The notes beneath the pieces are model-generated. The model did not search any database. It was not told the origin of the DNA and saw only the letters and a program-made list of their open reading frames with translations. 64,000 nt of DNA from Bacteroidales bacterium. GTDB taxonomy: Bacteria; Bacteroidota; Bacteroidia; Bacteroidales; UBA932. The stretch is taken from NCBI GenBank assembly GCA_016290835.1, contig JAEEVG010000003.1:29001-93000 (forward strand), written 5' to 3'. Position 1 is the stretch's first letter. Each line of letters opens with the position of its first letter. This document shows, one piece after another, positions 1 through 64,000 of the stretch. The translations under genes and the position numbers were made by a program.

Positions 1-507
1 CACAAGGCCGTGGGCGGCATCTCCGAGTCCGACGTACTGCTCGCCGAGGCTTCCGACGCCGTGATCGTCGGCTTCCAGGTCCGTCCCACGACGGAGGCCC
101 GCAAGGCCGCCGAGCGCGAGGGCATCGAGATCCGCCTCTATTCCGTCATCTACGACTGCATCAACGAGGTCAAGGACGGTATCGAGGGTATGCTCGAGCC
201 GGAGAAGAAGGAAGAGGTCATCGCCACCGCCGAGGTCAAGCAGACCTTCCACATCAGCAAGGTCGGCACCATCGCCGGCTGCATCATGCGCGATGGCAAG
301 ATGATCCAGAAGTCCAAGGTCCGGCTCATCCGCGACGGCATCGTGATCTACACCGGCGAACTCGGCTCCCTGCAGATCGGCAAGGACGCCGTCAAGGAAG
401 TCGTCTCCGGCAAGGAGTGCGGTATGTCCATCGCCGGCTACAACGATATCAAGGAGGGCGACATGATCGAAGCCTTCCATATCGTCGAGATCAAGCGTAC
501 GCTGTAA
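1..507 (+). CDS. infB: Translation initiation factor IF-2, C-terminal part (5' end outside window)
   Basis: The first frame is open from base 1 to the TAA at 505-507, giving 168 residues of the C-terminal end of IF-2, the GTPase that brings initiator tRNA to the 30S subunit. The visible part matches IF-2 domains III and IV: a segment reading VGGISESDVLLAEASDAVIVGFQVRP, then the conserved stretch with EIRLYSVIYD, and the terminal beta-barrel that binds fMet-tRNA (AGCIMRDGKMI, then CGMSIAGYNDIKEGDMIEAF). The G domain and N-terminus lie upstream of the window. The GTG at position 10 is an internal valine codon, not a start. A 25-bp gap separates this gene from the GH2 gene. Confidence 0.95.
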   Translation, partial: HKAVGGISESDVLLAEASDAVIVGFQVRPTTEARKAAEREGIEIRLYSVIYDCINEVKDGIEGMLEPEKKEEVIATAEVKQTFHISKVGTIAGCIMRDGKMIQKSKVRLIRDGIVIYTGELGSLQIGKDAVKEVVSGKECGMSIAGYNDIKEGDMIEAFHIVEIKRTL

Positions 508-532
508 TCGAGAGAAAACCATTGTTTAATAA

Positions 533-2989
533 ATGAAAAAGCTGATAACCATTTTGATGGCGGTCCTGGTCCCGGTCCTTTCGGCCCGGGCCCAGGTCTC
601 CTTCGGCGATGCACAGAAGTTCGATGAGGGATGGAAATTCATGCTCATCGACAATGCTTCCGCCGCCCTGCCCAACTTTGACGACGCTTCCTGGCGCTCC
701 GTCACCCTCCCGCACGACTGGTCCGTCGAGGCCATCGCTTCGCCCGACCTGGCCAGCTGCACCGGCTATCTGCCCGGTGGAATCGGCTGGTATCGCAAGC
801 ATTTCACCGTGACCGACAAGGCCGCGCGGCACTACATCTACTTCGAAGGGGTGTACAACCGCAGCGAGGTGTATCTGAACGGCCAGTACCTGGGCTCCCG
901 TCCGAGTGGGTTCGCGTCATTCATGTATGACATGACCCCCTACCTGAAGGAAGGGGAGAACGTGATCGCCGTCAAGGCGGACCACAGCCGGTATGCCGAC
1001 TGCCGCTGGTACACGGGCTCGGGCATCTACCGGGACGTGTGGATCATCTCCGCTCCGGAAGTCCACCTGGCGATGTGGGGTACGGCCTACCGCCTGGTGT
1101 CGATGACGCCCGCCAAGGCCTCCGTGGACGTGGATGTCGAGGTCGAGAAGAATGTGCCGGCCGGCGCCAAGCTGGAGGCCGTCGTCTCGCTGATCGACGC
1201 TTCCGGCAAGACCGTCGCCACGCGCAAGACACAGATCAAGGATCAGTCCAAGGGCGTGACCAAGCTGACGGTGAATCTGAGCGTGCCCAACCCGCACCCC
1301 TGGAACCTGGATGATCCCTACCTGTATCAGCTCCGCACGGACCTGCTGATGGGTGGGAAGCGGATCGACGGCAGCGAAGTCCGCGCCGGCCTCCGCACCC
1401 TGGAGTTCGATGCCGACCACGGTTTCGCGCTGAATGGCAAGAACACCAAGATCAAGGGCGTCTGCCTGCATCACGATGCGGGCGTACTGGGCGCCGCGGT
1501 CCCGTACGAAGTCTGGTACTATCGCCTGGCAGCCCTCAAGGAGATCGGCGTCAACGGCATCCGGGGCAGCCACAATCCGCACTCCCCGATGCTGTATGAC
1601 ATCTGTGACGAACTGGGCCTGCTCGTGATGGACGAGGCTTTCGACGAATGGGAGTTCCCGAAGAAGAAATGGGTCAGCGGCTGGAACGTCGGCGAGCCCG
1701 CGTTCTTCGGCACCGACGACTTCTTCAACGAGTGGGGCGAGCGGGACGTCACGGACATGGTCCGCCGCGACCGCAACCACGCCAGCATCTTCCTCTGGAG
1801 CATCGGCAACGAGGTGGACTACCCGAACGATCCCTATTCCCATCCGATCCTGGAGGGGATGAAGATCAACCAGCCGATGGCTGACGGCTACAAGCCCGAC
1901 GCCCCGCCGGCAGAGCGCATCGGTATGATTGCCAAGCGCCTGGCCGCCCGCGTGCGGGCCGTGGATACCTCCCGTCCCGTCACCGGCGCCCTGGCCGGCG
2001 TGGAGATGTCCAACGAGACGGAGTATCCCGACGTGATCGATGTCGTGGGCTACAACTACACCGAGAACCGCTATGATTCCGACCACGAGAAGTATCCGAA
2101 CCGCATTATCTACGGCTCCGAGACTTCCAGCGGCATCAACAGCTGGTTCGCCGTCCGCGACCGCGAGCACATCTTCGGCCACTTCCTCTGGACGGGCACC
2201 GACTATCTGGGCGAATCCGGCCGCTTCCCTTCCCGCGGAATGGGCACGGGCCTGTTCGACCTCGGTTCCTTCCCGAAGACGAGCGCCATGAACCGCGCGG
2301 CCTTCTGGTCCGAGAAACCCTTCACCTACATGGTGACGAGCGTCTATGTCGCTCCGCCGGCACCCGGCCAGCCGCGTCAGCGCGGACAGGGCGGACGCGG
2401 AATGGGCTTCGTCGCTCCCGCGGCGACCTGGCTGATGGAGCCCGGGCAGACCGCCCAGGTGACCTGCTACACCAACGCCCCGCAGGCGAGACTCCGCCTC
2501 AACGGCAATATCGTCGGCCAGCTCACCGCACCGGATGCGCGTCAGCAGGCCGTCTCCTGGACCATCCCGTATGCCCCCGGAACCCTGGTGGCGGAGGGTT
2601 GCGACCAGGACGGCAATGTCGTGTCGTCCTACACGATCCGCACCAACGGCCTGCCGGCCGCCATCAAGGCCTCCCTGGTCTATCCTGAGGTCAATGCGGA
2701 CCGCGGCACGGCGCTCATCCTCGTGGAGATCGTCGATGCCGACGGCATTCCGGTGAAACAGGCGGACAACGAGATTACCTGCACCGTCCAGGGCAACGCC
2801 CGCCTGCTCGGGATGGAGTCCGGCAACAATACCGACATGACCGCCCACTATGACGCCCGCGAGCGGGTGTACAACGGGCATCTGATGGCCTACGTGCAGA
2901 CCACCGGAGAAGCCGAGCCCATCCGGGTGAACTTCTCCTCACCCCTGCTCAAGGCCGCCTCGGTGGAATTTACACCGGTAAAGAAATAA
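533..2989 (+). CDS. Glycoside hydrolase family 2 (beta-galactosidase-like), exported
   Basis: An 818-residue protein with a Sec signal peptide (charged MKK, hydrophobic core, cleavage after about ARAQ at residue 21). The order of domains is that of GH2: an N-terminal sugar-binding jelly roll (GGIGWYRKHF, YNRSEVYLNG), an immunoglobulin-like domain, a TIM barrel, and C-terminal beta domains. The expected acid/base glutamate lies in the SIGNEVDYPN motif near residue 427 and the nucleophile in YGSETSSG near residue 530. The family removes terminal beta-galactosyl or related residues; the exact substrate cannot be told from sequence. A Gly/Arg/Pro-rich linker near residue 620 separates the barrel from the C-terminal domains. 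The GH43-like gene follows after 3 bp, so the two are probably co-transcribed. Confidence 0.9.
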   Translation: MKKLITILMAVLVPVLSARAQVSFGDAQKFDEGWKFMLIDNASAALPNFDDASWRSVTLPHDWSVEAIASPDLASCTGYLPGGIGWYRKHFTVTDKAARHYIYFEGVYNRSEVYLNGQYLGSRPSGFASFMYDMTPYLKEGENVIAVKADHSRYADCRWYTGSGIYRDVWIISAPEVHLAMWGTAYRLVSMTPAKASVDVDVEVEKNVPAGAKLEAVVSLIDASGKTVATRKTQIKDQSKGVTKLTVNLSVPNPHPWNLDDPYLYQLRTDLLMGGKRIDGSEVRAGLRTLEFDADHGFALNGKNTKIKGVCLHHDAGVLGAAVPYEVWYYRLAALKEIGVNGIRGSHNPHSPMLYDICDELGLLVMDEAFDEWEFPKKKWVSGWNVGEPAFFGTDDFFNEWGERDVTDMVRRDRNHASIFLWSIGNEVDYPNDPYSHPILEGMKINQPMADGYKPDAPPAERIGMIAKRLAARVRAVDTSRPVTGALAGVEMSNETEYPDVIDVVGYNYTENRYDSDHEKYPNRIIYGSETSSGINSWFAVRDREHIFGHFLWTGTDYLGESGRFPSRGMGTGLFDLGSFPKTSAMNRAAFWSEKPFTYMVTSVYVAPPAPGQPRQRGQGGRGMGFVAPAATWLMEPGQTAQVTCYTNAPQARLRLNGNIVGQLTAPDARQQAVSWTIPYAPGTLVAEGCDQDGNVVSSYTIRTNGLPAAIKASLVYPEVNADRGTALILVEIVDADGIPVKQADNEITCTVQGNARLLGMESGNNTDMTAHYDARERVYNGHLMAYVQTTGEAEPIRVNFSSPLLKAASVEFTPVKK

Positions 2990-2992
2990 GGA

Positions 2993-4060
2993 ATGAAAAG
3001 GCTTGTTCCTGTTATTATGATGATGGTGATGCTTCTGGGTGCCGGTTGCGGCACCCGGAAGCATTCGCCCGTCCCGACGGAAGCCGATATGGGTGCCTAC
3101 CTGTTCTGCTTCTTCAAGGATAACACGCACAGCATCTATTTCGCGACCAGCCGCGACGGCTATTCCTTCACGGCGGTCAACGGCGGCCGGCCGGTCATCC
3201 TCGGGGAAGAGGTCGCCGAGCAGAAAGGCGTCCGGGATCCGCACATCACGCGCGGTCCCGACGGGGCCTTCTACCTGTCGATGACCGACCTGCACCTGAG
3301 CGCGCAGCGGGCCGGCTTCCGGACCACGCGCTGGCAGCGGGAAGAAAGTGAATACGGCTGGGGCAACAACCGCTGCCTGGTCCTGATGAAGTCTTTCGAC
3401 CTGATCAACTGGACCTGCACGGACTACCGCATCGACCTTGCTTTCCCGGAGCATTTCGGCAACCTGGGCTGCGCCTGGGCCCCCCAGACCATCTATGACC
3501 CCGTCGAGGGAAAGATGATGGTGTATTTCACGATCCGGCTCGGCAACGGCCTGACCAAGCTCTATTATGCCTATACCGACGACGACTACACCCGCTTCGT
3601 GACGGAGCCGAAGATCCTCTTCGAGTATCCGGACCCGACGGTGCAGATCCTGGACGCGGACATCACGCTGATGCCGGACGGGCGCTACTGCATGATGTAC
3701 GTGGCGCAGACCGACAAGAGCGGTGTCAAGAAGGCGGTGTCCCAGTATATCAACCGGGACTATGTCTATGAACCGGATTTCGTGGACAAGGAGCCGAGGG
3801 CCTGCGAGGCGCCCAATGTCTGGAAGCGCATCGGCGAGGACAAGTGGGTGCTGATGTATGACTCTTTCAGCCTGCGTCCGAGCAATTTCGGTTTCGCCGA
3901 GACGACGGATTTCGTCACCTTCACCGACCTGGGCCATTTCAATGAAGAAGGCAGTCCGATGAAGGCCGTCAACTTCACCGTGCCCAAACACGGCACCGTG
4001 ATCCAGATCACGGAGGCGGAAGCCACCCGGCTCGAGAATTACTGGAAAGAAAAGCAATAG
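2993..4060 (+). CDS. GH43-like beta-propeller glycosidase, lipoprotein
   Basis: A 355-residue protein starting 3 bp after the GH2 stop codon. Its N-terminus is a lipoprotein signal with a lipobox (LLGAGCG, cysteine near residue 19), so it should be anchored to a membrane. The rest reads as a five-bladed propeller of the GH43/GH32/GH62 clan: GVRDPHITRGPDGAFYL supplies a DPH motif where the catalytic aspartate sits in these families, with propeller repeats such as NLGCAWAPQTIYDP and ILDADITLMPDGRYCM and a glutamate-containing CEAPNVWK. Close homologues are usually annotated as GH43 arabinosidase or xylosidase-like; activity is unproven. With the GH2 gene it forms a two-gene glycan-degrading unit. 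Confidence 0.8.
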   Translation: MKRLVPVIMMMVMLLGAGCGTRKHSPVPTEADMGAYLFCFFKDNTHSIYFATSRDGYSFTAVNGGRPVILGEEVAEQKGVRDPHITRGPDGAFYLSMTDLHLSAQRAGFRTTRWQREESEYGWGNNRCLVLMKSFDLINWTCTDYRIDLAFPEHFGNLGCAWAPQTIYDPVEGKMMVYFTIRLGNGLTKLYYAYTDDDYTRFVTEPKILFEYPDPTVQILDADITLMPDGRYCMMYVAQTDKSGVKKAVSQYINRDYVYEPDFVDKEPRACEAPNVWKRIGEDKWVLMYDSFSLRPSNFGFAETTDFVTFTDLGHFNEEGSPMKAVNFTVPKHGTVIQITEAEATRLENYWKEKQ

Positions 4061-4081
4061 ATCCTGGACAAGGATCATGCG

Positions 4082-4100
4082 ACGGCCGCTTTCCGGCCGT
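4082..4100. terminator. Hairpin between GH43-like gene and tRNA-Gln
   Basis: A perfect 7-bp stem (ACGGCCG/CGGCCGT) with a 5-base loop lies 22 bp after the GH43-like stop and beyond the 3' end of the minus-strand tRNA. There is no clear T-tract on either strand, so it is only a possible bidirectional terminator. Confidence 0.4.
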
Positions 4101-4116
4101 AAGAAATGGTTTAAAG

Positions 4117-4187
4117 TTGAGGTATCCGGATTCGAACCAGAACAGACAGAACCAAAATCTGTAGTGCTACCATTACACCATACCTCA
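4117..4187 (-). tRNA. tRNA-Gln (anticodon TTG)
   Basis: A 71-base cloverleaf on the minus strand. The 7-bp acceptor stem pairs 4181-4187 with 4118-4124 and the discriminator A is at 4117. The anticodon stem CAGA/TCTG (4158-4161 with 4147-4150) encloses the loop TTTTGGT, with TTG at positions 34-36, which reads glutamine codons CAA/CAG. The T-arm carries the usual GGTTCGAATCC-like core. CCA is not encoded and must be added after transcription. Confidence 0.95.
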
Positions 4188-4210
4188 ATTCCGGTTGCAA
4201 AGATAGTAAA

Positions 4211-4645
4211 TTATCGTTTGCTTTTGAAATAATCTTTGACCAGGGGGCCGCATTCCTCCGCCAGCAGGCCGGAGACGACTTCCGTACGGGGATGCAGCAG
4301 GGAAGGGGTGAAGAGGGTGTAGCCTCGGCGCGGATCGGGCGCACCCCAGACCAGGCGGGCGAGCTGCGCCCAGCCGAGCGCGGCGGCGCACATCGGACAG
4401 GGCTCCACCGTCACGTAGAGGGTGCAATCGTCCAGGTATTTCCCGCCCAGGGCCTCCGTGGCAGCGGTCAGGGCGATCATCTCGGCGTGGGCCGTGGGGT
4501 CGTGCAGACGCTCGGTCATGTTGTGCCCGCGGGCGATGATGCGCCCGCGGCACACGACCACGGCGCCGATGGGCACCTCGTCTTCCGCGCGGGCCGCCTG
4601 CGCCTCGCGCAGGGCTTCCCGCATATAGCGCTCGTCCGCTTCCAT
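4211..4645 (-). CDS. tadA: tRNA-specific adenosine deaminase TadA
   Basis: A 144-residue cytidine/deoxycytidylate-deaminase-fold protein. The zinc-binding and catalytic residues are visible: TAHAEM (His53 and the proton-shuttling Glu55) and EPCPMC (Cys83 and Cys86). Length and motifs fit TadA, which converts A34 to inosine in tRNA-Arg(ACG). I chose the ATG at 4645 because it overlaps the upstream stop as TGATG; a GTG one codon earlier (4648) is an alternative. The shared base with the alpha/beta hydrolase gene suggests translational coupling. A guanine-deaminase-type relative is possible but less likely. Confidence 0.88.
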   Translation of the reverse strand: MEADERYMREALREAQAARAEDEVPIGAVVVCRGRIIARGHNMTERLHDPTAHAEMIALTAATEALGGKYLDDCTLYVTVEPCPMCAAALGWAQLARLVWGAPDPRRGYTLFTPSLLHPRTEVVSGLLAEECGPLVKDYFKSKR

Positions 4646-5550
4646 CACGCCAGGGCCTTCAGGATGTCGTTCCAGACCGTCAGGCGGTCCGTCTCGTTGA
4701 GAATCTCGTGGCGCATCCCGGGATAGAGCTTGACATCCACGTTCCGGTAGCCGACCTTCCGCATCAGTTCCGCCGCACTCTGCAGCGCTTCATCGGAGCC
4801 GCGGCAGGGGTCCTCGGCCCCGGAGATGAAATGCACGGGCAGCTGCGGCCGCTCAACCCGCCAGCCCTTCGCGCTGTAGCAGTCGTCCATCAGGCCCAGC
4901 AGCCCGACGAAGCCGTTGGCGGTGAACTGGTAAGCGCAGAGCGGGTCCTTGCGGTAAGCCTCGAGGGCTTCGGGGTCGGAACAGACCCAGGCGGCGGGGC
5001 CTTCCTGCTCGAAAGGCTTGTTGAAAGCCCCGAAAGAGAGCTCCTGCATCAGATTGGGACGGTAGTGCCAGCCCCGGGTAACTCCGAAAAAGCGGGCGAG
5101 CAGTTTCCCGGCCGCCTTGACCGGATTGTCCGAGGGGCTTCCGCAGACGAACAGGCGGTCCAGCCGGTCGTCGTAGCGCTTGGCGAAGGACCGCACGGCC
5201 ATCGAGCCCATGCTGTGTCCGAAGAGGGTGAAGTCCAGCCCGGGGAACTGCTCCCGGGTCCAGTCGCACACCACGCGGAGATCCTCCACCAGGGCACGCC
5301 AGCCGCCGTCATACAGGTATCCGAGATCCTCGTGGCTCTTGACGGAGGCGCCGTGGCCGCGGTGGTCGTGGATGACGCAGACGTAGCCGTGCTGCGTGAG
5401 CCACTCCATGAAGGGAATGTAACGCTCTTTGTGCTCGCACATCCCGTGTACGAGCTGGACCACGCCCCGGGGCGCTTCCTGCGGGACGCTGAGGAGCACC
5501 GCCAGGTCCAGGCCGTCGGCGGATGCGGGAAGGGACAATTCTTTGATCAT
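4645..5550 (-). CDS. Alpha/beta hydrolase, monoacylglycerol-lipase-like (S33/Hydrolase_4)
   Basis: A roughly 300-residue cytoplasmic alpha/beta hydrolase with no signal peptide. The oxyanion strand VVQLVHGMCEH, the nucleophile elbow GHSMGS, an acid in FISGAEDPC and the terminal PGMRHEILNE (catalytic His) match lysophospholipase/monoacylglycerol lipase-like enzymes. The substrate is unknown. I prefer the ATG at 5550 (MIKELSLPAS) over the in-frame ATG at 5568, because a TATCTTCG -7 element occupies 5558-5565 and transcripts would start too late to include the upstream codon. The 3' end overlaps the tadA start by one base. Confidence 0.82.
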   Translation of the reverse strand: MIKELSLPASADGLDLAVLLSVPQEAPRGVVQLVHGMCEHKERYIPFMEWLTQHGYVCVIHDHRGHGASVKSHEDLGYLYDGGWRALVEDLRVVCDWTREQFPGLDFTLFGHSMGSMAVRSFAKRYDDRLDRLFVCGSPSDNPVKAAGKLLARFFGVTRGWHYRPNLMQELSFGAFNKPFEQEGPAAWVCSDPEALEAYRKDPLCAYQFTANGFVGLLGLMDDCYSAKGWRVERPQLPVHFISGAEDPCRGSDEALQSAAELMRKVGYRNVDVKLYPGMRHEILNETDRLTVWNDILKALA

Positions 5551-5557
5551 ACGGATA

Positions 5558-5565
5558 CGAAGATA
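5558..5565 (-). promoter_or_regulatory. -7 element (TATCTTCG) of the hydrolase-tadA operon
   Basis: TATCTTCG on the minus strand is one mismatch from the Bacteroidota consensus TAnnTTTG. It ends 7 bases before the ATG at 5550, so the mRNA should have almost no leader. Confidence 0.5.
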
Positions 5566-5591
5566 CACTTTTTTGCGGATTTCGGCAACTA

Positions 5592-5625
5592 CGAAAAAGG
5601 GAGGACCCAGCCGGGCACCTCCCTT
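5592..5625 (-). terminator. Rho-independent terminator of the susCD operon
   Basis: On the minus strand, 33 bases after the susD stop, a perfect 8-bp stem (AAGGGAGG/CCTCCCTT; 5618-5625 with 5597-5604) is followed by a run of T (complement of A5594-A5598). This is the expected end of the susC-susD transcript. Confidence 0.8.
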
Positions 5626-5657
5626 CGTTCAACTAGTTTAAGTGGATAAATCGCAGT

Positions 5658-7481
5658 TTATTCAGCGGGCTCGGGAGCGTTCTCACCCTCCCAGCCAAGC
5701 ACGTCCTTGAGGTACTTGTTGGCGGTCTTGATGTCGCGCGGGAACGGCAGGTACTCGTGCTTGCCGACGATGAAGTCGGACTTTCCGGGCACCGGGTCGT
5801 GGGTCGTGTAGAACTTGTGGTACTTCCCGTATCCGGGCATATCCGGCTCGGAGAACTCGTCGTGGACGGTCGGAACGTTCTTATGGATTCCGCCGTAGTT
5901 CTTGTTGAAGATCTGGTCGAGATTCACCTTGCCCTGCTTGGACCAGCGGACGAGGTCGAGGAAGCGGCAGTTTTCGAACCACATCTCATACTGCTTCTCT
6001 TCCATGACGGCCTCGAAGGTGAGGCTGCTGCTGATCTTGCCGGAGCCGGAACGCTTCTGGACGAGCTGGAGCGCCTCGAGGCCCTTGCTCTCATCGCTGG
6101 AACCGATGCAGGCCTCGGCATAGAGCAGGAGCGCCTCGGCGAAACGGGCTACCCAGAAGTTCGACTCGTAGGAATCCTGACCCAGTTCGGGAATGTAGTC
6201 ATAGTCATAATCCTTGCCGCCGGTGAGGATCTTCGGCGGATTGACGAAGGACATCGTCTTCCAGCGGAAGTATTTGCCGTGGCCGAACATGCCGCCCACC
6301 GCGAGACCGCGTTTCGGGTCGGCCTTCATCTCCTCCTCTGTCTTGGCAGTGGAGGACGGGTAATCCAGTGCATAAAGGAACTCGTCCTCGGTGAGGAAGC
6401 AGGCCCTGCGGCGCGGGGAGTCACCGTCGTGTGCGAGGAACTTCTCGGCGAAGTCTTCCTGGATGGCGGCGCCGCCCCAGCCGTTGGTGTTGGTCACGTC
6501 GGGGATGGAGAGGAGGCTCTTGGAGCGCCAGTTGAAGACGCTCGCCGACTGCCAGCGGTCACGCATGAAGGGACCGCTCCAGCGGGCCCACTGAACCGAG
6601 GTGAGAGCCGGGTCGTTGATTACGTTGGGCTCGAAAATCTTCTCGGGGTTGCCGTCGCCGGGTTTGTGGAAGTTGGTCCAGTATTCGTTGGAGGGGATGA
6701 GCTCGTAGTTCTTGGAGGCGATCAGGTCGCCGAGGTACTTGCGGGCGGTGGCCGGGTCGTTGTTGAACATGGCGGCCTTGCCGGCGATGAACTGGGCGAA
6801 GCCGACATTCATACGGGCGGTGTTGTCCTTGTCGGTGGGACCGTTGCGCTTGGGCAGGACACCGGAATCAAGGGCCTTCTGGCACTCGCTGATGACCCAC
6901 TCGAGAATCTCTTTCTGGGTCTTGTCATTGACCGGGAATTCATCGCCTTCGTAGATGCGGTCCATCAGCGGCGGCTGGTTCCACATCAGGGCGGTCATCA
7001 TATGGAGGTACGCGCGCATCACGCGGGCCTCGGCCACGCACCTCTCGGTGACTTTGCTCTCCCACTTGGGCTCCGTACCGTTGCGGTTCTCGGTGGTGAA
7101 GTTGGAGATTACCAGGTTGGCGTGATAGATCGAATAGTAGTAGCGCTGATAGGCCTCCTTGAGCACGGAGTTGGCCGGGTCGTAGGAGAACTCATCGAAA
7201 ACGCGGAAACCCTCGTGGTCGGTGAAGTTCTTACCTGCGGCCAGGATATCGTCGGCCGCATAGTTCAAGATGAACTGCTGGGGAACGCCGTTGCCGGAGC
7301 AACCGGCCACATTCTCGATATACTGCGCATACATATTGGCCAGGGCGGACTCGGCATCTGCGTCGGAGGCATAATACTCGATGGTGCTGAGAACTCCCTT
7401 CTGGGGGATGTCAAGGTTCTTCTCGCAGGAAACGGCGAGCAGTGCGAAACCTAACAATATGGGGATAATGATCTTTTTCAT
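5658..7481 (-). CDS. SusD/RagB-family nutrient-binding outer-membrane lipoprotein
   Basis: A protein of about 607 residues of the SusD/RagB family, the surface lipoprotein that caps a SusC channel and binds glycan. It starts MKKIIIPILLGFALLAVSCEKN, a lipoprotein signal with Cys near residue 19. The family's helical TPR-like core is recognisable (YQRYYYSIYHANLVISNF, EARVMRAYLHMMTALMWNQPPL), as is the conserved C-terminal region with RFAEALLLYAEA and YEMWFENCRFLDLVRWSKQG. I chose the ATG at 7481 over the one at 7493 because it gives the compact lipoprotein signal. It lies 15 bp after susC in the same operon. The ligand cannot be read from sequence. Confidence 0.93.
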   Translation of the reverse strand: MKKIIIPILLGFALLAVSCEKNLDIPQKGVLSTIEYYASDADAESALANMYAQYIENVAGCSGNGVPQQFILNYAADDILAAGKNFTDHEGFRVFDEFSYDPANSVLKEAYQRYYYSIYHANLVISNFTTENRNGTEPKWESKVTERCVAEARVMRAYLHMMTALMWNQPPLMDRIYEGDEFPVNDKTQKEILEWVISECQKALDSGVLPKRNGPTDKDNTARMNVGFAQFIAGKAAMFNNDPATARKYLGDLIASKNYELIPSNEYWTNFHKPGDGNPEKIFEPNVINDPALTSVQWARWSGPFMRDRWQSASVFNWRSKSLLSIPDVTNTNGWGGAAIQEDFAEKFLAHDGDSPRRRACFLTEDEFLYALDYPSSTAKTEEEMKADPKRGLAVGGMFGHGKYFRWKTMSFVNPPKILTGGKDYDYDYIPELGQDSYESNFWVARFAEALLLYAEACIGSSDESKGLEALQLVQKRSGSGKISSSLTFEAVMEEKQYEMWFENCRFLDLVRWSKQGKVNLDQIFNKNYGGIHKNVPTVHDEFSEPDMPGYGKYHKFYTTHDPVPGKSDFIVGKHEYLPFPRDIKTANKYLKDVLGWEGENAPEPAE

Positions 7482-7496
7482 TGTGTAATGCATTGA

Positions 7497-10400
7497 TTAG
7501 AAGGTCAGGTTGACACCGAGAACGAGTTTCTGCATCGTAGGATAGGAACCCCAGTCGAGGCCGGCGCCGGAGGAATTGTTGGTCGAGGCCGTTTCCGGAT
7601 CGAGGCCGGGGTACTTGGTGAAGGTGAAGAAATCGTCGAGCGAGACATAGAAGCGGAGGTTGCTGATGGCGGCCTTGCGGGTCAGGTTGGCGGGCAGGGT
7701 GTAGCCGAGCTGCAACTGCTTGATACGGAAGAAATCTCCCTTGAACATGTTGGCCGTGGAGGACCAGTACTTGTAGTTACCGACGACCTTGGCCGGATGC
7801 GGCAGGGTGCCGTTGGGGTTGTCCGGAGTCTGGGAGTTGTACAGATAGTATTTCAGGTTGTTCTTGTAACCGGTGCGGTGGAGGAGCGGGATGATGGAAT
7901 TACCGCCGAGACCGGCGCCATACAGCGCGAAGTCGAAGCCCCTCCAGGCGAGGTTGATGTTCACACCATAGGTGAACTTCGGGGTGGTCTGGCCGATGTA
8001 CTGCATATCCTGGGTGCCGACTTCGGAAACGACCTCACCATCCTTGTTGCGGTAGAGGGGAGCGCCGTCCGAACCGATGCCTTCGTACACATAACCGTTA
8101 AGGTACCAAACCGGGTAGCCGGGCTCGAAGGCCGTACGGATCTCGTAGTTGGTGGAGCTGGCATCCGTCCGGTAGGTCGGAGCGGCGCCTTCCGCCAGCG
8201 AGAGGACCTTGTTTTTGAGGGTGGAGAAGTTGGCGTTGACCGAGTAGCTGAAGTCACCGATGGTGTCCCGCCAGCCGAGTTCGAACTCCCAGCCGGTGTT
8301 GAGCACGTTACCACCGTTGGCCATGGTGCTGCTCACACCCAGCTCGGGCGGAACGGACACGGAGAAGAGCAGGTCTTTCGTCTGCTTGTTGAAGTAGTCC
8401 ACACCGAAGGTCAGGCGGTTGTCGAACAGGCGGGCATCCAGACCGAAGTCGAGCTGCTCGGAGGTCTCCCATCTGAGGTTCGTGTTGGGCAGGCCGCTGG
8501 GCTTGGAACCGTAGGCGATGCTGATCTGGTCCACGTTGTACTGATACTTGGTGGCGCCGATGTCGATGGTGGCGGCGTACGGATATCCGCTCAGCACGCT
8601 GATGTTACCGTTACGGCCCCAGGAGGCGCGGAGTTTCAGGAAGTTGAACAGCCGGCTGTCAAGATTGTCCTTGAAGAACGGCTCATTGCTGATGGTCCAG
8701 CCTGCGGAGAAGGAAGGGAAGTAGCCCCAGCGGTTGTGGGCGGGAAGCTTGGAGGAGTCGAACGCGTCGGCGCGGAAGTTGGCCTGGAAGCTGTAGCGGT
8801 TGTCGAAGCTGTAGATCAAGCGGCCGAAGTAGGCGAGTGAAGCGCTCTTGCCCGGGGAGTTCTTGGCATCCTTGTTTATGCTGCTGAGCACATTGCTCAG
8901 GTAGCGGAAGTTCGGCTCGTAGTTCGGGAGGATGTCCAGGCCGGAGGCGCTGCCTGACACGTTGTCGTCATTGCTTTCGCGGTAGGACATACCGGCCATC
9001 GCCGTGATGTTGTGCCGGCCGAGCTGGATGTTGTAGTTCGCGAAGTTCTCCCACTGGTAGTAGAAGCCGTTATTCGCAGAAACGCTGAGGGAATAGGTGT
9101 CGGAAGAACCGCGGGAACCCAGGTAGTACGGAGACTGATAGCTGTGGGTGTTCTGGATCCAGATACGATAACCGAAACGGGACGTGATGGTCAGGCCCTT
9201 GATCGGCATGAAGTTGGCGAAGAGGGTGCCGTTGATGTTGAAGCCGCCGTCGGTGCCTTCGGAGATGTCGCGCTTGGCGAGGGCCGAGCCTTCCATATCG
9301 GCATATTTGGTGTTGGCGAAGAAACCGTTCTCGTCGCCGAGGAAGCGGTATTTGGGCGTGTTCGGATCGCCGGCCATCACCAGGTCATATTTCTGCTTCA
9401 CATCGTTGCCCATCTCGGCCGGGGTGGTCCAGTACACCGGGGTCAGCGGGTCCATGACGAGCATCTGCTCGAAGGAGGAAGTGTAGCCACGCTGGGAAAC
9501 ATTCTGGGTGGACCATTTCTCAATGGAGGAGTTGGTACCGACCTGGAGCCACTTGAAGAGCTGGTAGTCGGCATTCATCTGGAAGGTCAGGCGCTTGTAG
9601 ACATCCTTCTTGCCCTTGACCACACCGTCTTCGTTGACATAGTTGAGCGCACTGAAGAAGTGGCCGTTCTTGTTGCCGCCGGAGAAGCTGAGCGAGTGCT
9701 GCTGGGTCCAGCTGGGCTCCATGAAGCCGCTGATCCAGTCCTGGTCGATCACACCGTTCTCATAATACGGGTGTTTGTAGTCGAAACGCTGGAGGTTCAC
9801 GTCGACATCGTTGTCGCCGATTTCGAGCCGCTTGTATTTGAGGAATTCCTCGCGGTTCATCACGGGACGGCGGGAGAAGCTCTGCAGGGTGGCCTTGCCC
9901 GTGTAGTTCACGGAAGCCGTTCCCTCATTACCGGTCTTGGTGGTGACGAGGACGACACCGTTGCCGGCCTGCGCACCATAGATGGCGGCGGAGGCGGCGT
10001 CCTTCAGGACCTCGATGGATTCGATCAGGGAAGGATCGATGTACTGGATGCCGTCGACCTGCAGACCGTCTACGATGTAGAGCGGAGAGAGGCTGCCGCC
10101 GTTGGAGGAGTAACCGCGGACGCGGATGCTCGCACCTTGGCCCGGAGCGCCATTGGTGATGACGTGCACACCGGAAGCCTTGCCCTGGAGGGCGTGAGCG
10201 GCATCGGAGGTGGACTGGTTCTTGAGGGCGTCACCGCGGACGGAGGCCACGGCGCCGGTCAGGTCGCTCTTTTTCTGGACACCGTAGCCGATGACCACGG
10301 TCTCTTCGAGCATTTCGGCATCATCCTCGAGGATGACCCGCATGTTGTCGGAGACGACGACGCGGCGGGTGACATACCCGATGCAGGAGATTTCCACGGT

Positions 10401-10619
10401 CGTGCCGGGCGCGACGCGGATGGAGAAGTTGCCGTCTAGGTCTGTCGTGACGCCGTTGGTGGTGCCGGGCACCATCACGGCTGCACCAATCACAGCCTGG
10501 CCGCCTGCATCGACGACCTTGCCGTTGAAGGCGCGGTTCTGAGCGGAAGCCGGGAAGCCTCCCAGAGAAGCGAGGAGTATCATCAGGACACTCGCCACTT
10601 TCAACAGTTTTTTAAGCAT
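7497..10619 (-). CDS. SusC/RagA-family TonB-dependent outer-membrane transporter
   Basis: A 1040-residue TonB-dependent transporter. After a signal peptide ending ASAQ (about residue 27) comes a carboxypeptidase-regulatory-like domain (FNGKVVDAGGQAVIGAAV to about residue 90), then the SusC plug (ETVVIGYGVQKKSDLTGAVASV, and YIVDGLQVDGIQYIDPSLIESIEVLKDAASAAIYGAQAGNGVVLVTTK) and a 22-strand barrel ending in a terminal aromatic (GVNLTF). It has no N-terminal FecR-interacting domain, so it is not of the anti-sigma-coupled class. It imports oligosaccharides with the downstream SusD. No glycosidase directly adjoins the pair, so its substrate is not fixed by neighbours. Confidence 0.95.
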   Translation of the reverse strand: MLKKLLKVASVLMILLASLGGFPASAQNRAFNGKVVDAGGQAVIGAAVMVPGTTNGVTTDLDGNFSIRVAPGTTVEISCIGYVTRRVVVSDNMRVILEDDAEMLEETVVIGYGVQKKSDLTGAVASVRGDALKNQSTSDAAHALQGKASGVHVITNGAPGQGASIRVRGYSSNGGSLSPLYIVDGLQVDGIQYIDPSLIESIEVLKDAASAAIYGAQAGNGVVLVTTKTGNEGTASVNYTGKATLQSFSRRPVMNREEFLKYKRLEIGDNDVDVNLQRFDYKHPYYENGVIDQDWISGFMEPSWTQQHSLSFSGGNKNGHFFSALNYVNEDGVVKGKKDVYKRLTFQMNADYQLFKWLQVGTNSSIEKWSTQNVSQRGYTSSFEQMLVMDPLTPVYWTTPAEMGNDVKQKYDLVMAGDPNTPKYRFLGDENGFFANTKYADMEGSALAKRDISEGTDGGFNINGTLFANFMPIKGLTITSRFGYRIWIQNTHSYQSPYYLGSRGSSDTYSLSVSANNGFYYQWENFANYNIQLGRHNITAMAGMSYRESNDDNVSGSASGLDILPNYEPNFRYLSNVLSSINKDAKNSPGKSASLAYFGRLIYSFDNRYSFQANFRADAFDSSKLPAHNRWGYFPSFSAGWTISNEPFFKDNLDSRLFNFLKLRASWGRNGNISVLSGYPYAATIDIGATKYQYNVDQISIAYGSKPSGLPNTNLRWETSEQLDFGLDARLFDNRLTFGVDYFNKQTKDLLFSVSVPPELGVSSTMANGGNVLNTGWEFELGWRDTIGDFSYSVNANFSTLKNKVLSLAEGAAPTYRTDASSTNYEIRTAFEPGYPVWYLNGYVYEGIGSDGAPLYRNKDGEVVSEVGTQDMQYIGQTTPKFTYGVNINLAWRGFDFALYGAGLGGNSIIPLLHRTGYKNNLKYYLYNSQTPDNPNGTLPHPAKVVGNYKYWSSTANMFKGDFFRIKQLQLGYTLPANLTRKAAISNLRFYVSLDDFFTFTKYPGLDPETASTNNSSGAGLDWGSYPTMQKLVLGVNLTF

Positions 10620-10674
10620 GTTGTGTTTGAATTAAGGATTAATTATTAGGTAAATGGTTTACTTTTTTCAGGTT

Positions 10675-10691
10675 GCCGGAGCCTCTCCGGC
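10675..10691 (-). promoter_or_regulatory. Hairpin at the predicted 5' end of the susC mRNA
   Basis: GCCGGAG/CTCCGGC, a perfect 7-bp stem with a 3-base loop, begins 4 bases after the susC -7 box, i.e. at about +1. It could protect the transcript's 5' end or serve as a regulatory leader. There is no T-run directly after it. Confidence 0.5.
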
Positions 10692-10695
10692 GAAT

Positions 10696-10726
10696 CAAAT
10701 GTACATCGGATTCTCATCCCCGCAAA
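10696..10726 (-). promoter_or_regulatory. susCD promoter
   Basis: On the minus strand TTTG (10723-10726) is followed after exactly 19 bases by TACATTTG (10696-10703), matching the Bacteroidota consensus TTTG-N19-21-TAnnTTTG. The leader to the susC ATG is about 70 bases. Confidence 0.75.
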
Positions 10727-10908
10727 GCCTTATTATCCTTATAAAAAAGGATTGGTGCTTTTTTGATACATTTTGAACATATTTCAAAAAACGCGCGATG
10801 GATGGATAATAGTACTCATATGTTGTAATAATATGGCCGCCGGGTTTCCGGGAGGGGGGATTGAGCTTCCTTGGAAGAATCGTGATAGAAATTGATTGAT
10901 TTTTTACA

Positions 10909-10916
10909 TATCTTTG
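10909..10916 (+). promoter_or_regulatory. glpK -7 element (TATCTTTG)
   Basis: TATCTTTG matches TAnnTTTG and ends 8 bases before the glpK ATG at 10925, implying a leader of only a few bases. No good -33 box at the usual distance is seen. Confidence 0.65.
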
Positions 10917-10924
10917 TGAAGAAT

Positions 10925-12394
10925 ATGAAGCGATACATTCTCGCCCTCGACCAGGGCACCAGCAGTTCGAAAGCCATTGTCTTCGACCAGGACGGCCGGC
11001 AGGTCACCTTGCACCAGCAGGAATTCACCCAGCTTTTCCCCCGGCAGGGTTGGGTGGAGCAGAATCCGATGGAGATCTGGAGCTCGATGCGGGACGTGAT
11101 GCTCCGCGCCGTGGAGGAGGTCGGAGACGGCCCGATCGTGGCGCTCGGCATCGCCAACCAGCGGGAGACGACCATCGTCTGGGACGCCGATACGGGGCGG
11201 CCCATCTGCAACGCCATCGTCTGGCAGGACCGCCGCACCGCGGCTTATTGCGACAGCCTCAAGGGCCGCGGCCTGGAGGAGATGATCCGGGACAAGACCG
11301 GCCTGATCATCGACGCCTATTTCAGCGCGACCAAGATCCACTGGATCCTGGAGAATGTGCCCGGCGCCCGGCGCAAGGCCGACGCCGGCCGGCTCCGTTT
11401 CGGCACGGTGGACTCCTGGCTGATCTGGAACCTCACGGGCGGCAGGGTCCATGCCACCGACGTGACCAACGCCTCCCGTACGATGCTCTTCAATATCAAC
11501 ACCCTCTACTGGGATCCGGACCTGCTGGAACTCTTCGGCATCCCGGCCTCGATGCTGCCCCAGATCCGCAGTTGCAGCGAGCCTTACGGCGAGACCCTCG
11601 TCCACGGCAGACGCATCCCGATCACCGGCGTCATCGGCGACCAGCAGGCGGCCCTGTTCGGTCAGATGTGTGTGGACGAGGGGGCGGTCAAGAATACCTA
11701 CGGCACCGGCTGTTTCCTGCTGATGAACTGCGGCCACAAGCCGATTTTCTCCGAGAACCGCCTGATTACCACCGTCGCCTGGAAGATCGGCGACCGGGTG
11801 GATTATGCCCTCGAAGGGAGCATTTTCGTGGCCGGCGCCGTGGTACAGTGGCTTCGGGACGGTCTGGGCCTGATCGAGCATTCCCGGGACGTGGAGGCGC
11901 TGGCCGCCAGCGTGCCGGACAACGGCGGGGTGTATTTCGTGCCGGCGCTGACCGGGATGGGCGCACCCTACTGGAACCAGGACGTCCGCGGCACCATCGT
12001 GGGCATCACCCGCGGCGTGTCGGGCGCCCACATCGCCCGGGCGGCGCTGGAGGGGATCGCCTTCCAGACGATGGACATCGTCGCCGCGATGGAGCAGGAT
12101 GCCGGCATCCTCATCTCGGAACTCAAGGTGGACGGCGGCGCGGCCCGCAACAACCTGCTGATGCAGTTCCAGGCCGACGTGCTGGGTACGGAAGTCATCC
12201 GGCCCCAGGTCACGGAACTGACCGGGCTCGGCGCGGCCTACATGGCGGGCCTGGGCGTGGGGGTCTGGTTGTCCGTAGAGGACCTGCGCGGCCTGTGGAA
12301 GGCCGAGAAACGCTTCTCCCGCCGCGCTTCCGAGCGGCGGATGAACGAGGCAAAGGCAGCCTGGGCGGCCGCCGTGCACAAGGCGCTCGCATAA
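10925..12394 (+). CDS. glpK: Glycerol kinase
   Basis: A 489-residue FGGY-family kinase that phosphorylates glycerol to glycerol 3-phosphate with ATP. The N-terminus [21 protein letters not shown] is the first phosphate-binding motif of GlpK. Also visible are [10 protein letters not shown], the catalytic-region [38 protein letters not shown] and the C-terminal ATP site with [18 protein letters not shown]. An earlier in-frame ATG at 10892 would add 11 residues but lies upstream of the -7 box at 10909-10916, so 10925 is the start. No glpF or glpD is nearby, so the gene stands alone. Confidence 0.94.
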
Positions 12395-12407
12395 TTATTC
12401 CTCCGAC

Positions 12408-12439
12408 ATTGAAACTTTCGGAAAAAAGTTTCATCTTTG
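12408..12439 (+). promoter_or_regulatory. polA promoter
   Basis: A TTG -33 element (about 12409-12411) is followed after 20 bases by CATCTTTG (12432-12439), one mismatch from TAnnTTTG. The box ends 4 bases before the polA ATG, so the mRNA would start at or inside the start codon. The spacer also contains an inverted repeat (GAAACT/AGTTTC). Confidence 0.55.
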
Positions 12440-12443
12440 CGGT

Positions 12444-15167
12444 ATGAAACTTTTTCTGATAGACGGCCACGCGCTCATCTTCAAGATGTACTACGCCTTC
12501 CTGGGGCGGCCGATGGTCAATTCCAAGGGGGTGGATACCTCCATCCTGTTCGGATTCACGAAATACCTGCTCGAACTCATCGACCGGGAGCATCCCACCC
12601 ACATCGCGGTCAGTTTCGACCCGCCGGGGGGCACCTTCCGCAATGAACTCTATCCCGCCTACAAGGCCAACCGCGGGGAGACGCCCGCGCTCGTGGTCGA
12701 GGCGCTGGAGCCGCTGACACAGATCGTGCTGGCGATGGACATCCCGGTGCTGATGATGCCGGGTTTCGAGGCGGACGACGTGATCGGCTCCGCGGCCAAG
12801 CGTTTCGCCGCGGAGGGCTTCGAAGTCTATATGGTCACGCCCGACAAGGATTACGGCCAGCTCGTGGAGCCCCGCATCCTGCAGTTGAAGCCGGGCAAGG
12901 GCGGCGGGGAGAACGAGTTGCTGGGCGTGGCGGAGGTCTGTGAGAAATGGAAGATCGCCAGCCCGGCGCAGGTGGTCGACATCCTGGCCATCTGCGGGGA
13001 TGCTTCGGACAATGTGCCGGGGGTACAGGGCGTGGGGCCGGTGGGCGCTGCGAAGCTGCTGGCCAAATACGGCAGCGTGGACGGGATTTATGCGCACCTG
13101 GGCGAGCTGACGGCGCGTCAGCAGGAGCAGTTCCGCGCGGCGCAGGATCACATCGGCCTGTCCCGTGAACTGGTGACGATCAAGACCGACATTGCGTTGG
13201 ACGTGACGGCGGAGGACCTCGTCTACGACACCGCCGAGACCCCTTCCCTCATCTCCCTGCTCGACCTTTACGAAATGCCCTCCCTCAAACGGCTCCTCCA
13301 CAAAGTCGCCGTTTCTGATAGCGCCGCTTCCGCCGGAAGGCCAGATGCCCCCGGTCAACTTCGCTTCGCTCATCCCTCCCAGCCTTCGGCCGGGCCCCTC
13401 CCGTTTACGAGGCCACGGGTGGCCACGGTTGCCGGGGGCACTGGCCTTCCGGACGTTGAACCCGGCGCCGCAGAAGCGGTAGCGCGAAGATGTCTGGAGC
13501 CTGCCCAACTTGTTGCAAGCAATCCCCAGAAGCTGGCGGTGAACCTGCAGGGGGAGCGGCTGTTCGCCTCGGCGGGCACAGGCGTAGCCGAAGGCGCCCC
13601 GGAGGACTTCCGCGCCCTGCTCGAAGACCCCCAAGTCGTCAAAATCGGCACCGACCTCAAAGCCGTCATGCGCCGCCTCGCCGCCCGCGGCATCCACCTC
13701 GAAGGCCGCTTCGAAGACCTCGAACTGATGCACTACCTCCTCGGCCCCGAACGCAGCCACAAACTCGACGTCCTCGCCCGCAGCTACCTCGGCGTCGAAC
13801 TGGAAACCGCCCCGCAGGAAGCAGGAAACCTCTTCGACGAAGTCCCCGAGACCGGACCCGACCACCGCCTGGAAACCGCCGTCCTGCTCCCCCTCGCGGA
13901 CGAGCTGGCACGTGAAATCGCCGCGACCGAAGGAATGCAGCGCCTCTACGACGAGATCGAGGAACCCCTCATTCACGTCCTGGCCCGGATGGAACTCGCG
14001 GGCGTCAAGGTGGACCTGGACTCGCTTCGCGAATACGCGGAGGCGCTCCGCGCCAAGATGCTCGCCCGCGAAGCGGAAGTCCGCAATCTGGCCGGTGAAC
14101 CGACGCTCAACGTCCTGTCCCCCAAGCAGATCGGTGAAGTCCTCTTCGAGAAACTCCGCCTCGACCCCAAGGCCCGCAAACCCCGATCGGGCAACTGGCC
14201 CACCGACGAACAGACCCTGGTCCGCCTCGCCGCCGGCAACCCCATCATCGACGCCATCCTGGACTACCGCGGCCTGCGCAAACTCCTCTCGACCTACATC
14301 GAGCCTTTCGCGGGCTATATCTCCCCGGTGGACGGCCGCGTCCATACGACCTTCAACCAGGCCCTGACCGCCACCGGCCGCCTGTCCTCGTCCAACCCCA
14401 ACCTCCAGAACATCCCCATCCGCACGGAAGAAGGACGCGAGATCCGCAAAGCCTTCGTCGCGGGTGAGCCGGGCTGGGTGATGATGTCCGCCGACTATTC
14501 GCAGATCGAACTCCGGCTGATGGCCCACCTCTGCGGCGACGCCCACCTCGTGGACGCCTTCCGCCACGGACTCGACGTGCACGCGGCCACCGCCGCCCGC
14601 ATCTTCCACGTCGATCTGCACGAAGTCACCGCTGACCAGCGGCGCGTCGCCAAGACGGCCAACTTCGGCATCATGTACGGCATCTCCTCCTTCGGACTGG
14701 CGGAACGCCTGCGCTGCTCCCGGACGGAAGCCAAGCAGATCATCGACGACTACTTCGCCTCCTTCCCCTCCATCCGCGGCTTCATCGACCGGACCGTCGC
14801 CCAGGCGCGGGAACGGGGCTATGTGGAGACGCTCTTCGGGCGCCGCCGCTACATCGCCGACATCAACTCCGGCAACGCCACGGTCCGCGCCCTGGCGGAA
14901 CGCAACGCCGTCAACGCCCCGATCCAGGGCACGGCGGCCGATATCATCAAGCTGGCCATGAACGCCGTCGACCGGCGCTTGCGGGAAGGCACTTTCCGCT
15001 CCCGGATGGTGCTCCAGATCCACGACGAACTGCTGCTCGAGGTCCCGCAGGACGAAATCGCCCCCGTGCGCGAACTGCTGGTCCGCGAGATGGAGAACGT
15101 CATCACCCTGTCTGTCCCCCTGACCGTAGAATGCAATGAAGGAAGAACCTGGCTTGAAGCCCATTGA
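12444..15167 (+). CDS. polA: DNA polymerase I
   Basis: A 907-residue family A polymerase for gap repair and Okazaki-fragment processing. Residues 1-290 are the 5' nuclease (FLIDGHALIFKMYYAFLG, FEADDVIGS, TPDKDYGQLV, GDASDNVPGVQGVG). Residues about 340-500 correspond to the 3'-5' exonuclease domain but lack the metal-binding acidic motifs: the DTE motif is absent and motif II reads GTDLKAVMRRL without its Asp, so proofreading is probably lost. The polymerase domain is intact, with SADYSQIELRLMAHL (motif A), RRVAKTANFGIMYGIS (motif B) and QIHDELLLEVP (motif C). Residues about 297-337 are encoded by a 120-bp palindromic insertion. The ECF sigma gene starts inside its last 32 bases. Confidence 0.95.
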   Translation: MKLFLIDGHALIFKMYYAFLGRPMVNSKGVDTSILFGFTKYLLELIDREHPTHIAVSFDPPGGTFRNELYPAYKANRGETPALVVEALEPLTQIVLAMDIPVLMMPGFEADDVIGSAAKRFAAEGFEVYMVTPDKDYGQLVEPRILQLKPGKGGGENELLGVAEVCEKWKIASPAQVVDILAICGDASDNVPGVQGVGPVGAAKLLAKYGSVDGIYAHLGELTARQQEQFRAAQDHIGLSRELVTIKTDIALDVTAEDLVYDTAETPSLISLLDLYEMPSLKRLLHKVAVSDSAASAGRPDAPGQLRFAHPSQPSAGPLPFTRPRVATVAGGTGLPDVEPGAAEAVARRCLEPAQLVASNPQKLAVNLQGERLFASAGTGVAEGAPEDFRALLEDPQVVKIGTDLKAVMRRLAARGIHLEGRFEDLELMHYLLGPERSHKLDVLARSYLGVELETAPQEAGNLFDEVPETGPDHRLETAVLLPLADELAREIAATEGMQRLYDEIEEPLIHVLARMELAGVKVDLDSLREYAEALRAKMLAREAEVRNLAGEPTLNVLSPKQIGEVLFEKLRLDPKARKPRSGNWPTDEQTLVRLAAGNPIIDAILDYRGLRKLLSTYIEPFAGYISPVDGRVHTTFNQALTATGRLSSSNPNLQNIPIRTEEGREIRKAFVAGEPGWVMMSADYSQIELRLMAHLCGDAHLVDAFRHGLDVHAATAARIFHVDLHEVTADQRRVAKTANFGIMYGISSFGLAERLRCSRTEAKQIIDDYFASFPSIRGFIDRTVAQARERGYVETLFGRRRYIADINSGNATVRALAERNAVNAPIQGTAADIIKLAMNAVDRRLREGTFRSRMVLQIHDELLLEVPQDEIAPVRELLVREMENVITLSVPLTVECNEGRTWLEAH
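13333..13452. repeat. Palindromic repeat inserted in frame within polA
   Basis: Two arms, 13333-13359 and 13428-13452, are near-perfect inverted copies that differ by two single-base bulges; both start or end with CCGGAAGGCCAG or its complement. The element spans 120 bp, a multiple of three, keeps the reading frame and encodes a low-complexity Pro/Ala/Gly/Arg segment between the 5' nuclease and exonuclease-like domains. The loop contains a further small dyad (GGCCAC/GTGGCC, about 13411-13424). It resembles the palindromic elements known to insert in bacterial genes. Confidence 0.65.
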
Positions 15168-15741
15168 CGAACTGGTCCGCCGGGCCATCATCGGCGACGG
15201 CACCGCGTTCACCGAACTCTGGGACACCCACATCGGGGCGCTCCGTACCTACCTGCGCGGTGCGATGAAGTACCTGGACGACTTCTACATCGACGACATC
15301 TGCTCCCGGAGCTTCGAGAAAGCCTTCCGGCAGATCCGCAGTTTCGACCCTTCCCGCAGCCAGTTCTCCACCTGGCTGCGCACCATCGCCCACAATACGG
15401 CGCTCGATACCATCGATGCCGAGAACCGCGCCCAGAGCCGGCTGGTCTATCTGGACAAGAGCGGCGCCGGGAGCGGCCCGATCCTCGAGACGATCGGAGA
15501 CGAGACCGCCACGCCCCTGGAACAGATTGTCGAAGAGGAGGATGCCGAGAAACTCGAAGGCTACATCGAAGGCCTGCCCGAACTCTACCGGGCCATCGCC
15601 CGGATGCGCCTCCTCGACGGACTCCAGTACAAAGAGATCGCCGAAGAGCTCGGGATGGAGCTCAACACCGTCCGGACCCGCATCCGGCGGGCCAAGGGGA
15701 TGATCGAGGCGTTGAAAGTGGAGGACGAACCCGGACGCTAG
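15136..15741 (+). CDS. RNA polymerase sigma factor, ECF/sigma-70 family
   Basis: A 201-residue sigma factor. Region 2 is about residues 20-95 (FTELWDTHIGALRTYLRG, DDICSRSFEKAFRQIRSFDPSRSQFSTWLRTIAHNTALD) and region 4 about residues 140-195 (LPELYRAIARMRLLDGLQYKEIAEELGMELNTVRTRIRRAKG, a helix-turn-helix). The ATG at 15136 lies within polA, overlapping it by 32 bases, so the two are likely co-transcribed. No anti-sigma gene of the FecR type adjoins it. The stop codon shares the palindrome CTAG with the stop of the convergent Fur-family gene. Confidence 0.88.
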   Translation: MKEEPGLKPIDELVRRAIIGDGTAFTELWDTHIGALRTYLRGAMKYLDDFYIDDICSRSFEKAFRQIRSFDPSRSQFSTWLRTIAHNTALDTIDAENRAQSRLVYLDKSGAGSGPILETIGDETATPLEQIVEEEDAEKLEGYIEGLPELYRAIARMRLLDGLQYKEIAEELGMELNTVRTRIRRAKGMIEALKVEDEPGR

Positions 15742-16169
15742 CGCTTGGCGCGGCACGCGGGGCAGATTCCGTAGGCGATGTAATTCGCGCCGTGCACGTC
15801 GAACTCCTCCGGGAAGGCGACTTGCGGGACGGGGCAATCTTCGAAACAGTAAGTCTTGCCGCACACTTCGCAGTGGAAGTGGACGTGGCGGTCCGTGTCC
15901 CGGGTCTGCTCACCGCAATGGCAGACTTCGTAGCGCAGGCTCCCGCCGCCGTCTTCGAGCGTGTGCAGGAGCCGCTGCGCGCGGAAGGTGGACAGGGTCC
16001 GGGAGATGATGGACTTGTCCACCGACTCCAGGATGTCCTCGATTTCGATCATCGACAGCGGACGGTGCTCCTGCAGCAGCGTCCGGAGGATCAGGATGCG
16101 GTTGGCAGTGGGCTTGATGCCGGCTCGGAGCATCATCTCGGCGGGATCTTCTGCAGCGTGGGAACTCAT
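15738..16169 (-). CDS. Fur-family metal-responsive transcriptional regulator
   Basis: A 143-residue Fur-family repressor. The winged-helix domain occupies about residues 10-85 (GIKPTANRILILRTLLQ, SIISRTLSTFRAQRLLHTLEDGGGSLRYEVC). The C-terminal metal-binding and dimerisation half keeps the classical residues: HVHFHCEVCGKTYC and a terminal CPAC pair, which together make the structural zinc site. It could be a Fur or Zur; the metal is not deducible here. The ATG at 16169 is fixed by a TATCTTTG box ending 4 bases upstream. The stop overlaps the sigma-factor stop tail to tail. Confidence 0.88.
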   Translation of the reverse strand: MSSHAAEDPAEMMLRAGIKPTANRILILRTLLQEHRPLSMIEIEDILESVDKSIISRTLSTFRAQRLLHTLEDGGGSLRYEVCHCGEQTRDTDRHVHFHCEVCGKTYCFEDCPVPQVAFPEEFDVHGANYIAYGICPACRAKR

Positions 16170-16173
16170 GCTG

Positions 16174-16181
16174 CAAAGATA
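16174..16181 (-). promoter_or_regulatory. -7 element (TATCTTTG) of the Fur-family gene
   Basis: A perfect TAnnTTTG match ending 4 bases before the ATG at 16169, so the transcript should be leaderless. It lies between this gene and the stop codon of radC at 16193. Confidence 0.65.
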
Positions 16182-16192
16182 CGCTTTTTCTT

Positions 16193-16891
16193 TTAATTCC
16201 CGCCCACGGCCGGGTAGGCCCGGTCGTCGGCGAAGGAGAAGAAACCGTCGTCGGACACGACCACGTGGTCCACCAGCGTCAGCCCGACGGCCGCGGCACC
16301 TTCCCGCAGGGCGTCCGTCTGCCGGATGTCCGCCGGTCCGGGCTGGGGATTGCCCCCGGGGTGGTTGTGGACGAGGATCAGGGCGGCGGCCCCCTTGTCC
16401 AGGGCCTCCTTGACGATCTGCCCGACATCGATGACGGTCGAGCGGGAGCCGCCCCGGCTGGCCAGCAGTTTGCCCGTCAGGTAGTGCCGGTTGTTGAGCA
16501 GCAGGATCCAGCACTCCTCGTGGGAGAGGCCCTTGAGGTGGGGGATGACCAGGTCATAAACCTGCCGGGCGGTGACCAGCGGGGTTTTCACCACGGAGGC
16601 CTCCTCCTGCAGGAAGCGGCGGCCCAGTTCGAAGGCCGCGAGCACACAGGCCGCCTTGCCCGGGCCGATGCCGCCCAGGGAGAGGAGCTTTTCGGGGGAG
16701 AAGTTGTACAGGGTGCTCAGGCGTCCGTCCGCCAGCTGGAGCAGGCGTCGCGCCAGGTCGAGCGCGCTCACATTCCGATTGCCGCTGCGGATCAGTACGG
16801 CGAGCAATTCGCCGTCGCTCAGACTGGCTGCACCGCGGGAGAGCATTTTTTCGCGCGGGCGCTCGTCCGCGCTGAGATCTTTGATTTTCAT
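16193..16891 (-). CDS. radC: RadC family JAB-domain protein
   Basis: A 232-residue RadC protein. The N-terminal part has the UPF0758 helix-hairpin-helix (MKIKDLSADERPREKMLSRGAASLSDGELLAVLIRSG, then LGGIGPGKAACVLAAFELGRR). The C-terminal JAB/MPN domain has the metal motif HNHPGGNPQPGPAD (HxH-x7-D) with the upstream glutamate in LSHEECWILLLNN. Despite the name, a DNA-repair role is not firmly established for the family. The ATG at 16891 follows a TATTCTTG box by 7 bases. Confidence 0.92.
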   Translation of the reverse strand: MKIKDLSADERPREKMLSRGAASLSDGELLAVLIRSGNRNVSALDLARRLLQLADGRLSTLYNFSPEKLLSLGGIGPGKAACVLAAFELGRRFLQEEASVVKTPLVTARQVYDLVIPHLKGLSHEECWILLLNNRHYLTGKLLASRGGSRSTVIDVGQIVKEALDKGAAALILVHNHPGGNPQPGPADIRQTDALREGAAAVGLTLVDHVVVSDDGFFSFADDRAYPAVGGN

Positions 16892-16898
16892 AGCGCGG

Positions 16899-16906
16899 CA
16901 AGAATA
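16899..16906 (-). promoter_or_regulatory. Candidate radC -7 element (TATTCTTG)
   Basis: One mismatch from TAnnTTTG, ending 7 bases before the radC ATG. The same short spacing is seen at many genes in this window. Confidence 0.45.
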
Positions 16907-16941
16907 GCCAACAAAATCGTAAAAAACGAAAAGAATCGTAT

Positions 16942-18249
16942 TTATCCGGCGAGCCGGCACAGGAGCGTGGCCTGCGTGCAGTCCAGCACGATGACCTCGA
17001 CGAAGTCCCCGGCCCGGTGGACGCTGTCGGGCCAGACGCACATCTTGTTCTGGCTGTTGCGGCCGCACAATTCGGCGGGATTGCGCTTCGAGGGGCCTTC
17101 CACCAGTACCCGGAAGGTCCGTCCGATGTCGCGCCGGTTGCTCTCCAGCGAGAGGCGGTTCTGCACGGCGATGATCTCCTCCAAGCGGCGGTTCTTGGCC
17201 TCGGCGGGCACGTCGTCGGGATACTTGCGGGCGGCCAGGGTGCCGGGCCGTTCGGAATACTGGAACATGAATGCGGCGTCGAATCCCACCTGCTCGAAGA
17301 GGCTGAGCGTATCGCGGTGGTCTTCCTCGGTCTCGGAGCAGAAGCCGGCGATCACGTCGGTGGTGATGGCGCAGTCGCTCATCAGGCTGCGGATCTTCGC
17401 CACGCGCTCCAGATAGCCCGCGCGGGTGTAGCGGCGGCGCATCTTCTCGAGCATGCGGTCGGAGCCGGACTGGACCGGCAGGTGGATGTGGCGGCAGATG
17501 TTCGCGTGGGAGGCCATCGTCTCCAGCACGGCATCCGAGATGTCCTGGGGGTTGGAAGTGGAGAAACGGATGCGCAGCCCCGGCACGGCCTCGGCCACCA
17601 GGCTGAGCAGCCGGGCGAAATCCACGTCCTCATAGCGATAGGAATCGACGTTCTGCCCCAGCAGGGTTACTTCTTTATAACCGCGCGCGGCGCAGTCGCA
17701 GGCTTCGCGCAGAATGCTCCTGGGGTCCCGGCTGCGTTCGGCCCCGCGGGTGTAGGGGACCACGCAGTAGGAGCAGACGTTGTTGCAGCCGCGCATGATG
17801 GAGATGAAGGCCGACACGCCGTTCTTGTCCACGCGGACGGGGGCGATGTCGCCGTAGGTCTCCTCGCGGGAGAGCAGCACGTCGATCTGCGGGTGCCCCT
17901 GCGAGGCGGCGGCAAGCAGCCCGGGCAGGTGGCGGTAGGCGTCCGGCCCGGCCACCACATCCACCTTGCCCGACTCCAGGAGGCTGTCCTTGAGGCGCTC
18001 GGCCATGCAGCCGAGGATGCCCGTCACGACCCCCGGGCGGCTCTTGCGGTGGAAGTTGAACTGTTCGATCCGGCCCCGGATGCGCTGCTCGGCGTTGTCG
18101 CGCACGGAGCAGGTGTTGGCCAGGATCACATCGGCCTGTGCGATGTCCTCCGTGCGAGCGTAGCCGGCCTCTCCGAGGATGGAGAAGACGACCTCCGTAT
18201 CCGCCACGTTCATCTGGCAACCGTATGTCTCGATATATACCTTTTTCAT
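16942..18249 (-). CDS. miaB: tRNA-2-methylthio-N6-dimethylallyladenosine synthase MiaB
   Basis: A 435-residue radical-SAM methylthiotransferase that converts i6A37 to ms2i6A37 in tRNAs. The N-terminal UPF0004 domain begins KKVYIETYGCQMNVADTEVV and has two further cluster cysteines (NTCSVRDNAEQR, GILGCMAERL). The radical-SAM motif CNNVCSYCVVPYTRG sits near residue 150. A C-terminal TRAM domain ends the protein (FRVLVEGPSKRNPAELCGRNSQNKMCVWP). It is MiaB rather than MtaB or RimO by length and the CVVPYTRG signature. The start at 18249 lies 9 bases after a TATCTTTG box; the in-frame codon at 18261 falls inside that box. It is divergent from the YhcG-like gene. Confidence 0.95.
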   Translation of the reverse strand: MKKVYIETYGCQMNVADTEVVFSILGEAGYARTEDIAQADVILANTCSVRDNAEQRIRGRIEQFNFHRKSRPGVVTGILGCMAERLKDSLLESGKVDVVAGPDAYRHLPGLLAAASQGHPQIDVLLSREETYGDIAPVRVDKNGVSAFISIMRGCNNVCSYCVVPYTRGAERSRDPRSILREACDCAARGYKEVTLLGQNVDSYRYEDVDFARLLSLVAEAVPGLRIRFSTSNPQDISDAVLETMASHANICRHIHLPVQSGSDRMLEKMRRRYTRAGYLERVAKIRSLMSDCAITTDVIAGFCSETEEDHRDTLSLFEQVGFDAAFMFQYSERPGTLAARKYPDDVPAEAKNRRLEEIIAVQNRLSLESNRRDIGRTFRVLVEGPSKRNPAELCGRNSQNKMCVWPDSVHRAGDFVEVIVLDCTQATLLCRLAG

Positions 18250-18258
18250 TCGCAGTCG

Positions 18259-18266
18259 CAAAGATA
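18259..18266 (-). promoter_or_regulatory. miaB -7 element (TATCTTTG)
   Basis: Perfect TAnnTTTG match ending 9 bases before the miaB ATG. A divergent TATCTTTA box for the YhcG-like gene lies only 11 bp away. Confidence 0.6.
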
Positions 18267-18277
18267 GAGATTTTTCT

Positions 18278-18285
18278 TATCTTTA
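18278..18285 (+). promoter_or_regulatory. -7 element (TATCTTTA) of the YhcG-like gene
   Basis: One mismatch from TAnnTTTG, ending 4 bases before the ATG at 18290, predicting a leaderless mRNA. Confidence 0.5.
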
Positions 18286-18289
18286 CGAT

Positions 18290-18580
18290 ATGGACAAAAT
18301 AGAACACAAATACCTCCTGGCCGTCGAACTTATCAAGAAGGCCATCCTCCAGAGCCAGTACAACGCTATCCGGCTCGTAAACCAGGAGCAGTTGAAGCTG
18401 TACTTCGGCATTGGCCGGTACATTTCCGAGAACTCCAGAAATGGTTTCTGGGGCACAGGAGCATTGGAAATCATCAGTGCTCAACTCAAGAATGATCTTC
18501 CGGGTTTGATGGGTTTCGGCGTGAGCAGTTTGAAGAATATGCGCATCTTCTACGAAGCTTGGGCAACGCTTGACGAATAA
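18290..18580 (+). CDS. YhcG/DUF1016 N-terminal fragment
   Basis: Ninety-six residues starting MDKIEHKYLLAVELIKKAILQSQYNAIRLVNQEQLKLYFGIG match the DUF1016 N-terminal domain (GRYISENSRNGFWGTGALEIISAQLKNDLPGLMGFGVSSLKNMRIFYEAW). In complete proteins this domain precedes a nuclease domain. Here it ends at TAA 18578-18580. The fragment could be translated on its own from the near-leaderless promoter. Base composition drops from this gene onward compared with miaB. Confidence 0.6.
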   Translation: MDKIEHKYLLAVELIKKAILQSQYNAIRLVNQEQLKLYFGIGRYISENSRNGFWGTGALEIISAQLKNDLPGLMGFGVSSLKNMRIFYEAWATLDE

Positions 18581-18601
18581 TCGCCAACCGCGATTGGCGA
18601 T

Positions 18602-19318
18602 TTGCAAACATCAGAAAATGAATCGATTATAATTCGCCAACCGCAATTATCGAATTTGGATGGCTTCCCGATGCAAGAGTTTTTTGCGGTGCCATTTACA
18701 CACCACATCCGGATTTTGGAGAAAGTCAAGGACCGGGACGAGAGAATCTACTACATCCAGCGGACGGCGCTTTCCCACCTGTCAAAGGATGCATTACTGA
18801 AGGCTGTCTCCGCAGACGAATACCACCATCGCGGCACCCTTCCCAACAACTTCCTCACCACCATCCCGGATGTACAGAGCGCTCGCCGCGCCATCCGCGC
18901 TTTCAAGGACGAGTACCTACTGGACTTCATCCTCAAGTTCGGCATGGAATTCCTCTTCATTAAGAACCAGTATGCCGTCGAGGTGAAAGGCCACACTTTC
19001 AAGATTGATCTGCTTTTCTTCAACCGGGAGCTCAATGCACTCGTGGCCGTGGAATTGAAACGAGGGCCCTTCAAAACCGCGTATTTGGGCCAGTTGAACG
19101 GCTATCTGACCGTACTGGATGACTTTGTCCGCAAGCCGCACGAGAATCCGTCCATCGGTCTGGTTTTATGCAAGAGCGCCGACAAATCCATTGTGGAGTA
19201 TCTCATCAAGGACTATAACAAGCCGATGGGTGTGGCTACATACCGCACTACGGAAGAAATGCCGGAAAAGTTCCGAAAAGCCTTGCCTGACATAGAAGAC
19301 CTGAAGAAACTTCTGTAG
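18602..19318 (+). CDS. YhcG/DUF1016 C-terminal PDDEXK nuclease fragment
   Basis: About 238 residues in the same frame as the upstream fragment. It contains the DUF1016 C-terminal domain: FFAVPFTHHIRILEKVKDRDERIYYIQRTALSHLS, KDEYLLDFILKFG, then the PDDEXK core FKIDLLFFNRELNALVAVELKRG (Asp near residue 138 and the E-x-K pair) and GQLNGYLTVLDDF. The boundary given is a TTG codon without a clear ribosome-binding site; the first in-frame ATG is at about 18672. Independent translation is doubtful, so this is most likely part of a pseudogene. Confidence 0.6.
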   Translation: MQTSENESIIIRQPQLSNLDGFPMQEFFAVPFTHHIRILEKVKDRDERIYYIQRTALSHLSKDALLKAVSADEYHHRGTLPNNFLTTIPDVQSARRAIRAFKDEYLLDFILKFGMEFLFIKNQYAVEVKGHTFKIDLLFFNRELNALVAVELKRGPFKTAYLGQLNGYLTVLDDFVRKPHENPSIGLVLCKSADKSIVEYLIKDYNKPMGVATYRTTEEMPEKFRKALPDIEDLKKLL

Positions 19319-19503
19319 TGTAAACCAAAAAGAACAGTAGGGGTAGTCAAATAAACTAATCCCATTTATAAGCCACATAATCCGCCTTATGGCGCCCGGC
19401 TCTTCTTTTTTGAGTAGGACATTCTTGGATGCAGATAGACGTAATCATTTATCTGCAAAAAAATCATATCAATAAACGAGCATGCTATCGCTTTTTGGAT
19501 GAT
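19319..19503. other. Intergenic stretch after the YhcG-like gene
   Basis: This AT-rich stretch has no convincing gene. A run of T after a weak dyad near 19403-19420 may end the YhcG transcript. On the minus strand a short open tail (complement of about 19359-19390) ends in KADYVAYKWD and then a stop, possibly a gene remnant, but I cannot identify it. Confidence 0.35.
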
Positions 19504-19556
19504 TATTTGGGTTTCGGCAGAACTATTTGGGATTCAACACGCAGTATTTGGGATTC
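19504..19556 (+). repeat. Three phased direct repeats (TATTTGGGnTTC) upstream of a promoter
   Basis: TATTTGGG(T/A)TTC occurs at 19504-19515, 19524-19535 and 19545-19556, so repeats are 20 and 21 bp apart, two turns of the helix. The last copy ends 3 bp before the -33 box of the thioredoxin-like gene. This geometry suggests an activator site array; a LytTR regulator is encoded 4 kb downstream. Confidence 0.6.
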
Positions 19557-19559
19557 GGA

Positions 19560-19591
19560 TTTGCAACATTATGGTGGAACATATATGTTTG
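19560..19591 (+). promoter_or_regulatory. Promoter of the thioredoxin-like/NVEALA cluster
   Basis: TTTG (19560-19563), 20 bases, then TATGTTTG (19584-19591) is an exact match to the Bacteroidota consensus. The -7 box ends 5 bases before the ATG at 19597. Confidence 0.75.
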
Positions 19592-19596
19592 TAAAT

Positions 19597-20163
19597 ATGA
19601 GAAGAGCCTCTCATAATTGGTTTGTTTTGATCGCTTTGTGCTTTCTTGTATTTGTCGCCACTGGCTGCAAGAAAGCACGTCTTCGGGCACAATTGAAAGA
19701 CTTGATGGCCAGTACTATCGTTCTGCCGGAGAAGATTTCTTGCGTGTACAACGGAGAGGTATTTCCGATGCCAGATTCGTTGCGAAACAAGCCCAAGCTG
19801 GTTATCTATATCGACTCTACAGAGTGTACGACATGTCGGATTTCTCACTTATGGGAGTATCAGACTCTTTTTGACTTGTCTTCACAAACTGGTTCATTTT
19901 ACGTAATGATTTTGATGTAGAATACGGAATTCAAATCTATTCCGTTGGTACGTTATCTATTGGATCAGAATGTAACTTATCCTGTTTTTGTGGATTTGAA
20001 TCGGAGTTTTTTAAAGGATAATTCGACTATTCCCGACGATATCAGAATGCATAGTTTGCTATTGGATAGTTTAAACAAGGTAAAATTTGTGGGAGACCCG
20101 AGTGCAACGACGAATATGCTAGAAGTTTTTAAACAAGCCCTTGAAGGGAATGATATGGAATGA
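19597..20163 (+). pseudogene. Thioredoxin-like (TlpA/redoxin-type) lipoprotein gene with an in-frame stop
   Basis: The frame starts MRRASHNWFVLIALCFLVFVATGCKK, a lipoprotein signal with Cys near residue 24. A thioredoxin-like strand and motif follow (KPKLVIYIDSTECTTCRISHLWEY, with CTTC as a CxxC). TAG at 19918-19920 interrupts the frame, which then continues without shift through IPLVRYLLDQNVTYPVFVDLNRSFLKDN to TGA at 20161-20163. Readthrough would give about 188 residues, similar to the short redoxin-like lipoproteins that accompany propeller genes in Bacteroidales. The CxxC lies before the stop. The gene heads the NVEALA/propeller cluster, 18 bp upstream of the first NVEALA gene. Confidence 0.6.
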
Positions 20164-20181
20164 AAACAATTTAACAATTTA

Positions 20182-20481
20182 ATGCAGATGAAGAATAAAC
20201 TACTGAGAGCCCTTGTCGCCATCTTGATGGTTATTTGTGTGTTGGTAGGGTTGATTTCGCGCTCGTACAATAACGACGCTTTTATTAACGAGAATCTTGA
20301 AGCCCTGACAGAGGAAGAAATCTCATTTGGTCGCTTGGGGACAGAGGTCAGAGTATGTGGGATGCCGGTAATTGAATGGAATGGTATTCAAACGACATGC
20401 TACCATACTGTCATTAGATGCAATTACTGGAATGGGGATGGCTGCCCGGAAACGTTGCCGTGCCCTATTCACGGCTCTTGA
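20182..20481 (+). CDS. Small exported NVEALA-family protein, Cys-rich
   Basis: A 99-residue protein: a membrane-type signal (MKNKLLRALVAILMVICVLVGLI), then NDAFINENLEALTEEE, a variant of the asparagine-x-E-A-L-(A/T) motif that defines the Bacteroidota NVEALA family. The mature tail carries five cysteines (VCG, TTC, RC, GC, PC), which suggests disulfides or metal binding. Family function is unknown. The ATG at 20182 or 20188 may be used. It lies between the thioredoxin-like gene and the first propeller gene (12 bp away), an arrangement that may link oxidative folding, a small exported peptide and a surface propeller. Confidence 0.72.
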   Translation: MQMKNKLLRALVAILMVICVLVGLISRSYNNDAFINENLEALTEEEISFGRLGTEVRVCGMPVIEWNGIQTTCYHTVIRCNYWNGDGCPETLPCPIHGS

Positions 20482-20492
20482 AACTGGTCAAA

Positions 20493-21611
20493 ATGAGACT
20501 TTTGAGGTTGTTGAGTATTTCCACAGCCTTTGTGCTCGTTTGTTGTTGTGCTGGTGGAGAAAAGAATTTCGTCAACGAGGCATTCCGGGTGCGTTGTGAC
20601 GAGTTCAATATGGAAGAGGGCTCACAAGATATTGTCGCATCTGTGGACTATCTGGTTCTTGAGCCTTCAGCAAGCCAGTTACTTGGAGAAATAGACAAAG
20701 TTGTCATTTTGGACGGGAGAATATATGTCGGAGACTATAAGAGTCAAAGGATTCTTGTTTTCAATGAAGATGGAAAGATGCTGAATGTCCTTGATAAGCG
20801 AGGACGGGGGCCGGGGGAATACCTTATGATGCGAAGTTTTTCCATTGCGAATGGAAACCTGTATGTGCTTGACGATTTCGAGTTCACGATCCGTGTTTAT
20901 GATTTGGAGACCCTGGCCTATCGACAATCAATGAAATCCCCTGTATTCGCAACAGATTTTTCGGCACTAGATGATGGCGGTTTTTTATTTGCATTTGCCC
21001 CTCTTTCCGAGAATCTTGTCGCTGACAAATCCAAGCGGTACAGAGTTGTCGTCACAGACGCAGACATGCAGATCCGCCATCGTTTTTTTCCTTATGGGGA
21101 AAAGGAAGTAGATGCATTGTGCTTTAATCAGTATCTCTCTGAAGCGGGGGAGTTTCTCGTTTATGGGACATTCCGGGAAGACGGATACTGCTTGTTCAGT
21201 CGTCAGGATGGACATTTAGAGGAGCATGTCGCATTTGATTTAACTCGGCCGATTCCAGCATCGGAACGCTCATCCATCCAGGCTGTCAGCGAAAGGAAGT
21301 ACAACTATATGATGAACGTTCCGTATTGTAGTGGGGACTATTTGGTGTTTAACATCTCCGCACAAGATGTTGGTGGGACTTGTGTTTATAACCGAAGAAG
21401 CGGGCAGTTTTTGAAGCCTCGTCAGAACGGAATTAACCATATGTTGGTCGGCATTATCGGTGGTGCTGGTAATCAGCTTATTGGGAACTGGGTTATCAAG
21501 ACCAATTATGAAAATTTGGTTAAGAATGGCTTTGAACGAGCGGAGATTTATGAAGAAGCAGCCATTTTAGCTGATGCCCCGTTCCTGGTTTTTTATCAAT
21601 TAAAAGAATAG
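20493..21611 (+). CDS. 6-bladed beta-propeller lipoprotein
   Basis: A 372-residue protein whose start MRLLRLLSISTAFVLVCCCAGG is a lipoprotein signal. It resembles the 6-bladed beta-propeller family of Bacteroidota: VVILDGRIYVGDYKSQRILVFNEDGKMLNVLDKRGRGPGEYLMMRSFSIANGNLYVLDD is the typical repeat with the K(R/G)RGPGEY motif, followed by further NHL-like blades. The family has no assigned enzyme activity; such proteins often sit next to NVEALA genes. I chose the ATG at 20493 because it opens the lipoprotein signal. Codon use and GC content are lower than in the flanking housekeeping genes. Confidence 0.78.
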   Translation: MRLLRLLSISTAFVLVCCCAGGEKNFVNEAFRVRCDEFNMEEGSQDIVASVDYLVLEPSASQLLGEIDKVVILDGRIYVGDYKSQRILVFNEDGKMLNVLDKRGRGPGEYLMMRSFSIANGNLYVLDDFEFTIRVYDLETLAYRQSMKSPVFATDFSALDDGGFLFAFAPLSENLVADKSKRYRVVVTDADMQIRHRFFPYGEKEVDALCFNQYLSEAGEFLVYGTFREDGYCLFSRQDGHLEEHVAFDLTRPIPASERSSIQAVSERKYNYMMNVPYCSGDYLVFNISAQDVGGTCVYNRRSGQFLKPRQNGINHMLVGIIGGAGNQLIGNWVIKTNYENLVKNGFERAEIYEEAAILADAPFLVFYQLKE

Positions 21612-21624
21612 TCGCTTCTTTTTT
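21602..21624 (+). terminator. Weak terminator-like stem after the first propeller gene
   Basis: AAAAGAA (21602-21608) can pair with TTCTTTT (21616-21622) over a 7-base loop, followed by more T. The stem is AT-rich and overlaps the stop codon, so termination is likely partial. Confidence 0.35.
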
Positions 21625-21745
21625 TGTTAGCCCTATTTTGTCCATAATTGAATGAATGCCTATCTGAGGGTGTTGTCTCGAAATGTAAGACAGTTGCTAT
21701 CCATCTGTGCTATTGTTCTATTAACCATTAATAATATTCAAAATC

Positions 21746-21991
21746 ATGAAAAAGTGTTCTTATGCTGTTATTGGAGCGATTTTAGCGATTTCTATGTTTT
21801 GTTTCTTTGAGAAAGCTGGAACTGTGGATAAGGTTCTAGATGCAAATGTTGAAGCGCTCTCCAGAATCGAAGACCCCATTGAGTTCCCGTGCGAAAGAGC
21901 GACTAGCCGGTGTTCATTTCCCGCCAAGATCGGAGACGAAATTGTGTTAGCTACAGTTGCTGGACTAAGAAATATAGATGAGGAGCTCTAA
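21746..21991 (+). CDS. Second NVEALA-family small exported protein
   Basis: An 81-residue protein: MKKCSYAVIGAILAISMFCFF is a signal or single membrane segment, then KVLDANVEALSR shows a clear NVEALA motif. The tail has two cysteines (PCERATSRC) and an acidic end. The stop TAA is followed directly by the ATG of the next propeller gene (21992), so the pair is translationally linked. No function is assigned to the family. Confidence 0.78.
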   Translation: MKKCSYAVIGAILAISMFCFFEKAGTVDKVLDANVEALSRIEDPIEFPCERATSRCSFPAKIGDEIVLATVAGLRNIDEEL

Positions 21992-23083
21992 ATGCGTCGG
22001 TCGTTCTATTCCCTTCTTTCTATTATTATTGTATTCTATGCTTGTTCCCAAACTATTTCGTCACCTAAAATACAATTGTCTTCGCTGGGCTCGATCAGGC
22101 TGATAGACAACTATATTTTTGAACTGGTGTATGCGAATGATAGTATCTTGCTAGCTTCTACATTAGAAAGCCCACAAATGATGCTCAAGATTCCTCTAGA
22201 TGGGGATGATGACAGCCGTGCAAAAGCATTCTTAAATCCGGGCAGAGGTCCAACAGACGCGTCTCAAACGATTCTGTATGAAGTCGCTTACGACACGTTA
22301 CATATACTGTCATACAGTCCTGCTGGCATAGAAAAAATCATCAAAATACCATTAAAACAGATCGATAATGTATCTGCGTGGAAGATATCAGACTGTTCGA
22401 CCGCACTAAGAGGAGTACAGGTTTCATCTGGTTTTACTGTTTCGAAAGCAGGAGATTATTATGTTGTTGGGGATCATTTGGGTGTACCGAATATTCTTTC
22501 AAAAATTGACGCATCAGGAAGAACATATCAGCCTATGGATTTTTGGCCGAAAGATTCATACCCTTTCAACTCAAACCCAATAGTCAAACAAATGGTATAC
22601 ATGAGAGGTGCGAAATTGTTCTGCAACGGTACTAATCTATTATATGTTTGTGGTGATGGTCAATATGCTATCATTGGTAATGAAAGCGATGGACACCATT
22701 TTGTTCCTCGAATAGAAGTTCTTAACAAAATGCCAAAATATGCGGGAGCATCAGATGGGATGAGTGTAAGGCGTGATCCGAAAGGAGAAATCGGATTGTA
22801 TTCTTACGCGTCTTATAAAGATGTTCTGTTGAGCCCAATTCTAGCGAGGATTAAGGGTGGTAAATATGTTCCAAATAGTTATAAAGGATATCCTGCTTAT
22901 TATTCGGATGTCTTAGTTAAATATGATTGGAACGGCACAGAATGCGGCTCATATACTTTGGATTATCCGTTTTGTTGTTTAATTCTGGATGAATCGGGTG
23001 AAAAGATTTATACCTTAAGTTTGGACATACAGACCGGAGATCAGGTGATTGAAATATATGATATGCCATCAGATTGCGAATAA
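21992..23083 (+). CDS. BF3164-like TolB-type beta-propeller lipoprotein
   Basis: A 363-residue protein beginning MRRSFYSLLSIIIVFYACSQ, a lipoprotein signal with Cys near residue 18. It matches the Bacteroidota 'BF3164-like lipoprotein' or TolB-like 6-bladed propeller group: SSLGSIRLIDNYIFELVYANDSILLAST, AFLNPGRGPTDASQ (the GRGP motif also seen in the upstream propeller), and a conserved last blade (YDWNGTECGSYTLDYPFCCLILDESGEKIYTLS). It starts right after the second NVEALA stop codon. It is likely surface or periplasmic; function unknown. Confidence 0.75.
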   Translation: MRRSFYSLLSIIIVFYACSQTISSPKIQLSSLGSIRLIDNYIFELVYANDSILLASTLESPQMMLKIPLDGDDDSRAKAFLNPGRGPTDASQTILYEVAYDTLHILSYSPAGIEKIIKIPLKQIDNVSAWKISDCSTALRGVQVSSGFTVSKAGDYYVVGDHLGVPNILSKIDASGRTYQPMDFWPKDSYPFNSNPIVKQMVYMRGAKLFCNGTNLLYVCGDGQYAIIGNESDGHHFVPRIEVLNKMPKYAGASDGMSVRRDPKGEIGLYSYASYKDVLLSPILARIKGGKYVPNSYKGYPAYYSDVLVKYDWNGTECGSYTLDYPFCCLILDESGEKIYTLSLDIQTGDQVIEIYDMPSDCE

Positions 23084-23189
23084 ACGACCTGACCGGAGAC
23101 GCTTGATAGGGATTTTTGATAAACAACATTATTATTGATTTATAATGCTCGGTGACCGAAGTAGAAGAAATACTAATGTCGAGGAGAGT

Positions 23190-23256
23190 GTCCAATGGAT
23201 GGCAAAGATGCTATTTTCGGTATTCCGAAGGAGATGATTCCGCATTGGACTTTTTT
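23190..23256 (+). terminator. Terminator after the second propeller gene
   Basis: GTCCAATG (23190-23197) pairs with CATTGGAC (23243-23250), closing a long loop that contains a smaller stem (TCGG/CCGA around 23217-23228), and six T follow. The 209-base gap from 23084 to 23292 holds this structure and the next promoter, and no gene. Confidence 0.5.
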
Positions 23257-23276
23257 CTGAATCTGTAGTTTTTTCG

Positions 23277-23284
23277 TATCTTCG
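23277..23284 (+). promoter_or_regulatory. -7 element (TATCTTCG) of the small membrane protein gene
   Basis: One mismatch from TAnnTTTG; it ends 8 bases before the ATG at 23293. Confidence 0.45.
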
Positions 23285-23292
23285 GGGCAAAT

Positions 23293-23619
23293 ATGACCGA
23301 AGACTTTTCATTAATAGGGTTGTTTTATGCCGGGGGTATCTGGATTATGTTTATCCTGACACTTTTGGTGATATGTTTGTTCCTTGCGGCCTGGAAGAAA
23401 CCACAATGGGTCTTGTATATCGGGATTCTCTCATTGTCATTAGCTTTTATATATACCCTTTGTCGTATTTGTGCTGCTGGGGTGGCGATTCAAAAAACCG
23501 GGACGATTCCTCGCCCAGGAATTATCGGGGCTACTCTCTATCATTGGACCATTCCCCTCATATATGCTATGGGGATCTTTCTGATCTCTTTAATCCTGAA
23601 AATGCTTCGCAAGCAATAA
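23293..23619 (+). CDS. Small integral membrane protein, unknown
   Basis: I do not recognise this 108-residue protein. It has three predicted membrane segments (about residues 8-30, 38-62 and 82-104), a short charged end (KMLRKQ) and no known motif. It has its own -7 element 8 bases upstream. Its last 30 bases overlap the 3' end of the convergent LytTR gene. Its position between the propeller genes and the regulator makes it a candidate accessory factor of that island. Confidence 0.55.
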   Translation: MTEDFSLIGLFYAGGIWIMFILTLLVICLFLAAWKKPQWVLYIGILSLSLAFIYTLCRICAAGVAIQKTGTIPRPGIIGATLYHWTIPLIYAMGIFLISLILKMLRKQ

Positions 23620-24336
23620 TTGCACCGAGGCTTGGTAGGTTCTGGAAACCGGCAGTTCCTGGCCGCTTTCAAGCGTCACTGAACGAGGATTGACTTTAGA
23701 TATAGTCAACTTGTTGACCAGATAGGAACGGTGTATCCGGACAAAGCCCCGGGAAGACAGTTCCTGTTCCCATTTTGAAATAGGAATATAATTCTGATAC
23801 TCTGCCCCGTCTTTTGTGACAACCACCGTAAATGTATCTGATGACCGGATAAAAGAGATATCCGCCACGGAGACAAGTTCTCGGCCCACTTTTACTTCGT
23901 AATTCATCGGTTCTTCATCTGCGCCAGGTGGTGACTCGCAAGGAGCCCCCCCCCTTCGCCAAAGGACAAAATCACCCATAGGTAACAGGACCGCGATAGA
24001 AAGAATGAACAAGGGATGTGTCATCAAGGCGGGATAACCTATTAAATCATAGGTTTTTCTGGAATAGAAAACAATATATTGAACAAGGAACAATAAACAA
24101 AGTGAAAGAATACCACACGCAAGAATCGGGAGCACATTTCTGAGCGACCACTGTAGATCATTTTTATTGTTCCGCATGCAGAAATACATCAGCGTGGCTC
24201 CGGGAAGAATGGTCAAAGCAGAAATAACAGACTTAGCTCCCCTATACCCGAAGATCAGGAAAAAGCCCCAGAGCGCAATAACCGCAACAAACCAATACAG
24301 AATATGTTTAAGAAGTACGTGACGCATTTTTATCAT
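23590..24336 (-). CDS. Membrane-anchored LytTR DNA-binding regulator
   Basis: A 248-residue protein. The N-terminal 130 residues have four likely membrane helices (ILYWFVAVIALWGFFLIFGY, SALTILPGATLMYFC, VLPILACGILSLCLLFLVQYIVFY, FILSIAVLLPMGDFVLW). The C-terminal 100 residues are a LytTR DNA-binding domain (VGRELVSVADISFIRSSDTFTVVVTKDGAEYQNYIPISKWEQELSSRGFVRIHRSYLVN, then LPVSRTYQASVQLLL). It has no receiver domain, so it would sense through the membrane part. LytTR proteins often bind pairs of repeats about 21 bp apart. It may control the island. A seven-C run after the membrane part encodes a Pro/Gly-rich linker. Confidence 0.85.
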   Translation of the reverse strand: MIKMRHVLLKHILYWFVAVIALWGFFLIFGYRGAKSVISALTILPGATLMYFCMRNNKNDLQWSLRNVLPILACGILSLCLLFLVQYIVFYSRKTYDLIGYPALMTHPLFILSIAVLLPMGDFVLWRRGGAPCESPPGADEEPMNYEVKVGRELVSVADISFIRSSDTFTVVVTKDGAEYQNYIPISKWEQELSSRGFVRIHRSYLVNKLTISKVNPRSVTLESGQELPVSRTYQASVQLLLAKHFQD

Positions 24337-24344
24337 AAACTGGC

Positions 24345-24375
24345 CAAAAATACGAAATATTACATAGTTCGCAAA
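24345..24375 (-). promoter_or_regulatory. Promoter of the LytTR gene
   Basis: On the minus strand TTTG (24372-24375), 19 bases, then TATTTTTG (24345-24352), 8 bases before the ATG: a full consensus match. Confidence 0.7.
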
Positions 24376-24402
24376 TTATTGATTGAAATGGTCGTGATTT
24401 CC

Positions 24403-24433
24403 GCACTTTCACTGTTGCGTTCCCCGAAAGTGC
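24403..24433. promoter_or_regulatory. Inverted repeat between divergent LytTR and LEA-like genes
   Basis: GCACTTTC (24403-24410) and GAAAGTGC (24426-24433) are perfect 8-bp inverted arms around a 15-base centre. The site lies between two divergent promoters, so an operator is more likely than a terminator. Confidence 0.4.
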
Positions 24434-24474
24434 TGATGCTTCTATCAGTTAACCTCGCTTGAAGAAATTTTTCT

Positions 24475-24482
24475 TATCTTTG
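24475..24482 (+). promoter_or_regulatory. -7 element (TATCTTTG) of the LEA-like/rpoN operon
   Basis: Perfect TAnnTTTG match, 26 bases before the ATG at 24509. Confidence 0.6.
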
Positions 24483-24508
24483 TAGGATAGATTAGCGCAA
24501 GAATCCTG

Positions 24509-25000
24509 ATGAAGAGACTCAGCATACTCGTTTTTATCCTGCTCAGCCTGCTGCTGGCGGGCTGCAAGGGCAAATCCGTGAAGGACATCACGGTCACCTC
24601 GGTGCGCATTGTCTCGATCGTGCCCGAGGGACTCTCCGACCTGTCCGCGCTGGTGGAAGTGGGTATCCACAATCCCGCCCTTCCTTTCGAGGTCACGGAC
24701 CTGAAGGGCATGGCCCGCTATCAGGGGCAGGACGCCCTCGCCTTGAGCGCCGACCAGCTCATCGTCGCGGGCCATACCGACAAAGTGTACAGCATCCCCC
24801 TCAAAGGCCACATCGCCGAGGGCTTCAATCCCTTCCAGCTGCTCAAGCTTGTGAGCCGCGAATCCGACTACAGCGACGTGACTTTCACGGTCACGGGCCG
24901 GGTCGCCCTCCGCGGGGGGATTGGCAAGAATATTGAATTGAAAGACATCCCGTTGAGCAGTCTGCTCAAACAAGCCGATCCGCAAGCCGATGAAAAATAA
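24509..25000 (+). CDS. LEA14-like (WHy domain) lipoprotein
   Basis: A 163-residue protein with a lipoprotein signal (MKRLSILVFILLSLLLAGCKG). The rest reads as a single LEA type 2/WHy-like beta domain (DLSALVEVGIHNPALPFEVTDLKGMARYQGQDALALSADQLIVAGHTDKVYSIPLKG), including the typical V-x-N-P. The family's role in bacteria is unclear; envelope stress is usually proposed. It is first in an operon with the SPOR-like gene, which it overlaps by 11 bases, then rpoN and a Fur-like gene. Confidence 0.65.
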   Translation: MKRLSILVFILLSLLLAGCKGKSVKDITVTSVRIVSIVPEGLSDLSALVEVGIHNPALPFEVTDLKGMARYQGQDALALSADQLIVAGHTDKVYSIPLKGHIAEGFNPFQLLKLVSRESDYSDVTFTVTGRVALRGGIGKNIELKDIPLSSLLKQADPQADEK

Positions 25001-25529
25001 CAGATACATCCTCCTGCTGCTCGCCCTGCTGATCCTGCCGGGCCTGCACCTCTCCGCCCAGAACCTGGAGGAGGGGACTGACGAGATCGAACACACCGGG
25101 ACGGAGGTCCAGGTGGATTCGACCCTGCTGGGACGCGATATTTTCTCCGTCCTGCCCGAGGGCGTGGTCGTCCGCCAGAGTTCTGCCGTCCGCGCCGCGC
25201 TCAACCGCCAGGTCGCGGCCAACGCGGACAAGATCTACAACGGATTCCGCATCCGCCTGTATTTTGCCAGCAGCCGGACCGCCCGCGAAGAGTCCGCCGC
25301 GGTGATCCGCCGTTTCAACGCGATGTATCCCGGGATCCAGGCCTACCGTTCGTACGCCTCGCCCAATTTCAAGGTGACCGTCGGCAATTTCCGCACCCGC
25401 CTGGATGCGGAAGCCCTCCTCCGTCAGATCAAGGGCGACTTCCCGGATGCGTTCATCGTCCGGGAGCGCTTCAAATATCCTTCCATCGGCTGGGCGGACC
25501 TCCGCCCCGAAGAAATCCCCGTCCAGTAG
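24990..25529 (+). CDS. SPOR-domain-like exported protein
   Basis: A 179-residue protein with a signal peptide (MKNNRYILLLLALLILPGLHLSAQ). Residues about 80-165 look like a SPOR fold: FRIRLYFASSRTAREESAAVIRRFNAMYPGIQAYRSYASPNFKVTVGNFRTRLDAEALLRQIKGDFPDAFIVRE. SPOR domains bind denuded peptidoglycan at division sites. Its stop is followed directly by the rpoN start codon with no spacing. Bacteroidota often have a SPOR-like gene next to envelope genes; the division role is inferred from the fold only. Confidence 0.72.
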   Translation: MKNNRYILLLLALLILPGLHLSAQNLEEGTDEIEHTGTEVQVDSTLLGRDIFSVLPEGVVVRQSSAVRAALNRQVAANADKIYNGFRIRLYFASSRTAREESAAVIRRFNAMYPGIQAYRSYASPNFKVTVGNFRTRLDAEALLRQIKGDFPDAFIVRERFKYPSIGWADLRPEEIPVQ

Positions 25530-26933
25530 ATGATCAAGCAAGGCCTCGAACTCAAACAGCAGCAGAAGCTCTCCCCGCTGCAGATCCAGACGATCAAGCT
25601 GATCGAACTCCCGATCCAGGAGCTTGAGCAGCGGATCCGTACGGAGCTGGAGGAGAATCCGGTGCTGGATGACTCGCCCGATCCGGACAAACCCGAAGAG
25701 GCCAAGGACATCTCGCTGGACGAGATCACGGACGAGGGGGATATCCCCGCCTACAAGACCCGCGTCAACAACTGGGGCAAGGATCCCCGGCCGGAATACA
25801 ATACCTTCTCCGTGCGGCAGAGTTTCACCCAGAGCCTGATGGATCAGCTGGGCTACCGCAACCTCACCCCCGAGCAGTACAACATCGCCGCCTTCGTGAT
25901 CGGTTCGCTCGACGCCGACGGCTATCTGCGCCGCGACATCGAGTCGCTGGTGGATGACATGGCCTTCCGGGCCGGCATCCAGACCGACGCCGACCAGGTG
26001 CTGGAGATGCTCCGGGTGATCCAGGATTTCGAGCCCTCCGGCGTGGGGGCGCGCGACCTGCGCGAATGCCTGCTGCTGCAGTTGCGCACGATGAAGCAGT
26101 CCCGCGACGTAATCAACGCCGAGCGCATCCTCCAGGACTATTTCCAGGAGTTCTCCAACAAGCATTTCCAGAAGATCATGTCCCGCCTGGGCTTGTCGGA
26201 GGAAGAGCTCAAACGGGCGATGGGACGCATCGTCAAGCTCAATCCCGCTCCGGGCGGCGAGGTGGACTACACCTACACCGACCAGGCGCAGCAGATCGTC
26301 CCGGACTTCGTGCTGGAGGAGCGGGACGGCAAGCTCTCGTTCTCGATGCCCCGCTTCTCCGTGCCCGAACTGCGGGTCAACAAGAAATACGCGGACCTGC
26401 TGATCGAGGCCCGCGGCTCCTCGGAACGCGCCCAGAAAGAGGCCGCTACCTTCGTGCGCCAGAAACTGGACTCCGCCAAGTGGTTCGTGGAGGCGCTCAA
26501 GCAGCGGCAGAACACGCTCAACAAGACGATGTCCGCCATCCTCGACTACCAACAGGAGTATTTCCTCTCGGGCGACGAAGCCGACCTCAAGCCGATGGTC
26601 CTCAAGGATATCGCCGAGCGGACCGGTTTCGACATCTCCACGATTTCCCGCGTGGTCAACAGCAAGTACATCGAGACCTATTTCGGCATCTTCCCGCTCA
26701 AGTACTTCTTCTCCGAGGGAATGGAGAACAAGGAAGGGGAGGAGGTGTCCACCCGCGAGCTCAAGAAGGCCCTGCAGGAGTGCGTGGACGCTGAAGACAA
26801 GCGCAAACCGCTCACCGACGAGCAGCTGGTCGAGCAGATGGGCGCGCGCGGCTACAAGGTCGCACGCCGTACCATCGCCAAGTACCGCGGGCAGCTCGGC
26901 ATTCCGCTGGCCCGCTGGCGCAAAAAACTCTAG
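25530..26933 (+). CDS. rpoN: RNA polymerase sigma-54 factor
   Basis: A 467-residue sigma-54. Region I is glutamine-rich and opens GLELKQQQKLSPLQIQTIKLIELPIQELEQRIRTELEENPVL. The core-binding region follows (FEPSGVGARDLRECLLLQL), then the DNA-binding part with an HTH (DIAERTGFDISTISRVVNSKYIETYFGIFPLKYFFSEG) and the RpoN box ARRTIAKYRGQLGIP near the C-terminus. Sigma-54 needs AAA+ activators, none of which is in this window. The gene starts at the base after the SPOR-like stop. Confidence 0.95.
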   Translation: MIKQGLELKQQQKLSPLQIQTIKLIELPIQELEQRIRTELEENPVLDDSPDPDKPEEAKDISLDEITDEGDIPAYKTRVNNWGKDPRPEYNTFSVRQSFTQSLMDQLGYRNLTPEQYNIAAFVIGSLDADGYLRRDIESLVDDMAFRAGIQTDADQVLEMLRVIQDFEPSGVGARDLRECLLLQLRTMKQSRDVINAERILQDYFQEFSNKHFQKIMSRLGLSEEELKRAMGRIVKLNPAPGGEVDYTYTDQAQQIVPDFVLEERDGKLSFSMPRFSVPELRVNKKYADLLIEARGSSERAQKEAATFVRQKLDSAKWFVEALKQRQNTLNKTMSAILDYQQEYFLSGDEADLKPMVLKDIAERTGFDISTISRVVNSKYIETYFGIFPLKYFFSEGMENKEGEEVSTRELKKALQECVDAEDKRKPLTDEQLVEQMGARGYKVARRTIAKYRGQLGIPLARWRKKL

Positions 26934-26936
26934 CCG

Positions 26937-27404
26937 ATGAAGAAAACCCGGGACCGCGGCATACCCGACATCCTGCAGTTCAAGCGGATGCTCCGGGACA
27001 AAGGACTCAGGGCCACGCCCCAGCGCCTGGCCGTTCACGAGGCCATGCGGGTGCTGGGCCACGCCAGCGCGGACGAAGTGGCCGCGTTCATCTCCGCCCA
27101 GGGCGCCACGCCTGTGTCCCCGGCTTCCGTTTACAACATCCTCGCGATGCTCTCGGACCTGCAGATCTATGACCGCCGCTCCGGACGGGGCGGCAAGATG
27201 GTGTTCGACGTCCGCGTCGGCCGGCACCTCCATCTCTACGACACCAGCAACCAGATCTGGCAGGACCTCGACGACGAGGAACTCCTCAACTGGATGGAGG
27301 CGCATTTCAAGGGACGTCGCTTCCGCGGCTACAAGATCGACGGTTTCGAGGTGCAGCTGCTCTGCCACCCGACCCGCCGGCGGGGCGTGGAGAAGAAAGC
27401 GTAA
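26937..27404 (+). CDS. Fur-family-like regulator lacking the CxxC zinc motifs
   Basis: A 155-residue protein, 3 bp after rpoN. The N-terminal half is a Fur/PerR winged helix (MLRDKGLRATPQRLAVHEAMRVLGHASADEVAAFI, SPASVYNILAMLSDLQIYDRR). The C-terminal half keeps an HLHLYD in place of the HHHF(I/V)C segment but has no CxxC pairs; the only cysteine is in LLCHP near the end. The structural zinc site is therefore missing, and sensing may differ from classical Fur or PerR. A related PerR-type group in Bacteroidota also lacks it. Confidence 0.8.
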   Translation: MKKTRDRGIPDILQFKRMLRDKGLRATPQRLAVHEAMRVLGHASADEVAAFISAQGATPVSPASVYNILAMLSDLQIYDRRSGRGGKMVFDVRVGRHLHLYDTSNQIWQDLDDEELLNWMEAHFKGRRFRGYKIDGFEVQLLCHPTRRRGVEKKA

Positions 27405-27412
27405 AAAATATG

Positions 27413-27420
27413 TATCTTTG
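27413..27420 (+). promoter_or_regulatory. trxB -7 element (TATCTTTG)
   Basis: Perfect TAnnTTTG match, 9 bases before the ATG at 27430, implying a very short leader. Confidence 0.6.
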
Positions 27421-27429
27421 CGTTTTGAA

Positions 27430-28356
27430 ATGAATATGGAACACATCAGATGCCTGATCATCGGTGGCGGCCCTGCGGGCTACACCGCTGCGATATATGC
27501 CTGCCGGGCCGGGCTTTCCCCCGTTCTGTACGAGGGCCTGACCCCCGGCGGACAGCTCACCACCACGACCGTGGTCGAGAATTATCCCGGTTTCCCGGGG
27601 GGCGTGGATGCCAATCAGCTGATGAACGACATGCGCGAGCAGGCCGTCCGGCTGGGGGCCGACGTCCGCCGCGGCGTCGTCACGGCGGCCGACCTGGGCG
27701 TCCGCCCGTTCCGCCTGACGGTGGACGGAAGCGTGGAGCTCGAAGCCGATGCCGTCATCATCGCCACCGGCGCCACGGCCCGCTATCTCGGACTTCCCTC
27801 GGAGGAGAAGTTCAAGGGCCTGGGCGTGTCGGCCTGCGCGACCTGCGACGGCTTCTTCTACCGCCGCAAGGACGTGGCGGTGGTGGGCGGCGGCGATACC
27901 GCCTGCGAGGAGGCGACTTATCTCGCCGGCCTGTGCCGCAAGGTCTATATGATCGTGCGCCGCGACGTGCTGCGGGCCTCCGAGGCCATGCAGGAGCGCG
28001 TGCGCAATACCCCCAACATCGAGATCCTGTGGAATTGCAACACCCAGGAAGTTCTCGGGGATGCCTCCGGCGTGACGGGCGCCCGCCTGCTGCGCAAGAA
28101 TGGCGAGGTTTTTGATATAGCAGTGGACGGCTTCTTCCTCGCGATCGGGCACCATCCCGCTTCCGAGCTTTTCGCTCCCTGGGTGGCGACCGACGAGGCC
28201 GGATATATCCTCACCGACGGTGCCGGCAGCCGCACCTCTGTGGAGGGCGTTTTCGCGGCCGGGGACGTACAGGATCCGCACTACCGCCAGGCAGTCAACG
28301 CCGCCGCGTCGGGATGCCGGGCCGCGCTGGATGCCGAAAAATATTTGAAACGATGA
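27430..28356 (+). CDS. trxB: Thioredoxin reductase
   Basis: A 308-residue NADPH-dependent flavoenzyme that reduces thioredoxin. It shows the FAD motif CLIIGGGPAGYTAAIYACRAGL, the active-site CATCDG (Cys136 and Cys139), the NADPH motif VAVVGGGDTACEEATYLAGL and the C-terminal FAD contact VFAAGDVQDPHYRQAVNAAASGCRAAL. The ATG at 27430 follows the -7 box; a second ATG at 27436 is possible. The stop overlaps the bamD start as ATGA. No thioredoxin gene is next to it. Confidence 0.95.
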   Translation: MNMEHIRCLIIGGGPAGYTAAIYACRAGLSPVLYEGLTPGGQLTTTTVVENYPGFPGGVDANQLMNDMREQAVRLGADVRRGVVTAADLGVRPFRLTVDGSVELEADAVIIATGATARYLGLPSEEKFKGLGVSACATCDGFFYRRKDVAVVGGGDTACEEATYLAGLCRKVYMIVRRDVLRASEAMQERVRNTPNIEILWNCNTQEVLGDASGVTGARLLRKNGEVFDIAVDGFFLAIGHHPASELFAPWVATDEAGYILTDGAGSRTSVEGVFAAGDVQDPHYRQAVNAAASGCRAALDAEKYLKR

Positions 28357-29144
28357 AAAAATCCACCCTCTTCCTCCTGGTCCTGCTCGTGATTGCCGGC
28401 GTGTCCGCCTGCAAGTCCCAGTATGACCGCATACTCGAGAGCAACGACGTGGACGTCAAGTACGATGCCGCTTTCGAGTATTTCAACAACGGCAAGTACA
28501 CCCGCGCCGCCCAGATCTTCGAGTCCCTCTCCCTGCTGACCAACGGCATGGAGCGCCACGATACCGTGCTGTACTATCTCGGTCTGAGCAACTACTCCAA
28601 CAAGGATTTCTATACGGCGGAGACCAACTTCAAGCAGTATCTGGACTATTTCCCGCAGGGCGCCTTCGCGAATAACGCCGAGTTCTTCCGGGTGGACTGC
28701 CTCTACCGGGCCACGCTCCGCTATGAGCTGGACCAGACGCCCACCTATACGGCCATCACCGCGATGGGTGAATATCTGGCCAACCACCCCACGGGGATCA
28801 ACGCCGACATCTGCCGCCACTGGATGGAGGAACTGAGCGAGCGCCTGGACCGCAAGGCCTTCGAGAATGCCCGCCTGTACTACAAGATGGAGGACTACAT
28901 GGCCTCCCGCGTGGCGCTCCGCAACGTCCTCAAGAACAATGCGGACAACGTCTTCCGCGAGGATATCCTCTACTACACGGCGATGTCCTCCTATCGCTAT
29001 GCTTTGTTGAGCGTGAAGGATAAGCAGAAGGAGCGCTACCTCGTCTTCCAGGACGATTATCTCAACTTCGTGGGCGAATTCCCCGAGTCCTCCTATCGCA
29101 AGGAGCTGGACGCCCTTTACAACAAGGTGAAAGAAAATAATTGA
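28353..29144 (+). CDS. bamD: Outer membrane assembly lipoprotein BamD
   Basis: A 263-residue TPR lipoprotein of the BAM complex. MKKSTLFLLVLLVIAGVSACKSQYDRILES is the lipoprotein signal (Cys near residue 21) and start of the mature protein. TPR motifs follow (DVKYDAAFEYFNNGKYTRAAQIFESL, DTVLYYLGLSNYSNKDFYTAETNFKQYLDYFPQGAFANNAEFFRVDCLY), then helices with the LVFQDDYLNFVGEFPESSYRKELDALYN ending typical of Bacteroidota BamD. It overlaps trxB by 4 bases (ATGA). Its partner gene bamA is 7 kb downstream. Confidence 0.92.
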   Translation: MKKSTLFLLVLLVIAGVSACKSQYDRILESNDVDVKYDAAFEYFNNGKYTRAAQIFESLSLLTNGMERHDTVLYYLGLSNYSNKDFYTAETNFKQYLDYFPQGAFANNAEFFRVDCLYRATLRYELDQTPTYTAITAMGEYLANHPTGINADICRHWMEELSERLDRKAFENARLYYKMEDYMASRVALRNVLKNNADNVFREDILYYTAMSSYRYALLSVKDKQKERYLVFQDDYLNFVGEFPESSYRKELDALYNKVKENN

Positions 29145-29177
29145 AACTTTTTCCCGGGATTCTCTCGTACTCCTAGT

Positions 29178-29498
29178 ATGGAAAAGAAAATACCGACCAA
29201 TACCATTACGCGGGACATCAAGGATCTCGCCGCCCCGACGGGCAACATCTACGAAACTGTCGTCATCCTGTCCAAGCGCGCCAACCAGATCGCGCTGGCC
29301 GAGAAGAAGGAGCTTGCCAAGAAGCTCGAGGATTTCCGCGGCGAGCGGGACACGATGGATGAGATCTTCGAAAACAAGGAGCAGATTGAAATCTCCAAAT
29401 ACTACGAGCGCCAGCCCAAGCCGGATCTCGTGGCCATCTCTGAATTCGAGGACGGAGAACTCTATTACCGGGTAGCCCAGGAAGACGGTGCTGCGTAG
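29178..29498 (+). CDS. rpoZ: RNA polymerase omega-like subunit (Rpb6/RpoZ family)
   Basis: A 106-residue protein with the Rpb6/omega signature GNIYETVVILSKRANQIALAEKKEL, as in Bacteroidota omega subunits. The C-terminal region is charged. It helps assemble RNA polymerase. It is 33 bp after bamD, and recN starts within its last 11 bases. Confidence 0.88.
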   Translation: MEKKIPTNTITRDIKDLAAPTGNIYETVVILSKRANQIALAEKKELAKKLEDFRGERDTMDEIFENKEQIEISKYYERQPKPDLVAISEFEDGELYYRVAQEDGAA

Positions 29499-31152
29499 CC
29501 TCCATATCGAGCACTACATATTGATCGACGCTCTGGATATCACGTTTCCGGAGGGTCTGGTCATTATCACGGGCCAGACGGGCGCCGGCAAGTCCATCTT
29601 GCTGGGCGCCCTGTCCCTGCTGGCCGGGGGCCGCAGCGATGCTTCCCTGATCTCCGAGGGGGCGGATTCCTGCGTGGTCGAGGCGCTGTTCGACGGTTCC
29701 GGAGAGGAGATCGACGCCTTGCTGCGCGAGGCGGATGTCGAAGAGGATGGGGGCCGCCTGCTGATCCGGCGGGTGGTGTCCCGCTCCGGGCGCTCGCGCA
29801 GTTTCGTCAACGACTGCCCCGTGCCGCTGTCCCTGCTGCAGGAGGTGGCGGGCCGTCTGGTGGACATCCACTCCCAGCACAAGAGCCTGCTGCTGACCGA
29901 CCCGCGCTTCCAGCTCTCCGTACTGGACCATTTTGCCGGCAACAGCGCCCTCCTGGGGGAATGCCGCACGGTCTGGCGCGCCCTGCAGGGCTGCCGCACG
30001 CAGTTGTCCAGGGCTCGCGAGGAGCGGGACCGCCTGCTCGCCGACCGGGACTACAACGAGGCCCAGTGGCGCCAGCTGGAGGAGGCCGCCCTGGTGAGCG
30101 GGGAGATCGAAGCCCTGGAAGAAGAAGAGCGCAGCCTCTCGAATGCGGGACAGATCCGGGAAAGCCTGGCGCGGGCCCTCGACCCGTTCGCCCCTGCGGG
30201 GGACGGACCGGGGCTGAGCGCTTCGCTCAAGGATGCCGCCCGCCAGCTGGAGCACATTTCCCGCTACCTGGGCGCCGCTTCTTCGCTGGGGGAGCGTCTT
30301 GAGTCCGTCCGGATCGAACTGGACGACATCGAGGGCGAGCTGGAGGATCTCTTCCGGCGCATCGATGTCTCCCCGGCGCGTCTCGAGCAGGTTGCTGACC
30401 GGCTCTCTCGCCTCCAGACCCTGCTCAAGAAACACAACTGCCGGACCATCGAGGAATTGATCGCGGTGCGGGAACGTTATAACGAAATGCTTTTCGACGC
30501 CACGGCCGTCGAGGACCGCATCGCCCGGCTCGAAGCCGAGGAGCAGGGCTGCGCCGCCCGCTACGCCTCCGCCCGCAGCGCGCTCCGCGTGGCGCGCCTC
30601 GCTGCCGCTCCCCGCTTTGCGGAGTCCATCACCGGGTCCCTGCGCTACCTGGAGCTCGACCGCGCCGTGTTCTCGGTGAGCCTGGTGGCCGCTCCCGAGG
30701 GCGAGACCGGCGCCGACCGGGTCGCCTTCCTTTTCTCCGCCACCGGCGGGACGCCCGCAGAGGTCTCCAAATGCGCCTCCGGCGGCGAACTCTCCCGTAT
30801 CATGCTCTGCCTCAAGGAGATGATGGCCCGTTATGTCGGGATGCCGACCCAGATCTTCGACGAGATCGATGCCGGGGTCAGCGGGAGTGTCGCGGACAAG
30901 ATGGGCCGCCTGATCTGTGCGATGGGCCGCGATATGCAGGTGTTCTCGATTACACACCTGCCCCAGGTGGCGGCCAAGGGAGAAGCCCATTTCGTGGTCT
31001 CCAAACAGACCGGTCCCGACGGACGGACCCGTTCCGGCATACACCCGGTTACGGGGGAGGAACGCACGATGGAGATCGCCCGCCTGCTCAGCGGCGAGAC
31101 CATTACGCCCGAAGCCGTACAGAACGCGCGCGTTCTCCTGTCCGGGAAATAA
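29488..31152 (+). CDS. recN: DNA repair protein RecN
   Basis: A 554-residue SMC-like ATPase for double-strand-break repair. The N-terminus LRSLHIEHYILIDALDITFPEGLVIITGQTGAGKSILLGALSLLAGGRSD has the Walker A GQTGAGKS. A coiled-coil arm follows (about residues 150-370, rich in Leu/Glu/Arg). The C-terminal half-ATPase shows KCASGGELSRIMLCLKEMM (signature), FDEIDAGVSG (Walker B) and VFSITHLPQVAAKGEAHFVVSK. The start is GTG at 29488, inside rpoZ, which fits the conserved RecN N-terminus. It converges with the next gene. Confidence 0.95.
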   Translation: MLRSLHIEHYILIDALDITFPEGLVIITGQTGAGKSILLGALSLLAGGRSDASLISEGADSCVVEALFDGSGEEIDALLREADVEEDGGRLLIRRVVSRSGRSRSFVNDCPVPLSLLQEVAGRLVDIHSQHKSLLLTDPRFQLSVLDHFAGNSALLGECRTVWRALQGCRTQLSRAREERDRLLADRDYNEAQWRQLEEAALVSGEIEALEEEERSLSNAGQIRESLARALDPFAPAGDGPGLSASLKDAARQLEHISRYLGAASSLGERLESVRIELDDIEGELEDLFRRIDVSPARLEQVADRLSRLQTLLKKHNCRTIEELIAVRERYNEMLFDATAVEDRIARLEAEEQGCAARYASARSALRVARLAAAPRFAESITGSLRYLELDRAVFSVSLVAAPEGETGADRVAFLFSATGGTPAEVSKCASGGELSRIMLCLKEMMARYVGMPTQIFDEIDAGVSGSVADKMGRLICAMGRDMQVFSITHLPQVAAKGEAHFVVSKQTGPDGRTRSGIHPVTGEERTMEIARLLSGETITPEAVQNARVLLSGK

Positions 31153-31173
31153 TCCTTACTTCAAATTGCTGTT

Positions 31174-32418
31174 TTATCGGGCCTGGACGGTGGTCAGGTC
31201 CTTGTTGTAGATGACCCGGCGGACGGCCTGGTTGACCCGCGGGCTGCCCGTGGAGAAGCGGAAGTCCGACTGCAGGCCCTTCTGGCTGTATTCCGGCAGG
31301 CGCTTGTACCACTGGCGTCCGTACTTCGTGCACATCGTCACGAAATAGCGCATCGTATCATAACCCTGGAAGGAGAAGGAGCCGGGCTCGTTCTGGAAGA
31401 GGGCGCGGTAGGCGAGGATGAAGTCCGCGACGGCCGGGTCCTCATAGTCGATGAAATAAGGCGTGACGAGGTGCGCGTTGGTATTGTGCAGGTCTGCGGG
31501 TCCCGTGCCGTTGGCCCGGATGCGGGAGGTGCCGTAGAGGATGATATCGTCGTTGAGCGCGCCCTCGATGCTCAGGCTGCGGACGGCACTGGCGAAGAAA
31601 CTGTCGCGATCCGAGGCGATCATCACGCGGAACTGACGGTTCCTGGCGAAGGGGATCTCCTTGACGGACAGGACGCTGTGGTAGCGGATGCCGCTCTCGA
31701 GCAGGCGCCGCATCAGGTAGTCGGTCTGCTCACCCTGGCCGGCGGCCGCGGTATCGCGCACGACATAGATTTCCTCATTGACCAGTTTGTCCTGGCCCAC
31801 CCAGCGCACCAGCTCGTCCAACTGGGCGGTCCAGGGGGAGGGAGACTGCACCACGGGGCCGGTCTCGGAGAGCGGAGCCGCGGCCGGATCGAGCGGGGAG
31901 ACGAGCACCTTGCGCGGATCGAGCAGGGTCAGGGCACCGCGGATGTCGGCGAGTGCGACAGGTCCGATCAGCAGGTCCTGCCCGGCCCCGAAAGCCGGCT
32001 CGAGGGAGGCCTTGCTGTCTGCGGAGTCGAAAACCTGCAGGTTGGCCCGCAGGCCGTTCTGCCCGAGGTCGCGCAGGGCCAGCAGGGCGCCGCTGTAGAA
32101 GTCCAGGAAGTTGTCGCTGGGCTTGTCGGACGCCTGCAGGGGGAGCACCAGGGCGATGTGGACGACGTCCGGGAGCTCGGAGACGAACACATCTTCCCAG
32201 GCGGGAATCATCGCGGGGACGCCCAGGCTGTCGGCCGCCGCGGCGAGGCTGTCCGCAGCGTTCTGCAGGACGGCCGTGCTGTCCGGCTTGTTGCGGCTGA
32301 CGGTGTCGGGAACCGTCGCCCCGGCGGGATTCTTTTTGCCGGGGAACAGATACCACTGGGCTGTCGCGCAGGACGGCAGCAGGCAGAAGAGTATGAGCAG
32401 GAAGCAGATTTTCTTCAT
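31174..32418 (-). CDS. Periplasmic-binding-protein-like (type I) lipoprotein or exported protein
   Basis: A 414-residue exported protein (signal MKKICFLLILFCLLPSCATA, possibly a lipoprotein with Cys17). The mature part resembles a type I periplasmic-binding fold of the LivK/LpoA kind: VVHIALVLPLQASDKPSDNFLDFYSGALLALRDLGQNGLRANLQVFDSADS, a domain junction near LLIGPVALADIRGALTLLDPRKVLVSPLDP, and GYDTMRYFVTM near the C-terminus. There is no LysM domain, though relatives in this phylum carry one. It ends an operon with ompH and a glycosyltransferase (7-bp gap). A cell-wall sensing or amino-acid binding role is possible; neither is proven. Confidence 0.6.
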   Translation of the reverse strand: MKKICFLLILFCLLPSCATAQWYLFPGKKNPAGATVPDTVSRNKPDSTAVLQNAADSLAAAADSLGVPAMIPAWEDVFVSELPDVVHIALVLPLQASDKPSDNFLDFYSGALLALRDLGQNGLRANLQVFDSADSKASLEPAFGAGQDLLIGPVALADIRGALTLLDPRKVLVSPLDPAAAPLSETGPVVQSPSPWTAQLDELVRWVGQDKLVNEEIYVVRDTAAAGQGEQTDYLMRRLLESGIRYHSVLSVKEIPFARNRQFRVMIASDRDSFFASAVRSLSIEGALNDDIILYGTSRIRANGTGPADLHNTNAHLVTPYFIDYEDPAVADFILAYRALFQNEPGSFSFQGYDTMRYFVTMCTKYGRQWYKRLPEYSQKGLQSDFRFSTGSPRVNQAVRRVIYNKDLTTVQAR

Positions 32419-32425
32419 GGTCGTG

Positions 32426-33550
32426 CTATGTTAATCGGGCGGCGAATGCGGTCAGGTCTTCGCTGAAGCGGCTCCAGGAGAGCCGTTCCTTTTCAGCGCG
32501 TATGCCCTCGCCGAGTCGCTCCCGCAGGAGGGGTTCGTCGAAAAAGCGTTCAATCGCGGCGGCGATGCACGCCGGCGCAGCGTTCTCGCAGACAATTCCC
32601 GTGCCGCGGCCGCCGATTGTCTCCCGCAGGCCGCCGACGTCGGTGACGACCATCGGCACGTCGAAATGGCAGGATACGGAACTGATGCCGCTCTGGGTAG
32701 CACTGCGATAAGGGAGGACCGTCAGGTCCGCGGCCGAGAAATAATGCTTGACCTCGGAGTCGCGGATGTAGTCCGGAAAAACATACACCGAGGCGGGGTC
32801 CCGTCCGGTGTCGATCAGCTTGCGGTAGCGCTCGAAGGAGCCATAGGGCTCTCCGGCGATGATCAGCTGGTAGCGCCCGTCCAGCAGGTCGAAAGCCTGC
32901 AGGAGGATGTCCAGACCCTTGTATTCCCGGATGAGTCCGAAGAAAAGCAGGGTCCGGCGGCCACTGGGAATGCCGAGGATACGCTCGGCCTGCTCCCGGG
33001 GGAGTTTCTCCCCGAAATGGGTGTAGATGGGGTGCGGCAGGACGGTGTGGGGGATGTCGCCGCGCAGTTTGAGCAGATCTCCCTGCACCTCCTCGCAGAG
33101 GGTCACGGCGCCGTCCAGCCCCCGCAGGAACCACTTGGTCAGCGGGGTGTCGAACCAGTGCCGCTCGTGGGGGATGACATTGTCCAGGATGCCGACCACC
33201 CGGCACTTCGGCCCGACGTGGCGGGCCACCCAGCCCAGGGACGGGGCGAACCAGGACATCCAGTAGCGGACCACCAGCAGGTCGGCCCCCCAGCGGCGGA
33301 TCTCCCGGGCCGTCCGGCCCCAGGAAAAAGGATCAGCCGTATCCAGGAGGGCTTGTGCCTCCACGGGTACGGCTTCATCTTCGGGGGTGACGTATTGGGT
33401 CTTGCCCGGAAAGAGGAAATCGGGATACTGCCTGCTGAAATTGAATGCACGGACATCGTGCGCTTTGCCCAGCTCTTCAAAAAGGTTGGCGTTGAACTGG
33501 GCGATCCCTCCGCGGAAAGGGTAGAAGCAGGACAGCAGGGCGATCTTCAA
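32426..33550 (-). CDS. Glycosyltransferase family 4 (GT-B)
   Basis: A 374-residue GT4-type enzyme. MKIALLSCFYPFRGGIAQFNANLFEEL is the N-terminal Rossmann with its GGxxxxxxxL loop. The C-terminal half has RTLLFFGLIREYKGLDILLQAF, YVFPDYIRDSEVKHYFSAADLTVLPYRSATQSGISSVSCHFDVPMVVTDVGGLRETIG (the ExxxGxxxxE region appears as ATQSGISSVS, without the first Glu). It transfers a sugar from a nucleotide donor, probably to an envelope glycan. The start is a TTG at 33550, 3 bases after the ompH stop; no other start fits the conserved N-terminus. Confidence 0.85.
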   Translation of the reverse strand: MKIALLSCFYPFRGGIAQFNANLFEELGKAHDVRAFNFSRQYPDFLFPGKTQYVTPEDEAVPVEAQALLDTADPFSWGRTAREIRRWGADLLVVRYWMSWFAPSLGWVARHVGPKCRVVGILDNVIPHERHWFDTPLTKWFLRGLDGAVTLCEEVQGDLLKLRGDIPHTVLPHPIYTHFGEKLPREQAERILGIPSGRRTLLFFGLIREYKGLDILLQAFDLLDGRYQLIIAGEPYGSFERYRKLIDTGRDPASVYVFPDYIRDSEVKHYFSAADLTVLPYRSATQSGISSVSCHFDVPMVVTDVGGLRETIGGRGTGIVCENAAPACIAAAIERFFDEPLLRERLGEGIRAEKERLSWSRFSEDLTAFAARLT

Positions 33551-33553
33551 TCC

Positions 33554-34168
33554 TTATTCCGTTTTGCCTTTCTCCTTGACGTAGGCGGCGTTGAGGCCCT
33601 CGATCAAGGCGTCGGTGATGTCCAGGCTGGCCTCGCCGGTGACGACGGGGGCGGGGAGGATGTCACCCTGGGTGACCAGGATCATCGCATAGCCCATCGT
33701 CTCGTTGTACTCATCGACGAAGGTCTTGATGGCGTCGAAGATCTGGTTGAGCATCACCTGCTGCTCCTCGGCGATCTCCTGCTGCTTCTCGGCGGCGTAG
33801 TTCTGGAAACTGGCGTCCTGCTCCTGGAGCTTCTGATACTGAGCCTGGGCGGTGGACTGGGTGAGGAGGCCCTTGTTGACCTTGTCCTGGAAAGAGCTGG
33901 CGTCCTTCTGGAGCTTGTTCTGGCGGCGGGTGACCTCCTGGCTGATGCTGTTGACCTTGGTCTCGACGACGCTGCGGAGGTCGTTGGCCATATCATATTC
34001 GGCCACGACGCGGTCCATGTTGAAATAAACGATGGCGCCCTTGTTGGCGTTGGCTTCGGAGGCGGCGGGCTCGGCTTTCTTGGAGCTTCCCTTCGTAAGG
34101 GAGATGACGGCCAGGGCGATCACGCCGGCGAGGGCGAGGATGCTGAGGATGAGCGGTAATTTCTTCAT
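33554..34168 (-). CDS. OmpH/Skp-family periplasmic chaperone
   Basis: A 204-residue OmpH/Skp-like protein anchored by an N-terminal membrane segment (LPLILSILALAGVIALAVISL). The mature part begins GAIVYFNMDRVVAEYDMANDLRSVVE, the Skp strand and helix, followed by long alpha-helical tentacles (VTRRQNKLQKDASSFQDKVNKG, EKQQEIAEEQQVMLNQIFDAIKTFVDEYNETMGYAMILV). Skp holds unfolded outer-membrane proteins before the BAM complex. This is the first gene of the operon with the glycosyltransferase. A second Skp-like gene follows bamA at 39211. Confidence 0.85.
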   Translation of the reverse strand: MKKLPLILSILALAGVIALAVISLTKGSSKKAEPAASEANANKGAIVYFNMDRVVAEYDMANDLRSVVETKVNSISQEVTRRQNKLQKDASSFQDKVNKGLLTQSTAQAQYQKLQEQDASFQNYAAEKQQEIAEEQQVMLNQIFDAIKTFVDEYNETMGYAMILVTQGDILPAPVVTGEASLDITDALIEGLNAAYVKEKGKTE

Positions 34169-34205
34169 ATTATCAGTTGTTACTTATCATTCGTGAAAGG
34201 AACTA

Positions 34206-34213
34206 CAAAAGTA
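34206..34213 (-). promoter_or_regulatory. -7 element (TACTTTTG) of the ompH operon
   Basis: TACTTTTG on the minus strand matches TAnnTTTG and lies 37 bases before the ompH ATG, between that gene and the pdxJ stop. It sits in a small dyad (AACTAC/GTAGTT). Confidence 0.55.
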
Positions 34214-34214
34214 G

Positions 34215-34934
34215 TTAAAAATTCTGAATCTGCGATAAATATTGCGCGATAGTTGTTTCAAGTCCGAGGTAGAGGGCGTCGCAGATGAGGGCGTGGCCGA
34301 TGCTGACTTCGTCAGTCCAGGGGATGGTGCGGATGAAATAGGCGAGGTTTTCGAGCGAAAGATCGTGTCCGGCGTTGAGGCCCAGGCCCAGTTCGCGCAC
34401 GGCTTCTGCCGTAGCGAGGTAGGGCGCGATGGCCGCCTCGCGGTCCGCGGCATAACCGGCGGCATAGGCCGCGGTGTAGAGTTCGACGCGGTCCGCCCCG
34501 CATTTGAAGGCCCCTTCGGCCATCCTGGGGTCGGGATCGATGAAGATGGACGTGCGGATGCCGCGCTCTTTGAAGGCGGCGCAGGTGCGCTTCAGGAAGG
34601 CGTGGTTGCGGACGGTGTCCCAGCCGGCGTTGGAGGTCAGGGCGTCCGGGGCATCGGGTACCAGGGTCACCTGGTCGGGCACGACCTCGCACACCAGGGC
34701 GGTGAAACTGCCGGTCGGATTGCCCTCGATGTTGAACTCCGTGGTGACCTGGGGACGGAGGGTACGCACGTCGCTGTAGCGGATGTGGCGCTCGTCCGGA
34801 CGGGGGTGGACGGTGATGCCCTGGGCGCCGAAGCGCTCGCAGTCCAGGGCGGCTTTCAGGACATCGGGCATATCGCCTCCGCGGGCGTTGCGCAGGAGGG
34901 CGATTTTATTGATATTAACGCTTAATCTCGTCAT
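34215..34934 (-). CDS. pdxJ: Pyridoxine 5'-phosphate synthase
   Basis: A 239-residue TIM-barrel enzyme that condenses 1-deoxyxylulose 5-phosphate and 3-amino-2-oxopropyl phosphate to make pyridoxine 5'-phosphate. Conserved PdxJ segments are [43 protein letters not shown] (with catalytic His and the HPRPDERHI signature), [41 protein letters not shown] and [13 protein letters not shown]. It has its own -7 element 23 bases upstream and diverges from nadK. Confidence 0.95.
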
Positions 34935-34957
34935 GGGGTTCCAATCTTAAAAACACA

Positions 34958-34965
34958 CAAAAGTA
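34958..34965 (-). promoter_or_regulatory. pdxJ -7 element (TACTTTTG)
   Basis: Perfect TAnnTTTG match on the minus strand, 23 bases before the pdxJ ATG. Confidence 0.55.
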
Positions 34966-34998
34966 AGCATTTCTATATAATAATTGTAAATTAAGTGC

Positions 34999-35006
34999 TA
35001 AATTTG
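34999..35006 (+). promoter_or_regulatory. nadK -7 element (TAAATTTG)
   Basis: Perfect TAnnTTTG match, 9 bases before the ATG at 35016, predicting a very short leader. Confidence 0.55.
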
Positions 35007-35015
35007 AGGCTCGAA

Positions 35016-35834
35016 ATGAAATTGGCCTACTATATCGAAAAGGATCGTCTCCGGAAAGATCCCCGCGTGCAGGCGCTTCTGGAGCGCTTCCGTGCGGGCG
35101 GTTATGAGCTCTATCCGGTCTCTGCCTCCGAGGATCTGCTGCCCGGCACGGACGTGGTGATGAGCCTCGGCGGCGACGGCACCTTCCTGTCGGCCGCCAG
35201 CCTGGCGGTACCCGCCTCCCTGCCGGTGCTCGGGGTCAATTTCGGCCGCCTCGGCTTCCTGTCCGAATGCGATCCGGAAACGGTCGTCCAGGCCCTGGAC
35301 CGCGGCGACTACATCATCGAGGAACGGGAGATGCTGCAGGTGCACTGCGCGGACCTGCCCGCCCTCTTCCCCTGCGCGCTCAACGAGATGAGCGTCACCC
35401 GCCTGGGCGCTTCGATGCTCGGCGTGGACGTGGAGGTGGACGGCGCCGCCCTGCCGACCTACTGGGCCGACGGCCTGCTGGTGGCCACGAGTTCCGGCTC
35501 CACCGCCTACTCGCTCAGCGTCGGCGGCCCGATCTGCCTGCCGGAGACCAAGGTCTTCATCGTGGCTCCGATCGCCCCGCACAACCTCAACGTCCGACCG
35601 CTGATCGTCCCCGAGACCTCCCGCCTGACGATTTCCGTCCGTTCGCGCGACGAGCGGGCCGTCTTCACCCTGGACAACCGCACCTACACCCTCCCCGCCG
35701 GCGCCCGAATCGAGGTCGGCGCCTCTCCGCTGCGCCTGCGGCGGCTCAAGCTCGGCGAGTCCAATTTCATCAAGGCGCTTCGCTCCCGCCTGCTCTGGGG
35801 CGAGGATGTCCGCAACGCCCACGCCCAAGATTGA
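35016..35834 (+). CDS. nadK: NAD kinase
   Basis: A 272-residue ATP/polyphosphate NAD kinase that makes NADP. The GGDGTFL motif (VVMSLGGDGTFLSAA) and a GVNFGRLGFLSEC segment define the family, with NEMSVTR, YWADGLLVATSSGSTAYSLSVGGPI and IVAPIAPHNLNVRPLIVP following. I chose the ATG at 35016 since an in-frame upstream start (34995) would precede the -7 element. It leads a plus-strand run nadK-uppS-bamA-ompH; uppS starts 8 bp after it. Confidence 0.94.
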   Translation: MKLAYYIEKDRLRKDPRVQALLERFRAGGYELYPVSASEDLLPGTDVVMSLGGDGTFLSAASLAVPASLPVLGVNFGRLGFLSECDPETVVQALDRGDYIIEEREMLQVHCADLPALFPCALNEMSVTRLGASMLGVDVEVDGAALPTYWADGLLVATSSGSTAYSLSVGGPICLPETKVFIVAPIAPHNLNVRPLIVPETSRLTISVRSRDERAVFTLDNRTYTLPAGARIEVGASPLRLRRLKLGESNFIKALRSRLLWGEDVRNAHAQD

Positions 35835-35842
35835 TCATTCCT

Positions 35843-36550
35843 ATGGATGCTCCCACCAAAATACCCACTCACGTTTCCCTGATTATGGACGGCAACGGCC
35901 GCTGGGCCCAGAAACGGGGCAAAGAACGGATCTACGGCCACCTCGAAGGGGTCGAGAGCGTCCGCGCCGTGATGGAAGCCGCCGTGGAGTGGAAGATTCC
36001 CTACATCTCCTTCTTCGCCTTCTCCGAGGAGAACTGGAACCGGCCTGCGGCCGAGGTCAATACCTTGATGGATATGATGGGCCGCACGATGGTCAATGAG
36101 CTGCACCTTTTCCTCGAATACGACATCCGCTTCGTCGTGCTGGGCAACCGCGCGCGGCTCTCCGACGAACTCAACGCCGGCATCGACCGGATGATGGCCG
36201 TGACGGCCGCAAACAAGGGTCTGACGATGATTCTGTTCCTGAGCTACAGCGGGCAGTGGGATATCCTGCAGGCGGCGGAGAAAATGGCACACGATTTGAT
36301 GAATGATCCCGGGCACGTCGTACAGAGCGCGGACCTGAGCCGCCATCTCGTGACCGCGGGCATCCCGGATCCGGACTTGCTGATCCGAACCTCGGGAGAA
36401 AAGAGAATCAGCAATTACCTGCTTTGGCAGATGGCATACACCGAGTTTGTTTTTACCGATGTGCTCTGGCCGGATTTCCGGCGGGAGGCTTTCCGCGCGG
36501 CCCTCGAGGAATATGCTTCCCGGGACAGGCGCTTCGGAAAAATCAAATAA
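35843..36550 (+). CDS. uppS: Isoprenyl transferase (undecaprenyl diphosphate synthase)
   Basis: A 235-residue cis-prenyltransferase that makes the C55 lipid carrier for cell-wall and glycan synthesis. The N-terminal HVSLIMDGNGRWAQKRGKERIYGH has the catalytic Asp and the diphosphate-binding motif. Also visible are FFAFSEENWNRP and the C-terminal PDPDLLIRTSGEKRISNYLLWQMAYTEFVF, including the RTSGE motif. The start at 35843 is the only one that places this N-terminus properly. It is adjacent to bamA, as often seen in this phylum. Confidence 0.95.
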   Translation: MDAPTKIPTHVSLIMDGNGRWAQKRGKERIYGHLEGVESVRAVMEAAVEWKIPYISFFAFSEENWNRPAAEVNTLMDMMGRTMVNELHLFLEYDIRFVVLGNRARLSDELNAGIDRMMAVTAANKGLTMILFLSYSGQWDILQAAEKMAHDLMNDPGHVVQSADLSRHLVTAGIPDPDLLIRTSGEKRISNYLLWQMAYTEFVFTDVLWPDFRREAFRAALEEYASRDRRFGKIK

Positions 36551-36555
36551 TTGGG

Positions 36556-36563
36556 TATATTTG
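36556..36563 (+). promoter_or_regulatory. bamA -7 element (TATATTTG)
   Basis: Perfect TAnnTTTG match, 12 bases before the bamA ATG at 36576, with a TTCG about 19 bases upstream that may serve as the -33. Confidence 0.55.
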
Positions 36564-36575
36564 CACATTTATCGA

Positions 36576-39155
36576 ATGAAAATGAGAATCGGACGGATTT
36601 TGACCCTTTTGACCCTGCTGCTTGCTCCCGCACTTCTCCGGGCGCAGGATGTCGGGGTCGAAGTGGATTACAACCATCCCCAGAAATATTCTATCGCGGG
36701 CATCAAGGTTGAGGGGAATACGTATTTTTCGGACCAGCAGATCATCTCCCAGACAGGCTTGCGCCAGGGGATGGAAGTCACCGTTCCCGGTGAGGATCTC
36801 TCCAACGTGGTGCGCCGCCTGTGGCTGCAGCGCTTCTTCGAAGATGTAGCCGTCGAGATCGACAGCCTCAACGCCACCCGCGACTCCGCCTGGTTCCGCA
36901 TCCGCATCCAGGAGCGGCCGCGTATGTCCCGCTGGACCTACACCGGCGTCAAGTCCGGCGAGAAGAAGGACCTCGACGAGCGGCTCAACCTCCGCCGCGG
37001 CGGCGAGTTCTCCGAATATGTCGAGAAGACCTCCACGGACATCATCAAGCGCTACTACGCCGAGAAGGGTTTCCTGCTCTGCGATGTCAAGGCCGAGGTC
37101 CAGCGCGACTCCGTCATCAAGAACGCCATCCGCGTCAACTTCGCCGTGGACAAGGGCCAGAAGGTCCGCATCAGGGATATCAACTTCATCGGAAACGAGC
37201 ACGTCAAAGAGTTCAAGCTCGCCCGTTCGATGAAGAAGACCAAGTCCAACAAGATCTATAACTTCTTCTCCAGCAAGAAGTTCAACGAGAAGGAATACCT
37301 CAACGACAAGAAGGCCGCGCTGAGCGCCTTCAACGAAGAGGGCTACCGTGACGCCCGCCTGGTGCGCGACTCGGTCTATTACGTCGAGCCGGGCAAACTG
37401 GCGATCGACCTCGAGTTCGAAGAAGGCGACAAATACTACTTCCGCGACGTGACTTGGACCGGCAACTCGGTCTATGGCACGGACGTGCTCAACCGCGTGG
37501 TCGGCATCAACAAGGGCGACGTCTACGATGTCGTCACGATGGAGAAGCACCTCTACGGCGGCGGCAAACAGAGCGAGATGGACGTCACCAAGCTCTACCG
37601 CGACAACGGCTTCCTCTTCTTCAACGTCACCCCGGTCGAGACCAACATCCAGAACGATTCCGTGGACGTGGAGCTCCGCATCTCGGAAGGCAAGCAGGCC
37701 ACCCTCAACAACATCATCATCAACGGCAACGACCTCACCAACGAGAAGGTGGTCCGCCGCCAGGTCTTCACCCGTCCGGGCTACCTGTTCAGCCAGAGCG
37801 ACTTCGAGCGGTCCATCCGCGAAATCGCCTCCCTGGGCCAGTTCGACCCGGAAGCCATCATGAAGGAGGGCGGCTACTCGATCATCCCCAACCAGCTCGA
37901 CAACACGGTCGATCTGGTGTACAACGTCACGGAGAAGCCCTCCTCGCAGCTGGAAGTGTCCGGCGGCTGGGGCGGCAGGACCTTCGTGGCCACCGTGGGC
38001 GTGAGTTTCAACAACTTCTCCACGCACCGGATGTTCGAGCGCGGGGCCTGGCGCCCCGTCCCGCTGGGCGATGCGCAGAATCTCGCGTTCCGTTTCCAGA
38101 CCAACGGTACCTACTATACCGCCCTGACCGCGAGCTTCACGGAGCCCTGGCTCTTCGGCAAGAAGCCGACCTCGCTCAACCTCAGCGCCTACTACACCCG
38201 CCAGACCAACTCCTACCTCGCCCTCAACATCCTCAGCCACGACCGCGAGATGGAGGTCTTCGGCTTTGCCGCCTCCCTGGGCGCGCGCCTCAAATGGCCG
38301 GACAACTACTTCATCCTCTACAACGGCTTCAACTGGCAGACCTATAAGTTGACCAACTGGTACTCCGGGTATTTCATCTTCGACGACGGTATGGCACACA
38401 ATATCAACTATACCGCCAGCCTGGTGCGCAACTCCACCGACCAGCAGATCTACCCGCGTCAGGGTTCGGAGTTCTCCCTGTCGCTCCAGCTCACCCCGCC
38501 GTTCTCCCTGCTCCGCAAGTACGACTACGACAGCGACGGCAACAAAGTCCCCGTGTCCAGCTACAAGGATATCAACTACGACAACTGGAGCGGCCGCGAC
38601 CGCTACAAGTGGATCGAGTACCACAAGTGGAAGTTCTCCGCCACCAACTATACCAAGCTCATCGGCGACCTCGTGCTGATGACGCGTGCGCAGTTCGGAT
38701 ATCTCGGCTACTACAACCGCAAGTGGGGCTATTCCCCGTTCGAGGGCTTCCTGGTGGGCGGCGACGGCATGTCGGGCTACTATTCCTATGGTACGGAAGT
38801 GATCTCGCTGCGCGGCTATGAGAACTACTCGCTGACCCCCTACGAGCCGTCTGCGTACAACTCAAACGGATATGCCTACGCCGGCAACGTATACGACAAG
38901 TTCTCGGTGGAGCTCCGCTATCCGGTGATCCTGCAGCCTTCTTCCACCATCTACGCCCTGGCCTTTGCGGAAGGCGGTAACTGCTGGTCCGACATCAAAA
39001 AATTCAATCCTTTCCAGATCAAACGCAGCGCCGGCGTCGGTGTTCGCATCTTCTTACCGATGGTAGGTCTGTTGGGCGTCGACTGGGGTTGGGGTTTCGA
39101 CGGGCCGGCCGGACAGAAGAGCCAGTTCCACTTCGTGATCGGACAACAATTCTAG
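36576..39155 (+). CDS. bamA: Outer membrane assembly factor BamA
   Basis: An 859-residue Omp85 protein. After a signal peptide ending LLRAQ (about residue 20) come several POTRA domains (IAGIKVEGNTYFSDQQIISQTGLRQGMEV; VRIRDINFIGNEHVKEFKLARSMKKTK; YYFRDVTWTGNSVYGTDVL; LNNIIINGNDLTNEKVVRRQVF). The C-terminal half is the 16-stranded barrel, with the Omp85 motif region GGDGMSGYYSYGTEVISLRGYENYSLTP and a terminal FHFVIGQQF. It inserts barrel proteins into the outer membrane. The start at 36576 gives MKMRIGRILTLL; an upstream in-frame start would precede the promoter. Confidence 0.95.
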   Translation: MKMRIGRILTLLTLLLAPALLRAQDVGVEVDYNHPQKYSIAGIKVEGNTYFSDQQIISQTGLRQGMEVTVPGEDLSNVVRRLWLQRFFEDVAVEIDSLNATRDSAWFRIRIQERPRMSRWTYTGVKSGEKKDLDERLNLRRGGEFSEYVEKTSTDIIKRYYAEKGFLLCDVKAEVQRDSVIKNAIRVNFAVDKGQKVRIRDINFIGNEHVKEFKLARSMKKTKSNKIYNFFSSKKFNEKEYLNDKKAALSAFNEEGYRDARLVRDSVYYVEPGKLAIDLEFEEGDKYYFRDVTWTGNSVYGTDVLNRVVGINKGDVYDVVTMEKHLYGGGKQSEMDVTKLYRDNGFLFFNVTPVETNIQNDSVDVELRISEGKQATLNNIIINGNDLTNEKVVRRQVFTRPGYLFSQSDFERSIREIASLGQFDPEAIMKEGGYSIIPNQLDNTVDLVYNVTEKPSSQLEVSGGWGGRTFVATVGVSFNNFSTHRMFERGAWRPVPLGDAQNLAFRFQTNGTYYTALTASFTEPWLFGKKPTSLNLSAYYTRQTNSYLALNILSHDREMEVFGFAASLGARLKWPDNYFILYNGFNWQTYKLTNWYSGYFIFDDGMAHNINYTASLVRNSTDQQIYPRQGSEFSLSLQLTPPFSLLRKYDYDSDGNKVPVSSYKDINYDNWSGRDRYKWIEYHKWKFSATNYTKLIGDLVLMTRAQFGYLGYYNRKWGYSPFEGFLVGGDGMSGYYSYGTEVISLRGYENYSLTPYEPSAYNSNGYAYAGNVYDKFSVELRYPVILQPSSTIYALAFAEGGNCWSDIKKFNPFQIKRSAGVGVRIFLPMVGLLGVDWGWGFDGPAGQKSQFHFVIGQQF

Positions 39156-39210
39156 CACAGTTTTTGGTATTGACATAATAATAGGTAACAATTTAAAAAT
39201 TCGAACCAAT

Positions 39211-39774
39211 ATGAAAAAGATCTTTTTGATTGCCGCATCGGCACTGCTCGCAGTTTCCGCTTTTGCACAGCCGAAATTTGCCCATGTGAACACGACCGAG
39301 CTTATCCAGCTCTGCCCGGAGATGGACAAGGCCCGCGAAACGATGACTACCGCGCAGAACGAGGCCCAGGAGACCTTCAATGATATGCAGGCTGAGTTCA
39401 ACACCAAGTTCCAGGCCTATCAGAGCAAGGGCAGCACCTGGACCGCCGCCACCCGCGAGAGCAAGGAGAAAGAACTGACCGAGATCCAGCAGCGTCTCCA
39501 GGAGTACTCCCAGACCGTGCAGATGGAGCTCCAGCAGAAGCAGGAGGAGTTGATGCAGCCGATCTACGAGAAGGTCAACACGGTTCTTCAGGACCTTGCC
39601 AAGAAGGGCGGCTACATCTTCGTCTTCGACACCAACAACCTCCTCTACGTCGACGCCGCCCAGAGCCACGACCTCACCCCTGAGGCCCGCAAGGCGCTGA
39701 ACATCCCCGCCGACCGCACCCTCGAGACCCTCGCCGCCGAGCTCCAGGCCCAGCAGGCCGCGCTCCAGCAGTAG
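39211..39774 (+). CDS. OmpH/Skp-family periplasmic chaperone
   Basis: A 187-residue OmpH/Skp protein with a cleavable signal (MKKIFLIAASALLAVSAFAQ). KFAHVNTTELIQLCPEMDKARETMTTAQNEAQETFNDMQAEFNTKFQAY is the Skp core, followed by a helical arm (KELTEIQQRLQEYSQTVQMELQQKQEELMQPIYEKVNTVL) and the FVFDTNNLLYVDAAQSHDLTPEARKAL end. Its place right after bamA is the classic bamA-skp arrangement. It ends with a strong terminator. This copy is secreted, whereas the one at 33554 has a membrane anchor. Confidence 0.92.
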   Translation: MKKIFLIAASALLAVSAFAQPKFAHVNTTELIQLCPEMDKARETMTTAQNEAQETFNDMQAEFNTKFQAYQSKGSTWTAATRESKEKELTEIQQRLQEYSQTVQMELQQKQEELMQPIYEKVNTVLQDLAKKGGYIFVFDTNNLLYVDAAQSHDLTPEARKALNIPADRTLETLAAELQAQQAALQQ

Positions 39775-39793
39775 GTCCCGACCGGACGATTCC

Positions 39794-39821
39794 CCTCATC
39801 CCGGCCTCCGCCGGGATGAGG
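39794..39821 (+). terminator. Terminator after the bamA-ompH run
   Basis: A perfect 11-bp stem (CCTCATCCCGG/CCGGGATGAGG; 39794-39804 with 39811-39821) with a 6-base loop, followed by TATTTCT, lies 19 bases after the ompH stop. Confidence 0.82.
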
Positions 39822-39866
39822 TATTTCTAACCTAACCACTAATTATTCAACAACCAGACATAATCG

Positions 39867-41708
39867 ATGCAACACAAAGTCATTGACGCCAAAGATGTTG
39901 TAATCAGATTTGCAGGAGATTCGGGTGACGGCATGCAGCTCACCGGATCTCTTTTTGCAGATATGTCCGCCATCTATGGCAACGGTCTGTCCACGTTCCC
40001 GGACTATCCAGCGGAGATCCGCGCCCCCCACGGGACCGTCTCCGGCGTGTCCGGCTTCCAGGTGCACATCGGCAGCGAGAAGGTCAATACCCCCGGCGAC
40101 TTCTGCGATCTGCTGGTGGCGATGAATCCCGCCGCGCTCAAGGCGAACGCCCGTTTCTGCAAGCGCCACGCGATGATCCTCGTGGACGAGGACGCCTTCG
40201 ACGAGGCCGGCATGAAAAAGGCGGGCTTCACCACCGACAATCCCTTCACCGAACTTGGGGTCGAGGACCGTACCCTGATCATCTCCCCGATCACCACCCT
40301 CACGCGCGAAAGCCTGAAGGACAGCGGGATGGATGCCAAGGCCATCCTCAAATGCAAGAACATGTTCACCCTCGGGATGGCCTGCTACATCTACAACCGT
40401 CCCCTGGAGTACATCTACGCCTATCTGGAGAAGAAATTCTCGAAGAAGCACCCCGAGGTCATCGAGCCCAACAAGAAGGTCCTCTTCGACGGCTTCAACT
40501 ATGCGGCGAACATCCAGGTAATCCCCAATACTTACACGATCGCCCCTTCCGGAAATGTCGAGAAGGGCACCTGGCGCAACATCAGCGGCAACCAGGCCAC
40601 GGCCTGGGGGCTGCTGGCGGCCTCTGAAAAATCGGGGCTGTCGCTGTTCTGCGGCTCCTACCCGATTACGCCGGCCACCGCCATCCTCGAGGAACTGGCC
40701 CTGCACAAGAGCCTGGGCGCCAAGACCCTCCAGGCCGAGGACGAGATCGCGGGCATCTGCACCGCGATCGGCGCCGCTTTCGCCGGCAACCTCGCCGTGA
40801 CCACCACCTCCGGCCCGGGCCTCTCGCTCAAGACCGAGGCGCTGGGCCTCGCCGTGATGGCGGAACTGCCGCTGGTCGTCGTGGATGTCCAGCGCGGCGG
40901 CCCCTCGACGGGCCTGCCGACCAAGACGGAGCAGTCCGACCTGAACCAGGCCCTGTACGGCCGCAACGGCGAATGCCCCCTCGCGGTGATCGCCGCCCAC
41001 TCGCCGGCCCACTGCTTCGACGCCGCCTTCCAGGCCGCCAAGATCGCCCTGGAGCACATGACCCCGGTGCTGCTCCTGTCCGAGGGCTTCCTCGGCAACG
41101 GATCCGAGCCCTGGCATATTCCTTCGATGAAGGACTATCCCGAGATCAAGCCGCCTTTCGTGCAGGGCATCCTGCCCGAGGGAGAGCGTTTCCATCCCTT
41201 CGAGCGCGATCCCGAGACCCTCGTGCGGCGCTGGGCCCTGCCCGGCCAGCGGGGCTTCGAGCACCGCGTGGGCGGTTTGGAAAAGACCCACGCCGGCGTG
41301 CTCTCGACCGACCCTGCCAACCACGCCCTGATGGTTGCCGAGCGCGCGGAGAAAGTCGCGCGCATCGCCCGGGACCTGCCGGAACTGGAAATCCTCCACG
41401 GACCGGAGAGCGGCAAACTGCTGGTGGTCGGCTGGGGCGGTACCTACGGCCACATCCTCAGCGCCGTCCACGAGATCGGCGAGGGCGTATCCTACGCCCA
41501 TTTCGACTACATCAACCCGCTGCCCGCCAACACCGAGGAGCTCTTCTCCCGCTTCGGGAAGGTTCTCGTCTGCGAGCTCAACAGCGGGCAGTTCGCGGAT
41601 TACCTGCGGGCGAAATTCCCCGGCAGGAACATTCTGAAATTCGGCAAGGTCCAGGGACAGCCTTTCCTCGTGAACGAGCTCGTCGCGGCCATCCGGCAAG
41701 AGATGTAG
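39867..41708 (+). CDS. korA: 2-oxoglutarate:ferredoxin oxidoreductase, fused gamma-alpha subunit
   Basis: A 613-residue 2-oxoacid:acceptor oxidoreductase alpha subunit with the gamma domain fused at its N-terminus (VIRFAGDSGDGMQLTGSLFADMSAIYGNGLSTFPDYPAEIRAPHG, about residues 10-190). The alpha part follows (NQATAWGLLAASEKSGLSLFCGSYPITPATAILEELALHKSLGAKTLQAEDEIAGICTAIGAAFAGNLAVTTTSGPGLSLKTEALGLAVMAELPLVVVDVQRGGPSTGLPTKTEQSDL). The fused form is usual for 2-oxoglutarate enzymes in Bacteroidota. With KorB it oxidises 2-oxoglutarate to succinyl-CoA, reducing ferredoxin. korB starts 5 bp later. A 2-ketoisovalerate or pyruvate substrate is less likely. Confidence 0.9.
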   Translation: MQHKVIDAKDVVIRFAGDSGDGMQLTGSLFADMSAIYGNGLSTFPDYPAEIRAPHGTVSGVSGFQVHIGSEKVNTPGDFCDLLVAMNPAALKANARFCKRHAMILVDEDAFDEAGMKKAGFTTDNPFTELGVEDRTLIISPITTLTRESLKDSGMDAKAILKCKNMFTLGMACYIYNRPLEYIYAYLEKKFSKKHPEVIEPNKKVLFDGFNYAANIQVIPNTYTIAPSGNVEKGTWRNISGNQATAWGLLAASEKSGLSLFCGSYPITPATAILEELALHKSLGAKTLQAEDEIAGICTAIGAAFAGNLAVTTTSGPGLSLKTEALGLAVMAELPLVVVDVQRGGPSTGLPTKTEQSDLNQALYGRNGECPLAVIAAHSPAHCFDAAFQAAKIALEHMTPVLLLSEGFLGNGSEPWHIPSMKDYPEIKPPFVQGILPEGERFHPFERDPETLVRRWALPGQRGFEHRVGGLEKTHAGVLSTDPANHALMVAERAEKVARIARDLPELEILHGPESGKLLVVGWGGTYGHILSAVHEIGEGVSYAHFDYINPLPANTEELFSRFGKVLVCELNSGQFADYLRAKFPGRNILKFGKVQGQPFLVNELVAAIRQEM

Positions 41709-41713
41709 AGACT

Positions 41714-42733
41714 ATGGCAACACTGACATTCAAAGATTTCAAGAGCGACCAGGAAGTACGCTGGTGTCCCGGCTGCGGTGACCACGCCGTGCTCGCCGCC
41801 CTGCAGCGGGCCCTCCCGAAAGTGAGCCAGGCGCTCGGATATGACAAAGAACGCTACGTGGTGGTATCCGGCATCGGATGCTCCTCGCGTCTTCCGTACT
41901 ATATGGACACCTACGGGTTCCACAGCATCCACGGCCGCGCCACGGCGGTCTCCACCGGCATCAAGGTGGCGAATCCCTGGCTGACGGTCTGGCAGGCCTG
42001 CGGCGACGGCGATGCCCTTGCCATCGGCGGCAACCATTTCATCCACGCCATCCGGCGCAACATCGACATCAACATCATCCTCTTCAACAACCGGATCTAC
42101 GGCCTGACCAAGGGCCAGTATTCCCCGACCTCCAAGTTCGGCGCAATCACCAAGACCTCGCCCTACGGTACCGTCGAGCACCCTTTCAACCCGGGTTCGC
42201 TCGTGCTGGGTGCCAAGGGCACCTTCTTCGCCCGCAGCCTGGACGTGGAACTCAAGCTCAACGAAGAGATCATGACGGCGGCCGCCCTGCACGATGGCTG
42301 CTCGGTGATGGAAATGCTGACCAACTGCGTGATTTTCAATGACGGGGCCCACAAGGAACTGTCCGACCCCGCCGTCAAGGCCGACCACACGATCGTCCTG
42401 CGCCACGGCGAGAAGATGATCTTCGGCAAGAACCGCGACCGCGGCCTGATCTACGACGGCAAGAAGATCCGCGCCGTACACATCGGCGAGGGCGGCTTCA
42501 CGGAGGAGGACATTCTCGTCCATGACGCCCACACCGACAACATCGGCATCCACATGGCCCTGGCCGACATGAAGGGCCCGAACTATCCGGTGGCCCTCGG
42601 CGTGATCCGCGACGTACGCGATATCACCTACGACGACGGCGTGCGCGACCAGGTCAAGGATGTGATGGCCAAGTCCAAGATTCATTGTGTGGACGACCTG
42701 CTCCGCAGCGGCTCCACCTGGGAAGTAGAATAA
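41714..42733 (+). CDS. korB: 2-oxoglutarate:ferredoxin oxidoreductase, beta subunit
   Basis: A 339-residue thiamine-diphosphate-binding subunit. WCPGCGDHAVLAALQRAL carries two [4Fe-4S] ligand cysteines; GIGCSSRLPYYMDTYGFHSIHGRATAVSTGIKVANPWLTVWQACGDGDALAIGGNHFIHAIRRNIDINIILFNNRIYGLTKGQYSPTS holds the TPP-binding GDGD...NN motif. The start at 41714 lies 5 bp after korA. gdhA follows 11 bp later, which joins 2-oxoglutarate formation from glutamate to its oxidation. Confidence 0.93.
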   Translation: MATLTFKDFKSDQEVRWCPGCGDHAVLAALQRALPKVSQALGYDKERYVVVSGIGCSSRLPYYMDTYGFHSIHGRATAVSTGIKVANPWLTVWQACGDGDALAIGGNHFIHAIRRNIDINIILFNNRIYGLTKGQYSPTSKFGAITKTSPYGTVEHPFNPGSLVLGAKGTFFARSLDVELKLNEEIMTAAALHDGCSVMEMLTNCVIFNDGAHKELSDPAVKADHTIVLRHGEKMIFGKNRDRGLIYDGKKIRAVHIGEGGFTEEDILVHDAHTDNIGIHMALADMKGPNYPVALGVIRDVRDITYDDGVRDQVKDVMAKSKIHCVDDLLRSGSTWEVE

Positions 42734-42744
42734 ACATTCGCAAT

Positions 42745-44088
42745 ATGAAGACAAAAGACATCATGGCCCGTCTCCAGGCCAAGTATCCCGGGGAGAATGA
42801 GTATCTCCAGGCGGTACAGGAGGTCCTCGAGTCCGTCGAGGAAGTATATAACCAGCATCCTGAATTCGAGAAGGCGAAGATCGTCGAGCGTATGGTCGAG
42901 CCGGACCGCATCTTCACGTTCCGCGTGACCTGGGTGGACGACCGGGGCGAGGTCCAGACCAACACCGGCTACCGCGTCCAGTTCAACAGCGCCATCGGTC
43001 CCTACAAGGGCGGCCTGCGCTTCCACCGCGCCGTGACCCCGTCGATGCTCAAATTCCTGGGCTTCGAGCAGACCTTCAAGAACGCCCTGACCACCCTGCC
43101 GATGGGCGGCGCCAAGGGCGGCAGCGACTTCGATCCCAAGGGCAAGACCGATGAGGAGATCATGCGTTTCTGCCAGGCCTTCATGCTCGAACTCTGGCAG
43201 TGCATCGGTCCCGACCAGGACATCCCGGCCGGCGACGTGGGCGTGGGCGGCCGCGAAATCGGCTACCTCTACGGCATGTACAAGAAACTCGCCCGCGAGT
43301 ACAACACCGGCGTGCTGACCGGCAAGGGCGCCACTTGGGGCGGCAGCATCCTGCGTCCGGAAGCCACCGGCTTCGGCGCGCTCTATTTCACGCAGAACCT
43401 GCTGCACCACGCCGGCAAGGACATCAAGGGCTGCAAGGTGGCCCTCTCCGGCTTCGGCAACGTGGCCTGGGGCGCCGCCATCAAGGCCCTCGAACTGGGT
43501 GCCAAGGTGGTCGCGATCTCCGGTCCGGACGGCGTCTGCGAGATTCCCGAGGGCATCACCCCGGAGATGATCCAGTATATGCTGGTGATGCGCGCGTCCA
43601 ACCGCGACCGTGTCGAGGATATGGCCACCCGCTTCCCGGACAAGGCTTTCTTCACCCCCGGCAAGAAGGCCTGGAGCGTGAAGTGCGATATCGCCCTGCC
43701 CTGCGCCTTCCAGAACGAGCTCTCCGAAGAGGATGCCAAGGAGCTTAAGGCGAATGGCTGCTGGTGCTGCTGCGAGGTGTCCAACATGGGCTGCCAGCCG
43801 GGCGCCATCCACTTCTTCCAGCACAACGGCATCTACTTCGCACCGGGCAAGGCGGTCAATGCCGGCGGCGTGGCCACTTCCGGTCTGGAGATGACCCAGA
43901 ATGCCGAGCACATCAGCTGGAGCGGCGCCGAGGTCGACGAGAAACTGCACTTCATCATGAAGTCCATCCACGAGCAGTGCGTCAAGTTCGGCACCCAGCC
44001 CGACGGCAGTGTGGACTACGTGAAGGGCGCGAACATCGCCGGCTTCATGAAGGTCGCCCAGGCGATGCTCGAGCAGGGCACGATCTAA
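42745..44088 (+). CDS. gdhA: Glutamate dehydrogenase, hexameric (class I)
   Basis: A 447-residue class I glutamate dehydrogenase that interconverts glutamate and 2-oxoglutarate plus ammonium. Key segments are FRVTWVDDRGEVQTNTGYRVQFNSAIGPYKGGLRFHRAVTPSMLKFLGFEQTFKNALTTLPMGGAKGGSDFDPKGKTDEEIMRFCQAF (substrate and catalytic lysines) and the nucleotide fold KVALSGFGNVAWGAAIKALELGAKVVAISG. The length fits the NADP-type family; the cofactor is not proven. It is 11 bp after korB. The long repeat-rich non-coding block begins after its stop. Confidence 0.96.
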   Translation: MKTKDIMARLQAKYPGENEYLQAVQEVLESVEEVYNQHPEFEKAKIVERMVEPDRIFTFRVTWVDDRGEVQTNTGYRVQFNSAIGPYKGGLRFHRAVTPSMLKFLGFEQTFKNALTTLPMGGAKGGSDFDPKGKTDEEIMRFCQAFMLELWQCIGPDQDIPAGDVGVGGREIGYLYGMYKKLAREYNTGVLTGKGATWGGSILRPEATGFGALYFTQNLLHHAGKDIKGCKVALSGFGNVAWGAAIKALELGAKVVAISGPDGVCEIPEGITPEMIQYMLVMRASNRDRVEDMATRFPDKAFFTPGKKAWSVKCDIALPCAFQNELSEEDAKELKANGCWCCCEVSNMGCQPGAIHFFQHNGIYFAPGKAVNAGGVATSGLEMTQNAEHISWSGAEVDEKLHFIMKSIHEQCVKFGTQPDGSVDYVKGANIAGFMKVAQAMLEQGTI

Positions 44089-44116
44089 GCCTGGATCGTT
44101 TCCTTCGCTCTGCATA

Positions 44117-44136
44117 CGAGGGGGCGTTTCCCCTCG
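44117..44136 (+). terminator. Hairpin after gdhA
   Basis: CGAGGGG (44117-44123) pairs with CCCCTCG (44130-44136) across a 6-base loop, 28 bases after the gdhA stop. No T-run follows, so it may be an mRNA 3'-end stabiliser rather than a terminator. Confidence 0.45.
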
Positions 44137-44243
44137 AGCACCCCTGCGTCGCTTCGCTCCGAATCCGACAATCAGCAAGAGGGCGACTGATAAGTGATTA
44201 TTGGTCGCCTTCATTGTGTTTTGGCGGGCGCTGCTCCGCGGCT

Positions 44244-44326
44244 GGGGTGTCCCAGACCCCGATTCGCACTCCGTCGCCTGGTTTTCCCCCGACCGGGGTG
44301 TACCAGACCTCGATTCTCACCCCGTC
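44244..44326. repeat. Two 32-bp direct repeats 51 bp apart
   Basis: 44244-44275 and 44295-44326 agree in 28 of 32 positions (GGGGTGT.CCAGACC.CGATTC.CAC.CCGTC). A more degenerate third unit (GGGCGTACGAGACGTC) starts at about 44345, keeping a 50-bp period. Confidence 0.65.
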
Positions 44327-44352
44327 TGGCCTTGAATGAAGGCTGGGCGTAC

Positions 44353-44379
44353 GAGACGTCCCGAAATTAGGGACGTCTC
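44353..44379. repeat. Perfect 10-bp inverted repeat (GAGACGTCCC/GGGACGTCTC)
   Basis: Arms 44353-44362 and 44370-44379 surround a 7-base loop. A third copy of GGGACGTCTC is at 44421-44430, so the motif occurs three times in under 80 bp. Confidence 0.6.
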
Positions 44380-44520
44380 CTTCGAATAAGGACTAAAACG
44401 CACGTAGCCTGACAGTTATCGGGACGTCTCAAACGCCCGGGGGCTTTTCTACTGATAATAGATGGGATTGTGGCACGGAATGGCCGGGTATTCTGCCCGG
44501 ATTGAAAAATATTACAGTTG

Positions 44521-44543
44521 CGGCAGGCAGAATGCCGTTTTTG
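44521..44543 (+). terminator. Possible terminator within the repeat block
   Basis: CGGCA/TGCCG (about 44521-44525 with 44533-44537) closes a 7-base loop and is followed by TTTTT. The only plus-strand gene upstream is gdhA, 430 bp away. Confidence 0.35.
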
Positions 44544-44576
44544 TGCCCGGAATGAGGGGTTGTGGCATCCGGGCAA

Positions 44577-44670
44577 GCGGGGCCCGCCGAGAGCCTGCCG
44601 AACTCTCGGCGGCGGCCCCGCTAAGCGCCGAGCCTCGCACCCGCGAGGCGGCGGGCTGCCCTCCCGCCGC
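44577..44670. repeat. Three consecutive GC-rich hairpins
   Basis: Hairpin 1 (44577-44621) has a 16-bp stem with one bulge around a 9-base loop. Hairpin 2 (44632-44649) is GCCTCGC/GCGAGGC with a 4-base loop. Hairpin 3 (44648-44670) is GCGGCGGG/CCCGCCGC with a 7-base loop. Such a series suggests a structured RNA or a mobile palindromic element. Confidence 0.6.
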
Positions 44671-44747
44671 TCTTGGGCGGAAAGCCCGAATCTCTCCTCG
44701 TCCGTGGTTACCGTGATGGGGATGTTGTTGATAATCAACAAAAACAC

Positions 44748-44782
44748 AGATCCGTGGTACCTTTAAAGGGTACTACGGATCT
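44748..44782. repeat. Long palindrome (AGATCCGT...ACGGATCT)
   Basis: Left arm 44748-44761 and right arm 44769-44782 pair over 14 bp with one G-T, around TTTAAAG. Just upstream TTGTTGAT-A-ATCAACAA (about 44724-44740) is a separate perfect palindrome. Either could be a terminator, protein-binding site or element end. Confidence 0.6.
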
Positions 44783-44901
44783 AGCAAATCACTATGTATC
44801 AATTACTTCCTCATCACGCTCGACAGGCCGCCCGACGCGTCGGTGCAGGCCCGGCGGACCGGTCAGTCACCCGCTTGTTTTATTCCGTTCTGCTCCGGGG
44901 G

Positions 44902-45915
44902 TTATTTGAGGGGCAGGAGGATGAGGCGGTCGCCGGAGTCGTCGACGTCGCGGATGATGGGCTTGCGGGAGGGACGCTCGTCAGCGGGATCGACCCAGTG
45001 CATGCTGAGTTTGAGCTTGCCGTCGAAGGTGCGGAAGAGCATGCCGTGGCCGCCGTTGTCCTCGAAGAGGGGTTCCTGCTCCTGGACCCAGGGGCCTTTG
45101 ACAGAGCCGCTTTCGGAGTATGCGGCCGCGATGGCGTAGCGCTTCTTGCCCCAGGAGGACCAGAGCATCCCGAGCCGGCCCGTCTGCGTGCGGAAGATCC
45201 AGGGACCGTCGGTGACCCAGCCGCCGATGTCCATCCCGTTGGTCTTCTCGCCGAGTTCCAGCATTTCACCCACCCAGGGAGCGTCCGAGGCCTTGAACAG
45301 GGTCACGGGCGCCTCGGTGGGTACACCCAGGTCGTCCGGCAGGCGGACGAGCTCCATCGTGCCGTCCACGGTCTGCAGCCACTCGTGGCAGAAGACCATA
45401 TAGGGGACGCCGTCCTCGATCCAGAGGGTCCCGTCGAGCGAAGCCCAGTCCCAGGGGGTGTGCGGGGTGTTGTTCGTGAAATCCTTGAAAGGACCGCGCG
45501 GGGAGTCGGACACATAGATCTGCGTGGCGCGGTGCGGGATGTCCCCGCGGCCGGGCAGGCTTACCATCGTCTCCTGGGTGTGGGAAGTGGTGAAGAGGTA
45601 GTACTTGCCGCGGTAGCGGTGGACCTCGGCGGCCCAGCTGGCGGCGCGGTTGCCGGCCCAGTGGGTCTCGGGGAATTCCATCACCACGTAGGGCTCGGTC
45701 CAGTGCTCGAGGTCCTTGCTGGCACGGGACATCACGCGTCCGCCGCCGCCGGAGGAGTACATGTAGTAGGTGCGGCTGGGCTTGTCAGCGAGGATGTAGG
45801 GATCACTGCAGCGGATGTCGCTGATGGGCACGTCATAGGCTTCCTTGGGACCGCAGGAGACGGCCAGCAGCAGCCCTGCGGCTGCCAGGATGGGGGAGAG
45901 GATTCTACGGTTCAT
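44902..45915 (-). CDS. GH43-like glycosidase, lipoprotein
   Basis: A 337-residue propeller glycosidase with a lipoprotein signal (MNRRILSPILAAAGLLLAVSCGP). IRCSDPYILADKPSRTYYMYSSGG includes the SDP(Y) segment expected near the catalytic base, WAAEVHRYRGKYYLFTTSH the usual acidic region, and EAPVTLF and TDGPWIFRTQTGRLGMLWSS later blades. It is distinct from the GH43-like gene at 2993. Galactan or arabinan side-chain removal is plausible. pncB begins only 10 bp upstream on the same strand, an unusual partner. Confidence 0.8.
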   Translation of the reverse strand: MNRRILSPILAAAGLLLAVSCGPKEAYDVPISDIRCSDPYILADKPSRTYYMYSSGGGGRVMSRASKDLEHWTEPYVVMEFPETHWAGNRAASWAAEVHRYRGKYYLFTTSHTQETMVSLPGRGDIPHRATQIYVSDSPRGPFKDFTNNTPHTPWDWASLDGTLWIEDGVPYMVFCHEWLQTVDGTMELVRLPDDLGVPTEAPVTLFKASDAPWVGEMLELGEKTNGMDIGGWVTDGPWIFRTQTGRLGMLWSSWGKKRYAIAAAYSESGSVKGPWVQEQEPLFEDNGGHGMLFRTFDGKLKLSMHWVDPADERPSRKPIIRDVDDSGDRLILLPLK

Positions 45916-45925
45916 ATAATTGGAT

Positions 45926-47128
45926 TCAAATAGATTTGCCGAGCAGTTTGGTGAGGTAGGCGCATTTCTCGGGGTTCCCGAGGGTCTTGCCCAGATTGCA
46001 GGAAAGCTTGACGCAGTCGTGCCACTCGCGCAGTTCGGTGATGCGCCCGCGGGTGAGTTTCACCACGATGTTCATCGGGTCGGCGTTATCCACGTCGCAG
46101 GTCAGGTGCGTACCCACGCCGTAGGAATCCTGCACGCGGCCGGCCACAAAATTGTGGATCTCGACGGCCTTGTCGATGTCCAGGCCGTTGGAGTAGCAGA
46201 CTTGCTTGGTGGCGGGATCGATCCCCAGCGACTTGTATTTCGCGATGATCTTCTCGGTCTGCTCGAACTCGTCCCCGCTGTCCACCCGCAGGCCCTTGTA
46301 CATCATTGCCATGCGCTTGGAGAGGTTGGAGAAGAAGACCTCGTCGCCGAAACAGTCGTAGAGGTAGATGCCGTTGTCGCCGTCATAGACGTCGCTGAAC
46401 TTCTTCATTACGTTGAAGTTGCACTCGAACACGCCGCTCACGTTCTCCTCAAAGGAGATGAGTTGGTGGGACATCGTCCCGAGGGGGACGCAGTCGTATT
46501 TCATCGCCAGCCAGACATTGGAGGTGCCGGTGAACTTGCCCGGCCAGGGACGGGAATCCGCCACCTCTTTCATCACCCGCACCACCATCTCGTGGTGGGC
46601 GAAACTGAAGCGGCGCCGCGTGCCCATGTCGCCGAGCACCAGGCCGGAGCCGAAAATACGCTCGGTCTTCGCGCGCGCCTTGGCTTCCTCGCGGGCGGCG
46701 TCGTAGCGCTCGAAGTCCCCGCGCAGGCCGTGCATCAGTTCGGAGATGCAGGAGAGGATGGGCATCTCCCACATGATGGCGGAGAACCATTTGCCGCGGA
46801 CCTTGATGTCCAGGTAGCCTTCTTCATCCTGGCTGACCGTCACTTCGCCCGGGCGGAAACGGTAGCCGCGCAGGAAAGTGAAGTACCACAGCGGCAGGTA
46901 GATACAGCGGGTCTTCATGAATTCGACCTCCTCGTCGGTGATCGTGACCTCGGCCATGTGGTCGAGCTGCTCGCGCAGCAGTTTGTCGAAGCCCTTCGGG
47001 TACTGCTGGTGGTTGCGGTCGAAGAAGGTGTACTCGACCTCGGCGCGCGGGTAGGTCTTCAGGATGTAGTACTGACAGGTGAAGGTATAGAGATCGTTGT
47101 CAGTGAAATGCGTGATGATCGGTTCCAT
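45926..47128 (-). CDS. pncB: Nicotinate phosphoribosyltransferase
   Basis: A 400-residue enzyme that joins nicotinate to PRPP to form nicotinate mononucleotide in NAD salvage. PncB segments: ITHFTDNDLYTFTCQYYILKTYPRAEVEYTFFDRN, RGYRFRPGEV, TGTSNVWLAMKYDCVPLGTMSHQLISFEENV (with the histidine that is phosphorylated) and LRVDSGDEFEQTEKIIAKYKSLGIDPATKQVCYSNGLDIDKAVEI. The true start is the ATG at 47128; the frame continues upstream inside the M3 peptidase gene without a start. It is 2 bp after that gene and shares its promoter. Confidence 0.94.
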   Translation of the reverse strand: MEPIITHFTDNDLYTFTCQYYILKTYPRAEVEYTFFDRNHQQYPKGFDKLLREQLDHMAEVTITDEEVEFMKTRCIYLPLWYFTFLRGYRFRPGEVTVSQDEEGYLDIKVRGKWFSAIMWEMPILSCISELMHGLRGDFERYDAAREEAKARAKTERIFGSGLVLGDMGTRRRFSFAHHEMVVRVMKEVADSRPWPGKFTGTSNVWLAMKYDCVPLGTMSHQLISFEENVSGVFECNFNVMKKFSDVYDGDNGIYLYDCFGDEVFFSNLSKRMAMMYKGLRVDSGDEFEQTEKIIAKYKSLGIDPATKQVCYSNGLDIDKAVEIHNFVAGRVQDSYGVGTHLTCDVDNADPMNIVVKLTRGRITELREWHDCVKLSCNLGKTLGNPEKCAYLTKLLGKSI

Positions 47129-47130
47129 AT

Positions 47131-49158
47131 CTAGATGATTTCCAGTTTCTTGAGCAGACTTTCCGGTTCGGGGTCGCGGCCGCGGAAACGCCGCCACAGG
47201 ACGGCTTCGTCCTCGCTGCCGCCGCGCGTGAGGATGTTGCGGCGGAACGAGTCGGCGACTTCCCGGCTGAAGATGCCCTTTTCGCGGAAGAGCGAGAAGG
47301 CGTCGGCCTCGAGGACCTCGGCCCATTTGTAGGAGTAGTATCCGGCCGAGTAGCCGCCGGAGAAGATGTGGTTGAAGGCCGTGGAGATGCTGCAGCCGGG
47401 GATGTCGGGCAGCAGGGTGCAGCCCGACAGGGCGTCCCGCTCCAGCGCCTCGGCGTCGGCGGGAGCCTGCTGCAGCGTATGCCAGGCGAGGTCCAGCAGG
47501 CCGAAGCGCAGCTGGCGTACCTGGAAGTAGGCGGCGTGGTAGTTGCGCGCGGCCGCGAGCCGCTCCACGAGTGCGTCGGGGATGGGTTCTCCGGTCTGTG
47601 CGTGGCGGGCGAAACCGCGGAGCCATTCGGGCTCGAAGGCCCAGTTCTCCATCAGCTGGGAGGGGAGTTCCACGAAATCGCGGACCACGTTCGTGCCCGT
47701 CATCGACGGGTAGCGCCCTTCTGCGAGCATCCCGTGCAGGGCGTGCCCGAACTCGTGGAGGAAGGTGGTGAGTTCCTCGTGGGTGAGCAGGGATGGGGCA
47801 TTCTCCCCGGGCTTGGTGAAATTGGTCACGATGGACACCAGCGGCCGCCGCTCGACCCCGCCGGGGGCGGAGAGTTCGCGGAAATTCGTCATCCACGCGC
47901 CGCCGCGCTTGCCCGGCCGGGGGAAGAAGTCCGCGTAGAACAGCGCCAGGTGCCGCCCGGACTCGTCCAGCACGTCGAAGACGCGCACGTCGGGGTGGTA
48001 CACAGGAAGGTCGGTCCGGGGTTCGAAACGGATTCCGTACAGGCGGGTGGCGAGGCCGAAGACCGCCTCGATGCAGTCTTCCAGGCGGAAATAGGGTTTG
48101 AGTTCCTCGGCGCGCAGCTCGAAGTGCTCCGCCCGGTAGCGCTCGGACCACCAGGAGAAGTCCCAGGGCTGCATCTGCGCTTCTTTATAGCCGCGTTCCC
48201 GGGCCCAGGCGAGCAGTTCCGCCACCTCGGTCCGGGCGGCGGGCAGCGAGGGGCCCATCAGGCGGTCGAGCAGCCGGCGGACGGTGGGAATGTCCTTCGC
48301 CATCCGCTCCTCCAGGATGTAGTCGGCCCAGCTTGGGTAGCCGAGCAGCTGCGCGATGCGGCGGCGCAGATCGGCGATCTGCAGGCAGAGCCCGCGGTTG
48401 TCGTGTTCCCCGCCCAGGGCCCGGCTGTTGTAGGCCCGCCACATCCGCTCGCGCAGGTCAGCGCGCGCACTGTATTGCAGGAAAGGAACATAGCTGGGAT
48501 GCGTCAGGTCGAACACCCAGCCCGGGAGACCCTTCTGCCGGGCGGCCTGAGCGCCCTGCTCGCGCAGGAAAGGGGGGAGCCCTTCGAGCTCGGCCTCGTC
48601 GCTCAGTTCGAGGGTGAAGGCGTTGGTCTCGTCGAGCACGTTCTTGCCGTAGCGCAACTCCAGCAGGGAGAGTTCTTCCTCCAGGTGGCTGTAGGTCTGC
48701 TTGTCGGCGGGGGAGAGCTGCGCCCCGCTGCGCACGAAGCCTTTGTAGCTGTCTTCGAGCAGTTTGCGCTGGTCGGGCGCCAGGTTAAGGCCGTCCCGCT
48801 GCGCATAGACGTCCTTGACCCGGGCGAAGAGCGGCTCGTTGAGCGAGACATACATCTCGTACTCGGTCAGCAGGGGAGAGAGCTCTTCGGCCAGCTGCTG
48901 CATCGCATCGTCGCTCTCGGCCTCCAGCAGGTTGAAGAAGATCCCGCTCACCTCTGAGAGTTCCGCTCCGGCGAATTCCAGCGCCTCGACGGTGTTCGCA
49001 AACGAAGGGGGCCGGGGGTCGGCGACGATGGCGTCCACCTCGGCCTTGGCCCGGGTGATGGCCTCCCGGAAAGCCGGCAGGTAATGCTCCAGGCGGAAGG
49101 CGTCGAAGCGCGGGGCCCCGTAGGGGAGCCCGGACGGAATCAGCAGGGGATTGTCCAT
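47131..49158 (-). CDS. M3-family zinc peptidase (oligopeptidase A / dipeptidyl carboxypeptidase-like)
   Basis: A 675-residue M3 metallopeptidase. The zinc site is HEFGHALHG near residue 465, within LTHEELTTFLHEFGHALHGMLAEG, and the third ligand lies downstream. Other conserved parts are YADFFPRPGKRGGAWMTNF and FVELPSQLMENWAFEPE. It starts MDNPLLIPSGLPYGAPRFDAF without a signal peptide, so it should act in the cytoplasm on short peptides. The ATG at 49158 is 4 bases after a TATTTTTG box. Whether it is OpdA- or Dcp-like cannot be decided here. Confidence 0.9.
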   Translation of the reverse strand: MDNPLLIPSGLPYGAPRFDAFRLEHYLPAFREAITRAKAEVDAIVADPRPPSFANTVEALEFAGAELSEVSGIFFNLLEAESDDAMQQLAEELSPLLTEYEMYVSLNEPLFARVKDVYAQRDGLNLAPDQRKLLEDSYKGFVRSGAQLSPADKQTYSHLEEELSLLELRYGKNVLDETNAFTLELSDEAELEGLPPFLREQGAQAARQKGLPGWVFDLTHPSYVPFLQYSARADLRERMWRAYNSRALGGEHDNRGLCLQIADLRRRIAQLLGYPSWADYILEERMAKDIPTVRRLLDRLMGPSLPAARTEVAELLAWARERGYKEAQMQPWDFSWWSERYRAEHFELRAEELKPYFRLEDCIEAVFGLATRLYGIRFEPRTDLPVYHPDVRVFDVLDESGRHLALFYADFFPRPGKRGGAWMTNFRELSAPGGVERRPLVSIVTNFTKPGENAPSLLTHEELTTFLHEFGHALHGMLAEGRYPSMTGTNVVRDFVELPSQLMENWAFEPEWLRGFARHAQTGEPIPDALVERLAAARNYHAAYFQVRQLRFGLLDLAWHTLQQAPADAEALERDALSGCTLLPDIPGCSISTAFNHIFSGGYSAGYYSYKWAEVLEADAFSLFREKGIFSREVADSFRRNILTRGGSEDEAVLWRRFRGRDPEPESLLKKLEII

Positions 49159-49162
49159 AATG

Positions 49163-49170
49163 CAAAAATA
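49163..49170 (-). promoter_or_regulatory. -7 element (TATTTTTG) of the M3 peptidase-pncB operon
   Basis: Perfect TAnnTTTG match, only 4 bases before the ATG at 49158, so the mRNA should be leaderless. Confidence 0.6.
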
Positions 49171-49207
49171 ACCATAAATGGGGATTTTTATTCTATCCGG
49201 ATAGCCC

Positions 49208-49280
49208 TAATTTTGCATTCGGATAAAAGTTAGTGTGTTTTTGGGTGCGGCCTTGGTTTCTACCGGGGCCGCAGCATTTT
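49208..49280 (+). ncRNA. Candidate short RNA or attenuator upstream of the DASS gene
   Basis: A -7-like box TAATTTTG (49208-49215) is followed about 30 bases later by a GC-rich hairpin (TGCGGCC 49246-49252 with GGCCGCA 49267-49273) and then GCATTTTTA. This could make an RNA of about 60 bases, or be a leader attenuator. No -33 box is evident. Confidence 0.3.
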
Positions 49281-49295
49281 TATGGCATTCAACCT

Positions 49296-49327
49296 TTTGC
49301 TTTTATCTTGAATTATGACTAAATTTG
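49296..49327 (+). promoter_or_regulatory. Promoter of the DASS transporter gene
   Basis: TTTG (49296-49299), 20 bases, then TAAATTTG (49320-49327): a full consensus. The leader to the ATG at 49361 is about 30 bases and contains an AAGAAAAAGAAG purine tract. Confidence 0.75.
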
Positions 49328-49360
49328 CGCCGCTTTTTCTAAGAAAAAGAAGTATGTTTT

Positions 49361-50818
49361 ATGGTGAACAATAGTCGTTTTTCCGTCAAGTTCTGTGTGC
49401 TGCTGCCCCTCGTGCTGATCGTTACGATCCTGCTGTGGGCGCTTCCGCTCGATACCTTCGGCATCGCCGGCCTGACGGTCGTCCAGCAGCGCATGATTGC
49501 GATTTTCGTGTTCGCCGCCCTGATGTGGATGTTCGAGATCATCCCCAACTGGACCACCTCCCTGCTCGTCATCGTCGTGATGCTGCTGAGCGTCTCCGAT
49601 AAAGGCCTGGCCTTCTTCTGCAAGCCCGAATACGGCACCCTGGTGGATTACAAGAGCATCATGGCCTCCTTCGCGGACCCCGTGGTGATGCTCTTCCTCG
49701 GCGGTTTCGTGCTGGCCATCATCGCTTCGAAATACGGAATGGACGCGGCCATCGCGAAGGTCCTGCTCGGCATTTTCGGCAAGAAACCGAAGATGGTCCT
49801 GCTGGGCTTCCTGATCGTGATCGCACTTTTCTCGATGTTCATGTCCAACACGGCCACGGCCGCGATGATGCTCGCCTTCCTCGCTCCCGTGCTGAAGTCC
49901 CTCCCGGAGGATGAGACCGGCAAGGTGGGCCTCGCCCTCGCCATCCCCGTGTCCGCCAACCTTGGCGGCATCGGCACCCCGATCGGCACTCCGCCGAACG
50001 CCATCGCCATCGGCGCCCTGGAGAACGCCGGCTACCAGATCAGTTTCGTGACCTGGATGACCCGGATGGTGCCCTTCGTGATCATCATGATTGCCATCGC
50101 CTGGGTGCTCCTGCAGTTCTTCTTCCCCTTCAAGAGCGAGCGGATCGAACTTAAGATCGAGGTGCAGGAACGCAAGAAGACCTGGAGGGATTACGTGGCC
50201 TGGATCACCTTCTTCGTGACCATCCTGCTGTGGGTCACCGAACAGGCTACCGGCATCAACTCCAATGTCGTGGCCCTCATCCCGCTGGCTGTCTATACCG
50301 CCACGGGCGTCTTCGACAAGTCTGACATCAAAGAAATCAACTGGAGTGTGCTCTGGCTCGTCGCGGGCGGCTTCGCCCTCGGCACGGGCCTGAACAAGAC
50401 CGGTCTCGCCGCCACCCTGATCAACGCCATCCCGTTCAGCGCGATGAACGTGGTGGTGGTCCTGATCATCGCCGGCCTGATCTGTTACCTGCTCTCCAAC
50501 TTCATCAGCAATTCCGCGACGGCGGCCCTGCTCGTCCCGATCCTGGTGGTCGTGGGAACGGCGATGTCCGACCCTGCTGCGGCCAACAATGCCCAGTTCG
50601 TCTCGTTGGGCGGTATGAATGCGATGATCCCCTTCATCGCCATCTGCGCCTCCATCGCGATGCTCCTCCCGATCTCCACGCCGCCGAACGCCATCGCCTC
50701 TTCCACGGGCCTCGTCCAGACGAAGGACATGTCCAAGGTGGGCATCATCATCGGTGTGATCGGCTTCGTGCTCGGCTATTTCCTCCTGACCGCCATCTAT
50801 CCTTTCCCGACGGCCTGA
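49361..50818 (+). CDS. DASS/SLC13-family anion symporter
   Basis: A 485-residue membrane transporter of the divalent anion:Na+ symporter family (succinate, citrate, sulfate or similar). It has about 11 membrane helices. Its two hallmark substrate loops are FMSNTATAAMMLAFLAPVL near residue 165 and LSNFISNSATAALLVPILVV near residue 380, each with the SNT/SNS motif, together with GIGTPIGTPPNAIAIGAL and STPPNAIASSTGL. The N-terminus MVNNSRFSVKFCVLL is a cytoplasmic start. The outer-membrane protein gene follows after 16 bp. Confidence 0.92.
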   Translation: MVNNSRFSVKFCVLLPLVLIVTILLWALPLDTFGIAGLTVVQQRMIAIFVFAALMWMFEIIPNWTTSLLVIVVMLLSVSDKGLAFFCKPEYGTLVDYKSIMASFADPVVMLFLGGFVLAIIASKYGMDAAIAKVLLGIFGKKPKMVLLGFLIVIALFSMFMSNTATAAMMLAFLAPVLKSLPEDETGKVGLALAIPVSANLGGIGTPIGTPPNAIAIGALENAGYQISFVTWMTRMVPFVIIMIAIAWVLLQFFFPFKSERIELKIEVQERKKTWRDYVAWITFFVTILLWVTEQATGINSNVVALIPLAVYTATGVFDKSDIKEINWSVLWLVAGGFALGTGLNKTGLAATLINAIPFSAMNVVVVLIIAGLICYLLSNFISNSATAALLVPILVVVGTAMSDPAAANNAQFVSLGGMNAMIPFIAICASIAMLLPISTPPNAIASSTGLVQTKDMSKVGIIIGVIGFVLGYFLLTAIYPFPTA

Positions 50819-50834
50819 CCGGCCCCTTCAGCCC

Positions 50835-52082
50835 ATGTGTAGAAGACTCCTCGCAGCCGTTCTGCTGGCAGCCTGCTTCTGCGGAAGCGCCGCTGCCCAG
50901 GACGACGGCACCGTCCGGTTCAAGTGGTACGGATTCATCCGTAACCTTTTTGTGGCGGACTCCCGCGAGAGCGTCTATGGCACGGCGGACTTCTTCTACT
51001 ACGTTCCGAAGGACCGCAATGTCGTGGACGGCGTGGACCTGAACGCACAGATGAATTACAGCTACAGTGCCATCACCACCCGGCTGGGGGTGGACATTCT
51101 GGGTTACGAGGTGAACGGCTGGAGCGTCTCCGGCAAGATCGAAGGCGATTTCTACGCCGGCGTGACCGGCGTGACGGGCACGGCCTCCCTGCGCCTGCGC
51201 CAGGCCTGCATGACCCTGTCACGGGATGCTTTCTCCCTCAAGGCCGGACAGTCCTGGCATCCGATGGCCGCCGATATGCCGCATATCTTCTCTCCCAACA
51301 CAGGCGCTCCTTTCGGCCCTTTCAGCCGTACGCCGGAGCTCGTGGCGGACTGGGGCTTGGGCGGGGGTTTCTCCCTCACCGCGGCCGCCATCTGGCAGAT
51401 GCAGTACCCGTCCGCGGGGCCGGCCGGCGCCTCTGCCGACTACATCAAGTACAGCGGCATCCCTGAACTCTATGCGGGCCTCAGCCTCAGCCGCGGCGGC
51501 CTCACCGTCCGCGCGGGTTTGGATATGCTCTCCATCCGGCCGCGCCACCTCGACGCGAACGGCACCCGGAAGGTGCGCGACCGCATCACCACGGTCAGCC
51601 CGTTCTTGTATGCCGGGTACACGGCGGGCCTGTTCTCCGTCCGGGCCAAGACCGTCTTCGCCCAGGCCGGCGAGCACGTGAACCTCAACGGCGGCTACGG
51701 CGTCACCGCCATGGACGCCGACGGCACCTGGCACTACGCCCCCACGCGGAATTCCTCCACCTGGCTCAGCCTGGCATACGGCAGTAAAGTCCAGGCCGTG
51801 CTCTTCGGCGGCTATGTGCGCAACTTCGGCACCGCCGAAGCGCTGCTCAGCCCGGAACTGCTGTTCTTCAGCAAGAACAGTTTCTCGAACATGAACCGCC
51901 TGCTGCGCCTGACCCCCGAACTCATCTGCAGTTGGGGCAAGGTCTCGCTGGGCTTCGAATACGAACTTACGGGCATCCAATACGGCTCCTTCGGCCCCGG
52001 CGACCGCTTCGGCCTCGCCACGCAGGACCTCCACTGGATCTGCAACAACCGCGTCCTGGTGATGCTCAGATATATTTTTTAG
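50835..52082 (+). CDS. Outer-membrane beta-barrel protein, porin-like
   Basis: A 415-residue exported protein with a signal peptide (MCRRLLAAVLLAACFCGSAAAQ). It is made of alternating strands and ends in an aromatic LRYIF, as outer-membrane barrels do. The RFKWYGFIRNLFVADSRES and LRQACMTLSRDAFSLKAGQSWHP segments resemble the Bacteroidota porin-like family often annotated as DcaP-like or 'porin'. It lies in an apparent operon with the DASS transporter (16 bp) and so may let the same anion cross the outer membrane; this is inferred from position. Confidence 0.65.
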   Translation: MCRRLLAAVLLAACFCGSAAAQDDGTVRFKWYGFIRNLFVADSRESVYGTADFFYYVPKDRNVVDGVDLNAQMNYSYSAITTRLGVDILGYEVNGWSVSGKIEGDFYAGVTGVTGTASLRLRQACMTLSRDAFSLKAGQSWHPMAADMPHIFSPNTGAPFGPFSRTPELVADWGLGGGFSLTAAAIWQMQYPSAGPAGASADYIKYSGIPELYAGLSLSRGGLTVRAGLDMLSIRPRHLDANGTRKVRDRITTVSPFLYAGYTAGLFSVRAKTVFAQAGEHVNLNGGYGVTAMDADGTWHYAPTRNSSTWLSLAYGSKVQAVLFGGYVRNFGTAEALLSPELLFFSKNSFSNMNRLLRLTPELICSWGKVSLGFEYELTGIQYGSFGPGDRFGLATQDLHWICNNRVLVMLRYIF

Positions 52083-52093
52083 ACCCCCTGCGT

Positions 52094-53146
52094 ATGGCAC
52101 TCCTGTTGTTTTTCCTGTTTGGCGCGCTGGCCATCTCGTTCCTCTGCTCGATTTTGGAGGCGACGCTGATGTCCACCCCGATCTCCTACATCACGATGCG
52201 GGAGGAGGAGGGCTACAAGCCCGCCGTCCGGTTCAAGGAGTATAAGCAGGATTCTTCCCGGCCGATTGCCGCGATCCTTTCGCTCAATACGATTGCGAAC
52301 ACCATCGGCGCAGCCGGGGTGGGCCGGCAGGCTACCGTCCTTTTCGGCTCGGAGTGGTTCGGAATCGTCAGCGCCCTGATGACCATCCTGGTCCTGATCT
52401 TCGCCGAGATCATACCCAAGACCCTCGGCACGACGCGCTGGAAGTCCCTGATGGGTTTCGCCACGGTGATGATCCGCGCCCTGATCTTCATCATGTACCC
52501 CCTGGTGCTGCTCATCGAGCTCATCACCAATCTGATCACGCCGGAAGACGCCGGGGATGCCACCGTCTCACGCGACGAAGTCAGCGCGATGGCCAACGTG
52601 GCCGAAGAGGAGGGCGACCTCGAGGAGGACGAGAATACCATCATCCAGAACCTCATCTCGATGGACGAGGTGCCGGCCTACGAGGTGATGACCCCGCGGG
52701 TGGTTTGCGAGATCGCCCCGGAATCGATGACCCTCAAGTCTTTCTACAAGAACAAGCGTTTCCGCCACCACAGCCGCATCCCGGTCTATGCCAATGACGA
52801 CGAATATATCACCGGCTACATCCTCCGGATGGAGGCCCTGCAGCTGATGGCGGAAGATAAGTTCGACCTCACCCTCGGGGAGATCCGCCGCGACGTGGCC
52901 ACCTTCGACGAGGACACCACGCTGGACAAGATCTGGGACGAGATGCTCAGCAAGGATGAGCAGATCGCCATCATTATCAACGAATACGGCAGTTTCCAGG
53001 GTATCCTGACCCTGGAGGACGTCATCGAGACCCTGCTCGGCAGTGAGATCGTGGACGAGAACGACACCGTCCGCGACATGCAGCAGCTGGCCCGCGACCG
53101 CTGGAAGAAGCGCGTCCGGACCGTCAAGGAGCCTGTTTCCGAGTAG
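52094..53146 (+). CDS. CNNM/HlyC-type transmembrane protein with CBS domains
   Basis: A 350-residue protein with a DUF21 membrane domain (three to four helices: MALLLFFLFGALAISFLCSILEATLM..., ILSLNTIANTIGAAGVGRQATVLFG, IFAEIIPKTLGTTRWKSLMGFATVMIRALIFIMYPLVLLIELITNLI) and then paired CBS domains (LISMDEVPAYEVMTPRVVCEI, ITGYILRMEALQLMAEDKFDL, AIIINEYGSFQGILTLEDVIETLLGSEIVDE). It is probably a metal-ion exporter, by homology with CorC/CNNM Mg2+ proteins. It has no C-terminal CorC_HlyC domain, unlike many family members. Its last 23 bases overlap the convergent DMT gene. The start at 52094 is 12 bp after the porin-like stop. Confidence 0.9.
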   Translation: MALLLFFLFGALAISFLCSILEATLMSTPISYITMREEEGYKPAVRFKEYKQDSSRPIAAILSLNTIANTIGAAGVGRQATVLFGSEWFGIVSALMTILVLIFAEIIPKTLGTTRWKSLMGFATVMIRALIFIMYPLVLLIELITNLITPEDAGDATVSRDEVSAMANVAEEEGDLEEDENTIIQNLISMDEVPAYEVMTPRVVCEIAPESMTLKSFYKNKRFRHHSRIPVYANDDEYITGYILRMEALQLMAEDKFDLTLGEIRRDVATFDEDTTLDKIWDEMLSKDEQIAIIINEYGSFQGILTLEDVIETLLGSEIVDENDTVRDMQQLARDRWKKRVRTVKEPVSE

Positions 53147-54047
53147 GCTGGCCGGCTGCACGCGACCTTCCCACCAGTACCAGACCGCTGAATACCAGCG
53201 CTGCCGACACGGCTTTCTGCCAGGTCATCATATCCAGTCCTATTATGATGCTCAGCGCCGTTGCGATCATCGGCTGCAGGTAGGAGTACATGCTCACGAG
53301 CGTGGGGCGGAGTTCTTTCTGCCCGACCGGGATCAGGAAATAAGCCACGAACGTGGCGAAGAACACCACATAGGCGATCTCCCAACCCACCTTGGGTGTG
53401 ATGGCGGCAAGGTCGAGCTGCGCCAGTCCCGGGACCGAGAAGGGGAGTGCCACGAGGGTGGCGAATACGAACATCCATTTCATCAGCGTGACCACGCTGT
53501 AACGCGAGATCAGCGGCCGGAATGTGCCGAGGTAGGCTGCGAAACTGACCCCGTTGACGAGCAGCAGGAGCACGCCCAGCGGCTGCGTACGGTCCACCGC
53601 GCCGGGCGCATGGGTGGAATTGTAGATGAGCAGCAGCACGCCCGCGAGGCTCATCGCCACGCCGCCGGCTTTCTTGAATGTGATCGGCTCTCCCAGGAAA
53701 GCAAATGCGAACAGCATCGTGTAGATCGGGGTCAGGGAGCCCAGTACGGCTGTGTCGATGGGGGTCGCCATCCCGATGGCGAGCAGGAAGCTGGCCTGGG
53801 GCAGGAAGAGGCCCACGAAACCGGCCAGGACCATGCGCAGCAGGTCCCTGCCGGGTACCTTCTCCCGGGGCAGGAACAGCGACAATAGCCAAAATAAAGC
53901 GGCCGCCCCGATGGTGCGGATTGAGAAGAAGACCATCGGAGGGACCGCGCCGGAATTGGCGATATCCTTGCAGAATACGATGTTGAATCCAAATATCCCA
54001 TAAGCGCCCGCGGCTGCGAGATGTCCGATGAGCTTGCGTGTATCCAT
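53124..54047 (-). CDS. EamA/DMT-family transporter
   Basis: A 307-residue protein with ten hydrophobic segments in two EamA repeats (about residues 5-145 and 150-290). The first contains FSIRTIGAAALFWLLSLFLPREK and the second LVSMYSYLQPMIATALSIIIGLDMMTWQKAVSAALVFSGLVLV, both typical of drug/metabolite transporters. Substrate unknown. The -7/-33 promoter pair lies 22 bases upstream, divergent from the GH53 gene. It overlaps the CNNM gene tail to tail. Confidence 0.9.
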   Translation of the reverse strand: MDTRKLIGHLAAAGAYGIFGFNIVFCKDIANSGAVPPMVFFSIRTIGAAALFWLLSLFLPREKVPGRDLLRMVLAGFVGLFLPQASFLLAIGMATPIDTAVLGSLTPIYTMLFAFAFLGEPITFKKAGGVAMSLAGVLLLIYNSTHAPGAVDRTQPLGVLLLLVNGVSFAAYLGTFRPLISRYSVVTLMKWMFVFATLVALPFSVPGLAQLDLAAITPKVGWEIAYVVFFATFVAYFLIPVGQKELRPTLVSMYSYLQPMIATALSIIIGLDMMTWQKAVSAALVFSGLVLVGRSRAAGQPTRKQAP

Positions 54048-54069
54048 ATACTAACCAACAAAAACGCCG

Positions 54070-54101
54070 CAAAGCTAAGCAATTCTGCTGAATTTCGGCA
54101 A
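54070..54101 (-). promoter_or_regulatory. Promoter of the DMT transporter gene
   Basis: On the minus strand TTG (54099-54101), 21 bases, then TAGCTTTG (54070-54077), 22 bases before the ATG: a full consensus. Confidence 0.65.
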
Positions 54102-54109
54102 TTATTCCG

Positions 54110-54117
54110 TAACTTTG
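54110..54117 (+). promoter_or_regulatory. GH53 gene -7 element (TAACTTTG)
   Basis: Perfect TAnnTTTG match, 22 bases before the ATG at 54140. It is back to back with the DMT promoter. Confidence 0.55.
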
Positions 54118-54139
54118 GAAGAACCAATCTTTGAACCCG

Positions 54140-55231
54140 ATGAAATCCATTACTAAATTCCTCTTGGGCGGCGTCATCCTGATGGCTGCCGCGTGCACGC
54201 AGGCTGAACCTTTCTGGCTGGGCGCCGATATCAGCGGCTCCGAGGGGCAGCAGGCCCGCGGCGAGTACTACTATGACGCCGAGGGCAACGGCCCCGTCGA
54301 GATCACGGCCCTGATGAAACAGATGGGCCTCAACGCCGTGCGTTTCCGCGTCTGGGTGCAGCCCCGCCGCTGGGGCCGTCCCGGCCAGCCGGTGGACAGC
54401 ACCGACAACCGCGGCCTCTGCAACAAGGAGGACGTCCTGCAGAACTGCTTGATCGCCAAGCAGCTCGGCATGGAGATCATGATTGACTTCCACTACAGCG
54501 ATACCTGGGCCGATCCCGGCCACCAGCCGATCCCGCGCTCCTGGCTGGGACACCCCTACGAGCAGATGAAGGAGGACCTCAAGGCGCACACCGTCGAGAC
54601 CCTGCAGCTGCTCAAGGACAACGGCATCAACGTGAAGTGGGTGCAGGTAGGCAACGAGACCACCAACGGCCTGCTCTGGAACAACGTAGGCAAGGAAGTG
54701 ACCGACCACATGGGCCACAGCAAGCTGGATCCCGAGCAGTACGCCGGCTTCCTCGACGCCGGCTACGAAGCGGTCAAGAGCGTCTATCCCAAGGCCATCT
54801 GCATCGTCCACCTGGACAACGGCTACGACCAGAACCTCTATGACTGGAACCTCGGCATCCTCGAGAAATACGGCACCCGCTACGATATGGTGGGCATGTC
54901 GCTCTACCCGTATTGGGCGGCCGGCAACGGCCATACCGATGCCGACAAGGTGATTGCCGACTGCGCGGCCAACATCCAGCACGTCTACGAACGTTTCGGC
55001 AAGGAATCGATGATCGTGGAGACCGGCGCCGAGGTCAACCTGGAGGATCCCGTCAAGATGGCCGAGAGCGTCCGCCAGATGCAGGAGATCGTCAAGATGG
55101 CCCGCAACACCCCGCACAACCACGGCCTCTTCTACTGGAACCCCTGCTGCCGCCCGCGCGGCTACAAGCTCGGCGCCTTCGACATGGAAGGTAAGCCGAC
55201 CGGCATCATGGAAGCCTACGTGGCGAAGTAG
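54140..55231 (+). CDS. GH53 endo-beta-1,4-galactanase (arabinogalactanase), lipoprotein
   Basis: A 363-residue GH53 enzyme that cuts beta-1,4-galactan, the backbone of type I arabinogalactan. The signal MKSITKFLLGGVILMAAACTQ is a lipoprotein type (Cys near residue 19). Family segments are FWLGADISGSEGQQARGEYYYD, NAVRFRVWVQP, MIDFHYSDTWADPGHQPIPRSW and WVQVGNETTNGLLWN, with the acid/base Glu near residue 173, and a nucleophile Glu near residue 294 in IVETGAEVN. The end has NHGLFYWNPCCRP. I chose the ATG at 54140 over a TTG three codons upstream. Taken with the GH2 and GH43-like genes it supports galactan use. Confidence 0.9.
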   Translation: MKSITKFLLGGVILMAAACTQAEPFWLGADISGSEGQQARGEYYYDAEGNGPVEITALMKQMGLNAVRFRVWVQPRRWGRPGQPVDSTDNRGLCNKEDVLQNCLIAKQLGMEIMIDFHYSDTWADPGHQPIPRSWLGHPYEQMKEDLKAHTVETLQLLKDNGINVKWVQVGNETTNGLLWNNVGKEVTDHMGHSKLDPEQYAGFLDAGYEAVKSVYPKAICIVHLDNGYDQNLYDWNLGILEKYGTRYDMVGMSLYPYWAAGNGHTDADKVIADCAANIQHVYERFGKESMIVETGAEVNLEDPVKMAESVRQMQEIVKMARNTPHNHGLFYWNPCCRPRGYKLGAFDMEGKPTGIMEAYVAK

Positions 55232-55238
55232 CCCGGAA

Positions 55239-55796
55239 TCAGCCTACCAAGACTTTTTTGTAACCCAGCCGGTGCAGCTCGATGGCTGCACCGACGCGGT
55301 ACAGGACCGTGTAGGCGCGGGCGAGGAGGTAGAAGCCGCGGGCGGTCTGGGTCTCCACGCCCTCGTGCTGCAGCAGGCCGAGCACGGCGAGGGCGCAGCT
55401 CTGCAGGGTGTCGGAAATCTTCTTCGCCTCGGGGCTTTCGAGATCCAGCCCGAGCACGTCCCGCAGGATGTGTTCGTCCATATCGTCCCAACCGCGGGAG
55501 CCGTACCACTTGCGGTAGGGTTTCTTCTGAAGATGCTGCCAGTCGCTATCCCAGGCCCAGGCCACACCCAGCCCCAGGAATCCCGCCCAGCCGATGGCCG
55601 CCTCCGGGTAGTCGTTGAAATTGACCACCGCGTCGGCGATGTAATCCTTGATGTACAGGTCCCACTGGCCGTCGATGTCCGGATTGCGGACCAGTTCGGC
55701 GGGGAGCAGGCCCGCCCCGCTGCAAATCTTGAGCAGACCGTCTTCGAGCAGTTGCTCGAAACGGTCCAGATCGCGGGTATCTTCTTCGTAAGGCAT
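55239..55796 (-). CDS. Conserved protein of unknown function
   Basis: I do not recognise this 185-residue protein. It is all-alpha in appearance and begins MPYEEDTRDLDRFEQLLEDGLLKICSGAGLLPAELVRNPDIDGQWDLYIKDYIADAVVNFNDYPEAAIGWAGFLGLGVAWAWDSDW, which is amphipathic rather than clearly transmembrane. There is no signal peptide. Its ATG at 55796 shares a base with the RelA/SpoT stop (TGATG), so the two genes are translationally coupled and may act together. It converges with the GH53 gene. Confidence 0.75.
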   Translation of the reverse strand: MPYEEDTRDLDRFEQLLEDGLLKICSGAGLLPAELVRNPDIDGQWDLYIKDYIADAVVNFNDYPEAAIGWAGFLGLGVAWAWDSDWQHLQKKPYRKWYGSRGWDDMDEHILRDVLGLDLESPEAKKISDTLQSCALAVLGLLQHEGVETQTARGFYLLARAYTVLYRVGAAIELHRLGYKKVLVG

Positions 55797-57898
55797 CAGA
55801 CGCGTCGGATTTTGATGACCTGCCGCAGGGCGCCGACCTGCGAGAGAACCTTGTCCAGCTCGGCGCTCGAAGGCACCAGCAGGCGGATGGTGATCTCGTA
55901 GGTCCCGGCGCGCAGGTTCTCCTTGACATTGAAAGAACGCATCGACACCTTGAACTGCCCGATGACGTCCATGATGGCGCTGAGCACGGGATGATCCAGC
56001 TCGGCGATGACGGAGAGCGTGCACTGGAATCCGCCCGTCGAGGCCGTCTCCTGCCAGACGACCTTCTGGATGCGGTAGGGATAACGCTCGATCAGCCGGG
56101 CGGCGTTGGGGCAGGAGATGCGGTGGATCTTGATGCCCTCGGTGCGGGTCACGAAGCCGAACACGTCGTCCCCGAAGACCGGGTTGCAGCACTTGGACAT
56201 CTTGTAATCCAGGCCCTTGACATTCTTGGCGTTCAGCACCAGGATGTCATCCGAGCCGGTGCCGGTGAAGCCGCGCGGCGCCGGCGCCTCCGGGACAGCC
56301 TCCGGCGCAGCCTGGGTGTTGCGTTCCTGCTGGGCGGCGAGTTTGCCCTGGATGAAGGCCTTGACATCATTGATGTCCACCTCTTCGCGGGACAGGGCGG
56401 CGAGGAAAGGCAGGATCGAGGCGTACTTGTGCGCCTTGATGAACTCCATCATCCACTCGTCGGGCAGTTCGAGCTTCCAGTTGCGCAGGCGCCGCTCCAG
56501 GAGGGCGCGGCCCTCCGAGGCGGCTTTGCGCTCGTCTGCATCGAGTTCCTGCTTGATCTTGGTGCGCGCCTTGGAAGTCACCACCCAGCCCAGCCAGTCC
56601 CGGTTGGGCCGCTGGTCCTTGCGGGTCAGGATCTCCACCACGTCGCCGGTCTTGAGCTTCTCGCGGATGGGGACGGCCTTGCCGTTCACCTTGCCGCCGG
56701 TGCAGCGGCAGCCCAGGCCGGAGTGGATGTTGAAGGCGAAGTCCAGCACCGAGGCCCCGACGGGCAGGATGCGCAGTTCGCCGCTGGGCGTGAACACGAA
56801 GATCTCCTTGTCCGGCGGAGCGGGCATATCCTCGGGCGAGGCGTCGAAGGGATGCTCCAGTGCATCCCGCACCGACTGCAGCCAGCGGTCGATGGCGGCC
56901 TCGTGGCGGATGCCCTTATAGGCCCAGTGGGCGGCGGTGCCGCTCTCTGCCTCGAGGTCCATCCGCTTGGTGCGGATCTGGACTTCCAGGGCTTGGCCGC
57001 TGCGGTTCTTGACCGTGATGTGCAGGGATTCGTAGCCGTTGGGACGCGGGTTGGTGAGCCAGTCGCGCAGGCGGGTGGTGTCCGATTCGTATTCCTCGGT
57101 CACGTAGGAGAACACCTTCCAGCAGAGATCTTTCTCCACCACGGGGTCGTCCTCGCAATCGATGATGAAACGGATGGCGAACACGTCATAGACCCCCTCG
57201 AAGGGGACCTTCTGCACCTGCATCTTGCGCCAGATGGAGTAGGCGCTCTTGGTGCGGACCTTCAGTTTATAGACGATACCCGCATCGGAGAGCTTTTTCT
57301 TGAGCGGCTCGATGAATCCGGCCATGATCTGCTCGCGGTCCTTTTCCGTTGCTTTGAGCTTATTGGTAATGGCGCGGTACTGTTCCGGGTCGGCGTAGCG
57401 GAACCAAATGTTGCCGAGTTCGTTGTTGATGTTGTACAGGCCGAGCTGGTGGGCCAGGGGCATATACAGCATCTGGGTCTCGAGGAGTTTCTGGTCGCGG
57501 GAGGTCTTGGGGAACATGCTCAGGCCCCGCATCACCTCCAGCCGGTCGGCGATCTTGAGCACGATCACGCGCGGATCGGTGGAATACTGGACGATGAGGC
57601 GTTTGTAGTTCTCCGCCTCCAGGCGGGTGTCGCGGGGTTTGATGGTCGAGATCTTGTTGAGCCCGTCCACCAGGGTGCGGACGTCCTGCGGAAAAGCGCT
57701 GATATCGATGTCGCGGTGCCGGCGCGTGGCTTCGTGCAGGTATACGGCCGCCACACACACATCCGGCAGCCCGATCTCGTCTTCGACGATCCGGGCCACG
57801 TTGTCAGGATGTGTGATGAACGGGGAACCGTCCCAGCGGACTTCGTCCCTGAGCGCTTCTGCCGCCAATGAGCGTGCCTGCTGAATCAGATTGTCCAT
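55796..57898 (-). CDS. RelA/SpoT-family (p)ppGpp synthetase with degenerate hydrolase motif
   Basis: A 700-residue long RSH. Domain order: HD hydrolase (about 25-180), synthetase (about 210-330: KSAYSIWRKMQVQKVPFEGVYDVFAIRFIID, PRPNGYESLHITVKNRSGQALEVQIRTKRMDLEAESGTAAHWAYK), TGS (IFVFTPSGELRILPVGASVLDFAFNIHSGLGCRC), a helical linker, and a C-terminal ACT (QCTLSVIAELDHPVLSAIMDVIGQFK). The hydrolase HDxxED motif reads YLHEATRR, with Asp to Glu and ED to RR, so it should synthesise but not hydrolyse ppGpp. Bacteroidales often carry two RSHs. The ATG at 57898 is fixed by the promoter upstream. The unknown gene at 55239 overlaps its stop by one base. Confidence 0.9.
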   Translation of the reverse strand: MDNLIQQARSLAAEALRDEVRWDGSPFITHPDNVARIVEDEIGLPDVCVAAVYLHEATRRHRDIDISAFPQDVRTLVDGLNKISTIKPRDTRLEAENYKRLIVQYSTDPRVIVLKIADRLEVMRGLSMFPKTSRDQKLLETQMLYMPLAHQLGLYNINNELGNIWFRYADPEQYRAITNKLKATEKDREQIMAGFIEPLKKKLSDAGIVYKLKVRTKSAYSIWRKMQVQKVPFEGVYDVFAIRFIIDCEDDPVVEKDLCWKVFSYVTEEYESDTTRLRDWLTNPRPNGYESLHITVKNRSGQALEVQIRTKRMDLEAESGTAAHWAYKGIRHEAAIDRWLQSVRDALEHPFDASPEDMPAPPDKEIFVFTPSGELRILPVGASVLDFAFNIHSGLGCRCTGGKVNGKAVPIREKLKTGDVVEILTRKDQRPNRDWLGWVVTSKARTKIKQELDADERKAASEGRALLERRLRNWKLELPDEWMMEFIKAHKYASILPFLAALSREEVDINDVKAFIQGKLAAQQERNTQAAPEAVPEAPAPRGFTGTGSDDILVLNAKNVKGLDYKMSKCCNPVFGDDVFGFVTRTEGIKIHRISCPNAARLIERYPYRIQKVVWQETASTGGFQCTLSVIAELDHPVLSAIMDVIGQFKVSMRSFNVKENLRAGTYEITIRLLVPSSAELDKVLSQVGALRQVIKIRRV

Positions 57899-57921
57899 AT
57901 CCGCCGCAAAATAACCGATAG

Positions 57922-57952
57922 CAAATATAACAAAAATAAGAATTTGCGGCAA
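57922..57952 (-). promoter_or_regulatory. Promoter of the RelA/SpoT gene
   Basis: On the minus strand TTG (57950-57952), 20 bases, then TATATTTG (57922-57929): a full consensus. The leader to the ATG is about 20 bases. Confidence 0.65.
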
Positions 57953-57985
57953 GACCGTCTGATCGGGTGCGCCGGCGGGGTGGCA

Positions 57986-58016
57986 TTGCAAAGACGGCGC
58001 GGAATCGTTATCTTTG
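57986..58016 (+). promoter_or_regulatory. uvrB promoter
   Basis: TTG (57986-57988), 20 bases, then TATCTTTG (58009-58016): a full consensus. The box ends 7 bases before the ATG at 58024, predicting a leader of a few bases. Confidence 0.7.
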
Positions 58017-58023
58017 CAGAATC

Positions 58024-60204
58024 ATGAAATTCCAGCTCGAATCCGAATACCGTCCCGCCGGGGACCAGCCGGAGGCCATCGAACAGCTCTGTTCGGCCCT
58101 CCAGGCCGGGGTGGGGGACGTGACCCTGCTGGGGGTCACGGGTTCGGGCAAGACCTTCACGATGGCGGGGGTGATCGAGCGCCTGCAGCGGCCTGCGCTG
58201 GTCCTCAGCCACAACAAGACCCTCGCGGCCCAGCTCTACGGTGAGTTCAAGGCCTTCTTCCCGCACAATGCCGTGGAGTATTTCGTCTCCTACTACGACT
58301 ACTACCAGCCGGAGGCCTACCTGCCGGTCACGGATACCTATATCGAGAAGGACCTGAGCATCAACGACCAGATCGAGAAACTGCGCCTGAGCGCCGCCAG
58401 CGCCCTGCTGAGCGGCCGCCGGGACGTGATCGTGGTCTCCAGCGTGTCCTGCCTCTACGGCATCGGCAATCCCGACGATTTCCACGCCCAGACCGTGCCG
58501 GTGCGCCGGGGCGAGACCCGCAGCCTCACCGGCCTGCTCTACCGCCTGGTGGACGCTCTCTACAACCGCACCGAGGTGGAGTTCAAACGGGGCACCTTCC
58601 GGGTGCGGGGAGACACGGTGGACGTGTACCTGGGCGGTTCGGACGACGCCGTGCGCATCGAGTTCTTCGGCGACGAGATCGAGTCCCTCAGCCTGATCGA
58701 CCCGGTGACGGGGGCGAAGCGGGAGGAGCTCGATCAGATCGACATCTATCCGGCCGGCAACTTCGTGACCACCAAGGAGCGGAGCATCGCCGCCGTCTCG
58801 CACATCCAGGACGACCTCGTGGCCCAGATGGACTATTTCAACAGCATCGGCAAGGGCCTGGAGGCCAAGCGGCTCAAGCAGCGCGTGGAGTACGATCTGG
58901 AGATGATCAAGGAGATGGGCTATTGCCCGGGGATCGAGAATTATTCCCGCTATTTCGACGGCCGCCGGGAGGGTCAGCGCCCTTTCTGCCTGATCGATTA
59001 TTTTCCCAGGGACTTCATCACCTTCATCGACGAGAGCCACGTCACCCTCCCGCAGGTGCACGCGATGTACGGCGGCGACCACAGCCGCAAGAGCGTGCTG
59101 ATCGAATACGGTTTCCGCCTCCCGGCGGCGGCCGACAACCGCCCCCTCAAGTTCGAGGAATTCGAGGCCCTGACAGGCCAGAAGGTCTATGTGAGCGCCA
59201 CCCCGGCCGACTATGAATTGGAGAAATCCGAGGGCCTGGTGGTGGAGCAGGTGGTCCGGCCGACCGGCCTGCTGGACCCGCCCATCCAGGTGCGTCCCAC
59301 CAAGAACCAGGTGGACGACCTGGTGGAGGAGATCCGCGTCCGGGCGGAGCGGGACGAACGTACGCTCGTGACCACGCTCACCAAGCGGATGGCCGAGGAA
59401 CTGGACGAATACCTGCGCCGGGTCGGCATCCGCGTACGCTACATCCATTCCGACGTGGACACGGGCGACCGCGTGGAGATCATCGAGGATTTCAAGAACG
59501 GGCTCTTCGACGTGCTGGTGGGCGTGAACCTGCTGCGCGAGGGCCTGGACATCCCCACCGTCTCGCTGGTGGCCATCCTGGATGCCGACAAGGAGGGGTT
59601 CCTGCGCACTGCGCGGGCCCTGACGCAGACCGCGGGCCGCGCGGCGCGCAATGTCAACGGCCTCGTGATCATGTATGCCGATTCGATCACCCCCTCGATG
59701 GAGCAGACCATCCGGGAGACCGACCGGCGGCGCAAGAAACAGATCGAATACAACCAGTTGCACCACATCACCCCCAAGCAGGTCGAGGTCCGGCAGAACG
59801 CCCTGGCGGGCGAACTGACCGGCCGGGGCGGCAAACCCGTCGCCCGCGGCCTCGCGAACGGTACGACCGGGCGGGTGAGCGCAGCCAATTCCTACGACGA
59901 CCCCACCTACATCCCCAATCCCTCCGACCTCGGCCGCGGGACGGTCTCGGTGGGCTTCGGCCACGATTCCCGCCGGGCGGCGGGGGATGCCTACCGCGAC
60001 GGTTTCGTCACGGCCGACCTGGCCGCCGTGCTGCAGGATCCGGTGATCCGCTCGATGTCCCGCCAGCAGATCGAGAAGATGGTCGAAGAGGACCGCCGGC
60101 GGATGAAGAAATCCGCCGCGGAACTGGATTTCGCCGAAGCGGCCCGCTACCGTGACGAGATGTGGGCGCTGCAGGAGTATCTTAAAGTTTGGAAAGAGCA
60201 ATGA
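58024..60204 (+). CDS. uvrB: Excinuclease ABC subunit B
   Basis: A 726-residue UvrB, the damage-verifying helicase of nucleotide excision repair. [22 protein letters not shown] opens it. Walker A is [28 protein letters not shown] marks the beta-hairpin and adjacent region; [16 protein letters not shown] holds the DEAD-like motif; and [44 protein letters not shown] is motif V/VI. A UVR motif near the C-terminus ([31 protein letters not shown]) binds UvrC. It is about 50 residues longer than many UvrBs because of an insert before the UVR motif. The SGNH gene overlaps its end by 4 bases. Confidence 0.95.
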
Positions 60205-61559
60205 GAAGGGGAAAGATTGTCGTTTTCTTGTTTGGCGTGATTGCCATGCTGGCGCTGCTTTGCGCCTTTTTCCCGGCGGACGGACTGTGGGGGCTGCGCT
60301 TCGCGCGCCTGGACGACATCTTCGCCGCACCCGAGCCTGAGGGCCCCTCGCCGGAAGAGTTGATCGAGCAGCGCCGGCAGGCGATCCTCGCGGCCGAGCG
60401 CGAGGAGTATCTCGCCTTCTTCCAGACGGATCCCGCCCGTTTCTATCTCCCGGAGGACGACCTGCACTATTTCGATTCGCTCTTCGTGGCGCTCGAGCAC
60501 GCGAAGGAGGAGCCCCTGCGTGTCATTCATTACGGAGACTCCCAGATCGAGGAGGGGCGCATCACCGGGACCATCCGGAGCAGGCTGCAGGAGCGTTTCG
60601 GCGGCAGCGGCCCCGGCATGATGCCCGCCCGCCGGCACGCCACACGCCAATTCGGCAGCAATGCTTCGGTGGAGCTGGCGCGCTATTTCGCCTTCGGGGA
60701 CCCTTCCTATCGGGCGGGCGGCCGCCTGTACGGCCCCTACGGCGATTTCGTCCGGCTGGACACCACGGTCACCCTGTCCTTCTATCCGGTCCGGAACCGG
60801 GAATCGGAGCCGCCTACCTTCGAGCGGCTGACCTTCCTGGCGGGCAATCTGCACAGCAACCTGTCTGTCAATTACCGCGGGGAGCGGGTGCAGGTCGAGC
60901 CCGGCGAAGCGCTCTCGATCGTCCGTTTCGAGCTGCCCGACAGCACGCAGCGCGCCTCCCTGACCGTCTCCGGCTATGCCGATCTCTACGGCGTGCTGCT
61001 GGACGGCAAGGACGGCGTGCGGGTGGACAACGTGCCGATGCGCGGCAGCGGCGGGACCTTCTTCACCCGCCTGGACGAGCGGCAGCTGCGGGAATTCTAT
61101 GAGCAGGAGAATGTCCGCCTGCTCCTGCTCCAGTTCGGGGGCAACAGCATGCCCTCGATGAAAACGGACAAGTCGGTCTCGGACAACCTGGCCGGGATAC
61201 GCCGCCAGATCCGCTACCTGCAGCGCCTCGCCCCGAAGGCCAGGATCGTGTTCATCGGCCCCTCCGACATGGCCACCACGATCTCGGGCCAGCGCCGGAC
61301 CTACCCCCGGCTCCCGGCCTTCGTGGATTCCCTGAAAGTGTCCGTCACCCAATGCGGCGCGGCCTATTGGGACATCTTCGGCGTGATGGGCGGGGAGGAA
61401 TCGATGAAGGCCTGGGTGGCCGCGAAACCGCCCCTCGCCGGGCCGGACTATATCCATTTTACGGTCGCCGGTGCACAGCGCGTCAGCGAACTGTTCTGCG
61501 ATGCATTCTTCTTGTATTATGACTATTACCGTTGGAGGAGGGAACATGACGCGGAATAG
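60201..61559 (+). CDS. SGNH/GDSL hydrolase-like protein, membrane-anchored
   Basis: A 452-residue protein anchored by one N-terminal helix ([19 protein letters not shown]). The catalytic domain is of the SGNH type: [17 protein letters not shown] (Ser114 of GDSQ), [11 protein letters not shown] (block III Asn) and [13 protein letters not shown] (Asp and His dyad near residue 425). It lies in a run with a second SGNH-like gene and an MBOAT acyltransferase, an arrangement known for acetylation of exported polysaccharides. It overlaps uvrB by 4 bases, so it may be expressed with it. Confidence 0.75.
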
Positions 61560-62769
61560 GCTCTTGCTTGCGTTGATCTTCTGCTTCGTCCTGTGTCCTT
61601 TCCTCCGGGCGCAGGAACTGCCGGACTGCGTGCATCCCGAGGTCTCGGTGCTGTTGTTCCCGGGGGAGCGGAGCGCCCAGGATTCGCTCTATGCCCGGCT
61701 GGACAGCCTGCTCGCCACCGGAGAGGGGAACCTGAACATCTGGCACGTGGGCGGCTCCCACGTGCAGGCAGCCACCTTCCCGAACCGCATCCGGGACAAC
61801 ATCGACTCGCTCACCGTCCGGGGCGACCGCGGCTTCCTCTTCCCGATGGCCCTCGCGAATACCAACTACGACAAATCCTACCGGATCACGACCACGGGGG
61901 AATGGGAAGCGCCGATCCTGACGCGCAACTCTCCGCTCCGCCGGCCCCGCTACGGCATCACCGGCTACGGTGCGCGTACGGCGAGTCCCGACGCGTCGGT
62001 CGGCTTCCGGCTCAACCTCGGTGACACGCTGCGCTGGGAATGCAGCCGCCTGCGCGTGCTCGGTTACGGATCATCGGAACGGACCTACCCCTACATTATC
62101 TGCCTCGCGGACACCCTGCGTTTCGACTTCGACAGCCTGAACTGCAGCTACATCTTCGACCTGCCCGCCCCCACGGACAGCGTCCTGGTGCAGTTCCTCG
62201 TGCCGAAAGGGGAGGAGTTTACGCTCACCGGCCTGCTGCCCGAGAGCTTCCGGCCGGGGATCAACTATTTCGCCTCCGGGGTCAATGGGGCGGCCCTGCC
62301 TTCTTGGCTGGACCAGTGCGAAGACCTGGAACGGGACCTGCAACTCGTGCGGCCCGACCTGGCGATTTTCGGGGTGGGAATCAACGACTCCGCCACGACC
62401 GCCAAGGATTTCAAGCCCGCCAAATTCAAGAACAACTACCGCCGCCTGATCGAGATGGTGCGGCGGGTCAGCCCGGATTGCGCCTTCATTTTCATCACCA
62501 ACAACGACAGCTACCGCTATGTGCGCCGGGGGATGACCTGGAATGCCAACGGGGAGGCGGTCCGGCGGGCGATGATGGAACTCGCGGAGGAATACGGCGC
62601 CGCAGTCTGGGACCTCTACGGGGTGATGGGCGGGGCGCATACGGTCAATGCCTGGCGCAGCGCCGGCCTGGCCAAGCAGGACCGCCTGCATTTTACGGAA
62701 GAAGGGTACACCCTGCTGGCGGACCTGTTCACGCAGGCCCTGGTGGCGGATTATTTGAATCACAGATAG
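61546..62769 (+). CDS. SGNH hydrolase-like exported protein, variant motif
   Basis: A 407-residue exported protein (signal [23 protein letters not shown]). It resembles the preceding protein but with a variant first block: LNIWHVGGSHVQAATFPNRI, where GGSH replaces GDSx. FGVGINDSATTAKDF is the oxyanion/Asn block and KQDRLHFTEEGYTLLADLF carries the Asp-His pair. The catalytic serine is kept. The start at 61546 overlaps the previous gene by 14 bases. The likely role is with the MBOAT protein in polysaccharide acetylation. Confidence 0.72.
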   Translation: MTRNRLLLALIFCFVLCPFLRAQELPDCVHPEVSVLLFPGERSAQDSLYARLDSLLATGEGNLNIWHVGGSHVQAATFPNRIRDNIDSLTVRGDRGFLFPMALANTNYDKSYRITTTGEWEAPILTRNSPLRRPRYGITGYGARTASPDASVGFRLNLGDTLRWECSRLRVLGYGSSERTYPYIICLADTLRFDFDSLNCSYIFDLPAPTDSVLVQFLVPKGEEFTLTGLLPESFRPGINYFASGVNGAALPSWLDQCEDLERDLQLVRPDLAIFGVGINDSATTAKDFKPAKFKNNYRRLIEMVRRVSPDCAFIFITNNDSYRYVRRGMTWNANGEAVRRAMMELAEEYGAAVWDLYGVMGGAHTVNAWRSAGLAKQDRLHFTEEGYTLLADLFTQALVADYLNHR

Positions 62770-62773
62770 GAAT

Positions 62774-64000
62774 ATGGACTGGAGCGGACTGACAGGATTT
62801 CTACAACGGCTGTTCGGATTCAATCCGGACTCGCCGCTGCTGTTCACCCAGTTCTATTTCTGGGCGTTTTTCGCCGTGGTTTATGCCTTCTTCGCCCTGA
62901 TCGGCGACCGGCGCCTGCTGCGCAACGCCTTCCTGTTCTTCGTCAGCCTGTTCTTCTACTACAAGACCAGCGGCCTGTCGGTGCTGATCCTGGTCTTCGT
63001 GACCTGTTCGGACTTCTTTATCGCCCGGCGGATTGCCGCCAGCTCGCGGCCGGGCCGCAAACGGGCCTGGCTGGTGCTGAGCGTGTGCATCGACCTGCTG
63101 CTGCTCTGCTATTTCAAGTACGCCTATTTCTTTGCGGACTTCGTGCATTCGCTGACGGGTCTGGAGTTGAAGGTCGTCAACGTGTTCGGCATGCTGGGCA
63201 ATATGCTGAGCGGGGCGGAACTCTTCCGGGTGGACCGCATCGTGCTCCCGGTGGGCATCTCCTTCTTCACCTTCCAGGTGATCAGCTATACCGTGGACGT
63301 GTACCGCGGCCACGTGAAGCCGGTGACCAACATCCTGGATTTCGGCTTCTACGTGAGCTTCTTCCCGCAGCTGGTGGCCGGCCCCATCGTGCGGGCGAGC
63401 GAGTTCATCCCGCAGCTCTACAAGCCCTTCCGCCTGGGCCGGCGGCAGTTCGGCATCGCGGTGTTCTGGATCCTGAACGGTCTGGCCAAGAAACTGATCC
63501 TGAGCGACTACATCGCGGTCAATTTCGTGGACCGCGTGTTCGAGAACCCGCTCTTGTTCACGGGTTTCGAGAACCTGTGCGCGCTTTTCGGCTATTCCCT
63601 GCAGGTGTATGCTGACTTCTCCGGCTATACCGACATCGCCATCGGCGTGGCGATGCTGATGGGCTTCTACCTGCCCCAGAACTTCAATTCGCCTTATAAG
63701 GCATCCAACCCGCAGGACTTCTGGCGGCGCTGGCACATGTCGCTGAGCCGCTGGCTGCGCAACTACCTCTACATCCCCCTGGGCGGCAACCGCAATGCCT
63801 CCTTCGGGACCTGGTTCTGGATCGCCCTCTTCGCGCTGATCGCGGCCATCCTCTCCGGCAGCTGGGCCGTGTCGGGCATCTTCGTGGGCCTGGCGGCCGT
63901 ACTGGGCATCGTCGCCTACTTCCATCCGGACCGCCGTAAGAAGATCATCGCCAACATCAACCGTTTCATCACGATGCTGCTGGTCGGCCTGTGGCACGGG
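62774..64000 (+). CDS. MBOAT family O-acyltransferase (AlgI/DltB-like), 3' end outside window
   Basis: The frame is open from the ATG at 62774 to the last base, giving 409 residues; the gene continues beyond. It reads as a multi-pass membrane protein: FFWAFFAVVYAFFALIG-like helices, then GISFFTFQVISYTVDVYRGHVKPVTNILDFGFYVSFFPQLVAGPIVRASEFIPQL (MBOAT/AlgI signature), PQDFWRRWHMSLSRWLRNYLYIPLGGNR, and LVGLWHG with the catalytic His at residue 408. Such proteins move acyl groups, usually acetyl, across the membrane to an exported polymer. It starts 4 bp after the second SGNH-like gene. Confidence 0.9.
   Translation, partial: MDWSGLTGFLQRLFGFNPDSPLLFTQFYFWAFFAVVYAFFALIGDRRLLRNAFLFFVSLFFYYKTSGLSVLILVFVTCSDFFIARRIAASSRPGRKRAWLVLSVCIDLLLLCYFKYAYFFADFVHSLTGLELKVVNVFGMLGNMLSGAELFRVDRIVLPVGISFFTFQVISYTVDVYRGHVKPVTNILDFGFYVSFFPQLVAGPIVRASEFIPQLYKPFRLGRRQFGIAVFWILNGLAKKLILSDYIAVNFVDRVFENPLLFTGFENLCALFGYSLQVYADFSGYTDIAIGVAMLMGFYLPQNFNSPYKASNPQDFWRRWHMSLSRWLRNYLYIPLGGNRNASFGTWFWIALFALIAAILSGSWAVSGIFVGLAAVLGIVAYFHPDRRKKIIANINRFITMLLVGLWHG

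Follow-up and report, generated by a model that had tools for sequence, protein, structure and literature searches.

Two NVEALA-type small proteins encoded beside propeller lipoproteins: a proposed remnant of a modular small-protein-and-partner system in a Bacteroidales genome

The window analysed here, a stretch of 64,000 nucleotides, belongs to a Bacteroidales draft genome (G000) that is 94% complete and consists of 112 contigs. Within the window, an island of about 6 kb with a low GC content contains all the genes of a cassette in which two NVEALA-type small proteins are each encoded directly 5' of a propeller lipoprotein:

18290..24400 (approximate limits), no strand: low-GC island containing the cassette, GC 39-53% versus 60-67% in the flanks
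19597..20163, + strand: thioredoxin-like lipoprotein gene (TRX), CxxC in 'DSTECTTCRIS', internal TAG at 19918-19920, probably a pseudogene
20182..20481, + strand: NVE1, NVEALA-type small protein of 99 aa, motif NLEALTEEE, five tail cysteines, profile match 4.1e-10
20493..21611, + strand: PROP1, 6-bladed beta-propeller lipoprotein (PF17170, 4.5e-33)
21746..21991, + strand: NVE2, NVEALA-type small protein of 81 aa, motif NVEALSRIE, two tail cysteines, profile match 4.9e-8
21992..23083, + strand: PROP2, divergent propeller lipoprotein, propeller profile match 8.2e-12

The cassette is real, although the five genes described in the earlier note were recovered only in part: both NVEALA/propeller pairs were found, but translation of the thioredoxin-like gene revealed an in-frame TAG. 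The five cysteines of NVE1 and the two of NVE2 were seen as described, behind the motifs NLEALT and NVEALS, respectively. The spacing between NVE2 and PROP2 is indeed 0 bp, whereas that between NVE1 and PROP1 is 11 bp rather than 12 when PROP1 is taken to start at ATG 20493, our choice in place of position 20418, where the listed ORF begins. In line with the signal peptides noted earlier, the translations display, by eye, hydrophobic N-termini and lipobox-like cysteines. Scans of the sequence for promoters (16 versus 10.0 ± 3.3 expected) and terminators (4 versus 3.0 ± 1.8) were not used further.

The earlier note lists the thioredoxin-like gene without mention of a break, in a finding that starts at 19504. 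The gene is not intact: its frame runs from ATG 19597, reaches the TAG after 107 residues, downstream of the CxxC, and is then open to 20163. The two halves each matched the family (1.1e-23 and 6.4e-20) with a profile built without the window, and they were also aligned separately with relatives. The interrupted gene, which keeps the CxxC of the module's thioredoxin-like gene but not its intact frame, is probably a pseudogene, and the TAG may be a sequence error of the draft genome. A thioredoxin-like gene lies directly 5' of 26 of 99 NVEALA genes.

NVE1 and NVE2 were recognized by a profile made from 97 relatives, the window being left out, and both carry N[VIL]EAL[ATS]xxE behind an N-terminal hydrophobic segment and ahead of a short cysteine-containing tail. 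They share these traits with Pfam family PF14055, whose description gives no function, yet both miss its cut-off: NVE1 had no match to the model, NVE2 reached 12.4 bits (E 0.14) against a gathering score of 27 bits, and a PF14055 search of the whole source genome gave no match. By contrast, two plasmid genes of Phocaeicola vulgatus pass it (44.3 and 37.2 bits); each has a propeller-type lipoprotein gene next downstream, and the second pair terminates in a BF3164 lipoprotein. PF14055 was found in 4 of the 394 genomes of a phylum-wide sample, and the family is thus rare outside Bacteroidales as judged by this model. The NVE1 tail clusters with tails from genomes G167, G170, G182, G207 and G124, and the NVE2 tail with those of L065 14139, L071 13380, L070 2146 and L024 10266. 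No match was obtained in a phage search with NVE1 or in a plasmid search with the NVEALA protein of L120 (Bacteroidales).

PROP1 is a clear PF17170 protein (DUF5128), with 115.2 bits against a gathering score of 22.9 bits, and is 50% identical over 365 residues to the protein encoded at 7905-9098 of locus L149. Its predicted fold was poor from the single sequence (pLDDT 39.1) and reached a pLDDT of 85.4 with eight relatives; the best PDB match of this model was 4raa (BF0058; TM 0.71/0.74), a solved member of the PF17170 and PF15869 (TolB_like, BF3164) propellers. A plasmid search with PROP1 returned three Phocaeicola records. PROP2 differs from these families in having no Pfam match and is thus counted as a divergent propeller relative only; the profile that detected it was built without PROP2 and without the six listed members of its clade. 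Compared with the PROP1 group by hhalign, it reached 94.9% across 159 columns, and the best match of its own group among PDB sequences had an E-value of only 0.92. Relatives of PROP2 (E 1e-5) occurred in one of 60 other genomes (G013, with two copies), and a search for related loci with PROP2 found nothing.

An acidic, surface-export-like stretch behind the lipobox was present in only 13 of the 125 propellers with a lipobox (158 unique propellers); surface exposure was therefore not adopted, and the scarcity of such stretches suggests that the propellers probably face the periplasm. Many propellers have no NVEALA gene, and most of these orphans are not close to any paired type; some are near paired types of other species, such as six in one array of genome G138. 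Propeller genes had a lower GC content than their surroundings in 35 of the 37 loci where unlabelled DNA exceeded 3 kb.

The earlier note had set adjacency beyond chance as its check, and this enrichment was found. When PF14055 matches were selected regardless of propellers, a propeller gene lay no more than 600 bp downstream in 40/45 cases in a genus sample and 24/32 in an order sample (64/77 in total), which excludes chance adjacency. Among 99 NVEALA genes, 82 are followed by a propeller gene, with a median gap of 5 bp, and of the 17 that are not, five are followed by a second NVEALA gene and two lie at an edge. This order was seen in nine families of Bacteroidales.

Fuller loci elsewhere, including one that is plasmid-borne in P. 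vulgatus CL10T00C06, also carry thioredoxin-like, S26 signal peptidase, O-antigen-ligase-like and transglutaminase-like genes, and often an RND exporter. The transglutaminase-like gene was found in 13/17 genomes with NVEALA versus 8/183 others, and the O-antigen-ligase-like gene in 13/17 versus 10/183. The serine and lysine of the module S26 proteins, which we take to be their catalytic pair, are invariant (11/11). At the cut-offs used, the source genome lacked this full set: there was no match to the O-antigen-ligase-like gene at 1e-40, only a generic partial match to the module transglutaminase and, for the module-type S26, a single 435-aa signal-peptidase-like frame on another contig. Either, then, the pairs can be retained without these genes, or decay is under way in this copy. 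The cassette is best read as a reduced copy of a modular Bacteroidales small-protein-and-partner system with one helper gene broken.

The relationship within the pairs was analyzed by comparing tails and propellers between genomes. Similarity of the tail correlated with that of the downstream propeller (r 0.69, 76 pairs), versus 0.08 ± 0.05 when tails were shuffled within genomes. The correlation was 0.58 (0.06 shuffled) once near-identical pairs were dropped and 0.31 (0.02 shuffled) for distant propellers only (similarity <0.3); it amounted to 0.71 in the genus sample (52 pairs) and 0.51 in the order sample (24 pairs). For 49 of the 76 pairs (5.3 expected), the propeller paired with the nearest foreign tail ranked among the five foreign propellers closest to the pair's own. 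The leader showed no such relationship with the propeller (r 0.01-0.06, no better than shuffles), nor did the tail with the upstream propeller (-0.01 to 0.10), and sliding windows placed the switch from uncorrelated leader to correlated tail at the motif. Both pairs of the window conform to this rule. Rank correlations were low (0.10-0.13), r was only 0.26 for the 18 pairs with a thioredoxin-like gene directly upstream, and, when the genus was compared with other families, the ten most similar tails belonged to propellers at most 0.07 alike, so that the pairing is visible only within each group.

The proposal that each small protein partners the next propeller was thus strengthened by type-specific co-diversification with the downstream gene (r 0.58-0.69), but tight linkage remains a rival and could explain part of the correlation. 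In its strict form, the tail and the propeller would be a mobile block swapped by recombination in the leader, and the two proteins would act apart, without binding. With a median gap of 5 bp, recombination should rarely separate the propeller gene from the sequence that encodes the tail, leaders are more alike within than between genomes (0.295 versus 0.114 at the protein level) and offer a possible crossover point, the low GC content of propeller genes is what mobile DNA would show, and a propeller and the next thioredoxin-like gene alone reach r 0.33 (n = 29). However, neighbouring propellers (r 0.02) and propellers and the next tail (r 0.10) show little of this, the pairing persists at deep divergence, and the gene order repeats across the families of the order; we consider linkage as the sole explanation rather unlikely.

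A somewhat less likely alternative is that the propeller serves its specific peptide as a chaperone or docking protein, delivering it to maturation and export, with no immunity or receptor role. The probable periplasmic location of the propellers and their position among processing and export genes are consistent with this, as is a weaker fold match of the PROP1 model to BamB, a propeller that acts as a scaffold in the periplasm, but arrays of orphan propellers without small-protein genes would be hard to explain. Finally, the recurrent pairing and a hydrophobic N-terminus that could remain as an anchor would also fit NVEALA proteins being structural parts of the envelope or lids of the propellers, that is, permanent subunits rather than secreted signals or toxins. 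Against this, the tails are short, variable, cysteine-rich and sharply delimited at the motif, the pattern of a processed peptide, and many loci include a linked S26 signal peptidase gene; we consider this the least probable of the three.

Small variable product genes beside a dedicated partner gene, plus orphan partners, are typical of bacteriocin-immunity and pheromone-receptor pairs. The NVEALA loci resemble them in this layout, and a propeller as the partner in such peptide pairs is, to our knowledge, unusual. BcpT of P. vulgatus provides a bacteriocin for comparison (PMC9308784). The same small-gene-then-propeller layout was found at another locus of the source genome (contig C78), where three small precursor-like genes each lie directly 5' of a PF17170 propeller gene. 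The locus is of the type of TIGR04149, a family of double-glycine RiPP precursors with a radical SAM maturase and a C39-type ABC exporter; one of the three genes was compared with the TIGR04149 model. This locus differs from the NVEALA loci in its GG leader, in the lack of a visible export segment, and in having radical SAM and ABC exporter genes instead of S26 and RND. A general pairing of propellers with this second peptide class was rejected, as it was seen at this one locus only and TIGR04149 occurs in 2 of 200 genus genomes; a regular-expression search for GG peptides ahead of orphan propellers returned two matches without meaning and missed the known GG peptides. In the literature collection searched, the word NVEALA occurred in no paper, and a search by Pfam and DUF numbers returned five papers, of which four, judged by title, concern Plasmodium and one enzyme profiles.

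The gene order, motif, pairing, module genes and break in TRX are read from the DNA itself, whereas for cleavage, export route, binding and purpose we infer the following scheme. An N-terminal hydrophobic export segment would direct the protein through Sec, and the leader, which ends at N[VIL]EAL[ATS]xxE, is generally like the other NVEALA leaders of its genome. The short, variable, cysteine-rich tail would be the functional peptide. Signal peptidase prefers small residues at -3 and -1. The A at position 4 of the motif and the A/T/S at position 6 suit this rule, and cleavage would take place near the motif, by the module S26 or, in the source genome, by the sole signal peptidase found elsewhere. 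However, in 80 of the 82 proteins measured, 11-21 residues separate the motif from the hydrophobic stretch, which is far for signal peptidase and counts against cleavage there, as does M or L at the supposed -1 position in 6 of 91 proteins. Cleavage of the double-glycine C39 type was rejected: just 38 of 91 proteins have a glycine before the conserved E, and the residue ahead of that is variable. The spacing of hydrophobic residues in the motif is like that of double-glycine leaders.

The thioredoxin-like protein is predicted to make the disulfides of the tail, and the peptide may leave through the adjoining RND/TolC pump in many species. The propeller lipoprotein encoded directly 3' would be the dedicated partner of the tail, binding its own peptide either as an immunity protein that shields the producer or as a receptor that senses the peptide.

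On balance, we slightly favour a reading in which the small proteins are peptides, either secreted or periplasmic, and every one of them has its own immunity- or receptor-like propeller partner. The retention of the pairs in other Bacteroidales points to a putative, undescribed peptide-and-partner system. More tentatively, it may be a patchy weapon or signal system, with leaders shared by the genes of one genome, common processing, exchangeable cysteine-rich tails and, for each tail, a periplasmic propeller for immunity or reception, in which orphan arrays would serve immunity against, or sensing of, other species.

For P. vulgatus CL10T00C06, a barcoded transposon library is described along with deletion mutants (PMC13114119), and since this strain carries the module on a plasmid, pairing, processing and purpose are directly testable there. 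NVEALA proteins and Bacteroides propeller lipoproteins, so far only names in databases, would form a single system that is open to experiment and has a predicted code for the pairing.

The window (G000:C79:29001-93000) belongs to a draft genome of 2.66 Mb in 112 contigs that is 94% complete. Four genes at 20182-23083 are all transcribed in the same direction: NVE1 (20182-20481) and NVE2 (21746-21991), which encode NVEALA-type small proteins, are followed by the propeller lipoprotein genes PROP1 (20493-21611) and PROP2 (21992-23083), at distances of 11 bp and 0 bp, respectively. The thioredoxin-like gene 5' of the cassette carries an in-frame TAG (19918-19920) downstream of its CxxC, and both halves were found to be thioredoxin-like family members by profile match and alignment. 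The GC content is 39-53% from ~18.3 to ~24.4 kb versus 60-67% in the flanks, which suggests acquired DNA. The adjoining nuclease gene is also broken by a stop codon, and the island thus looks partly decayed.

18290-19318, + strand: YhcG/DUF1016 nuclease gene adjoining the cassette, split by a stop codon, with DUF1016_N (4.9e-16) and YhcG_C (1.7e-38) in separate pieces
within 23293-24336, + strand: 108-aa membrane protein, inside the low-GC island
within 23293-24336, - strand: LytTR-domain protein (PF04397, 6.8e-19), inside the low-GC island

In a Pfam search, PROP1 passed the cut-off (PF17170), and NVE1, NVE2, and PROP2 fell below any cut-off. The initial profile scores were not independent, because PROP1, PROP2, and NVE2 were among the seeds. 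With profiles of relatives from which the window proteins were left out, and in the case of the propeller profile also six listed PROP2-clade members, the E-values were 3.5e-46 (PROP1), 8.2e-12 (PROP2), 4.1e-10 (NVE1), and 4.9e-8 (NVE2). The best match to a structure model of PROP1 built from nine sequences (pLDDT 85.4) was 4raa, an exported protein of B. fragilis (TM 0.71/0.74), with NHL domains, vitamin-B12-binding BtuG lipoproteins, and BamB far behind. Among the named contigs that carry PROP1 relatives are those of uncultured Bacteroidales, of Candidatus Cryptobacteroides, and of an Alistipes isolate.

Among 91 unique NVEALA proteins, the motif residues N, E, A, and L were present in 90, 87, 82, and 89, respectively, the first five positions being partly fixed by the placement pattern. 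The sixth position, for which the profile seeds had A, T, or S, was A in 59, T in 17, S in 7, M in 5, G in 2, and L in 1. The conserved last E, three residues further on (86/91), was part of no placement pattern. Cleavage after the sixth residue would be compatible with signal peptidase rules. Behind the motif, 78 of the 82 measured tails had 2, 4, 5, or 6 cysteines.

Matches to PF14055, a model that misses the window's own NVE1 and NVE2, were detected in 17 of 200 genus genomes (E up to 0.01; 7 of the 17 over the cut-off), in 11 of 295 order-sample genomes (E up to 1e-5; 9 of 177 genera), and in 4 of 394 genomes of the phylum sample. The weak matches in G069 and G162 fall in longer frames, at loci outside the neighbourhood set. 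A propeller frame starting at most 600 bp downstream, with an overlap of up to 250 bp allowed, accompanied 40 of the 45 genus matches (lacking for 3, with 2 outside the loci examined) and 24 of the 32 order-sample matches (lacking for 6, with 2 at ends), against a background of fewer than 100 propeller places listed at E 1e-5 across all 200 genus genomes. With our own profiles, a propeller directly followed 82 of 99 NVEALA genes in 71 loci, window included; the next gene was otherwise a second NVEALA gene (5) or a thioredoxin-like gene (1), two genes lay at an edge, and nine had no labelled gene within 600 bp. Since some of these loci were chosen for holding propellers, 40/45 and 24/32 are the fair counts.

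The similarity of tails, taken from nine residues past the motif start, was compared with that of the downstream propellers (last 330 residues) in 76 distinct pairs. Between genomes, r was 0.69, versus 0.08 +- 0.05 when tails were shuffled within genomes; it was 0.58 without near-identical pairs and 0.31 among propellers of <0.3 similarity, with shuffles of 0.02-0.06 for both. The rank correlation was low (0.10-0.13), we think because most comparisons involve unrelated pairs and contribute only noise. The signal is that related tails accompany related propellers. It was found within the genus alone (52 pairs, r 0.71) and within the order sample alone (24 pairs, r 0.51 versus 0.14), but not across the two, where the ten most alike tails had propellers at most 0.07 alike. 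Both window pairs conform: among the 75 other pairs, the most alike tail is that of the most alike propeller.

Linkage, with crossovers in the leader, could also give rise to such pairing. The leader of the same protein gave r 0.01-0.06 with the propeller, not above shuffles (p 0.71-0.92), and leader similarity was 0.295 within genomes versus 0.114 between them; windows sliding along the small protein gave 0.03-0.07 before the motif, 0.11-0.18 across it, and 0.30-0.41 behind it. In the same 17 cases, tails gave -0.01 to 0.09 with the upstream propeller versus 0.54-0.69 with the downstream one (upstream, 23 cases: r 0.10, p 0.07). Values were low for propeller and next propeller (r 0.02, n=24) and for thioredoxin-like gene and next tail (r 0.11, n=20). 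Propeller and next thioredoxin-like gene reached r 0.33 (n=29, p 0.001), so linkage or species history can make up part of any such value. In 18 pairs with an upstream thioredoxin-like gene, r was 0.26 (p 0.01) for tail and propeller and 0.11 (p 0.15) for tail and thioredoxin.

Seventy-five propellers with no NVEALA gene directly before them were compared with paired types. Most had little similarity to these (median 0.11 versus 0.31 for paired propellers), but some were close, notably six from one array in G138, which resembled five different pairs. Such close orphans are compatible with duplication or with an orphan immunity or receptor role. By family assignment, PF17170 propellers also stand beside a different peptide class: at another locus of the window's genome (G000:C78:4000-20000, 4771-13500), three GG-leader small proteins, of which the one tested was TIGR04149, each directly precede a propeller, and the locus also holds a C39-type ABC exporter and a TIGR04148 radical SAM maturase. 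At a G013 locus, two 425-aa genes adjoining propellers (13652-14929 and 16139-17416) are alike in their printed parts; the one tested matched no Pfam family.

In relatives, genes for a thioredoxin-like lipoprotein, an S26 signal peptidase (PF10502), an O-antigen-ligase-like protein (PF04932), and a transglutaminase-like lipoprotein (Cys and His invariant in 13/13; Transglut_core match weak in the plasmid-borne copy) recur near the arrays, as do outer-membrane channel, adaptor, and RND pump genes, some of which lie in or adjoin NVEALA stretches in 11/15 genus and 3/11 order genomes (manual count). The association of module genes with NVEALA genes across genomes was strong, in counts uncorrected for species relatedness. 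Unless sequence faults account for them, two fused frames, one joining S26 and the other the O-antigen-ligase-like part to a transglutaminase-like part, support a shared task. A 92.5-kb plasmid of P. vulgatus CL10T00C06 is annotated with a set of genes for NVEALA, a propeller, redoxin, lepB, O-antigen ligase, a hypothetical protein, transglutaminase, and one more propeller. It also has another NVEALA-propeller pair, and the 52 kb inspected contain no annotated RND pump. This plasmid (pPvulCL10_1) also carries genes annotated TIR, SIR2, RloB, and retron-system HNH.

Judged by gene content, the window's copy of this module is a reduced one. In its genome, O-antigen-ligase-like matches were absent at 1e-40, transglutaminase was represented by a generic fragment only, and a single signal-peptidase-like frame (435 aa) lay on another contig. 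Channel, adaptor, and RND genes are retained on contig C18, which is not the contig of the cassette; on C18 a propeller was present and our own-profile scan found no NVEALA gene. Over 6.8 kb this C18 stretch shares 82% identity with L149, a locus in which these genes come after NVEALA-propeller arrays; the arrays encode, among others, an NVEALA protein with 5 Cys and a propeller that shares 50% identity with PROP1. In the 17 kb of L149 examined, S26 and transglutaminase-like genes were absent and O-antigen-ligase was a fragment only. A DDE transposase gene (6298-7617) lies there between two NVEALA-propeller pairs, a possible means of shuffling.

On the basis of the gene arrangement only, the best reading is that the propeller is a predicted immunity- or receptor-like partner.
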